Origin: a virus
Strand: one strand, 5' to 3'
IMG/VR virus record: IMGVR_UViG_3300023240_000078
Location: 1 to 30,006 of that record
Length of the DNA: 30,006 nt
The notes below the pieces were generated by a model. It was not told the DNA's origin. It was given only the letters and a program-made list of their open reading frames with translations, and did no database searches. Of the stretch, positions 1 through 30,006 are shown piece after piece. The position numbers were made by a program, and so were the translations under genes. Positions within the stretch are counted from its first letter, which is position 1. Every line of letters starts with the position of its first letter.

Positions 1-108
1 TCCGCTTCCCGTTACGGCTGGTTTTAACCACCTGTTAGTCTTGTAACTCCATACGCGCCCATCCTCGCTGACCGCGTATGCCTCATCGATGTTTTTAAGT
101 TCTGCCAT
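1..108 (-). CDS. NUMOD4/HNH homing endonuclease-like protein, N-terminal fragment
   Basis: The first 36 residues are visible and the gene runs off the left edge. Residues 11-30 (YAVSEDGRVWSYKTNRWLKP) match the NUMOD4 motif that opens many HNH-type homing endonucleases of phages, including those in or beside structural genes. The ATG at 108 is preceded by AGGAG at a normal distance. The HNH catalytic part lies outside the window, so nuclease activity is inferred from the motif only. Its GC content is higher than that of the genes to the right and matches the downstream half of the neighbouring tail-fibre gene, which fits mobile DNA. Confidence 0.75.
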   Translation of the reverse strand, partial: MAELKNIDEAYAVSEDGRVWSYKTNRWLKPAVTGSG

Positions 109-157
109 TGTGTGTTGCTCCTGTCTGTGCCTACCGTCCGGTGGGCATATGGTTTGT

Positions 158-1483
158 TTATTCTGTGAGATAAGTAACGGTCACCCAAACGTAATCGCTA
201 GACGCTCCATTTGTTGCAAGAATGTCGTCCTGATACACGTTTGCCTGATACCCTAAATTGTCCAACTGTCTAAACTGTAGTGTTGTTGAGGCGTCAGCCG
301 CGAAAATACATAATCCTGTAGCACCCGTGCCAAGCATTCTTACTTGAACATTTCCAATGCAGTCTACAAGGGGGGTGAATGGCATCCCTTGTAGATAGAG
401 CAAGCCGTTGTTGGTATTGGTTACGGTGAAATTTGATTTCCACGTGATGGTCACGCTGTCACCTGTTTTGACGTAGTAGCCTGTCGCTGTAGTTAGGAAA
501 TTAGATCCTTCGTACAAAGCGCCGCTAAAAGTTCCAGCCTCATAATCATCCAGCAGATTAGCCGCTGCCGTTCCGCCGATGTACGCGCCGCCTGTGAGGG
601 TTGTTGCGCCACTAACATCAAGTGTTCCTGTGATGTCAGTAGCGCCAGCGGCTAGGGTGCTAGTGCCTATATCAATAGCGCCGAATCCAGAGGTAATCGA
701 GCCTGAATTCAAAGCGCCTGTTGTGACTAGGTTAGATAGAGTGGTAATAGCCGATTGAGACGCGCCTGTGACTGTAGCTGCGCTGCCGGAAGCATCGCCC
801 GTGAGAGCGCCTACAAGGCTCGTAGAGGTGATAGAGGTGGCGCCAGTAACCACGCCAGCGTCTACGTTGATAGTTCCGTCCAGAACAATTGCAGAACCAG
901 AGGCAGGGGTTAAATTCAATGCGCCTGTCGAGGCCGTGATGGTATTGCCGTTGACATTGACGTTATCGACTTGGAGCGCTGTTAGCGTACCTAAGCTGGT
1001 TATCGCGGTTTGAGCTGCGCCAGTCACGGTAGCCGCTGTACCTGATGCGTTGCCTGTTAAGTTGCCCACGAAAGCCGTTGCGGTCAGTACTCCTGTAACT
1101 CCTAGAGTACCAGCTATAAGTCCATTACCTTTTAGGTGCAAATCTTTAAAGCCTAAAGATGCTGTACCTAGATTAATATCGTTATTAGTTACAGGAGCTA
1201 TAACGCCATCTGATACAGTAAACTGCTCTACAGAAACACTGGATACATCTACCCAGAAACCTACATTATTATTACCTGTATCTATCTCTACTTTATTAAG
1301 AGGAGTAGCTACGCCTGCATCGCCTATTACTCCTATTACAGGCCCTTCATTAGCAGTACCATCATGAGAGTGACCAGTAGTATTACTATATGAAGATGCT
1401 AAAGCATCATACTCATTATTATGATCAGAAGCTTCAATGATATCCTCATCACTAAAGCTCGATTGTCTTGTGAATCCTGCCAA
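158..1483 (-). CDS. Repeat-rich tail fibre / receptor-binding protein
   Basis: A 441-aa protein rich in G, T, A and S. The N-terminal ~110 residues include a GHSHDGT stretch, typical of fibre proteins that attach to the tail. Two related beta-rich repeats follow at about residues 137-170 and 222-255, each containing LTGxASGxAATVTGAxQxAIT. A C-terminal domain starts near LDDYEAGTF (residue 311), a junction often seen in marine phage fibres, and probably binds the host surface. The start is TTG at 1483, chosen because GGAG lies 8 nt upstream and no ATG fits. The codon use and GC of residues ~120-441 differ sharply from residues 1-118, suggesting a swapped distal module. The fibre role is inferred from repeats and position; no exact family is claimed. 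Confidence 0.8.
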   Translation of the reverse strand: MAGFTRQSSFSDEDIIEASDHNNEYDALASSYSNTTGHSHDGTANEGPVIGVIGDAGVATPLNKVEIDTGNNNVGFWVDVSSVSVEQFTVSDGVIAPVTNNDINLGTASLGFKDLHLKGNGLIAGTLGVTGVLTATAFVGNLTGNASGTAATVTGAAQTAITSLGTLTALQVDNVNVNGNTITASTGALNLTPASGSAIVLDGTINVDAGVVTGATSITSTSLVGALTGDASGSAATVTGASQSAITTLSNLVTTGALNSGSITSGFGAIDIGTSTLAAGATDITGTLDVSGATTLTGGAYIGGTAAANLLDDYEAGTFSGALYEGSNFLTTATGYYVKTGDSVTITWKSNFTVTNTNNGLLYLQGMPFTPLVDCIGNVQVRMLGTGATGLCIFAADASTTLQFRQLDNLGYQANVYQDDILATNGASSDYVWVTVTYLTE

Positions 1484-1487
1484 GGTC

Positions 1488-3104
1488 TTATCTCCTATCC
1501 GAAGGCATAAAGGTTACATAGAACCCTGTGATTGTAAAAGGTGTTAAGGCATCTACGCCTGAAAATTGAAAGGAAGCACTGGTTCCAGAGCCTCTTAAAT
1601 TAATACGTTTATTAGGAGATACTGATGCTCCATAGGTCGCTGTACCATATACTGCTGTACCATAGTAGCTAGGGTAAACTACAGTACCTACATCTTGGAG
1701 AGCTGGTTGAATCTTTAAAGGTGTAGAGAAATCATAAGTAACCCTCATCTTAATGTCAGAAGCCCCTTCAGGCTTTACAGACAATAACATATAATGAAGA
1801 GTCTTTAGCATACCAGCATCTCCGAAGTCTATATCAGGAGTACTATAAGCATATCTAATATTAACATTATTAAATGTATCACCTACATCGTGAGAGTATA
1901 CATAGCCATCTAAGTCTCCATGATAGGTTTTCTCTATTCCTAAATTATCATAGTATGAGGCTATAGATGATACTTCAATACCTTTAGTCTCTGACCACTC
2001 ATAGTTTAAAGATCCTGTCTGAGAGTCTAATCTTAATGTACCTATAATTCCTTTTTGTGTAGTTGATTCATTATTTTCATTAGTATAGAATAATCTATAT
2101 TGGTTTTTATTCCTTATAACACAGCTAGTAAATATAAATGAATCACTGTTTCTAATAATACTAAGAACTAAAGGCTGGATCTTTTTACTTAAAGTCCCTA
2201 TCTCTGTATCATCAATCCGTGCTGTCCCTGCTATAGTCCTAAAACCATCATTAGCAAGGAAGATAAGATCACCTCCTACTTCTTGAATTGTATAACCACT
2301 AACGCAGCCTATATTGTTAGTAACCTGATCCACTCTAATATTTGTTGGGTCATTTATATTCACTAGTTTATATATACTATTTTCACAAAAGATCATAAGC
2401 TCTGTACGGAAACTCTTAATACCTACAATCTTATCATTGATTACGACACTACCAGATCCAGTACCTGAAAAATCACCATCATCGTTATTAGCGCTGTAAT
2501 ATAATGTACTTGGAGCATTCGTAGTATCTACTAAGCATAAATGCTTCTCATGTTCTTCTAAATATAAAGCAGCGGCAGGGGTACTTACCTCTTCATAGTG
2601 ATAAGTCCTAGATCCTCCTGTACCTTCTATTCTAAACCTAGCAAGCTTATTAGGGCCTGTAGCTATACTAAGACTACCATAAGTAGTCGATGTCCTACCT
2701 GCTGGGGCTGTCATCATAATGAATTGGGCCCTTCCTTGTACTGGTCTATCTAAAGCCGCTGTACCGGGCATCTGAGCTAAAGTCTTACCACCACTAGTTG
2801 TGTCTTTATTAACCTGTAACCAAGTAATACCGTCTTCAGAGTAGTAAACACTTGTATCTACGCATACTATGACTCCTAATCCATAAGGATATATTCCTAA
2901 TATTTTATTAGATGATTCAGGTCTAGTAGACGACCCCTCACCAAATAATGTAAAGCCATTTATTCTTCTATACCCACCACTTAGAGCTACTTCAAAGTTA
3001 ACTAACTTAGTAGCTACATTAGGAGTACGTAGTAATTCATAGGCACTACTGATTAAATCTAGGCCTCCTGAAGATACTGCGGTATAGGGTTGCATTTCAG
3101 GCAT
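1488..3104 (-). CDS. Tail nozzle / stabilisation-like beta-rich structural protein
   Basis: A 538-aa protein with repeated short beta-strand segments and many aromatic and glycine turns, such as YYSEDGITWLQV and DLIFLANDGFRTI. This suggests a beta-propeller-like fold as in P22 gp10 and T7 gp12, which close the podovirus tail. It comes right after the adaptor-like gene and before the fibre, the position expected for a nozzle protein. Its ATG shares one base with the stop of the upstream gene (TAATG), so the two are translationally coupled. Assignment rests on order, size and fold impression rather than a signature motif. Confidence 0.6.
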   Translation of the reverse strand: MPEMQPYTAVSSGGLDLISSAYELLRTPNVATKLVNFEVALSGGYRRINGFTLFGEGSSTRPESSNKILGIYPYGLGVIVCVDTSVYYSEDGITWLQVNKDTTSGGKTLAQMPGTAALDRPVQGRAQFIMMTAPAGRTSTTYGSLSIATGPNKLARFRIEGTGGSRTYHYEEVSTPAAALYLEEHEKHLCLVDTTNAPSTLYYSANNDDGDFSGTGSGSVVINDKIVGIKSFRTELMIFCENSIYKLVNINDPTNIRVDQVTNNIGCVSGYTIQEVGGDLIFLANDGFRTIAGTARIDDTEIGTLSKKIQPLVLSIIRNSDSFIFTSCVIRNKNQYRLFYTNENNESTTQKGIIGTLRLDSQTGSLNYEWSETKGIEVSSIASYYDNLGIEKTYHGDLDGYVYSHDVGDTFNNVNIRYAYSTPDIDFGDAGMLKTLHYMLLSVKPEGASDIKMRVTYDFSTPLKIQPALQDVGTVVYPSYYGTAVYGTATYGASVSPNKRINLRGSGTSASFQFSGVDALTPFTITGFYVTFMPSDRR

Positions 3105-3868
3105 TAAAACTTGATCCTGTCATCATGTATATCATCAGGAGTAGAGTCGATTAGGTTTGTTCTCATCTTCCCTAAAGCCTTCTCATACTTCTTAGTAGCC
3201 ATAGAGACCTGTATAGGATCTGCTTTAAATCCCCACATAGGAACTCTTGCGCCTGCGTAGAGAACATTAACCCATCTATCAGGTATAACTAACTGATCAC
3301 TGTGTAGTACTAAGGCAGTAGGTATTGTCCAAGCACTAAAGTATATTCTATATACTGCGTCAGGTATAGGAGACAGTCCAAAGTACCTTGTGTCAGCACT
3401 TCTTATTACTCTACTAGGTAAATTATATTCATTATTACCTGAAGTTATACTCTCTATATCTTGTTCTTTAAAGAATAAAGACCATCTGTCTTCATCCATA
3501 TAATTTAGGTTCTGATGTTCATAAGGAGCACTAGCCCCTGCTACACCATAGTCGGTAAGATGGAATGTATCCCAATCCACCGACTTAAAATCTGTTCGTA
3601 TATCTGCTGATCCTGTCTTTAATAGGTACCACTGTTGACCTATTACGCTCTCAACATATAATGAGCCTCTAAAGGGCTCTTCAGGGTTTCCTTCTATAAG
3701 GAAAGGCCACTGCTCTTCGTCGTTTACTATATCTAAGTAGGATTCATTCACTGCGTCCTTTACAGTAGCGTGAATACCTACAGCACTAGAGAAATTACTT
3801 GCGCTTAGTTCTACTTCATTATACTCTCTGAGTAGTTTATTAGTTGCTTGTAGGAATGTAGTCGCCAT
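3104..3868 (-). CDS. Head-to-tail adaptor (T7 gp11-like)
   Basis: A 254-aa protein. The N-terminus (ATTFLQATNKLLREYNEV) and the conserved early segment with DAVNESYLDIV resemble the helical N-terminal part of podovirus tail tubular A / adaptor proteins, which sit under the portal and bind the nozzle. The middle has a WYLLKTG...DFKSVDWDTF pattern common in such proteins, and the C-terminus is helical (YEKALGKMRTN). It is the first gene after the terminator behind the capsid gene and is coupled to the nozzle-like gene. Confidence 0.65.
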   Translation of the reverse strand: MATTFLQATNKLLREYNEVELSASNFSSAVGIHATVKDAVNESYLDIVNDEEQWPFLIEGNPEEPFRGSLYVESVIGQQWYLLKTGSADIRTDFKSVDWDTFHLTDYGVAGASAPYEHQNLNYMDEDRWSLFFKEQDIESITSGNNEYNLPSRVIRSADTRYFGLSPIPDAVYRIYFSAWTIPTALVLHSDQLVIPDRWVNVLYAGARVPMWGFKADPIQVSMATKKYEKALGKMRTNLIDSTPDDIHDDRIKF

Positions 3869-3885
3869 TTAGATCCTATAAATAT

Positions 3886-3909
3886 AAAAAAGCCCCTCCG
3901 AAGAGAGGC
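3886..3909 (-). terminator. Rho-independent terminator after the major capsid gene
   Basis: On the minus strand GCCTCTC and GAGGGGC form a 7-bp stem (one G-U pair) around a TTCG loop closed by C-G, the very stable UUCG tetraloop, followed directly by six Ts. It lies between the capsid gene and the adaptor gene. It should cut or reduce read-through so that capsid mRNA is made in excess over tail mRNA. Confidence 0.9.
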
Positions 3910-3924
3910 CCTGTTTAAACGCTA

Positions 3925-4914
3925 TTAGGCGTCGGTAGTGATAGTCCAAAAGATCTTAACGAGTGCATTGTGTCGAAGTACTTTACGTCCGTAGACATGA
4001 AGACCTCGGCATAAATCACCGAAAGAATTCTGGTGCCGAAGTGTTTCGACATTAAGGATCGTACCTGCTGTTGATACAGCGGACATATGACCTGCTAAGG
4101 CTACGTCTGCATTAGAACCAGCAGTAATGTTGTTGGACTTGTACATCTTGAAGCCGCGAAGCAAACCAGATGTTACTAGACCATTACGCAAAGAACCTTG
4201 ACCAGCATTGTAATCAACACTCATCAGCTTCGAAGCGCTTTGAGACAAGATCTCATAGAACTGAGGCTTAGCAACAAACCAGCGATCTTCCTCTGGTACG
4301 TTGTTGTCGTCTAGTTCACGAGCTGCTCTAGCAATTACGTCTAGAGGATCACTTGAATCAGCAGCAGTAGTGTCAATGTTTACAGCTTCAGTCGCACCTC
4401 CATCAATAGTGGCAAGAGAACCAGCAGTAGCGTCGTCAGCACCAATTACAGTACTACCATTACCGGCAGTTGCTTGTGTGCTAATGTACGATAGGACGTT
4501 AGTGTCCATCTGGTCTTTAAGAGCGTAAGCTGCGGCACTGGCTGCAACTTCCTTGAAGTTAACATGGGACATACGTGTTTCAATATCATCTACGATGAAC
4601 TTAAAAGCGCGTGCTTGGTCAACAACGAGGGTTAACTCTTGGTCTGACAAAAGTGTTTGAGTTGTATCATCACCACGAGTGTAGTCGTAGGTAGTGATAG
4701 TTGGTTCTTTGATGATGTTTACAGTATCACCGAATGATGCGATTTCGCCCGAATAATCAGTGTTAGTAATACCTTCTACTACCGAAGCCTTTCGAAAAAA
4801 GTTTTGAACCTTTTTAGAATAAACCGAAGGTAGAAAGAAAGTATTAGTCTGACCACTGATTGCGGAGTCAAAATTCGAAATACTCGGGGTACTGGCTTCT
4901 TCAAATTGAGCCAT
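3925..4914 (-). CDS. Major capsid protein
   Basis: A 329-aa protein, the usual size for a HK97-fold capsid protein without a separate protease domain. The N-terminus has FFLPSVYSKKVQNFFRKASVV, and then GDTVNI...PTITTYDYTRG and FIVDDIETRM, a layout seen in capsid proteins of P22-like and marine podoviruses. The segment EEDRWFVAKPQFYEIL is also typical of capsid proteins. It follows scaffold directly and is followed by a strong terminator, the classic position for the most highly expressed virion gene. An AGGAAA site precedes the ATG. Confidence 0.88.
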   Translation of the reverse strand: MAQFEEASTPSISNFDSAISGQTNTFFLPSVYSKKVQNFFRKASVVEGITNTDYSGEIASFGDTVNIIKEPTITTYDYTRGDDTTQTLLSDQELTLVVDQARAFKFIVDDIETRMSHVNFKEVAASAAAYALKDQMDTNVLSYISTQATAGNGSTVIGADDATAGSLATIDGGATEAVNIDTTAADSSDPLDVIARAARELDDNNVPEEDRWFVAKPQFYEILSQSASKLMSVDYNAGQGSLRNGLVTSGLLRGFKMYKSNNITAGSNADVALAGHMSAVSTAGTILNVETLRHQNSFGDLCRGLHVYGRKVLRHNALVKIFWTITTDA

Positions 4915-4937
4915 TGTAGTTTCCTAAGTTATTAAAA

Positions 4938-5747
4938 TTAACCTCTCACAAAAAGGCCTTCTGCAATCGCTATGTCAATCTCCTCTTCATATCTTTCGAA
5001 TTGAGCAGGACTTAACTTATTGATTTCAGATTCTCTCCAAACTTTCTTTTCAGGTCTAGTATCAGATCCTGAGTTACGAGTAGGAAGTAAGGTTGCTGCT
5101 TCCTCATCTAGATTTGGACGGCCAGTGTCTTGAACGGTTCCTGTAACGATACCCTTCTCAGATTTGTATAGGCTAATAGCTTTAGCGGCTTTACTACCAT
5201 CATACGGATTCTTATAAATCCAATCCTGAATAAACTCTTCTTGAGCGTTGGCCCAATCGTGAAAATTCTGATCAACCTTAATGGAATCAAAATCAGGATG
5301 GATACTTCTGATCTCAGCTTGAGCTTCTCTAGCAAGGATTTTACTCTCACGTTCGTCGAGTCGCTGGACTTTATCATTAGTATCTGAAGTCCTGTTATGG
5401 ATCTCAGTCTCTAAGACTGCATAGATCTCAGGGTTCTTTTCTTTGAACTCTGCAATCTCTTCAGCCGTCTTAGGCGGTTGGTATACTGGTACTTGGGCTT
5501 GAGCTTCTGCTTTCACCTGCTTGAGTTCCTGTTGAAGATCACGTAGTTTGTTGTCGTGATGCTTCTTCAGTTCATCATACCGTACTTTGTAAGGGTCGTC
5601 CTTAGCATTTAGATTGGCCGAGTTATCGGGGTCTACTTGCTTAGGGCTCGTAGGGTTAAAAAGCGAATCAGAGCTTACAAACTCTTCTTCATCTACGTTC
5701 TGCCATTCCTTACTTCTATTATAAGGGTTAGCTACTTCGTCGTTCAT
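4938..5747 (-). CDS. Capsid scaffolding protein
   Basis: A 269-aa, highly charged, acidic and helical protein directly upstream of the capsid gene. Residues ~50-85 are predicted coiled coil (YDELKKHHDNKLRDLQQELK) and 88-150 are Glu/Lys-rich helices. The C-terminus has WRESEINKLSPAQFERYEEE, similar to the helix-turn-helix tail by which many podovirus scaffolds bind coat protein. The ATG is preceded by GGAG. No protease motif is visible. The leader upstream contains a long hairpin (5771-5820). Confidence 0.82.
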   Translation of the reverse strand: MNDEVANPYNRSKEWQNVDEEEFVSSDSLFNPTSPKQVDPDNSANLNAKDDPYKVRYDELKKHHDNKLRDLQQELKQVKAEAQAQVPVYQPPKTAEEIAEFKEKNPEIYAVLETEIHNRTSDTNDKVQRLDERESKILAREAQAEIRSIHPDFDSIKVDQNFHDWANAQEEFIQDWIYKNPYDGSKAAKAISLYKSEKGIVTGTVQDTGRPNLDEEAATLLPTRNSGSDTRPEKKVWRESEINKLSPAQFERYEEEIDIAIAEGLFVRG

Positions 5748-5770
5748 ACTATCTCCTAGTGGGGCTTATT

Positions 5771-5820
5771 CTAAAGTTTGGCTCTATCACACTTGCACAA
5801 GCGGAATAGAGGGACTTTAG
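5771..5820 (-). promoter_or_regulatory. Long imperfect hairpin in the scaffold/capsid mRNA leader
   Basis: CTAAAGT (5771-5777) pairs with ACTTTAG (5814-5820). Inside it CTCTAT (5782-5787) pairs with ATAGAG (5806-5811), and a third inner stem forms around the CTTGTGCAAG palindrome. The result is one ~50-nt stem-loop with small internal loops, resembling the RNase III processing hairpins between T7 genes. It has no U-tract, so a simple terminator is less likely. Function is inferred. Confidence 0.5.
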
Positions 5821-5849
5821 TCTTAAGTTGGCCTCAGAGTTTAAAATTT

Positions 5850-5870
5850 CTTAGGATGTGCCGTCCTAAG
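5850..5870 (-). terminator. Weak hairpin at the end of the 121-aa gene
   Basis: On the minus strand CTTAGGA and TCCTAAG form a 7-bp stem with a 7-nt loop. The stem begins in the stop codon of the 121-aa gene and is followed by AAATTTTAA, a poor U-tract. It may stall transcription or protect the 3' end of the upstream mRNA. Confidence 0.35.
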
Positions 5871-6231
5871 CCATAGATGTCCCAGAAGCTTTCGCTTCAT
5901 TATGCATCCGTTCTAAGTTCTCAACGCCTATCACCTGTACGGCTTCAGCGCTAAAAACGAATTCTCCATCAGAAAGCCTAGCAGGTATAGAATCACTTGT
6001 TCCGTCTCCTGGGCCTTCTATTGCACCGTCCTTAGAGACCTCTATAGCTCTCATAACAACGGTTTCAAATATCTGTTCTAATTTAGGATCATTAGATATA
6101 ATGTTCATCAAGTACATCTGGGAGTCTTGATCTAAATTCTCATCAAGGAAGTAATCAATAGCTTGGTCTTCAATCGTACTATCAGGCTCAATAGCCATCT
6201 TCGTCTGGGGGTTTGATTGCATTTCTGACAT
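5866..6231 (-). CDS. Small virion-associated protein between portal and scaffold, function unknown
   Basis: A 121-aa acidic protein. Its C-terminal part has GPGDGTSDSIPARLSDGEFV followed by FSAEAV, a glycine-rich motif that recurs in structural proteins of many podo- and siphoviruses, often near portal or internal virion proteins. The N-terminal half is helical and acidic. Position between portal and scaffold suggests a head component, but the biochemical role is unknown. The portal stop lies about 20 bases upstream of its start. Confidence 0.6.
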   Translation of the reverse strand: MSEMQSNPQTKMAIEPDSTIEDQAIDYFLDENLDQDSQMYLMNIISNDPKLEQIFETVVMRAIEVSKDGAIEGPGDGTSDSIPARLSDGEFVFSAEAVQVIGVENLERMHNEAKASGTSMA

Positions 6232-6251
6232 TAACTTCTATATCCTCTAAC

Positions 6252-8411
6252 TTACCCAGAAAAACTAGGGCTGCTTGGATCGACAGGAACTCTTGGTGAG
6301 ATGTTGCCGTCACCAGCTTCTGATGCTCCAGATGCTTGAGCTTCTGTGCCCATTCCATTAGGTTGTCCCATGCCGGGTTGTTGACCAGCGGGGCCAGCCC
6401 CTGCGCCTCCTTGAGTTCCATTCTGTGCTCCTAAAACTGCTTGAGCTATTGCTATCTCCTCAGGCGTATTTAATAATTCTCTAGGGTCTAAATCTATACT
6501 ATGAGCAAACTCTTTAATTAGAGTAGACATCCTTACATACGGAGCTACTGCTGGGTTAGCTGCTGTCTGCATGAACATAGTGAGTCTTTGAGACCTTACT
6601 TCTTTCTGCATAAGAGAAGAGGTACCTAAAGCTCTAACTTCTAGATCCTGCTTAATTCCTAATTTACCTCTAAAGAACTGCTGATTCCATCTAAAGAGAT
6701 CAACGCCTAAAGGTTTAAATAAGAAGTCATCTGTATTTTTAACAATAGTTTTTATGTTTAATGAAGCAGCTCCCATTAGCATAGACATGCCAGATGCTGT
6801 TCTAGTCATAGATCCTACGCCTGTATCACCATGAGAGTAGCTAGGGATACCTGTCTGTTCATCAGCTAGTTGTCGTGCTTTATCAAACATAGCTAGGTTT
6901 TCATTTGATGTATTAGGAAACTTAATTCCCATTACTGCTGGCTTATCTGAGCCTGCTTGTCGTCTGAATACTTTGCCGGGATATATTTTAGTAGATTGAC
7001 CTGCTACTAAAGCTGTCTCGTCGATATCAAATATCATTGAACCACTAAGCGCTAGGTTATCTATAGCCATACGCATATGGCCGTTCATTAAGGCTTGAGA
7101 GTCTGACATGTTTTCAGCTACTCCTATACCCCAAATGCTATAAGGATTTCTTTCGTAAGGGCAAGCATGATAAGGAAGTCTTGCAGGGATGAAAGGGTTG
7201 ACTACACCTCTTAACATCTGATCGCCACATATCCATACGTTTACTTGTACTTCGTCTAAATCATCTACAGAGTCAGGCACCTTAATACCCATCTCTCTAG
7301 CTGCATCAGCATCAATAGTTCCCCAATACTCTAAGACTTCAAAGCGATTAGATCCTATAGAGGTTGTATCAGAGGAGTCATCAGCTCGTATAGTATACTC
7401 AAAGTCCTGTACTTCGTAGTTAGGGCCGTCTTGTAATACTTTCCTTAGAGCCTCTTTATCAAAATTAGGAAGACGAACTAGTCCTCTTACCTCTGAACGA
7501 GTCATCTTTCTTCTTTGTATTAGATAATCACAATCTTCAATAGTAGTACAATGAGGATCTGGATACATATCCCAACAAGAAACAAATTCTATTCTTGGTA
7601 CTCGTACATTAACTGGCTGATAGGTTCTAACCCCCTCTTCATCTTCTACCCAGTTATGTAGTACTTTATTATAATTGAAAGGGCCTTTAATCCAGCCAGT
7701 ACCTAATAGGCACATTTCAAATATAGTACTTCTAATTTCTGTCTCACCATTAGATTCTTGTATCTGATCGTGAATAAGCTTTTGAAGCTGTCTAGCTGCT
7801 TGCTTAGCTAGGTTTACTTCTGGTACATCAGGAGAGGGTGAAGCACCTTCTTTTAATACAGGGCCTTCAGGACTAGAGTATTTCTCTTCAGAGTCTTTAA
7901 GGAACTTAGTAGCACTTCTAAACGTAGCACCGGGAGCTAATGTTTTACCATCTCCATTGTAGCCTACATCGAAAGGATTCTCTACAATATCTTCTTGGGT
8001 ATCTTCTGGTAACTCTACTTGAGTCTCACCATTAGTCTTTAGATGAGCACGCTCTGAAGCCCCTTCAGGAACCTCTGTCTCTTGTATTCCTATAGGAAAC
8101 TGACCAGTACCAAATAGAACATCTATTAGCATACCATAAGCAGCTAATACTTTAGTCTTAGTAACCTTAATGAATACTCTAGACTTTTCATGTTCTCTAA
8201 ACTTTACATTCTTTCCGTACTCACCACGGTAATTCTGGTAAGCACTAAGCATATGACGCTCTTTGACCTCTCGGCCTCGCGCTGCTTCTTCGAACCTAGA
8301 CTTTATCTCGCCTATTAGAGTCCTCTCAACCTGCTCATCTAACTTTAATTGATGAGATTCTTGATCATCTTCTGGTTGGAATATAAAACTGGAATCTACT
8401 AAATTAGACAT
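6252..8411 (-). CDS. Portal protein
   Basis: A 719-aa protein, the size of large podovirus portals. Recognisable blocks are an N-terminal helical part with YQNYRGEYG, a VFIKVTKTKVLAAYGMLIDV segment, the stem region (IEFVSCWDMYPDPHCTTIED), and the core WGIGVAENMSDSQALMNGHM followed by DNLALSG. The C-terminal ~60 residues are Gly/Gln/Ala-rich and probably flexible. Portals form the dodecameric ring through which DNA is packaged and to which the adaptor binds. The gene lies between terminase and scaffold, as expected. The ribosome binding site is weak (AAAGG, distant from the ATG). Confidence 0.88.
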   Translation of the reverse strand: MSNLVDSSFIFQPEDDQESHQLKLDEQVERTLIGEIKSRFEEAARGREVKERHMLSAYQNYRGEYGKNVKFREHEKSRVFIKVTKTKVLAAYGMLIDVLFGTGQFPIGIQETEVPEGASERAHLKTNGETQVELPEDTQEDIVENPFDVGYNGDGKTLAPGATFRSATKFLKDSEEKYSSPEGPVLKEGASPSPDVPEVNLAKQAARQLQKLIHDQIQESNGETEIRSTIFEMCLLGTGWIKGPFNYNKVLHNWVEDEEGVRTYQPVNVRVPRIEFVSCWDMYPDPHCTTIEDCDYLIQRRKMTRSEVRGLVRLPNFDKEALRKVLQDGPNYEVQDFEYTIRADDSSDTTSIGSNRFEVLEYWGTIDADAAREMGIKVPDSVDDLDEVQVNVWICGDQMLRGVVNPFIPARLPYHACPYERNPYSIWGIGVAENMSDSQALMNGHMRMAIDNLALSGSMIFDIDETALVAGQSTKIYPGKVFRRQAGSDKPAVMGIKFPNTSNENLAMFDKARQLADEQTGIPSYSHGDTGVGSMTRTASGMSMLMGAASLNIKTIVKNTDDFLFKPLGVDLFRWNQQFFRGKLGIKQDLEVRALGTSSLMQKEVRSQRLTMFMQTAANPAVAPYVRMSTLIKEFAHSIDLDPRELLNTPEEIAIAQAVLGAQNGTQGGAGAGPAGQQPGMGQPNGMGTEAQASGASEAGDGNISPRVPVDPSSPSFSG

Positions 8412-8429
8412 TTATACTAATCTTTACCT

Positions 8430-8660
8430 TTAAAGGGGCTTAGAAGTAGAGCGAAATCCGCTTTTGTCCATTGCGTCCATTCGGGATACATTAGACTCTA
8501 GGGAATTACCTTGAGGGCCTTTAGTAACACCATCACCATTCATGCTTTTATATTTAGGGTCTCCTTGGGCAACGGGAGTATTGGTTCCGCCTCGCATAGT
8601 TTTTGCGGTGTCCATTGATACTCCGTTACCGCCGGGAGACTTAATTTCGTTATATTCCAT
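8430..8660 (-). CDS. Small Gly/Ser/Lys-rich protein between terminase and portal
   Basis: A 76-aa low-complexity protein, rich in G, S, T, K and M, with no recognised domain. Short proteins at this site in podoviruses are often minor head components or assembly factors, but nothing in the sequence proves that. It has no membrane segment and no cysteines. Gene spacing to both neighbours is about 20 bases, so it belongs to the same transcript. Confidence 0.55.
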   Translation of the reverse strand: MEYNEIKSPGGNGVSMDTAKTMRGGTNTPVAQGDPKYKSMNGDGVTKGPQGNSLESNVSRMDAMDKSGFRSTSKPL

Positions 8661-8683
8661 TTAATTAACCTTGCAAGTTTAAT

Positions 8684-10492
8684 TTAATATCCGAACACGC
8701 TATCAGCGGGCTCTTGGTATTCTGATTTGAATCGTGCCATCCTTTGCATATGTCCTTCCATTCTAGGTCGGCTCATTATAAGATACCTTAAGGCATCATA
8801 GGCATGATCTGGCGCATTAGTATCTACATCCTCTGGATCGTTCTTAGCAGAGGGTAGAGCTTGTAATTCTTTTATAAGGTTTGGGCAAGATGAGAATATT
8901 TGCATCTTAGGTCTTCCAGTAGTGGCTATTGCTAACCTCTCATGGAATTGTATCTTACCAGCCTTTCTGTTTTTATCAGCTCTTCTTAGCTTATGTCCCA
9001 TAGATACTAGTACTTCACCAACTGTAGGGCCTTTAAAGCCTCCTCCAGATTGATTCCATGCTGCACCGTCTAGGACTCCTTGGACACTCCTTATGTCAGG
9101 AAGTTCCATCTCTCTCATTATAGCACCTAATTGAGAACCTGTCAAGCCTTTTTTGTATAATTCTCTATATATAATCAGGGTGCCGTCTTCTGGATCTACT
9201 GCTGCCCATATACAGGCGCTCTCAGCGGCATAGCCATAGTCTACTCCTTTATACCTTTCCCAATGAGCAGGTAGTTCAAATGGAGGTATTACATGAGATG
9301 TAGGGTCAAACTCAGGAAAAGCTGCTCCTTCAGTAACGTCCCAGTTACCTTCTAGTAACTGTTGTCTTAATACAGGAGGCAAAGATGCTAATGTCATCTC
9401 ATACTGCCCTGAGTCTAAGTAGGGGTTATCCTTTAGCTTTGAAGGGATAAAGCGCCTAGTTACATACATGATACTACCATCTAGCATCTTAACAGGACTA
9501 CCAAAGGTCTCATTAGCTGGTGCAGGGTCAATGAACATCTTCTTAACCCAATGCCCTCCTGCTCCTCCGGGGTTAGCTGTAGCTCTCATAGCCACTTCTA
9601 TACCTGTACCCGAAGCGTCACGTAAACGACTGAATAGATAATTCCAGCAGAATGCAGTAGGCCACTGAGTTAATTCATCAAAGCCTATCCAAGTATATGC
9701 TTGCCCTTGATACCTATAGACATCACTATCCTTTTCACAGAAACCAAACTCTAATTTAGCCCCTGAAGGAAATGTCCATGTGTTCGTCATTATTTTAAAA
9801 ACAGAACCCGGAAAAGCTTTACGATATAACTCATGGGATTTATCAATTAATTCCCTCAGCTCAGGCATAGTACGTCTAATAAGGAGGGCTTTAGCATGTT
9901 TGAAGCTCATTTGTCTAAGAGGGTCTACTAGCATACCATAACTTTTACCTCCTCCTGCTGCTCCTCCAAATAAGACTTGAAGTTCTCCTGCTGATAAGAA
10001 GTCCTCTTGAGGCCCTTTATTAGCTTTAAAGACAATCTCAGATTGGTTCTGAGCTAGTTGATCTCTTACACTCTGAGGAAGTCTATCAAGCTCTTCATGA
10101 GATACTATACTATCTTTAGCATTACCATCTAGACGAGCTAAAGCATTCTCTTTAGTCTTTATCTTACTAGCTGCTAATTTTACTTTAACCTGTAAAGCTG
10201 CCTTTACTTTCTTTTGTTGTCTTAGTTGAGCCTTAGCATCTTTCTTAGCCTGATCAGAACTATGAAGTATATTACCTCTACTACCATACTTCTTACCGGG
10301 GCGTCTTTGAGGTTCTCCATTTTTCTTTAATTTAAATTTACCCTCTATATCAGTAATATATAGTTCAGGGAATAGCTCCCATAGAGTAATAGAAGGGTCA
10401 GCCTCTAGGATTCTAAACTCAGAGGTCTTTATGTCTTTAAGGTCTTTAAGGAGTATTTCCTCTACTGTAGGTTTAATCTGGATACTCTCCAT
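8684..10492 (-). CDS. terL: Terminase large subunit
   Basis: A 602-aa packaging ATPase and nuclease. Walker A is GGAAGGGKS (residues 176-184) and Walker B is WIGFDE (268-273). The nuclease domain has its acidic residues in VDYGY (D418), VLDGAAW (D475) and DHAYDALRY (D562), all present, so it should be active. The first ~150 residues are an extra Lys-rich region (KKDAKAQLRQQKKVKAAL), longer than in many terminases, possibly for DNA or small-subunit contact. The ATG lies inside the end of the upstream 99-aa gene. A perfect consensus promoter is embedded at 9117-9145. Confidence 0.95.
   Translation of the reverse strand: MESIQIKPTVEEILLKDLKDIKTSEFRILEADPSITLWELFPELYITDIEGKFKLKKNGEPQRRPGKKYGSRGNILHSSDQAKKDAKAQLRQQKKVKAALQVKVKLAASKIKTKENALARLDGNAKDSIVSHEELDRLPQSVRDQLAQNQSEIVFKANKGPQEDFLSAGELQVLFGGAAGGGKSYGMLVDPLRQMSFKHAKALLIRRTMPELRELIDKSHELYRKAFPGSVFKIMTNTWTFPSGAKLEFGFCEKDSDVYRYQGQAYTWIGFDELTQWPTAFCWNYLFSRLRDASGTGIEVAMRATANPGGAGGHWVKKMFIDPAPANETFGSPVKMLDGSIMYVTRRFIPSKLKDNPYLDSGQYEMTLASLPPVLRQQLLEGNWDVTEGAAFPEFDPTSHVIPPFELPAHWERYKGVDYGYAAESACIWAAVDPEDGTLIIYRELYKKGLTGSQLGAIMREMELPDIRSVQGVLDGAAWNQSGGGFKGPTVGEVLVSMGHKLRRADKNRKAGKIQFHERLAIATTGRPKMQIFSSCPNLIKELQALPSAKNDPEDVDTNAPDHAYDALRYLIMSRPRMEGHMQRMARFKSEYQEPADSVFGY
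9117..9145 (-). promoter_or_regulatory. Perfect sigma-70 promoter inside terL
   Basis: On the minus strand TTGACA (9145-9140), a 17-base spacer and TATAAT (9122-9117) match the sigma-70 consensus exactly. It lies in the nuclease part of terL and points toward portal, scaffold and capsid. The codons covering it include TTG and GGC, which nearby genes rarely use. Confidence 0.7.
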
Positions 10493-10772
10493 TATGAAAG
10501 ATAGGATGCTTCATAGTTTTAATCATTAACCTCAAGCCTTCATAGGTTATAACTTCACCACTAAATTCCTTTATAAATCTAGCAGCTTCTCTATACGATA
10601 CGCTTTTAAATGCTAAATACTCTAAAGCAGTCTCTAAGGCCTCTAGGGTGTCGTATACGGGGAGTATATAGGAAGGGTCATCAGGGTCTATAGTATAACC
10701 AAAGGGTATCCTAGCGTGAAGCTTAGGCAGCTTAGAGAATGTACTAGATGCATATTTAGTACTTTTAGACAT
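10473..10772 (-). CDS. Small protein with RIPFGY motif, between terminase subunits
   Basis: A 99-aa protein; an upstream ATG at 10844 would give 123 aa, but AAGGAG lies 9 nt before the ATG at 10772, which is therefore preferred. It then overlaps the end of the small-subunit gene by 8 bases. The segment HARIPFGYTIDPDD and the later helices (SYREAARFIKEF, TYEGLRLMIK) resemble the linker and DNA-binding part of the 'Recombinase' domain of serine recombinases, but there is no catalytic domain. It may be a DNA-binding packaging accessory. Function is unproven. Confidence 0.65.
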   Translation of the reverse strand: MSKSTKYASSTFSKLPKLHARIPFGYTIDPDDPSYILPVYDTLEALETALEYLAFKSVSYREAARFIKEFSGEVITYEGLRLMIKTMKHPIFHNGEYPD

Positions 10773-11181
10773 CCTCATAGTCTCCTTCAATAAAGTTAAC
10801 AGGCTTCTTATCAGGAAGAATAAAGACTCCTCCTTTAATCTCATGATTAACTTCCATTATTTGCTTCTTAGCATGCCCTGCTCTATCAAGTAAATCCTGA
10901 GCTACTGCTATCTTCTCCTTTAGGTTCATAGTAGGAGCATCATTGTCTAGGACATCTATTAAGGTCTTTAAAGCTTTAAGACTTGTATTAGATATAGTCT
11001 CTTCTGCTAAAGCAGTTATCTCCTTTCTTAAGGCTCTAGAGGCTACATAGGGTTCTGTATAGCCAGCAGCTATAGCGGCTTTAATAGGATCAAAGTTACA
11101 TGAAGGTAGATTATCTAATAGATCTACTTGTTTCTGGGTTAATCGTCTTTCAGTATAAGCATTAGTTGGTAAATAGTCCAT
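10765..11181 (-). CDS. terS: Terminase small subunit
   Basis: A 138-aa protein. The N-terminus holds a helix-turn-helix of the terminase small-subunit type: LTQKQVDLL, then FDPIKAAIAAGYTEPYVA and SRALRKEI. A coiled-coil middle (ALKTLIDVLDNDAPTMNLKEK) and a basic C-terminus (NHEIKGGVFILPDKKP) follow. The small subunit binds the packaging site and regulates the large subunit. It is the first gene of the leftward operon. A perfect sigma-70 promoter upstream would place the start of transcription at or next to the ATG, so the mRNA may be leaderless. Confidence 0.88.
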   Translation of the reverse strand: MDYLPTNAYTERRLTQKQVDLLDNLPSCNFDPIKAAIAAGYTEPYVASRALRKEITALAEETISNTSLKALKTLIDVLDNDAPTMNLKEKIAVAQDLLDRAGHAKKQIMEVNHEIKGGVFILPDKKPVNFIEGDYEDV

Positions 11182-11187
11182 ATAGCT

Positions 11188-11216
11188 ATTATACCTCTAA
11201 GTTACGGAACTGTCAA
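11188..11216 (-). promoter_or_regulatory. Leftward consensus sigma-70 promoter for the structural operon
   Basis: On the minus strand TTGACA (11216-11211), a 17-base spacer and TATAAT (11193-11188) match the consensus exactly. The predicted start point, 7 bases past the -10 box, falls on the A of the terS ATG. Confidence 0.85.
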
Positions 11217-11245
11217 GTCTTAATTGCAAATAAATAAGAAATACC

Positions 11246-11274
11246 TTGACAAATCCTAAATCTACCTGTATACT
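11246..11274 (+). promoter_or_regulatory. Rightward sigma-70 promoter, divergent to the terS promoter
   Basis: TTGACA (11246-11251), a 17-base spacer and TATACT (11269-11274). Its -35 box lies 29 bases from the -35 of the leftward promoter, across an AT-rich stretch that could serve both as an UP element. Confidence 0.8.
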
Positions 11275-11315
11275 ATGGTAATCATGCCTACCAAGCTTGA
11301 ATCTAATTATAGAGT

Positions 11316-11337
11316 AACTATATAGCCCTATATAGTT
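11316..11337. repeat. 22-bp perfect dyad downstream of the rightward promoter
   Basis: AACTATATAG (11316-11325) and CTATATAGTT (11328-11337) are exact inverted repeats with a CC spacer. It could be an operator for a dimeric repressor or an RNA hairpin. Confidence 0.7.
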
Positions 11338-11350
11338 CTATAAATCCTAC

Positions 11351-11403
11351 TAAGGCCCTATAAGACTCCCTCAGTCCTATAGGGCCTTATTCGTTATTAT
11401 TAT
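11351..11403 (+). terminator. Strong hairpin with T-rich tail
   Basis: TAAGGCCCTATA (11351-11362) pairs with TATAGGGCCTTA (11378-11389), 12 bp without mismatch. A 4-bp GACT/AGTC stem lies inside it across one mismatch. The tail TTCGTTATTATTAT is T-rich but not a pure T-run. It is likely a terminator or attenuator on the plus strand. Confidence 0.6.
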
Positions 11404-11413
11404 CTAATCTAGA

Positions 11414-11518
11414 TACTCTACTACCTTTAAGCCCCTCAGATACTCTACAGCTACTCTACTACCTTTAAGCCCCTTAGGGACTATAAAGCCCCTCAGATAC
11501 TCTACTACCTTTAAGCCC
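11414..11518. repeat. Three direct repeats of about 21 bp
   Basis: The block CTCTACTACCTTTAAGCCC recurs within repeats at 11414-11434, 11452-11472 and 11498-11518, with start-to-start distances of 38 and 46 bases. The spacing is uneven and there are only three copies. They could be protein-binding iterons. Confidence 0.75.
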
Positions 11519-11604
11519 ACAACTTGACACTTCTAATTATTCTAATCTTACACGACCACTAGTATATATACGTGTATGTGCCCATGTGCACCTGCCCGCC
11601 CCCT

Positions 11605-11981
11605 AAGCCCCTAAGGGCTTCAGAGCACTCCTCAATCCTTTAAATCCCACCATCCAGAGCTATAGAGCCCTTAAGGGCTACATGTGCTACATGCGCTACG
11701 TAGACTATAGAGCCCTTTTAGGGCTAAATGTAAAGTAGACTTGACTTTTTAGACTACGAAGCCCTAAAGGGCTTAGGGTATATTTAGCCTCCCTAAGATC
11801 CCTAAGGATCTCAATAGCTTATAGCCTTTAGGCTAAATCGTAGCAATCCTAGCTATTCCTTACAGGAATACATAGACTATTAAGCCCTTTAAGGGCTCTA
11901 TAGCGCGTAATAGCCCTTTAGGGCTCAATAAGGCTTTGAAGCCCTTAAGGGCTCTATAGCGCGTAATAGCCCTTTAGGGCT
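11605..11981. repeat. Array of AGCCCT/AGGGCT palindromes
   Basis: Near-identical palindromes of the form AGCCCTTWAGGGCT lie at about 11605-11620, 11666-11679, 11711-11725, 11759-11774, 11883-11897, 11912-11925, 11939-11953 and 11968-11981. Related ones are at 11822-11835 (TAGCC/GGCTA) and 11854-11870 (TATTCCT/AGGAATA). A ~43-bp unit is repeated directly at 11882-11925 and 11939-11981. Another copy sits at 12886-12903. They may be binding sites or RNA hairpins. Confidence 0.8.
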
Positions 11982-12110
11982 CTATAGCGCACGATAGACC
12001 GAAGGTCTTTAGAGACTTTTCAGCCCCTAACTTTCCCCTTTCTCCTTTCTTCATGTGTTCTCGCAGGAGTATCGAAGATACCGCGTGAAGAATCACCCAC
12101 CAGAAAAGGC

Positions 12111-12139
12111 TTGACAAATTCCAGAAGCATGGCAATCTA
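12111..12139 (+). promoter_or_regulatory. Putative promoter of the 149-aa gene
   Basis: AAAAGGCTTGACA resembles the other -35 regions in this window. The -10 box at 17-base spacing (AATCTA) is poor, so the -35 match carries the call. It lies about 50 bases before the ATG at 12187. Confidence 0.4.
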
Positions 12140-12186
12140 CATCGGCACCACAAATTTCGACCAGCCAATTCCGGCTTTTACCACTT

Positions 12187-12636
12187 ATGAGTACATATGA
12201 CATGACAAACGTAAACGTAGTTGCCTTAGCCGACCTTCCTGATTCAGTTAACTTCAGATTCCCTAAAGGGAATAAGGAGTACATGATACTTGCCCTTGAT
12301 GGTGACACTGTTAGCTATGCTAACCCTGATAAGCCTGATAGTGTTTACACTTGCCCAGCAAGCCATGACGTAGTGGCCTTGAAAGAAGGCGTAGCCTTTC
12401 GTAAAGTGAGCAAAAAGGGTAAATTATCTGCGAAGCAAGCTCGACCAGCGTTTAAAAAGGTGATCACTGCTAAGCAGCGTGAAGCGTCCATTAAGGGCAC
12501 AACACATGTATCGGACTTTAAAGTCCTTGAGGCACGAGTCGCCTCTTTAGAGTCTGGGCAGTCTCAGATACAAGCGAGTCTTAAGACTCAAAGCGAAGCG
12601 CTCGCTGCAATCCTCTTAGCTGTTACAGCTAAATAA
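12187..12636 (+). CDS. First rightward gene, 149-aa protein of unknown function
   Basis: The protein has a mixed N-terminal domain (residues 1-80), a Lys-rich middle (KVSKKGKLSAKQARPAFKK) and a C-terminal helix likely to form a coiled coil (VLEARVASLESGQSQIQASL). No known family is recognised. It may bind nucleic acid or oligomerise through the helix. Codon use is more balanced and GC higher than in the small genes that follow. No clear ribosome site precedes the ATG; a second ATG lies five codons in. It ends in a terminator, so it is probably a separate early transcript. Confidence 0.7.
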   Translation: MSTYDMTNVNVVALADLPDSVNFRFPKGNKEYMILALDGDTVSYANPDKPDSVYTCPASHDVVALKEGVAFRKVSKKGKLSAKQARPAFKKVITAKQREASIKGTTHVSDFKVLEARVASLESGQSQIQASLKTQSEALAAILLAVTAK

Positions 12637-12642
12637 CCCTTT

Positions 12643-12663
12643 AGGGGCTTCGGCCCCTTTATA
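12643..12663 (+). terminator. Rho-independent terminator after the 149-aa gene
   Basis: AGGGGC-TTCG-GCCCCT forms a 6-bp stem with a UUCG loop, followed by TTATAT. The stop codon lies just before it. Confidence 0.8.
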
Positions 12664-12703
12664 TACTCACACACTCACACACTCCTTAAGGAGCACATGC
12701 AAG

Positions 12704-12877
12704 ATGAAATCAGTCATAGCGTCGTTATTAACATTGTTAATAGTTATACTTATGTATTTAGGCCATAGGTGGATAACCGAAGGTCATGGTTTAAACCCTT
12801 CTATTGCCTTTACGATAGTAGGGCTAAGTATAGCCTATTTAGGTGTCATATTCTACCGAGACCTGTTTAGGCATTAA
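12704..12877 (+). CDS. Small membrane protein, 57 aa
   Basis: Two predicted membrane helices (residues ~4-20 and 34-52) are joined by a short loop HRWITEGHGLNPS. AAGGAG lies 10 nt before the ATG, preceded by ACTCACAC repeats in the leader. An ATG seven bases upstream is too close to the ribosome site. The protein is paralogous to the 59-aa protein at 13102: both share GH-W, GLNPxxxFTxVG and a C-terminal RD. Function unknown; small phage membrane proteins may act in exclusion, lysis control or host takeover. Confidence 0.7.
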   Translation: MKSVIASLLTLLIVILMYLGHRWITEGHGLNPSIAFTIVGLSIAYLGVIFYRDLFRH

Positions 12878-12885
12878 GAGTCGAA

Positions 12886-12903
12886 AAGCCCTTAATAGGG
12901 CTT
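12886..12903 (+). repeat. AAGCCCT palindrome downstream of the 57-aa gene
   Basis: AAGCCCTTAATAGGGCTT forms a 7-bp hairpin with a TAAT loop. It belongs to the palindrome family seen at 11605-11981. It has no T-run and may only stabilise the mRNA end. Confidence 0.5.
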
Positions 12904-12961
12904 CGTAAGGTGACTAGCCGCCTTATCTGATGATGACAGGCTTAATTAATAGGAGTAACAC

Positions 12962-13069
12962 ATGATAAATATACGTGTTAAAACAGTCGACCACGATACA
13001 CTAGATGTTTATGCTAAAAGTCTTACCTTTAGTATGGAAGAATGGTGGGAAGGTACTATTACTAAATAA
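12962..13069 (+). CDS. Small 35-aa protein
   Basis: AGGAG lies 6 nt before the ATG, a good ribosome site. The product has a beta-like N-terminus (MINIRVKTVD) and an acidic, Trp-rich C-terminus (MEEWWEGT). No family is recognised. The strong ribosome site and absence of any other gene here support it. Confidence 0.5.
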   Translation: MINIRVKTVDHDTLDVYAKSLTFSMEEWWEGTITK

Positions 13070-13101
13070 CATATTTTGATTTAGAAATTAAGGAGATTTA
13101 A

Positions 13102-13281
13102 ATGAAAACATCTTTAGCTGTACTGTTAACAGCAACAATAATCTACTTAGTACAAGAAGGGCATTTATGGTTAAATACTTTAGGACTAGAAGGGCTAAAC
13201 CCTGCATTCTCCTTTACATTAGTAGGTGTATGTTCAATAGCCTTACTGGTATTAATGCTTAGGGACAAGTCAAGACTATAA
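13102..13281 (+). CDS. Small membrane protein, 59 aa, paralogue of the 57-aa protein
   Basis: Two hydrophobic segments (residues ~3-17 and 36-52) flank a loop GHLWLNTLGLEGLNPAFS. It shares the GLNP-AFxFTxVG pattern and the terminal RD with the protein at 12704, so the pair arose by duplication. AAGGAG lies shortly before the ATG. Function unknown. Confidence 0.7.
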   Translation: MKTSLAVLLTATIIYLVQEGHLWLNTLGLEGLNPAFSFTLVGVCSIALLVLMLRDKSRL

Positions 13282-13335
13282 TAACATGTATATGCACAGG
13301 ACTTTTACATGTGCAGAACTGCGCGCCAAAAGAGG

Positions 13336-13364
13336 TTGACATTGGTTGGCTCACGCTGTAGATT
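13336..13364 (+). promoter_or_regulatory. Promoter for the 13428-15809 gene group
   Basis: TTGACA (13336-13341), a 17-base spacer and TAGATT (13359-13364). It lies in a GC-richer gap between genes, with TTGGTTGGC after the -35 box. It belongs to the repeated TTGACATT promoter family. Confidence 0.6.
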
Positions 13365-13427
13365 GATTGGGCTGGCCAGAGTTGAGTCCGTAAACTTTAG
13401 ACATTAAATGAGATTAAGGGGATTTAA

Positions 13428-13589
13428 ATGTATAGAAAAGTTACGATAACTGTTATCTTAGATGTCGAGGATGAGTCGCATTGTAATAAGGTGTTGAGAG
13501 CTATGCTCAAACCGCTTGATTCAGATACACCTATGCGTCTTTTAAGAGACTACAGCACAGAAGAAGAGTATGAAAATTTTAAAACTTAA
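13428..13589 (+). CDS. Small 53-aa protein
   Basis: The product begins with an amphipathic beta-strand (MYRKVTITVILDVEDE) and ends in charged helices (STEEEYENFK). No family recognised. AAGGGGATTT precedes the ATG as a ribosome site. It is the first gene behind the promoter at 13336. Confidence 0.6.
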   Translation: MYRKVTITVILDVEDESHCNKVLRAMLKPLDSDTPMRLLRDYSTEEEYENFKT

Positions 13590-13605
13590 ATAATAGGGAT
13601 TTAAT

Positions 13606-13842
13606 ATGAAACCTAGTAAATATATTACTATTAAAGGGGGCTATTATAAGCCTAAGGAAGTCATTGAAGGTAACTATAAGCAGGGTACACTCCTTTTTTA
13701 TACTTTCGATGTACTTACTAAAGCTGTAAACGGCACTTATAAGCTCCATACAGGTGGTTATTTAGATGGTATTACTTTTAATGATGAAAGTAAGCTTAAA
13801 TTTAAGAAAGACGATGTGGTTATATTAGGAGATTTAGTATGA
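13606..13842 (+). CDS. 78-aa protein of unknown function
   Basis: A small beta-rich protein with many Gly, Lys and aromatic residues (TIKGGYYKPKEVIEGNYKQG, then VVILGDLV). The stop overlaps the start of the next gene in ATGA, so the two are coupled. The pattern suggests a small SH3-like or OB-like barrel, but this is only an impression. Function unknown. Confidence 0.65.
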   Translation: MKPSKYITIKGGYYKPKEVIEGNYKQGTLLFYTFDVLTKAVNGTYKLHTGGYLDGITFNDESKLKFKKDDVVILGDLV

Positions 13843-14078
13843 AAGTTAATACTATGGACTTAAGAGTATCTGAAGCAACTGTTATAGATGAAATAAGTAG
13901 AGGACATGGGTTCACTTTTAATGGTAGTAATTACATTAAAATAAATCATAATCAGTCTAAATATTATAACTGTTTAAAGTTACCTGAGGATTTAGATCTG
14001 CAAGGTGATCTAGAAGTATGTAGTATACATACTAGCTCTAGTGTAACCCCATTTAACCTTACATTCGTTATATCTTAA
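13839..14078 (+). CDS. 79-aa protein of unknown function
   Basis: Coupled to the preceding gene through ATGA. The sequence alternates polar and hydrophobic residues (GFTFNGSNYIKINHN) and has two cysteines. No domain is recognised. AGGAG lies just before the start. Confidence 0.6.
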   Translation: MKVNTMDLRVSEATVIDEISRGHGFTFNGSNYIKINHNQSKYYNCLKLPEDLDLQGDLEVCSIHTSSSVTPFNLTFVIS

Positions 14079-14096
14079 ATAACTAGAGAGTTTAAT

Positions 14097-14255
14097 ATGC
14101 TAACACTATACGATTTAGAAGTAGGCGATACCTTTGTATGCTTAGAAGGTATTTACACTGTAATGCATAATTGGGGTATAGTTAAAGGGGTATTTAGCAG
14201 TTCAGAAGGTATTTTATGGCTTGGTACAGACGTTATGAAGATAGAAAGTGTTTAA
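14097..14255 (+). CDS. Small 52-aa protein
   Basis: Starts at an ATG behind AGAGAG. The product (MLTLYDLEVGDTFVCLEG, later VMKIESV) looks like a small beta-rich domain, reminiscent of the short 'LKVGDxF' proteins found in many phages. No function can be assigned. Confidence 0.55.
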   Translation: MLTLYDLEVGDTFVCLEGIYTVMHNWGIVKGVFSSSEGILWLGTDVMKIESV

Positions 14256-14298
14256 AACTTAACCCATACATAAATTGTAAAGCTAAAAGGAATTTACT

Positions 14299-14586
14299 AT
14301 GGAACTTAAACAGTTAAAATGTGCTAATTGTGGTAAAGAATTCCTACCTAAAGAGGGTATTATACCTTGTGTTATTATTAACAGTACTCTATGTAGTGAT
14401 GCTTGTAGCCAAGAAGGGCTAGAAATGGCTACAGATATATATGAGCAATTACGTATGTTAATATATAATCCAAAAGAGACTGAAGAGTACTTAAGGTCTT
14501 TAAATGATTACGCTATAGATTGTATTACTCAATACATATCAATTATAAATGATTGTATTGCTGATGAAGGCCCTACTATACACTAA
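14299..14586 (+). CDS. Zinc-finger protein, first of a tandem pair
   Basis: A 95-aa protein with a CxxC (C8, C11) and a CxxxC (C32, C36) spaced 20 residues apart, a zinc-binding pattern like FCS-type fingers. A helical acidic C-terminal half follows. It is a tandem paralogue of the gene at 14654: 46 bases over ribosome site, start codon and first codons are identical, as are 31 bases around the stop. The same Cys spacing recurs at the C-terminus of the glutamine amidotransferase at 22145. Binding partner unknown. Confidence 0.7.
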   Translation: MELKQLKCANCGKEFLPKEGIIPCVIINSTLCSDACSQEGLEMATDIYEQLRMLIYNPKETEEYLRSLNDYAIDCITQYISIINDCIADEGPTIH

Positions 14587-14653
14587 ATAGACTTTAAAGG
14601 TCTTAAAAGATGTGATGAAAGTTTAAATCCTAAATTAATTAAAGGAATTTACT

Positions 14654-14935
14654 ATGGAACTTAAACAGTTAAAATGTGCTAATTGTAATAATAACTTTGA
14701 GCCTAAAGACGGAGAAACAGGGCTTATTATAACTAGCCCTATATGTAGTATAAAGTGTAGTTTAGAGGCTTTAGATAAAGCTAAGGTTACTTTTAAGAAG
14801 TTAGAGGAGATTAAAGGTAATCCTGAAGCCTTTTCAACGTATTTAGAATCTTTAGATACTTTCTCGATGCATTGTATACTTCAATTAATGGCCTCTTTAC
14901 GTAAAATGTCAAGAGAAAATCATATTGTACACTAA
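14654..14935 (+). CDS. Zinc-finger protein, second of a tandem pair
   Basis: A 93-aa paralogue of the previous gene, with C8, C11, C31 and C35 keeping the CxxC...CxxxC zinc pattern. The first 11 residues are identical, and the C-terminal helical half is diverged but aligns (EYLRSL vs TYLESL). The duplication unit is about 350 bp. Divergence of the body with identical ends suggests recent recombination at the flanks or selection on them. Confidence 0.7.
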   Translation: MELKQLKCANCNNNFEPKDGETGLIITSPICSIKCSLEALDKAKVTFKKLEEIKGNPEAFSTYLESLDTFSMHCILQLMASLRKMSRENHIVH

Positions 14936-14960
14936 ATAGACTTTAAAGGTCTTAAAAGTT

Positions 14961-15089
14961 ATGCTAAAGTTTACATTAAAAGCTATAAAAGTACGTAAAA
15001 AGCCGCCAGAGAACTTTAAAGGCGGTAAACATAGAGTTGCTATTAAGTACACTCGTAAAGTTAAACATAAAACCATTAAGGAGCTTTAA
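14961..15089 (+). CDS. Small basic 42-aa protein
   Basis: Nearly one third of the residues are Lys or Arg (AIKVRKKPPENFKGGKHRVA). It could bind nucleic acid. The ATG follows the AAAGG of the hairpin behind the zinc-finger pair, about 12 bases away. Its stop lies just before the next start, and the AAGGAG inside its last codons serves the next gene. The shortness makes it a moderate call. Confidence 0.45.
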   Translation: MLKFTLKAIKVRKKPPENFKGGKHRVAIKYTRKVKHKTIKEL

Positions 15090-15090
15090 T

Positions 15091-15249
15091 ATGTCGCGAA
15101 ATAGACCTAAGAAAGGCCAGTGGGTTGTTATTAACTCTTCAATGCATGAACCTAGAAAAGCTAGAGTATCTGGGTTATTAAGTGCTCAGTTTGCTTATAA
15201 GTTTAAAGGTTTAATATTCTTTTGTCTTTATACAGGAGATTGGAAATGA
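15091..15249 (+). CDS. Small 52-aa basic protein
   Basis: Start chosen at 15091 because AAGGAG lies 7 nt upstream; an upstream in-frame ATG at 15037 has no such site. The product (SRNRPKKGQWVVINSSMHEP, later FIFFCLYTG-like) combines a basic N-terminus with a hydrophobic C-terminus. Its stop overlaps the next start (ATGA). Unknown function. Confidence 0.55.
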   Translation: MSRNRPKKGQWVVINSSMHEPRKARVSGLLSAQFAYKFKGLIFFCLYTGDWK

Positions 15250-15353
15250 AAAATATAGCAAGTTTTTTATTATTAGGCTTAATTTTTTGGGGTATGATAT
15301 GTGTTGTATCTATTTTACATCATTTTGCCTTCGGAGGTGGTTTACCGTTATGA
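15246..15353 (+). CDS. Small membrane protein, 35 aa
   Basis: One predicted membrane helix (residues ~6-25, ASFLLLGLIFWGMICVVSIL). It overlaps the preceding gene by ATGA and the next by ATGA, and so sits in a translationally coupled chain. Unknown function. Confidence 0.55.
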   Translation: MKNIASFLLLGLIFWGMICVVSILHHFAFGGGLPL

Positions 15354-15499
15354 AAAGTGCGATAGCAGAGTTTTATATGTCTGTACTTCATTATCTTAAG
15401 TCTAATAAGGCTTCGGATACTACAGACTTAGTAGCCAATGAAGTTCTTAATAGCCCTTCAGTAATATTTAATACGGAGATTAACCATTATGAGTCTTAA
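15350..15499 (+). CDS. Small 49-aa protein
   Basis: The start at 15350 overlaps the stop of the membrane-protein gene by ATGA, with GGAGG upstream. An in-frame ATG at 15287 exists but would overlap the membrane protein deeply. The product has an N-terminal hydrophobic helix (MKSAIAEFYMSVLHYLKS) and an acidic rest. No family. Confidence 0.5.
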   Translation: MKSAIAEFYMSVLHYLKSNKASDTTDLVANEVLNSPSVIFNTEINHYES

Positions 15500-15809
15500 A
15501 AAGAGTTTAATAGAAGTTAAAAGTTTAATAGATACCCCTGAAAAGTGGTGTAAATATAAATATGCTAGGGATAGCAGTGGGATACCTGTAAGTTATAAAT
15601 CTCCTAGAGCTTGTAGTTTCTGTATCTTAGGGGCTGTACGTAGAGTAAGAATTGAAGAGCAGCTTGACGTCTTAAGAGAGCTTAGAAAGTTTATACCTAA
15701 TAAACAAACTAATAGAAGGAATTTAAAGTTAAATATTTTTAATGATAATGCTACCCATAATGAGGTTATGGCTTTATTTGATAGAGCAATAAAACTAACG
15801 CCTGAATAA
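15489..15809 (+). CDS. DUF6197-like protein, copy 1
   Basis: A 106-aa protein with the signature pieces of this small phage/actinobacterial family: PEKW, ARDSSGIPV, ACSFCILGAV, then IFNDNATHNEVMALFDRAI. Residues around FC-LGA and FNDxxTHxEV are shared with the copies at 16155 and 16687. The function of the family is unknown. It overlaps the previous gene by 11 bases, with GGAG before the start. Identification with DUF6197 is from memory of its motif pattern. Confidence 0.7.
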   Translation: MSLKKSLIEVKSLIDTPEKWCKYKYARDSSGIPVSYKSPRACSFCILGAVRRVRIEEQLDVLRELRKFIPNKQTNRRNLKLNIFNDNATHNEVMALFDRAIKLTPE

Positions 15810-15830
15810 TTACCCCTGCGATTATAGGGG

Positions 15831-15859
15831 TTGACACGAGAGACCAACTGTGATGTTCT
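15831..15859 (+). promoter_or_regulatory. Putative promoter with inverted repeat
   Basis: TTGACA (15831-15836) with TGTTCT at 17-base spacing. GAGACCA (15840-15846) and TGGTCTC (15861-15867) form a 7-bp dyad around the -10 region. The block CCAACTGTGATGTTCTGTGG is almost the same as at 18250-18285. Confidence 0.45.
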
Positions 15860-15907
15860 GTGGTCTCCTCTTCACCACAATCTATATTTATATAAAGGCT
15901 AACGCAT

Positions 15908-16153
15908 ATGATTCAGTTTCAAGGTAAAGTACTTTCCGAGACTAAAGGTAAATATGAATCCTTTTACTACCAAGATGGACTTCTTAAGCTACAAGTTATA
16001 CAGACTAAGGAGTGTAAAAATCCCCTTAAAGCCTGTGAAAAAGCTGTAATGAGTATTCAAGGCATTAAAGCCAATGTGTTCGACTACAATGGCGGTACAT
16101 CCTTTGGAGGTAATATAGTAGCCTTCGTTCAAGAGTTTACAGAGGTTAAATGA
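15908..16153 (+). CDS. 81-aa protein of unknown function
   Basis: A compact alternating beta/helix protein (MIQFQGKVLSETKGKYES, later GGTSFGGNIVAFVQEF). The start lies behind AAAGGCTAACGCAT, a modest ribosome site. It is the first gene behind the promoter at 15831, ending one base before the start of the second DUF6197-like gene. Unknown role. Confidence 0.6.
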   Translation: MIQFQGKVLSETKGKYESFYYQDGLLKLQVIQTKECKNPLKACEKAVMSIQGIKANVFDYNGGTSFGGNIVAFVQEFTEVK

Positions 16154-16154
16154 T

Positions 16155-16475
16155 ATGAATCCCTTTAAAAAGTTAGTAATTAAAAATATATTGATTAAAG
16201 CTAAAGCGGTTATAGCTAACCCGGATAATTGGATTCAGAACTCTATGGCTCAGGGTATAGATGGGTGGCAGACTAGTGTTTCAGATCCTCAAGCCTGTAA
16301 GTTCTGTAGTGTAGGAGCAATCTATAAGGTAAATGGCTCGATGAATAGTGTTACAGAGTTAGCACGTATTGCTTTAGAGAAAAATACCGGAGGTCTTTCT
16401 TTAGATATGTTTAACGATACCCATACACATCAAGAAGTAATGGCTTTATTTGATACGGCGATTAAAAATGCTTAA
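16155..16475 (+). CDS. DUF6197-like protein, copy 2
   Basis: A 106-aa paralogue: NPDNWI, ACKFCSVGAIYKV and FNDTHTHQEVMALFDTAI. Two cysteines (CKFC) sit at the same place as in the other copies. The start follows GAGGTTAAATGAT, with the upstream stop two bases away. Unknown function; triplication suggests a role under selection against host variation. Confidence 0.7.
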   Translation: MNPFKKLVIKNILIKAKAVIANPDNWIQNSMAQGIDGWQTSVSDPQACKFCSVGAIYKVNGSMNSVTELARIALEKNTGGLSLDMFNDTHTHQEVMALFDTAIKNA

Positions 16476-16517
16476 ATACTATGCAGGAATAGGACACAGA
16501 ACGAGAAAGAGAATTAT

Positions 16518-16676
16518 ATGTATATAGAGATTTTACTTAAAGAGGCTAAAAAGGAAAATTTAGACTTTTACAAGCTTTACGCTAGTAGAAAGTTTGGTTT
16601 ACCTTATGAAGAGGTCACTCCTATATTAAGAAGGAAAGCTAAAGAGTCTTTACACCACTACTTTTATAGTAATTAA
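16518..16676 (+). CDS. Small 52-aa protein
   Basis: A charged helical protein (MYIEILLKEAKKENLDFYKL, later TPILRRKAKESL). It sits between two DUF6197-like genes with GAGA before the ATG; the shortness makes it moderate. The pattern of helices with Arg/Lys and Glu may suit protein binding. No family. Confidence 0.5.
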   Translation: MYIEILLKEAKKENLDFYKLYASRKFGLPYEEVTPILRRKAKESLHHYFYSN

Positions 16677-16686
16677 GGAGAAATAC

Positions 16687-17001
16687 ATGGACTTAGCAGT
16701 TAAAGTTATGTTAGAAAAAGCTAAAAATCTAATACGTAATCCTGATAATTGGACTACAGAAAAATATGCTAGAGATGCTAATGGAGTAAGTGTTAATCCT
16801 AAAAGCCCTGAAGCCTGTAAATTTTGTGTTCTAGGGGCTATTATGAATATACAGGGAGTGAATTGTGATGACCTTGATTATGTTTCCCGTATTTTATATA
16901 AAGCAACAGGTTATCTTAATATATCTTCTTTCAACGACAGCCATACACATAAACAAGTACTAGAGTTATTAGATAAAGCAATTAAAATAAATGGAGACTA
17001 A
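16687..17001 (+). CDS. DUF6197-like protein, copy 3
   Basis: A 104-aa paralogue with NPDNWT, ARDANGVSV, ACKFCVLGAIMNI and FNDSHTHKQVLELLDKAI. It is closer to the first copy in ARDxxGxxV and to the second in NPDNW. AAGGAG lies 6 nt before the ATG. Unknown function. Confidence 0.7.
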   Translation: MDLAVKVMLEKAKNLIRNPDNWTTEKYARDANGVSVNPKSPEACKFCVLGAIMNIQGVNCDDLDYVSRILYKATGYLNISSFNDSHTHKQVLELLDKAIKINGD

Positions 17002-17004
17002 ACC

Positions 17005-17529
17005 ATGCCATCAAGTTATTTAGAATTTACAGCTCATTTAATGTCGCATATCAGAGTAAATCCTGATAAACATAATGCAATCTTTTTATCCAAAGGTCGC
17101 TATACTGTAAGGCATATAGAACTAGAGGATTCTTCTTTTGATTCTATGATTGAAGGGCTTTTAAACTTTAATAAAAGTGCTGACCATACTAGATGTATTA
17201 TGGTTAAAAGTCCTAATAGTATTTTAAGATCTTTAGCATCCTGTAGACCCATATGTAATAAGTTTATGGGGCCTATGCCTTTAGTAAAGAGTATGTTGAC
17301 CTATTGTGCCCCTATGGAAAACGCTAAAATAGAGACTGTTAACTTTAAAGCAGTAGGAAGACTAGACGAAGCCTATTTAGTCCCTGATAGAAGGCAATTA
17401 GCTGCTGAAATGGTTAATGATAATAATGACCTAGTAGAGTTGGCTAAAACATCAATGAACTTAGCGAGTGTTACTGTAGGAGGCGCTGTAGCCTTTGAAG
17501 GCGCTCCATTATATGAAGTGAGGAGATAG
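17005..17529 (+). CDS. 174-aa protein of unknown function
   Basis: A mixed alpha/beta protein with a few cysteines in the middle (RCIMVKSPNSI, ASCRPICNK, MLTYCAP) and a Gly/Ala-rich C-terminus (ASVTVGGAVAFEGAPLY). No domain is recognised. GGAG precedes the start by about 8 bases. It ends shortly before the membrane-protein gene at 17531. Confidence 0.65.
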   Translation: MPSSYLEFTAHLMSHIRVNPDKHNAIFLSKGRYTVRHIELEDSSFDSMIEGLLNFNKSADHTRCIMVKSPNSILRSLASCRPICNKFMGPMPLVKSMLTYCAPMENAKIETVNFKAVGRLDEAYLVPDRRQLAAEMVNDNNDLVELAKTSMNLASVTVGGAVAFEGAPLYEVRR

Positions 17530-17530
17530 A

Positions 17531-17707
17531 ATGGACGTATATACTATAGGATTTATAATATTATTAATATGTATAGGATTTATGACTTATTACTTATCTA
17601 AGTATTACTTAATAAGTTTTACTCGTCTTTTTATTTGTTATATTGTATGCTTTTTAGTAGGTTGGTTTAATAAGGAAATTACAGACTTTATAATGAGGTT
17701 AATATGA
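17531..17707 (+). CDS. Small membrane protein, 58 aa
   Basis: Two predicted membrane helices (residues ~5-22 and 30-46). The end (GWFNKEITDFI) resembles the end of the protein at 18017 (GWYSNDLVDFY), so the pair is probably paralogous. The AGGAGAT of the upstream stop region serves as ribosome site. It overlaps the next tiny gene in ATGA. Confidence 0.65.
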   Translation: MDVYTIGFIILLICIGFMTYYLSKYYLISFTRLFICYIVCFLVGWFNKEITDFIMRLI

Positions 17708-17766
17708 TTAAAGTAATTAGAAAAGAAGATGTTATGATGGCTTCTATAGAGGTAATAGAGTTATGA
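17704..17766 (+). CDS. 20-aa micropeptide coupled on both sides
   Basis: ATG at 17704 overlaps the stop of the membrane protein (ATGA), and its stop overlaps the start of the lipoprotein (ATGA). The product is MIKVIRKEDVMMASIEVIEL. It may be a true peptide or a translational bridge keeping ribosomes on the next gene. Confidence 0.4.
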   Translation: MIKVIRKEDVMMASIEVIEL

Positions 17767-18017
17767 AAACTTTAAGTTTAATGTTACTATTAGTAGTAGT
17801 ACTATCAGGTTGTCAATCCTTTAATTCAGATAGACCTAAAAAGATTGAATGTTCTAAAGACCTTACAGTACCTATATCTTCCTGTATAAGTTATAGGAAA
17901 CCTTATAAAATACCTACTAAATGTGAAGTAGAAATTGTAGATAGTTGGGGTATAAAGTCCTGTATTACTAGGAATACTCTACGTATAATGTTAAATAATA
18001 CAACAGGAGTTTATTAA
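17763..18017 (+). CDS. Small lipoprotein
   Basis: An 84-aa protein with a signal peptide (residues 1-16, hydrophobic LMLLLVVV) and a lipobox LSGC at 14-17, so C17 should be lipidated. The mature part has four further cysteines (C30, C41, C54, C67), which could form two disulphides, so it is probably periplasmic. Phage lipoproteins of this size include outer-membrane spanins and superinfection-exclusion proteins; the lysis context is missing here, so the second is a reasonable guess. Its stop overlaps the next start by one base (TAATG). Confidence 0.75.
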   Translation: MKTLSLMLLLVVVLSGCQSFNSDRPKKIECSKDLTVPISSCISYRKPYKIPTKCEVEIVDSWGIKSCITRNTLRIMLNNTTGVY

Positions 18018-18208
18018 TGGAAAGTTACTTTAAATTTAAATATATTATAGGTATCATATTACATGTAGTACCTCTAGCACTTATATCGGTTTACTTAAGT
18101 CTTCCTGAATATTTTATACTTGTATTAGTATTTTTTATAGGGTGGTATAGTAACGATTTAGTAGACTTCTATATTAAAACCTTTAAAAAGCTGACTGGCA
18201 ATCTATAG
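18017..18208 (+). CDS. Small membrane protein, 63 aa
   Basis: Two predicted membrane helices (residues ~8-27 and 31-47) and a Lys-rich tail (KTFKKLTGNL). It resembles the 58-aa protein on the other side of the lipoprotein at its C-terminal GW-x5-DF motif. It is translationally coupled to the lipoprotein. Confidence 0.65.
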   Translation: MESYFKFKYIIGIILHVVPLALISVYLSLPEYFILVLVFFIGWYSNDLVDFYIKTFKKLTGNL

Positions 18209-18249
18209 AATAACGCACATACCTGTATTGAATATCACACGAATAGGGC

Positions 18250-18278
18250 TGGACATTCTCAGCCAACTGTGGTGTTCT
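18250..18278 (+). promoter_or_regulatory. Putative promoter of the 18419 region
   Basis: TGGACA (18250-18255) with TGTTCT at 17-base spacing. GGCTG/CAGCC form a hairpin around the -35 region. It shares AATAGGGCTKGACATTC with the site at 27605, and CCAACTGTGRTGTTCTGTGG with 15831. Confidence 0.4.
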
Positions 18279-18348
18279 GTGGGAAGTCAGGGCAGCAGTG
18301 CATCACCTGAAAAGAAATACACTCACACGTTTATAAGGAGAAACTGAT

Positions 18349-18357
18349 ATGCCTTAA
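18349..18357 (+). other. Start-stop minigene (ATG CCT TAA) with a strong ribosome site
   Basis: AAGGAG (18335-18340) lies 8 nt before an ATG that is followed by one codon and a stop. The next frame after a +1 shift would give a 16-aa hydrophobic peptide. It may be a real minigene, a broken gene or a regulatory signal. The leader ACACTCACAC also precedes the gene at 12704. Confidence 0.35.
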
Positions 18358-18418
18358 ACTAGTAGGATTATATTTTTATATTACTTATTTATCAACATAA
18401 CCTTAAAAGGTATACACA

Positions 18419-18937
18419 ATGAATAAAGCAAATTTTGATTATAGTAGTTTAGAAGCGGATCGAGAAGCCACCTATAGGCAGAAGTTAGGTATAGGTAATC
18501 TATTTAGTGGTAAAGGCTTTAAATGTCTTCAAGAAGGCGAGAAGCCTGACTGGGCACAAGGAAGACGTATTGCGGCAATGATAACTGATTATCATGCTAA
18601 TATATCTAAAGATACTTTAACTCATGGTAGAGTCCAAGAGATTAGAGCACTAAAGAGTCTTCCTAAAGTCTATAAAGACCTTTACGATAAAGATAAAGTA
18701 GGGATGAATACAGTAGACAGAGTAAGTTCTAAAGAAACTAGTGAGCCAGTTAGTACTAAAAAGCCCTCTTCTAATGAGAATCTATTGGTTTTAGATCTAA
18801 ATGATCCTGAAGCTGTAGAGAAACTTAGAAAGGCTTTACATATTGATAGTAAAGTATATGAAGACACTGAAGACGATGGGGATAAAGGCCCTAGTAATTC
18901 AGAGATTGAAAGTGAAGAAGGTAACTTTAACCCCTAA
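18419..18937 (+). CDS. 172-aa protein with acidic C-terminus, unknown
   Basis: The N-terminal part (ATYRQKLGIGNLFSGKGFKC then EKPDWAQGRRIAAMITDYHA) looks like a folded domain. The C-terminal ~55 residues are Asp/Glu-rich and probably disordered (DTEDDGDKGPSNSEIESEEG). Such tails occur in DNA-mimic or protein-binding phage proteins, but no family is recognised. A weak AAAAGG precedes the start. It is followed by a terminator. Confidence 0.65.
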   Translation: MNKANFDYSSLEADREATYRQKLGIGNLFSGKGFKCLQEGEKPDWAQGRRIAAMITDYHANISKDTLTHGRVQEIRALKSLPKVYKDLYDKDKVGMNTVDRVSSKETSEPVSTKKPSSNENLLVLDLNDPEAVEKLRKALHIDSKVYEDTEDDGDKGPSNSEIESEEGNFNP

Positions 18938-18966
18938 GTAATACTTTCCTCTGAAGGTTCTAATAG

Positions 18967-18984
18967 AGCCTTTGGAGGCTTTTT
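18967..18984 (+). terminator. Rho-independent terminator
   Basis: AGCCT-TTGG-AGGCT forms a 5-bp stem with a 4-nt loop, followed by four Ts and then AGATT. It ends the transcript of the 172-aa gene. Confidence 0.7.
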
Positions 18985-19002
18985 AGATTAAAAGGTACCT
19001 AT

Positions 19003-19188
19003 ATGGAAATTTTAAAAGATTTTAGAAATGTTTTATACACTATACCTAGTATATATTATTTAGGTATAAATTTGGTTTTAATGTTTATTGTTCTTTTTGC
19101 TGGTTTGGGTTTATTAGTTAATGTAGGTTTAGTTATTACTCAAGTTACCTGTATGTTTTTACACTTTAAAACTAGCGCTAAGTCTTAA
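19003..19188 (+). CDS. Small membrane protein, 61 aa
   Basis: The protein is mostly hydrophobic from residue 17 to 56 (LGINLVLMFIVLFAGLGLLV and VGLVITQVTCMFLHF), probably two membrane helices. AAAAGG precedes the ATG. Unknown function. Confidence 0.6.
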   Translation: MEILKDFRNVLYTIPSIYYLGINLVLMFIVLFAGLGLLVNVGLVITQVTCMFLHFKTSAKS

Positions 19189-19200
19189 GGAGATATTTAT

Positions 19201-19407
19201 ATGGAATGGTTTTTATTGTATTTTATAGGGTGTGTAATTGTATTTGGACTTTCTAACGCTTACTGGATAAATATACATAATGTTTATAACGAGCCTGTAG
19301 TGTGGTGTACAAGTTTATTTAGCTTTGTTATGTTACCTCTTTTACTTATACTTTATAATATGGGTAGCTATACTTACTGTGGTTTTAGTTATAAATTAAA
19401 AATGTAG
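19201..19407 (+). CDS. Small membrane protein, 68 aa
   Basis: Two membrane helices (residues ~2-20 and 36-54) flank a loop with WINIHNVYNEPVVW. AAGGAGATATTT precedes the ATG. Unknown function. Confidence 0.6.
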   Translation: MEWFLLYFIGCVIVFGLSNAYWINIHNVYNEPVVWCTSLFSFVMLPLLLILYNMGSYTYCGFSYKLKM

Positions 19408-19415
19408 AGGCTTGT

Positions 19416-19874
19416 ATGAAAAAATACTTAGTGATAAGAGATGGTGAGAGTACTAGTTTACACAAAAGAGGTGAAACTTATGAAGCTGAAGTAAAAACTA
19501 TTTCAAATAAGTCCCTAGTACTCTTACCATTAGGATGTAATTATTCAATAGAGTTTAAAGTTAATATTTATGGTAAATATTTAAACCCTTTATGGACATT
19601 AATAATTGAAGATGGAGAAGATGAAATGAAAAGTAATTCTTGTAGTTTAGGATCAGCTCTAGATATTAAAACAGTTGTTACTGTTGACGGTACGGACATT
19701 AAGCTCTTAGATGTAAAAGGTGTCCTTAATTGTATTAAAAAGGAGCAGAATAGTATAGTTCAATTACAGGACGTACTAATTACAGTTACTTGCGTAGCTG
19801 TTACTCGTATGATAGAGACTCATAAGGCTAATATTTCATTCTTTGTTTCGGAGCTAGATAGTCGTGAGGAGTAA
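19416..19874 (+). CDS. 152-aa protein upstream of the ligase island
   Basis: A protein of unknown fold with an N-terminal beta region (KKYLVIRDGESTSLHKRGET) and a helical C-terminus. No domain is recognised. AGAGG lies shortly before the ATG. Its stop is two bases before the next start, so it may belong to the same operon as the ATP-grasp gene. Confidence 0.6.
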   Translation: MKKYLVIRDGESTSLHKRGETYEAEVKTISNKSLVLLPLGCNYSIEFKVNIYGKYLNPLWTLIIEDGEDEMKSNSCSLGSALDIKTVVTVDGTDIKLLDVKGVLNCIKKEQNSIVQLQDVLITVTCVAVTRMIETHKANISFFVSELDSREE

Positions 19875-19876
19875 TA

Positions 19877-20713
19877 ATGACCTACTTAAATCCTTATATC
19901 CTAAGACGTTTAAAACTAGGAAGAACTAGTACACCAGCTATAGCGGCCTTATCTACTACAGGTATTATAAGTCGTAGATATAGTCATCAGATACCCCCTG
20001 AATGTGATCTTGTTATTCGATGGGGCTGTACAGCTAACATTAGACAACAGAATGTAATTAATACTGCTCATGCTATTCATGAAGTTAATGATAAAAGCTT
20101 ATTTAGAGTTAAACTAAATGAAGCTGAATTATGTCCTGAGACTTGGAACGCTTCTAATAGACATGGTATCGTATTACCTTGTATTGTAAGACCTCAGCAC
20201 CATAGTAGAGGACTTAGGTTATATTATTGTATGAACCAAGTACAACTACAAACAGCTATTGAGCGTTGCGGTGAAGGTTGGTATGCTTCCGAGTATATCC
20301 CTAAAGACGCAGAGTATAGAGTCTTTGTATCTCAAGGTCGATGCATTGCAGTAGCTAAAAAGAATCCAGAGAACTCTGAAGCAATCGCTTGGAACGTAGC
20401 ACAAGGAGGAGATTTTGAAAATGTCAGATGGGACGCATGGCCCCTTAAAGCCGTCAAGGTCTCTATTGAAGCATTTAACCTTTCCTCATTGGACTTTGGT
20501 GGAGTCGATATTATGGTGGGTAGTAATGGGAATTGTTATGTACTCGAAATTAACAGCGCCCCTAGTCTAACATCCCCATATAGACAGGAGTGCATGACTA
20601 AAGCTTTAGACTATATGATTACTAATGGTAAAGAAAGGATACCTTTAATAGAAGAAAGGGGAGGATATCTTAAGTTTATTCACCCTTGTATTAATGAGAG
20701 GGCTAGAGTATGA
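19877..20713 (+). CDS. ATP-grasp ligase
   Basis: A 278-aa protein with the late ATP-grasp signature: YIPKDAEYRVFV (residues 140-151) followed by LDFGGVDIMVGSNGNCYVLE (205-224) and INSAPSL. D206, D211, E224 and N226 are the usual metal/ATP ligands. The N-terminal part has RWGCTANIR and a glycine/basic loop RPQHHSRG (105-112). Enzymes of this fold form amide bonds by activating a carboxyl with ATP. GAGGAG precedes the ATG. It opens the island that continues to 26303. Confidence 0.88.
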   Translation: MTYLNPYILRRLKLGRTSTPAIAALSTTGIISRRYSHQIPPECDLVIRWGCTANIRQQNVINTAHAIHEVNDKSLFRVKLNEAELCPETWNASNRHGIVLPCIVRPQHHSRGLRLYYCMNQVQLQTAIERCGEGWYASEYIPKDAEYRVFVSQGRCIAVAKKNPENSEAIAWNVAQGGDFENVRWDAWPLKAVKVSIEAFNLSSLDFGGVDIMVGSNGNCYVLEINSAPSLTSPYRQECMTKALDYMITNGKERIPLIEERGGYLKFIHPCINERARV

Positions 20714-20928
20714 AAATTATAAAGGAACCCAATAAACCTATAGCTCGCTATCAAAACTTTATAACAGGAGATCATATTACTTTGTATAATAGTAGAAATG
20801 TTTATAATATAATTATAGGACAAGAAGAAGGAATAGTACAATCAACGTTGGAATGTTTTAATATTATAAGTGCTTTAGAGATTTTTAGTAATCAAGTAAA
20901 CAAACTAATAGGACTAAAACATGCATAA
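20710..20928 (+). CDS. 72-aa protein inside the ligase island
   Basis: It overlaps the ATP-grasp stop by ATGA and the next start by 8 bases. The sequence (KIIKEPNKPIARYQNFITGD, LEIFSNQVNKLIGLKHA) has no recognised motif. It could be a peptide or acceptor substrate of the ligases, but this is speculation. Confidence 0.6.
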   Translation: MKIIKEPNKPIARYQNFITGDHITLYNSRNVYNIIIGQEEGIVQSTLECFNIISALEIFSNQVNKLIGLKHA

Positions 20929-21274
20929 ATTAGCAGTGTATGGTACATTAAGGTCTAAAGATTCTTGGTCGGGCGTTTTAAGTACTCAAATATATTTAGG
21001 AAAAGGACTTCTCCCTAACAATATAGCTATTCATGATTTAGGAGGTTATCCTGCTGTACGTATTATTAAAGGAGTAGTAGATAAGCCTACAATCTGCGAA
21101 GTCTATGAAATAGATGATGTAGCTCTTGCTCGATGCGATCAAATAGAAGGCCACCCTAATTTTTATGAAAGACGTTTAGTAGATATTGATGGTTATGGTG
21201 ATTGTCTTGTATATTTTTTAGATGATTGTGAGTCTTATCCTCGTATTATTTCAGGAGATTGGTTTGATAAATAA
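20921..21274 (+). CDS. Gamma-glutamylcyclotransferase-like protein
   Basis: A 117-aa GGCT-fold protein. YGTLR (residues 7-11), GGYPAV (41-46), VYEIDD (61-66) and DQIEGHPNFYERR (73-85) are all present, and the glutamate at 76 sits at the catalytic position. Enzymes of this fold release gamma-glutamyl groups as 5-oxoproline or remove gamma-glutamyl protection (as BtrG does). In a ligase island it probably trims or finishes a gamma-glutamyl conjugate. Confidence 0.88.
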   Translation: MHKLAVYGTLRSKDSWSGVLSTQIYLGKGLLPNNIAIHDLGGYPAVRIIKGVVDKPTICEVYEIDDVALARCDQIEGHPNFYERRLVDIDGYGDCLVYFLDDCESYPRIISGDWFDK

Positions 21275-22157
21275 TAAATTATATAACCTTAATTACTATT
21301 TAGAAATAGGTAATAATAACTTTAGACATAAAACTAGAAAGGATTCTAATTGTATCTGGATAGCTGCGAGATTTGGTTTACCATTTAATGATTATGGTAG
21401 TGATTGTTATAATCAAATATACTATACAGGATGTCATGGTTTCGTTATTGGTGAGGGTATTGAAGACAAAGATGCTGTAATATCTAGTCTTTATAACTCT
21501 TATAATCAGCCTAAATTAACTACTGAAGATTTAGATCAGTATTATTCAGAGGTTATGCCATATTTTAATGCTTATTTGCTTAAGGATTTTGAATTAGGTG
21601 ATAAAGTTATAGCGGTTAATCCTAATTGTGCTGGTAATATGGCTATGATGGCTCTTATTATATCTAGGCAGCCTTGGGAATGTCTAAATTTCTTATCAGT
21701 ATATATAAAAGCTCGTAAAGAAGGCTATAATCCTCTTATGGCGGTCTATTTGGGTCAGTATACCAAGTACCATCCTATAATGAGAGGTGATTTAAGTAGC
21801 GATCATGATGTATTTAATAACTATATAGATTTAAATAGACTTTATAAGTTTATTGTAACAGGAAAACCTCATATAAAAAACCTTAAAAGTTTTAATCAAA
21901 AGAGCAAAGAGGGTGTATTCAGTGCTTTTAAAGCTAGAGTGTCAGCGCCTTCTTATCATTTGAATACTTTAGGTTTTAGGGATAAATATAAAATTATAAA
22001 GACCTCTTCCTTTAATAATACACATTTTATGAGCGAAGCTGGAGTAGATCCAGAGTTACAATTTAATCATCTTAATGAGGAGGCAGAAAGAGTTATGACT
22101 AATTTGAATGATAAAGTATATGAGACCTTAAGAGGTAAACCTAAATGTGCGGTATAG
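21264..22157 (+). CDS. Unknown 297-aa protein of the ligase island
   Basis: Start chosen at TTG 21264 because AGGAG lies 6 nt upstream; an ATG at 21222 would overlap the GGCT gene by 53 bases and has no ribosome site. The protein has CIWIAARFGLPFNDYG (30s), a Cys/Tyr-rich piece CYNQIYYTGCHGF, AVNPNCAGNMAMMALII, and a Lys-rich C-terminus. No family is recognised. It overlaps both neighbours and is therefore very likely part of the pathway. It may be a missing enzyme or a carrier; unproven. Confidence 0.7.
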   Translation: MINNKLYNLNYYLEIGNNNFRHKTRKDSNCIWIAARFGLPFNDYGSDCYNQIYYTGCHGFVIGEGIEDKDAVISSLYNSYNQPKLTTEDLDQYYSEVMPYFNAYLLKDFELGDKVIAVNPNCAGNMAMMALIISRQPWECLNFLSVYIKARKEGYNPLMAVYLGQYTKYHPIMRGDLSSDHDVFNNYIDLNRLYKFIVTGKPHIKNLKSFNQKSKEGVFSAFKARVSAPSYHLNTLGFRDKYKIIKTSSFNNTHFMSEAGVDPELQFNHLNEEAERVMTNLNDKVYETLRGKPKCAV

Positions 22158-23512
22158 TAGGAGTAGCAGGATATATATCCTCTGATATTGAAAGACTTTT
22201 TACTTCTTTATTACTTATTGATGTACTCCGAGGAAAGGACAGTACCGGGGTTATTAAAGTAAATAATGATAGCCAAGCTACTACTTATCTTAAAATGGCA
22301 GAACCTTCTCCTTATTTTATAGATACTAAGGAATATCAAAGCTTTATGAATACTTTTCATTCAGTATTAGTAGGACATAATAGAGCAGCAACCTTTGGTA
22401 AAGTTACTCATGAGAATGCCCATCCTTTTATGCATAGTAATATAGTAGGGGTACATAATGGGACGTTATCTGATGTAAGTTTACTTCCTAAGCATAAAGA
22501 TTTTGACGTAGATAGTGATAACTTAATATATAGTATTGCTACCGATGGTATTAAAGCTACCTATGAAAAGTTAGATGGTGCTGCGGCTTTAGTATGGTAT
22601 GATATAAGTAATTCTACACTATACTTTTTACGGAATTCTGAGAGACCTCTTCATTATGGTTATTTAGAACGTTACAACACTCTCGTATGGTCTAGTGATC
22701 CTAATATGCTAAGATATGCTATTAAGAACACAAGAAATTGTAATCTTAAAGATGATAAAGTTTATATGTTTAAAGAAGATACTCTTCATAGCTTTGTAAT
22801 ACCTAAAAATACAAAGCATGGACAAGAGATGAAACCTAAACTTAGACCTTTAGAACCTTATATAGACCCTTTCCCTACCACAACATATTATGGAAGGTAT
22901 AGTAATTATAAGCCTAATAATAGTAACATTACAAATGTTAATGTTAAAAGATTACCTAGTCCTACTAATCAAAGTAAATCTGTTAATATATACAGTAAAG
23001 GGCCTTTAAAGATTAGGGATACAATATACGCAATATTAGATTCTTATGAAGATAAAGGAGGTAGATTAGTAGGTTATTCTCATCAAGCCCAAAAGAAAGT
23101 ATTAATCTATGTTAATGGACAGAAAGATTTACTAGAGATATGCAAAGGGTTTAAGGATAAAACTCTAGATACTGTAACAATAAGAGGTGTAGTTAACTGG
23201 TTCGGAGCAGTACAAGGTATAGCAGGTGATCCTGTTTTAGACCCTTCAAGTATAAACATACTTTCTAAGGTACTTCCAGAAAAAAAGTTTAAATCTTCAG
23301 CAAAGAAACCTACAGGGGAAGTCGTTAAAATCGGGACTAGCTACCTTGCTGAAGAAGATTGGAATAGGCTAGTATCTCAGGGTTGTAAAGAATGTGGTGA
23401 TAAACCCTTATCTCTAAACGCTGACGAGCTTTATTGGGAACCTGATGGTAGTTTCCTATGTTCAGACAACTGTATTATGACCCAAAAAGAGGAGTATAAA
23501 TTATGGTTTTAA
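22145..23512 (+). CDS. Class II glutamine amidotransferase with C-terminal zinc finger
   Basis: A 455-aa protein beginning MCGIVGVAGY. C2 is the N-terminal nucleophile, HNRAAT (78-83) and HNGTL (104-108) bind glutamine, and DSDN (123-126) fits the class II pattern. These domains hydrolyse glutamine to supply ammonia. Residues ~285-375 form an unknown middle region with a beta-rich look, and the C-terminus has C414-x2-C417 and C439-x3-C443, a zinc finger like those at 14299/14654. It overlaps the preceding gene by 13 bases and the next by 10. Its partner is probably one of the island ligases. Confidence 0.88.
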   Translation: MCGIVGVAGYISSDIERLFTSLLLIDVLRGKDSTGVIKVNNDSQATTYLKMAEPSPYFIDTKEYQSFMNTFHSVLVGHNRAATFGKVTHENAHPFMHSNIVGVHNGTLSDVSLLPKHKDFDVDSDNLIYSIATDGIKATYEKLDGAAALVWYDISNSTLYFLRNSERPLHYGYLERYNTLVWSSDPNMLRYAIKNTRNCNLKDDKVYMFKEDTLHSFVIPKNTKHGQEMKPKLRPLEPYIDPFPTTTYYGRYSNYKPNNSNITNVNVKRLPSPTNQSKSVNIYSKGPLKIRDTIYAILDSYEDKGGRLVGYSHQAQKKVLIYVNGQKDLLEICKGFKDKTLDTVTIRGVVNWFGAVQGIAGDPVLDPSSINILSKVLPEKKFKSSAKKPTGEVVKIGTSYLAEEDWNRLVSQGCKECGDKPLSLNADELYWEPDGSFLCSDNCIMTQKEEYKLWF

Positions 23513-24288
23513 AAGTAGGAGCAGATCCAGAGCTGTTCATTAAAGATAGATCAGGTATTCTTGTTTCCGGATTTTCAATGATTAGGGGGACTAAGGTACA
23601 TCCCTTTCCTGTTAATAAAGGAGCAGTACAGGTCGATGGTATAGCCTTAGAATACAATATTGATCCTGCTACGACTGTCGAAGACTTTGTAAACAATAAC
23701 TGTACAGTAATGAGATCATTAATAAAAATGATACCTCCTAACTTAGAGTTTAATATAATCCCTTGTGTGGATATTACTCCTGACTTTTATAAGTCACAAC
23801 CAGATGAAGCTATGATGTTAGGGTGTGAACCTTCTTATAATGCTTACAGCGAAGACGTAGAAAAAGTAAGTCCTCTATCTCATATTAGAACGGCAGCAGG
23901 GCATCTACATTTAGGATGGACAGACGATACTGAAGCTAATAATGCTCAACATTTCTTCGATTGTTGTGCTCTTGTTAAAGAGTTGGATGTATTTTATAAT
24001 GTTTTAACATTACACTACTCTGATATAGAATTAGAAATGAAGCGTAAAATGCTATATGGTGCTGCGGGTTCATTTAGACCTAAATCTTACGGTGTAGAGT
24101 ATAGGGCTTTATCTAATTTTTGGATTAAAGATGAAGAGCTTATGAAAAAAGTGTTTGAAATAGCTCAGACAGTTTTTAATAGGATGCTTACAGGTGAAAA
24201 ACTATTATCTGATATATATACAGGTAGAGAATTAGACCGTGTAACTAAAGAACAGATAGAAGAGGTAAGTAGCCTTGTTTCAATTTAA
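23503..24288 (+). CDS. Phage COOH-NH2 ligase (amidoligase-like)
   Basis: A 261-aa protein of the phage phiEco32-type COOH-NH2 ligase family. Diagnostic blocks are GADPELF (residues 6-12), DGIALEYNIDP (45-55), RTAAGHLHLGW (129-139) and YGAAGSFRPKSYGVEYR (185-201) followed by ALSNFW. The GADPE and DG-EYN blocks provide metal/ATP ligands of the glutamine-synthetase fold. It should join a carboxyl to an amine with ATP. Stop and start overlap with the neighbours. Confidence 0.85.
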   Translation: MVLKVGADPELFIKDRSGILVSGFSMIRGTKVHPFPVNKGAVQVDGIALEYNIDPATTVEDFVNNNCTVMRSLIKMIPPNLEFNIIPCVDITPDFYKSQPDEAMMLGCEPSYNAYSEDVEKVSPLSHIRTAAGHLHLGWTDDTEANNAQHFFDCCALVKELDVFYNVLTLHYSDIELEMKRKMLYGAAGSFRPKSYGVEYRALSNFWIKDEELMKKVFEIAQTVFNRMLTGEKLLSDIYTGRELDRVTKEQIEEVSSLVSI

Positions 24289-24883
24289 TAAAATGGCTAA
24301 TGAAGATATAAATAGTAGATATAATAATGCTATAATTTTAGTTAACGGTAGATTATTTATTTGTTATGATTCAGATAAGCATAACTTAGAAGGTAGATAC
24401 TTAAATGAAGAAAATACTTCTGTGATATCTACAAAACATAACGATATAAATACACAAAGCCCTAAACTAGGTTATTTAAATTATGGTAATCATACTACAT
24501 ATGTATCAAGAATACCTGTAAGATTTTATAGGCATGGTCTTAATGTCCGTAATTTAGTAAGTTTTTCACCTACTGACGGAAGACGTAGAGATACGTTTAG
24601 TTTTTTAGAACATAATACAATCTTCTCTGAAGGTCTACAAAATACTATACATAATAAATACCCTACTTTTAAGCAGTGTATAGTTAAAGTAGGTACATTA
24701 AAGTCGAGAATAAGGTCTAATGCTTTCGATAGAGAGAGCGCTTTAGTATCTGTAAATGGTGTAATAAATGTATATTTTGGTACTACTAAAGTAGGGAAAG
24801 TAGTAGAGGATATGGTTATTTTAGATGATGAGCATATGTATCTTAAAGAATATTTTGGAGAATTAGATGTCCCTATACACTAG
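24275..24883 (+). CDS. Unknown 202-aa protein of the ligase island
   Basis: Start is TTG at 24275, with GAGG 9 nt upstream and a 14-base overlap with the ligase gene; an ATG at 24293 is possible. The protein has NSRYNNAIILVNGRLFICYD (residues 13-32), NYGNHTTYVSRIPVRFY, and FSPTDGRRRDTFSF, patterns seen in phage proteins of unknown role. It overlaps the next gene by 17 bases. It may be a substrate, regulator or accessory enzyme. Confidence 0.7.
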   Translation: MFQFNKMANEDINSRYNNAIILVNGRLFICYDSDKHNLEGRYLNEENTSVISTKHNDINTQSPKLGYLNYGNHTTYVSRIPVRFYRHGLNVRNLVSFSPTDGRRRDTFSFLEHNTIFSEGLQNTIHNKYPTFKQCIVKVGTLKSRIRSNAFDRESALVSVNGVINVYFGTTKVGKVVEDMVILDDEHMYLKEYFGELDVPIH

Positions 24884-26303
24884 TGTATATGATAAAAAAT
24901 TAACAGACGAGTTAGGGCTAGTTAGTCCTGAAGGTGATGTAGGACTAGAAATTGAAGCTGAGGTAATAGAATATATTTCAGACTCTAAAGAACTATCTTT
25001 TTGGAGAAAAGAACAAGATGGATCGTTAAGAGGCCCTAATTATGAATTAGTTTTAAAGAGACCTATACCCCATACTTTAGTACCTAAAGCTCTCCAACAG
25101 GCTTATGAGTTTTTAAATAAAGGACGCTATCCAGACAGCGATAACTGTGGGGTACATGTACATCTTAATATGACACAGTGTACTATAAGAGAACTTGTCA
25201 ATCTCATTGCTGTATACTTTATTTTAGAGCCTTTGTTAATATCTATTTGTTCCCCTACTCGTAAGGGTAATTATTTTTGCCTGTCTGCTTTAGAATCTCA
25301 TACTCAATTTGAGACCTTAGAAAAGATATCTAATATAAATTTCTCAATGCTCCGTGATTCTATGAAATATGCAGGTATTAATTTAGGAGCTTTAACAAGT
25401 TATGGCTCCTTAGAATTTAGACACCTTCAGTTCCCTGTAACTGAAGAATTTTTAAATAAATGGGTTGACATTTTATGTGAAATAAAGCATAATATACTAG
25501 AGTTAAGTAAAAGTAAGGACTCAGATATAGTATGTAGACGTATATCTGAAATGGGTATAGTAGACTTTGTAAAAGATTATGCCCCTAGCCTTGCTGAACT
25601 TTTAGACTTTGAAGATAAAGATTTACTTAATGAATGTAGAATATCTATGAGAAAAGCCCAAGTACCTCTATTTACTATGGCGAGAAATATAGTAAAAGGA
25701 AGTAAGTTTAGGGCTTATAGTGAAGATATTAAAGCTAGTGAAGATACTCTGCCCACATATACTACTCTGCCCACATATACTATACCTGAAAGTTCACCTA
25801 CATTTGTACCTGAGGGTAGTTTTGATTTTAGTACACATGTATATACCTCTATATCCTGCATAGATATAAACTTCACAAAGGCTAATGGAGAGAATGTAAA
25901 TATTAAGCGTTTAGATAACTTTATGGAGTTATATATTCATACAGACTACGAATTAGGGATAGCTCTTCAAGGTAGAAGATGCTTACTTAACAGAAGTAAG
26001 GTGGAAATATTACATGATAAACTACCTAGAGATTTGATTAATAGTAATAATAATAGAATACTTAGATATCTAGATTCTTTTATAGAAAGAAGAAGATATG
26101 CTGACTACTTAGAGGCTTATATTGAGTATGTAGTTCCTTTAGGTTTAGAGCTAAATAGAAATAGAGATAATATAGAGAATAGCCCTGTAGGTAGATCTAT
26201 GGGTTCAGGATCAGATTTATCAGAAGCTTTACAACGATATACTACAAGAAACTCTGATGCAGATACTCCTGAGCCTAATCCGCGTTTCATTAATCCTACC
26301 TAG
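24867..26303 (+). CDS. Amidoligase_2 family enzyme
   Basis: A 478-aa protein. GLEIEAE (residues 26-32), KEQDGSLRGPNYELVLKRP (48-66), CGVHVHLN (94-101), and YGSLEFRHLQFP (179-190) are the family's conserved blocks; H97 and H99 are likely metal ligands. It is a second enzyme of the glutamine-synthetase/GCS fold in the same operon. The C-terminal ~200 residues are an extension with a tandem TLPTYT repeat (18-bp direct repeat at 25746-25781). It ends the overlapping gene series. GGAG lies 7 nt upstream of the ATG. A near-consensus promoter lies inside (25465-25493). Confidence 0.85.
   Translation: MSLYTSVYDKKLTDELGLVSPEGDVGLEIEAEVIEYISDSKELSFWRKEQDGSLRGPNYELVLKRPIPHTLVPKALQQAYEFLNKGRYPDSDNCGVHVHLNMTQCTIRELVNLIAVYFILEPLLISICSPTRKGNYFCLSALESHTQFETLEKISNINFSMLRDSMKYAGINLGALTSYGSLEFRHLQFPVTEEFLNKWVDILCEIKHNILELSKSKDSDIVCRRISEMGIVDFVKDYAPSLAELLDFEDKDLLNECRISMRKAQVPLFTMARNIVKGSKFRAYSEDIKASEDTLPTYTTLPTYTIPESSPTFVPEGSFDFSTHVYTSISCIDINFTKANGENVNIKRLDNFMELYIHTDYELGIALQGRRCLLNRSKVEILHDKLPRDLINSNNNRILRYLDSFIERRRYADYLEAYIEYVVPLGLELNRNRDNIENSPVGRSMGSGSDLSEALQRYTTRNSDADTPEPNPRFINPT
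25465..25493 (+). promoter_or_regulatory. Promoter-like site inside the amidoligase gene
   Basis: TTGACA (25465-25470), a 17-base spacer and CATAAT (25488-25493), five of six bases matching the -10 consensus. In AT-rich sequence chance matches are not rare. Confidence 0.4.
25746..25781 (+). repeat. Tandem 18-bp repeat in the amidoligase gene
   Basis: ACTCTGCCCACATATACT occurs twice head to tail (25746-25763 and 25764-25781), giving the protein repeat TLPTYT twice. The CTG and CCC codons differ from the usual codons here. It may be a slippage hot spot. Confidence 0.8.
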
Positions 26304-26335
26304 TTTTAATAATAATAAAAAGAAGATAAAACTTT

Positions 26336-26611
26336 ATGATGATAATAAAATGTTCAATCTGCCCAGCAGAAGACAACATGAGAGAATTAACACGACCTTG
26401 GTTTGAAGATGGTAATACTGATTTATGTCCTGATTGCTATGAAAGCTTTGCAGATGATAATGACTTACTAGTTAGTGAGTATAAAGAACGTAAGGAGATA
26501 ATATTCGATAGACTTAGAGAGAAAACGAAAATAAAAGATAGTATAAAAGTAGATAATGTACTGAAATTAGTTAGTAAAGAAAACACTGAGGATTTATTGG
26601 ATGAAAGTTAA
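26336..26611 (+). CDS. Zinc-ribbon protein upstream of thyX
   Basis: A 91-aa protein with CSIC (residues 6-9) and CPDC (32-35), a four-cysteine zinc site, followed by a charged, helical C-terminus. It overlaps the thyX start by 11 bases, so the two are coupled. Zinc ribbons in phages often act in transcription or repair; the role here is unknown. The ribosome site (AGAAGAT) is modest. Confidence 0.65.
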   Translation: MMIIKCSICPAEDNMRELTRPWFEDGNTDLCPDCYESFADDNDLLVSEYKERKEIIFDRLREKTKIKDSIKVDNVLKLVSKENTEDLLDES

Positions 26612-27242
26612 ATTAATTTCTCATACTATTCCAGTAGATAATAGTATACCTAAAAATCTATTAGAACTTGTAGCCTATATAGCTAGAGTAAGTAACCCTA
26701 GTTCTCAAATCGAAAATATGAATAGTGGTAAACTTCTAGACTATTTAGAACGTAATAATCACTGGTCTCCATTTGAAATGGTTAATATATGTATTGAGAT
26801 AGAGACTACTCGTGATATAGCTAGGCAAATATTAAGGCATAGATCGTTCTCTTTTCAAGAGTTTAGTCAACGCTACGCAGACCCGAGCGAAGAGGGATTG
26901 ACATTCTCGCTGAGACCTGCCAGAATGCAAGACAGCTCGAACAGGCAGAACTCTACTGAATGTAATGATAAAGACTTAATGGAGTGGTGGGTACAACAAC
27001 AGAAGAAAGTTAAAGATGTAAGTCTTTCAGCTTATACTCAGGCTTTAGAAAAGGGTATAGCTAAAGAGGTAGCTAGAGCATTATTACCTGAAGGTATGAC
27101 AGGTTCTAGACTATACATGAATGGTTCTTTAAGATCTTGGTTGCACTATATAGAGCTTAGAGAAGGTAACGGTACTCAACTTGAACATCAAGAAATTGCT
27201 GTTGAGTGTAGTAAAATTATTCTAAAGCTTATGGAGTCTTAG
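26601..27242 (+). CDS. thyX: Flavin-dependent thymidylate synthase
   Basis: A 213-aa protein with the ThyX signature RHRSFSFQEFSQRY (residues 79-92), and the later conserved ARALLPEGMTGSRLYMNGSL with RSWLHYIELREG. It methylates dUMP to dTMP using FAD and methylenetetrahydrofolate, supporting the phage's AT-rich DNA synthesis. An unusually GC-rich stretch inside (26871-26950, 45 of 80 bases) carries a promoter-like site. Confidence 0.95.
   Translation: MKVKLISHTIPVDNSIPKNLLELVAYIARVSNPSSQIENMNSGKLLDYLERNNHWSPFEMVNICIEIETTRDIARQILRHRSFSFQEFSQRYADPSEEGLTFSLRPARMQDSSNRQNSTECNDKDLMEWWVQQQKKVKDVSLSAYTQALEKGIAKEVARALLPEGMTGSRLYMNGSLRSWLHYIELREGNGTQLEHQEIAVECSKIILKLMES
26898..26926 (+). promoter_or_regulatory. 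Promoter-like site inside thyX
   Basis: TTGACA (26898-26903), a 17-base spacer and CAGAAT (26921-26926). The TTGACATTCTC start is shared with the other promoter-like sites in the window. The codons here (TTG, TCG, CTG, AGC) are unlike those of the neighbouring sequence, as expected if DNA sequence is selected for itself. Confidence 0.55.
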
Positions 27243-27303
27243 AGTATTAAAAGTCTTGCCCCAGCAGGCGTATTGTAAGTTAATTTTATTAGGAGAAAGC
27301 GTA

Positions 27304-27540
27304 ATGAACCTCAATACAGTTATTATTAATACATATCGTGAGTCAGCTAGAGCAGGACAAAGAGGATTGAAAAAGCTTCAGCGTAAAGTATATGCTCACC
27401 GTAATCGAGTAGAGTTTTTAGAGAACTTTATTAAACTACGTCAGATGGATGGAGAACTACAAGCTGTAGAACTTAGAATTAAACAAGAACGTCTTGGTGC
27501 TTGGGTGTCTAGGGATATTACTCATTTTGAAGAGGTATAA
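27304..27540 (+). CDS. 78-aa helical protein
   Basis: Start at ATG 27304, with AGGAG 8 nt upstream; an upstream in-frame TTG at 27256 has none. The protein is Arg/Lys-rich and helical (SARAGQRGLKKLQRKVYAHR, later LQAVELRIKQERLG). It may bind nucleic acid or protein. Unknown family. It is the last gene before the promoter at 27605. Confidence 0.65.
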   Translation: MNLNTVIINTYRESARAGQRGLKKLQRKVYAHRNRVEFLENFIKLRQMDGELQAVELRIKQERLGAWVSRDITHFEEV

Positions 27541-27604
27541 AGTTACTACATGTTATAACTACCAAGGAGTAATAAGTATAACTTTATTAAAATAAAAATA
27601 GGGC

Positions 27605-27633
27605 TTGACATTCCCTGCCAAACATGTCATGAT
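27605..27633 (+). promoter_or_regulatory. Promoter of the DNA-binding protein gene
   Basis: TTGACA (27605-27610), a 17-base spacer and CATGAT (27628-27633). The upstream sequence AATAGGGCTTGACATTC is shared with the site at 18250. It precedes the single-strand DNA-binding protein gene by about 50 bases. Confidence 0.6.
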
Positions 27634-27684
27634 GTGAAACACGAATGACGAAAGATCTTCGTACTAATAAAAATTAAAACAACT

Positions 27685-28128
27685 ATGGAGATATCCAAAC
27701 ATATGTTACTATATGGTATAGCTTATTGGGCAGCTATTAAAACACCCAATACTAAATTTCAACCTCAGTATACTATTAACGTAGTACCAGAGGATGAGCA
27801 GGACTTAGAAGAGTTAAAGACTAAAGGTTTTAAAACTAAACCTGTAGGCCCTAATAATGAAGAGTCTGTAGTTATCCGGCGTTACGTTGAGGGTAAGAAA
27901 GGGCTTAATGAAATGCCTAAACTTAGGGATGCACACAATAACCCTATTGATGTTCAAGTAGGTAATGGCTCTAGAGTATGTGTTCAGTATAAAGAGTTCT
28001 CAGGTGTAGGTGCTTTTGGGCCTTATCAAGGACTTGATTTACAGGCAGTTCAGGTTATGGATCTAGTAGAGTACTCTGGAGCAGATGGCTCAGAGTTTCA
28101 AGACTTTGATCCTGATTCAGAACTATAA
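27685..28128 (+). CDS. Single-stranded DNA-binding protein
   Basis: A 147-aa protein. The N-terminal part YGIAYWAAIKTPNTKFQPQY and INVVPEDEQD, the middle GNGSRVCVQYKEF and the C-terminal GLDLQAVQVMDLVEY match phage single-strand DNA-binding proteins of the gp2.5/DUF2815-like type. The acidic C-terminus (EFQDFDPDSEL) is the usual protein-interaction tail. It coats single-stranded DNA during replication. The ATG at 27685 lacks a strong ribosome site; the ATG at 27703 with GGAG 12 nt upstream is an alternative. It has its own promoter, as fits a protein needed in large amounts. Confidence 0.82.
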   Translation: MEISKHMLLYGIAYWAAIKTPNTKFQPQYTINVVPEDEQDLEELKTKGFKTKPVGPNNEESVVIRRYVEGKKGLNEMPKLRDAHNNPIDVQVGNGSRVCVQYKEFSGVGAFGPYQGLDLQAVQVMDLVEYSGADGSEFQDFDPDSEL

Positions 28129-28157
28129 AGTAAACCTCCTTTAGATAAAGGAAATTC

Positions 28158-28330
28158 AAGCAGGCCCTGAATATTATAAACCTGCACCTTTGTACTCTGA
28201 TTAATCGGCAGAGACTATATAGCATACTGGCCCTGCTTAAACCAGTCCATTAAAATAAGAGAAGTAGCTTAAGAGTAAAGCGGCGGCTAACCGGCTGTGC
28301 ATAGTAGGTGCAAACACTACTCTTCTCACC
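28158..28330 (+). ncRNA. Structured non-coding RNA candidate with a tRNA-like second half
   Basis: The 227-base gap between genes is not coding. AAGCAGGCC (28158-28166) pairs with GGCCCTGCTT (28229-28238) with one bulge, enclosing CTCTG/CAGAG (28195-28213). Then GAGAAG (28259-28264) pairs with CTTCTC (28322-28327) around GCTT/AAGC (28267-28281) and AGTAGGTG-CAAA-CACTACT (28303-28321). The order of stems, the TAGCTT start of the second one and a TGCAAAC loop resemble a tRNA, but the anticodon arm does not form. It ends with ACC before a T. It may be a degenerate tRNA or an mRNA leader. Confidence 0.45.
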
Positions 28331-28355
28331 TTTAAAATAACTATAGGATTTTAAA

Positions 28356-28763
28356 ATGACACTACGAGTGAATAGTCACGGCGGAGAATGCTGTGGAATC
28401 CGTCACGTTTATGGTTTTTACGATTACGATTACGATCATTTTAACTTAGATGAAATCTATGATGAACTCTATAATTTAGCTCTAGTACAGACCAGTTCTA
28501 AATATACAAATGACTTCTCAAGTCGTTTAGTAGAGGTAGTACTAACAAATGCACAGCCTCTAGAGTTCCATCAGGCATGCATAGACATAGGGTTCGTAGT
28601 TGTTAATTGGTTTGTTAATCATAATTCAGGTAATACTTGTATGATATACCATATTGCTAGAGATCCTGAAAGCGGTTCCTTACCTATAAGGACTCAAGCC
28701 CAATCTTTAGCATTAGTTAACCGTACATTATTAACTCGTAAAGATATTGATAAGCAACCTTAA
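28356..28763 (+). CDS. 135-aa protein with HGGECCGIRH motif
   Basis: The N-terminus has HGGECCGIRHVYGFYDYD (residues 8-25), a cysteine/histidine-rich patch that may bind metal; similar starts occur in small phage proteins of unknown role. The rest is mixed alpha/beta. The start follows AGGATTTTAAA. The gene follows the structured RNA region directly, whose RNA may form its leader. Confidence 0.65.
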   Translation: MTLRVNSHGGECCGIRHVYGFYDYDYDHFNLDEIYDELYNLALVQTSSKYTNDFSSRLVEVVLTNAQPLEFHQACIDIGFVVVNWFVNHNSGNTCMIYHIARDPESGSLPIRTQAQSLALVNRTLLTRKDIDKQP

Positions 28764-28782
28764 TTAACTCAGGTATTTTTAA

Positions 28783-29295
28783 ATGAACAAGTGGATAATA
28801 AGTGACCTGCATCTAGGACATAAAAGTATCCTAGAATTTGAACCTAATAGACTAGGAGAGAAAGTAGATAGTGTAGAAGAGCATGATGATATCTTAGAAG
28901 TAAGATACAGAGCTACTGTACAACCTAAAGATACATGTTATTTCTTAGGTGACGTAGCCTTCTCAGCTAAAAAGCTAGAGAGTATTAAGAACTGGCCGGG
29001 GCGTAAAGTATTAATACGAGGGAACCACGATGATAAATCAGAGGAACTCTATAGACATATATTTACTAAAATCTATGGAGTCCTTAAAATTGATAGGGTC
29101 TGGTTCAGTCATGCACCTATACATACTCAAGAGCTTAGAGGGTGTCCTAGTGTACATGGTCATGTTCATAGTAATATAATTCTTGATGGGTATCATAGAC
29201 CTGATAAGCGCTATAGAGCAGTATGTGTAGAACAGAATCAAGGATGGCCTGAAAGTTTTGATAGAGTTATTGAGGAGGTAAAATCTAATGGATAA
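28783..29295 (+). CDS. Metallophosphoesterase
   Basis: A 170-aa calcineurin-like enzyme. DLHLGH (residues 8-13), YFLGDVAF, IRGNHDD, WFSHAPI and GHVH are all present, giving a complete two-metal site. The substrate is unknown; phage enzymes of this kind act on nucleotides or 2',3'-phosphates. It overlaps the next small gene by 8 bases. Confidence 0.9.
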   Translation: MNKWIISDLHLGHKSILEFEPNRLGEKVDSVEEHDDILEVRYRATVQPKDTCYFLGDVAFSAKKLESIKNWPGRKVLIRGNHDDKSEELYRHIFTKIYGVLKIDRVWFSHAPIHTQELRGCPSVHGHVHSNIILDGYHRPDKRYRAVCVEQNQGWPESFDRVIEEVKSNG

Positions 29296-29431
29296 TGAAA
29301 CATATGAGGATTTTATGTCTCTTCTTGATCAACTTCAAAATTCTTTAACCGAATTGAATTTTATGATTTTTTCTAAGAGGCAAGAAACTATTCTAGATTC
29401 TTTAGAAGAAGATAAAGAAAAAGATTCTTAA
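29288..29431 (+). CDS. Small 47-aa acidic protein
   Basis: GAGGAGG lies upstream of the ATG at 29288, which is inside the end of the phosphoesterase gene. The product is acidic and helical (DNETYEDFMSLLDQLQNS, later EEDKEKDS). No family recognised. It is the last protein gene before the tRNA. Confidence 0.6.
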   Translation: MDNETYEDFMSLLDQLQNSLTELNFMIFSKRQETILDSLEEDKEKDS

Positions 29432-29527
29432 AGTTTTGGGGATATTACGGCAGCAAAGTATAGAGGATACTCTTATAAAAGTTAGGAACGATAAAATTCA
29501 GCCCGTCCTAGCATCCCAAATTCAATA

Positions 29528-29604
29528 GGGCCGATAGCTCAGTTGGTTAGAGCTTCTCACTCATAATGAGACGGTCGTAGGTTCAAGTCCTACTCGGCCC
29601 ACCA
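29528..29604 (+). tRNA. tRNA with CAT anticodon, probably tRNA-Ile2 (AUA)
   Basis: A 77-nt cloverleaf: GGGCCGA/TCGGCCC acceptor, GCTC/GAGC D-stem, TCTCA/TGAGA anticodon stem with loop CTCATAA, and GTAGG/CCTAC T-stem with TTCAAGT, plus encoded CCA. The anticodon CAT could mean Met or, after lysidine modification, Ile. The variable and T region (GGTC-GTAGG-TTCAAGTCC) looks like the E. coli Ile2 tRNA. The phage uses ATA codons very often, which favours Ile2. Confidence 0.93.
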
Positions 29605-29608
29605 AAAT

Positions 29609-29708
29609 GCGGGGTTGTCGTGATCGGCAATAGATAGAAGTTCTTATAATCAGCGCTGAGCCTAAGAGTTTCTGGAATGTCAAGGTTTGATTCCTTGGCC
29701 TCGCTCCA
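29609..29708 (+). tRNA. Unusual 100-nt tRNA-like element with encoded CCA
   Basis: GCGGGGT (29609-29615) pairs with GCCTCGC (29698-29704) over 7 bases with two G-U pairs, T is the discriminator and CCA is encoded. CAAGG/CCTTG with a TTTGATT loop is a T-arm. AGAAGTTCTTA (29636-29646) pairs over 11 bases with TAAGAGTTTCT (29663-29673), a stem much longer than an anticodon stem, with a 16-nt loop. The D-arm is poor. It may be a degenerate tRNA, a tRNA with an insertion or a tRNA mimic. Confidence 0.5.
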
Positions 29709-29720
29709 TATTTAAAGGAA

Positions 29721-29760
29721 TGACTGCGCCCGTCTGACAAAAGACAGTCACTATTTTATA
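29721..29760 (+). terminator. Possible terminator after the tRNA region
   Basis: TGACTG (29721-29726) and CAGTCA (29745-29750) form a 6-bp stem with an 18-nt loop, followed by CTATTTTATA. The long loop makes it a weak call. Confidence 0.35.
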
Positions 29761-29775
29761 TAAAGGTATATAAAT

Positions 29776-29952
29776 ATGAGTAACGGAGATAACGAGACTA
29801 TACAGGCGCTAAAGGCTGCGCTGCGGGAGGCTGATTGCCCCGAGTCCTGTCACAACGGCGGGATTTACTTTGATTTAGGTCATGGTGATTTTGATTTAGA
29901 ACGCTGCCCTTGGTGCGCTAACCGTGATGAGTTAATAGGAGAATCAGAATGA
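29776..29952 (+). CDS. Small zinc-binding protein, 58 aa
   Basis: Cysteines C21, C25, C44 and C47 (CPESC...CPWC) form a likely zinc site. The first half uses GC-rich codons (GCG, CTG, CGG), unlike the surrounding genes, which suggests recent acquisition. The start has AAAGG about 11 bases upstream. It overlaps the next gene in ATGA. Unknown function. Confidence 0.65.
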   Translation: MSNGDNETIQALKAALREADCPESCHNGGIYFDLGHGDFDLERCPWCANRDELIGESE

Positions 29953-30006
29953 GTTTAGAAATATGCTTCGAATGTGACTCCCGAGGGGCAGAGATCAAGC
30001 GCCTAA
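29949..30006 (+). CDS. N-terminal fragment of a cysteine-containing protein
   Basis: The first 19 residues are seen before the window ends: MSLEICFECDSRGAEIKRL. CFEC suggests the start of a zinc-binding domain. It is coupled to the preceding gene through ATGA, with AGGAG upstream. Nothing more can be said. Confidence 0.5.
   Translation, partial: MSLEICFECDSRGAEIKRL

Follow-up and report, generated by a model that had tools for sequence, protein, structure and literature searches.

The region at 19877-26303 of the viral DNA analysed here (the window, 30,006 nucleotides in full) carries a fresh copy of an amidoligase gene set already known from many phages, not one new in kind, and on balance we favour the reading that this set makes and trims amide bonds of gamma-glutamyl type within the cytoplasm of the host during the middle stage of infection. 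Eight intact-looking ORFs on the plus strand overlap head to tail, as the first-pass annotation had described, and all were recovered at their coordinates from the ORF list of the window (Table 1). Class II glutamine amidotransferase (GATase), COOH-NH2 ligase, Amidoligase_2 and ATP-grasp ligase, whose joint presence marks the cassette, are encoded together. ThyX is the product of the second gene downstream of the cassette, primase gave no match in the window, and a promoter-pattern scan returned 33 sites vs 38 expected by chance.

Table 1. Genes of the amidoligase cassette in the window
Feature	Position	Strand	Basis or remark
ATP-grasp ligase, RimK/glutamate-ligase type, 278 aa	19877..20713	+	Pfam RimK, phrog_2599
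72-aa orphan protein	20710..20928	+	ORF; without useful library match
GGACT gamma-glutamylamine cyclotransferase-like protein, 117 aa	20921..21274	+	Pfam GGACT
311-aa cassette-family member (label K15)	21222..22157	+	family HMM; likelier start TTG 21264
Class II glutamine amidotransferase (Cys2), 455 aa, C-terminal four-cysteine zinc-knuckle-like segment	22145..23512	+	GATase_6, phrog_4736
COOH-NH2 ligase, phiEco32 type 2, 261 aa	23503..24288	+	PF14395, phrog_3815
202-aa protein (u202) between the two ligases	24275..24883	+	phrog_11055; alternative start ATG 24293
Amidoligase_2 enzyme, 478 aa, long C-terminal part	24867..26303	+	PF12224, phrog_7469

Profile HMM searches of all eight proteins, proposed as a check in the first-pass annotation, placed the five enzymes in Pfam and the 202-aa protein in PHROGs and left the 72-aa and 311-aa proteins without a match (nothing under E 0.02 in any of Pfam, PHROGs and NCBIfam). 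The ATP-grasp ligase matches Pfam RimK (3.5e-8, 33.7 bits vs a cut-off of 21), which scores higher than Pfam R2K_3 (1.3e-6, also above cut-off), together with phrog_2599 (1.5e-22) and, as its top NCBIfam match, MptN (3.4e-12, far under the MptN cut-off). A profile built from four relatives found RimK in the PDB at 1.1e-5 (5zct, 4iwx), with alpha-L-glutamate ligases also nearest; the window protein as a single query returned only D-Ala-D-Ala ligases (0.02-0.06). GGACT was identified by Pfam (1.5e-14, above cut-off) and by the E. coli YtfP structure 1xhs (1.8e-7), and the GATase by GATase_6 (1.1e-14, above the Pfam cut-off) and by phrog_4736 (2.4e-80 across residues 1-420). Among the ligases, the COOH-NH2 ligase matches PF14395 (1.4e-7, 31.4 bits vs 25) and phrog_3815 (3.1e-63), with no solved relative found for its family by sequence, and Amidoligase_2 matches PF12224 (4.8e-5, 23.8 bits vs 22; 2.5e-7 in a separate search) and phrog_7469 (8.9e-47). 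The "glutamine-synthetase fold" of these two ligases is taken from their family names.

The first-pass annotation had predicted a complete amidoligase/peptide-ligase set with its key motifs, to be doubted if active-site residues were missing or if the genes never co-occurred. Neither doubt is borne out: alignments of relatives show the motif residues in place, and the genes do co-occur in many phages. In the ATP-grasp family, K73, E146, R148, K162, D211, E224 and N226 are kept in 83/83 rows and R105 in 82 (window included), so that the ATP/metal residues K, D, E and N are all present in the window copy, while GGACT keeps E76 in 30/30 rows. The class II GATase set is likewise in place in the window (nucleophile C2 with R29, N105, G106 and D123), with C2 in 67/68 rows, N105 and G106 in 81/82, and the C-terminal cysteines C414, C417, C439 and C443 in 78/80, 79/80, 78/81 and 75/77, respectively. 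Amidoligase_2 shows E28, E30, E32, E60, H97, H99, R132, E183 and R185 in 83/83 rows. The COOH-NH2 ligase has E10, E50, H134, H136, R192, E199 and R201 in 87/87 and D111 in 86/87, the window copy departing with S at this last position.

Across 50,697 phage records, the COOH-NH2 ligase was found in 317. Comparison of gene content in related phages revealed that the five core genes occur together in 61 of 62 well-flanked loci (window counted), an association that exceeds chance. The 202-aa protein is also present in 61/62 loci, in most of them between the two ligases, and the 311-aa family in 51/62; both are thus usual members of the set and not additions peculiar to this copy, as the annotation had supposed. 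By the same HMMs, both are rarer among the phiEco32-ranked loci (20/25 and 5/25, respectively). The 72-aa protein has no relative among the compared cassette loci; in several other cassettes, 72-95-aa proteins adjoin the ATP-grasp gene and are, by eye, alike mutually and unlike that of the window.

For the 311-aa protein (u311), the in-frame TTG is the likelier start, since AGGAG lies upstream of it at 21253 and the ATG at 21222 overlaps GGACT by 53 bases. Its assignment comes from a family HMM built without the window and the viral contig L052, which matches it at 3.7e-15; other family members match phrog_27195/34254, and C71 and R149 are kept in 57/57 aligned rows and E153 in 56/57. The structure model (pLDDT 69.7) gave no Foldseek match at E <= 0.001 and no PDB match, and a resemblance to glutamine synthetase, from a single VIA row (Z 2.2, rmsd 5.3 over 145), was rejected as too weak. 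As a candidate relative of u311, phiEco32 gp87 reached an hhalign probability of only 24%. DL54 gp51/gp52 had no similarity. The 202-aa ORF, opening with TTG, matches phrog_11055 at 3.5e-26. In Foldseek, its model (pLDDT 90.5) likewise found nothing at E <= 0.001. Weak matches to small barrels (Z at most 5.5), mostly spanning about 50 residues within 1-63, underlie the prediction of an SH3/KOW-like barrel at residues ~1-63.

One indication of function came from enzymes that remove gamma-glutamyl groups. Searching 67 records whole (50 IMG/VR contigs >=39 kb and 17 phage-collection records), we found GGACT or the unrelated peptidase C26 in 65: 49 carry C26, 16 of these together with GGACT, and the other 16 all carry GGACT (hypergeometric 9e-7, a value that ignores kinship among these related phages; of the 13 phage-collection records added later, moreover, most had been chosen as absent from the C26 list). 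The two records without a remover were set aside as interrupted beside the GATase, one contig (L012) beginning inside this gene and the other (L074) having its cassette broken at a GATase fragment by an inverted copy. Among held-out loci >=18 kb (n=43), L311 has neither remover in the 20.8 kb examined of its 57 kb contig. The window's phage has GGACT as the gamma-glutamyl-cleaving member, and its whole 58,779-base contig yielded no C26. That two unrelated families fill one slot points to a requirement for taking gamma-glutamyl groups off. A gamma-glutamyl ligase is likewise paired with a C26 or GGACT remover in PuuA-PuuD and BtrJ-BtrG.

We infer the chemistry of the scheme and its order from the observed gene content, conserved residues, co-occurrence and removers. 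The class II GATase would release ammonia from glutamine, and the COOH-NH2 ligase, Amidoligase_2 and the RimK-type ATP-grasp ligase would each form one ATP-driven amide or isopeptide bond, with glutamate the probable substrate of at least one of the three. GGACT (C26 in other phages) would then strip the gamma-glutamyl cap, and the 202-aa and 311-aa proteins would act as partners, perhaps one docking subunit and one additional enzyme. The related PaP3 cassette lies in the middle genes (ORF32-48, with primase as ORF40), according to PMC4707531. Against the scheme, the GATase ammonia could instead supply another synthase, and the 72-aa protein is unaccounted for. In our ranking of acceptors, a peptide or protein tail is a tentative first choice, followed by a small molecule as a lesser possibility, the cell wall as doubtful, and any other acceptor as more doubtful still.

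The tail acceptor was suggested by 15 distinct cassette phages, each encoding 4-14 small proteins with a common C-terminal tail (142 ORFs in total, 13 of them in Rhizobium phage RHph_N3_19, which fell into 114 groups when the protein bodies were compared by BLASTP). The tails are phage-specific and usually acidic (LLEENV, LENK, QxGDTEDDI, LEDWL, YEELYT, VEELI), and in each of three genomes tested the genes for tailed proteins are concentrated around the cassette; our literature search found no description of them. It is conceivable, if rather unlikely, that the cassette is a modification system for protein C-terminal tails, in which the ATP-grasp and GS-type ligases add glutamate or another amine and GGACT/C26 reverse this. 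The window has no repeated tail, and on this reading the target in its phage would be one or a few proteins without one. A rival view of the tails is an SSB-like interaction tail, acidic with a hydrophobic end. Translational coupling may also contribute in CW02, Klyazma and L051, given the GGAGG/GGAG/AAAGG-like words of their tail DNA near the next start, whereas in L086, RHph_N3_19 and partly L054 the tail codons vary and the residues stay constant. Synonymous fractions in the tails are inflated because the clusters were picked by residue similarity, which makes their random baseline an unfair comparison. A proteasome-like partner, the annotated Klyazma orf027, was not supported (Pfam Proteasome E 0.093, under cut-off).

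Pairings of a GS-type ligase with C26 and of ATP-grasp with GGACT are known from amine-utilisation and butirosin pathways, and they favour a small-molecule pathway in which a glutamate-derived peptide or gamma-glutamyl amine feeds or reprogrammes the host. The authors of work on OM43 phages count amidoligase and GATase among the auxiliary metabolic genes. Set against this are the few cellular relatives (9 COOH-NH2 ligase loci in 84,980 species genomes, each on a MAG contig, in a pattern scan liable to miss some), and we regard such a pathway as possible though not likely. Modification of the envelope, with the ligases putting unusual linkages on cell-wall peptides and thereby blocking superinfection, seems improbable to us. 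GGACT and C26 act on gamma-glutamyl groups whose alpha-amine is free, whereas stem-peptide D-Glu has no such amine, and no wall-binding family occurs among the Pfam matches of the cassette proteins. Envelope modification is the printed hypothesis of PMC5498523 and PMC10580990, both citing Aravind-group work, but the portions of these papers examined report no experiment for it, and PMC4707531 has the related PaP3 set expressed alongside replication genes. Least probable by far is DNA hypermodification with amino-acid groups. The primase in 57/62 loci and the position of ThyX in the window would suit it; however, ThyX occurs in only 4/62 loci, and PMC3517423 reports that the DNA of phage tf, with an amidoligase and GATase, is cut by RsaI, HpaI, EcoRV, SmaI and HaeIII.

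Our preferred reading, gamma-glutamyl bond making and trimming, draws on the comparison of many cassette copies. That comparison suggests the enzymes that form a set and offers a hint that the target may be the tails of phage proteins; should this prove true, the cassette would be a protein-tagging system encoded by phages. The amidoligase set itself was reportedly predicted by Iyer et al. in 2009, and the literature on the widespread set, in the parts examined, names no product. The near-constant five-gene core, the interchangeable removers and the shared tails together allow the bond type and candidate acceptors to be named, turning the open question into a mass-spectrometry experiment.

Among known systems, the nearest solved relative of the phage ATP-grasp profile is RimK, the ribosomal protein S6-glutamate ligase, at an E of only 1e-5, and RimK is not known to work with a GS-type partner. 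The R2K ATP-grasp peptide ligases (PMC4431377) resemble the window enzyme through its Pfam R2K_3 match, and the available part of that paper does not tie phage R2K proteins to the amidoligase cassette. A further known system is the set printed as the phage "peptidoglycan modification cassette" of PSA-HP1, RIO-1, phiEco32, LUZ24/PaP3, PA11 and CW02 (PMC5498523), which shares GATase II, COOH-NH2 ligase, a ~200-aa protein, Amidoligase_2 and ATP-grasp in one run near primase; the runs of RIO-1, phiEco32, DL54 and CW02 include a gamma-glutamyl cyclotransferase too, as in the window. Unlike the printed cassette, the window places ATP-grasp, the 72-aa protein and GGACT first, has a diverged 311-aa family member, and lacks C26 and a primase match. 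Also close is L052 (IMG/VR 3300025114_000087), which, although it has a primase 4 kb downstream, nothing matching the 72-aa protein and only 29% identity to the window in the 311-aa protein, carries ATP-grasp, GGACT, the 311-aa family, GATase, COOH-NH2 ligase, u202 and Amidoligase_2 in identical order.

Inspection of the open reading frames recovered, on the + strand, all eight overlapping genes that the first-pass annotation had assigned to the cassette, and family searches placed five of the eight proteins above the curated Pfam cut-off (RimK ATP-grasp, GGACT, GATase_6, COOH-NH2_lig and Amidoligase_2). The 202-aa protein (u202) belongs to PHROGs family phrog_11055, and no useful match to Pfam, PHROGs or NCBIfam was found for the 72-aa and 311-aa (u311) proteins. 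Among 50,697 phage records, 317 carry the COOH-NH2 ligase and 211 the amidoligase, and annotated relatives include PA11, CW02, Klyazma, DL54 (LUZ24-like), phiEco32, RIO-1, NV1 and LAh_9, together with Proteus, Cronobacter, Salmonella, Rhizobium and Vibrio phages. In 84,980 genomes of bacterial and archaeal species, a short-pattern scan, which can miss relatives, gave 9 loci, all in MAGs. The cassette in the window is a sound observation of an already known, unsolved cassette type. The window sequence is contained in viral contig IMGVR_UViG_3300022851_000005 (58,779 bases; the window's own record has 30,006), and its layout is divergent.

Coordinates of features in the window and in two related phage loci
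Sequence	Position	Strand	Feature
Window	158-11181	-	Divergent layout, packaging and head genes (terminase, SU10-type portal, capsid)
Window	12187-29295	+	Divergent layout, ThyX and metallophosphoesterase-like gene
Window	15489-15809		104-106-aa protein, end LFDRAIK
Window	16155-16475		104-106-aa protein, end LFDTAIK
Window	16687-17001		104-106-aa protein, end LLDKAIK
Window	19416-19874		152-aa protein, end ...LDSREE
Window	19877-26303	+	Eight-gene cassette
L086 (viral locus)	8431-16488		One cassette, two COOH-NH2 ligase matches and two GATase matches
Klyazma (L109)	24974-25453	-	'Putative proteasome beta subunit'

The relatives compared were the best 80 of 443 viral-contig loci with a COOH-NH2 ligase relative, ranked by likeness to the window. 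Of 87 COOH-NH2 ligase loci, window included (duplicates L002 and L003 removed, look-alikes L015 and L016 both retained), 62 are flanked by 4.5 kb or more on both sides, and these hold GATase II and ATP-grasp (62/62 each), u202 and Amidoligase_2 (61/62 each), C26 (57/62), the u311 family (51/62), primase (57/62), GGACT (26/62) and ThyX (4/62). The core five (GATase II, COOH-NH2 ligase, u202, Amidoligase_2 and ATP-grasp) are complete in 61 of the 62, with L016 the sole exception. Most often the genes run (GGACT)-(u311 family)-C26-GATase-COOH-NH2 ligase-u202-Amidoligase_2-ATP-grasp-primase. Since u311 matches its family HMM at 3.7e-15, the HMM having been built without u311 and its one close relative, these counts mean that the two proteins described earlier as unknown additions are in fact usual members near the window's branch. 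The same HMMs were run on held-out loci of at least 18 kb: of 25 ranked by phiEco32, 20 have u202 and 5 the u311 family, and of 18 ranked by a Rhizobium phage, 18 and 11, respectively; farther from that branch, both families appear to be rarer or too diverged to see. Comparison of u311 with the proteins resident in the 311-aa slot of phiEco32 and DL54 established no tie. By eye, cassettes of the phiEco32/LUZ24 type repeatedly show, next to the ATP-grasp gene, proteins of 72-95 aa with a common 'VxxRxxPMT' look (between GATase and ATP-grasp in L095-L099, L102 and L008, more loosely in L101 and L005), perhaps another regular member.

To examine residue conservation, proteins of the viral-contig relatives and named phages were aligned family by family, the window included as a row. 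In agreement with the earlier motif claim, the window has the following invariant residues: E10, E50, H134, H136, R192, E199 and R201 of the COOH-NH2 ligase (87/87 rows), E28, E30, E32, E60, H97, H99, R132, E183 and R185 of Amidoligase_2 (83/83), K73, E146, R148, K162, D211, E224 and N226 of ATP-grasp (83/83) and E76 of GGACT (30/30). The window also has GATase C2 (67/68), and four cysteines of the GATase C-terminal segment are kept in 75-79 of 77-81 rows. The window departs at some other well-kept positions, with S at D111 (86/87), E at N120 (82/87) and V at P122 (83/87) in the COOH-NH2 ligase, D at E185 (81/85) in GATase, N at R93 (75/83) in Amidoligase_2 and R at G114 (71/83) in ATP-grasp. 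Family knowledge suggests a catalytic role for the named residues. RimK and further alpha-L-glutamate ligases were the closest matches of a profile from four ATP-grasp relatives; the window's ATP-grasp sequence alone matched only D-Ala-D-Ala ligases, at 0.02-0.06. Among solved structures GGACT matched YtfP and GATase matched GlmS, and a sequence search up to E 10 gave no solved relative of the COOH-NH2 family. Residues 1-63 of the u202 model (pLDDT 90.5) look like an SH3/KOW/Tudor-like barrel (Z at most 5.5), and a structure search with the u311 model (pLDDT 69.7, pTM 0.76) returned no usable match.

Enzymes of both the C26 type, such as PuuD, and the GGACT type, such as BtrG, use gamma-glutamyl amides whose alpha-amine is free, and partner ligases are known for both. 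C26 and GGACT are distinct Pfam families (Peptidase_C26 match 1e-16 for viral locus L027). Of 50 viral contigs of at least 39 kb, 45 carry C26 and 18 carry GGACT. Five lack C26: the window's contig, L014 and L035, which have GGACT, and L012 and L074, which have neither remover and were excluded from the remover count. The L012 contig starts inside GATase, and L074 has u202 and Amidoligase_2 matches on both strands, with the inverted copy next to a GATase fragment, which may be an artefact of assembly. The 17 phage-collection records, each searched over its full length, include 4 with C26 and 14 with GGACT; all 13 that lack C26 have GGACT. Most of the 13 records added to this set were chosen for their diversity and their absence from the C26 list, so the number of such records is not a rate. 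Pooled, GGACT is in 16/16 records without C26 versus 16/49 with it (hypergeometric 9e-7, uncorrected for kinship), and among 43 held-out loci of at least 18 kb one, L311, has neither remover inside the piece searched. Because the counted records without C26 all have GGACT, gamma-glutamyl removal may be read as one needed step, filled by either family.

Many small genes with like ends were first seen when reading the CW02 and Klyazma cassettes, after which a tail rule was set: in ORFs of 40-160 aa, the last 6 residues must score at least 17 by BLOSUM62 against a centre. Clusters of at least 4 occur in 9/103 cassette loci, representing 8 distinct phages with CW02 twice, compared with 3, 0 and 1 of 103 when the rule is shifted 8, 16 and 24 residues inward from the C-terminus; some loci of this set are doubles, and it also takes in the other half of phiEco32. 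Three-member clusters (L034, L107, L007; L234, L330, L361) were left out of the count. The rule gave 0 clusters in 28 T7-like loci (T7 itself twice) and, among 27 loci of at least 12 kb fetched by DNA polymerase, 0/25 without cassette genes and 1/2 with them (L212, which is contig L051 again). Among 53 shorter polymerase loci, L139, a 6.7-kb fragment whose polymerase is 69% identical to that of RHph_N3_19, has three tailed proteins, cassette genes being absent from the piece. Applied as it stood to 85 held-out loci, the rule found clusters in 7/35 ranked by the Rhizobium phage and 0/50 ranked by phiEco32; in the former set 6 persist at offset 8, because the tails are long, and none at 16 or 24. 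Five of the seven (L228-L232) are kin of RHph_N3_19 with similar tails, and L280 and L300 are new kinds.

In total, 15 distinct phages (CW02 or L110, Klyazma or L109, RHph_N3_19 or L108, L086, L040, L051, L053, L054, L228-L232, L280 and L300) carry 142 tailed ORFs, 4-14 per phage, including 14 small proteins of L280 that end in DKKYEELYT variants. BLASTP at E 0.01, a weak criterion for proteins this short, sorts their mostly dissimilar bodies into 2-12 groups per phage and 114 overall; by eye, many bodies resemble small barrels. Compared with other small ORFs, tailed genes are more often found 2.5 kb or less from the cassette in three genomes, with 8/9 in CW02 (p 1.1e-5), 8/9 in Klyazma (p 4.8e-5) and 12/13 in RHph_N3_19 (p 5.8e-5, with 49.9/68.7 kb examined), and between the first and last core genes of the 15 phages 28/40 small ORFs are tailed. 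Tails and cassette are associated, and the ligases might conceivably act on the tails. For the Klyazma gene annotated as a proteasome subunit, the Pfam match reaches only E 0.093, below the cut-off, and does not support the annotation.

Heavy base modification is disfavoured, because phage tf DNA is cut by five restriction enzymes according to a passage of PMC3517423. PaP3, to which the UFV-P2 table also points, carries a related gene set, and the PA11 COOH-NH2 ligase is annotated as similar to PaP3 p48; a passage of PMC4707531 places PaP3 ORF32-48, primase ORF40 included, among the middle genes, which peak at 10-30 min.

No tail cluster was found in the window or in the L011 part of its contig, and the three 104-106-aa window proteins with like ends are probably paralogues. 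As a single case, the 152-aa protein encoded directly upstream of the ATP-grasp gene, for which a Pfam search gave no family above cut-off, has an acidic C-terminus. RimK extends the acidic C-terminus of ribosomal protein S6, and the C-terminus of the window protein is of the same kind as this RimK target.
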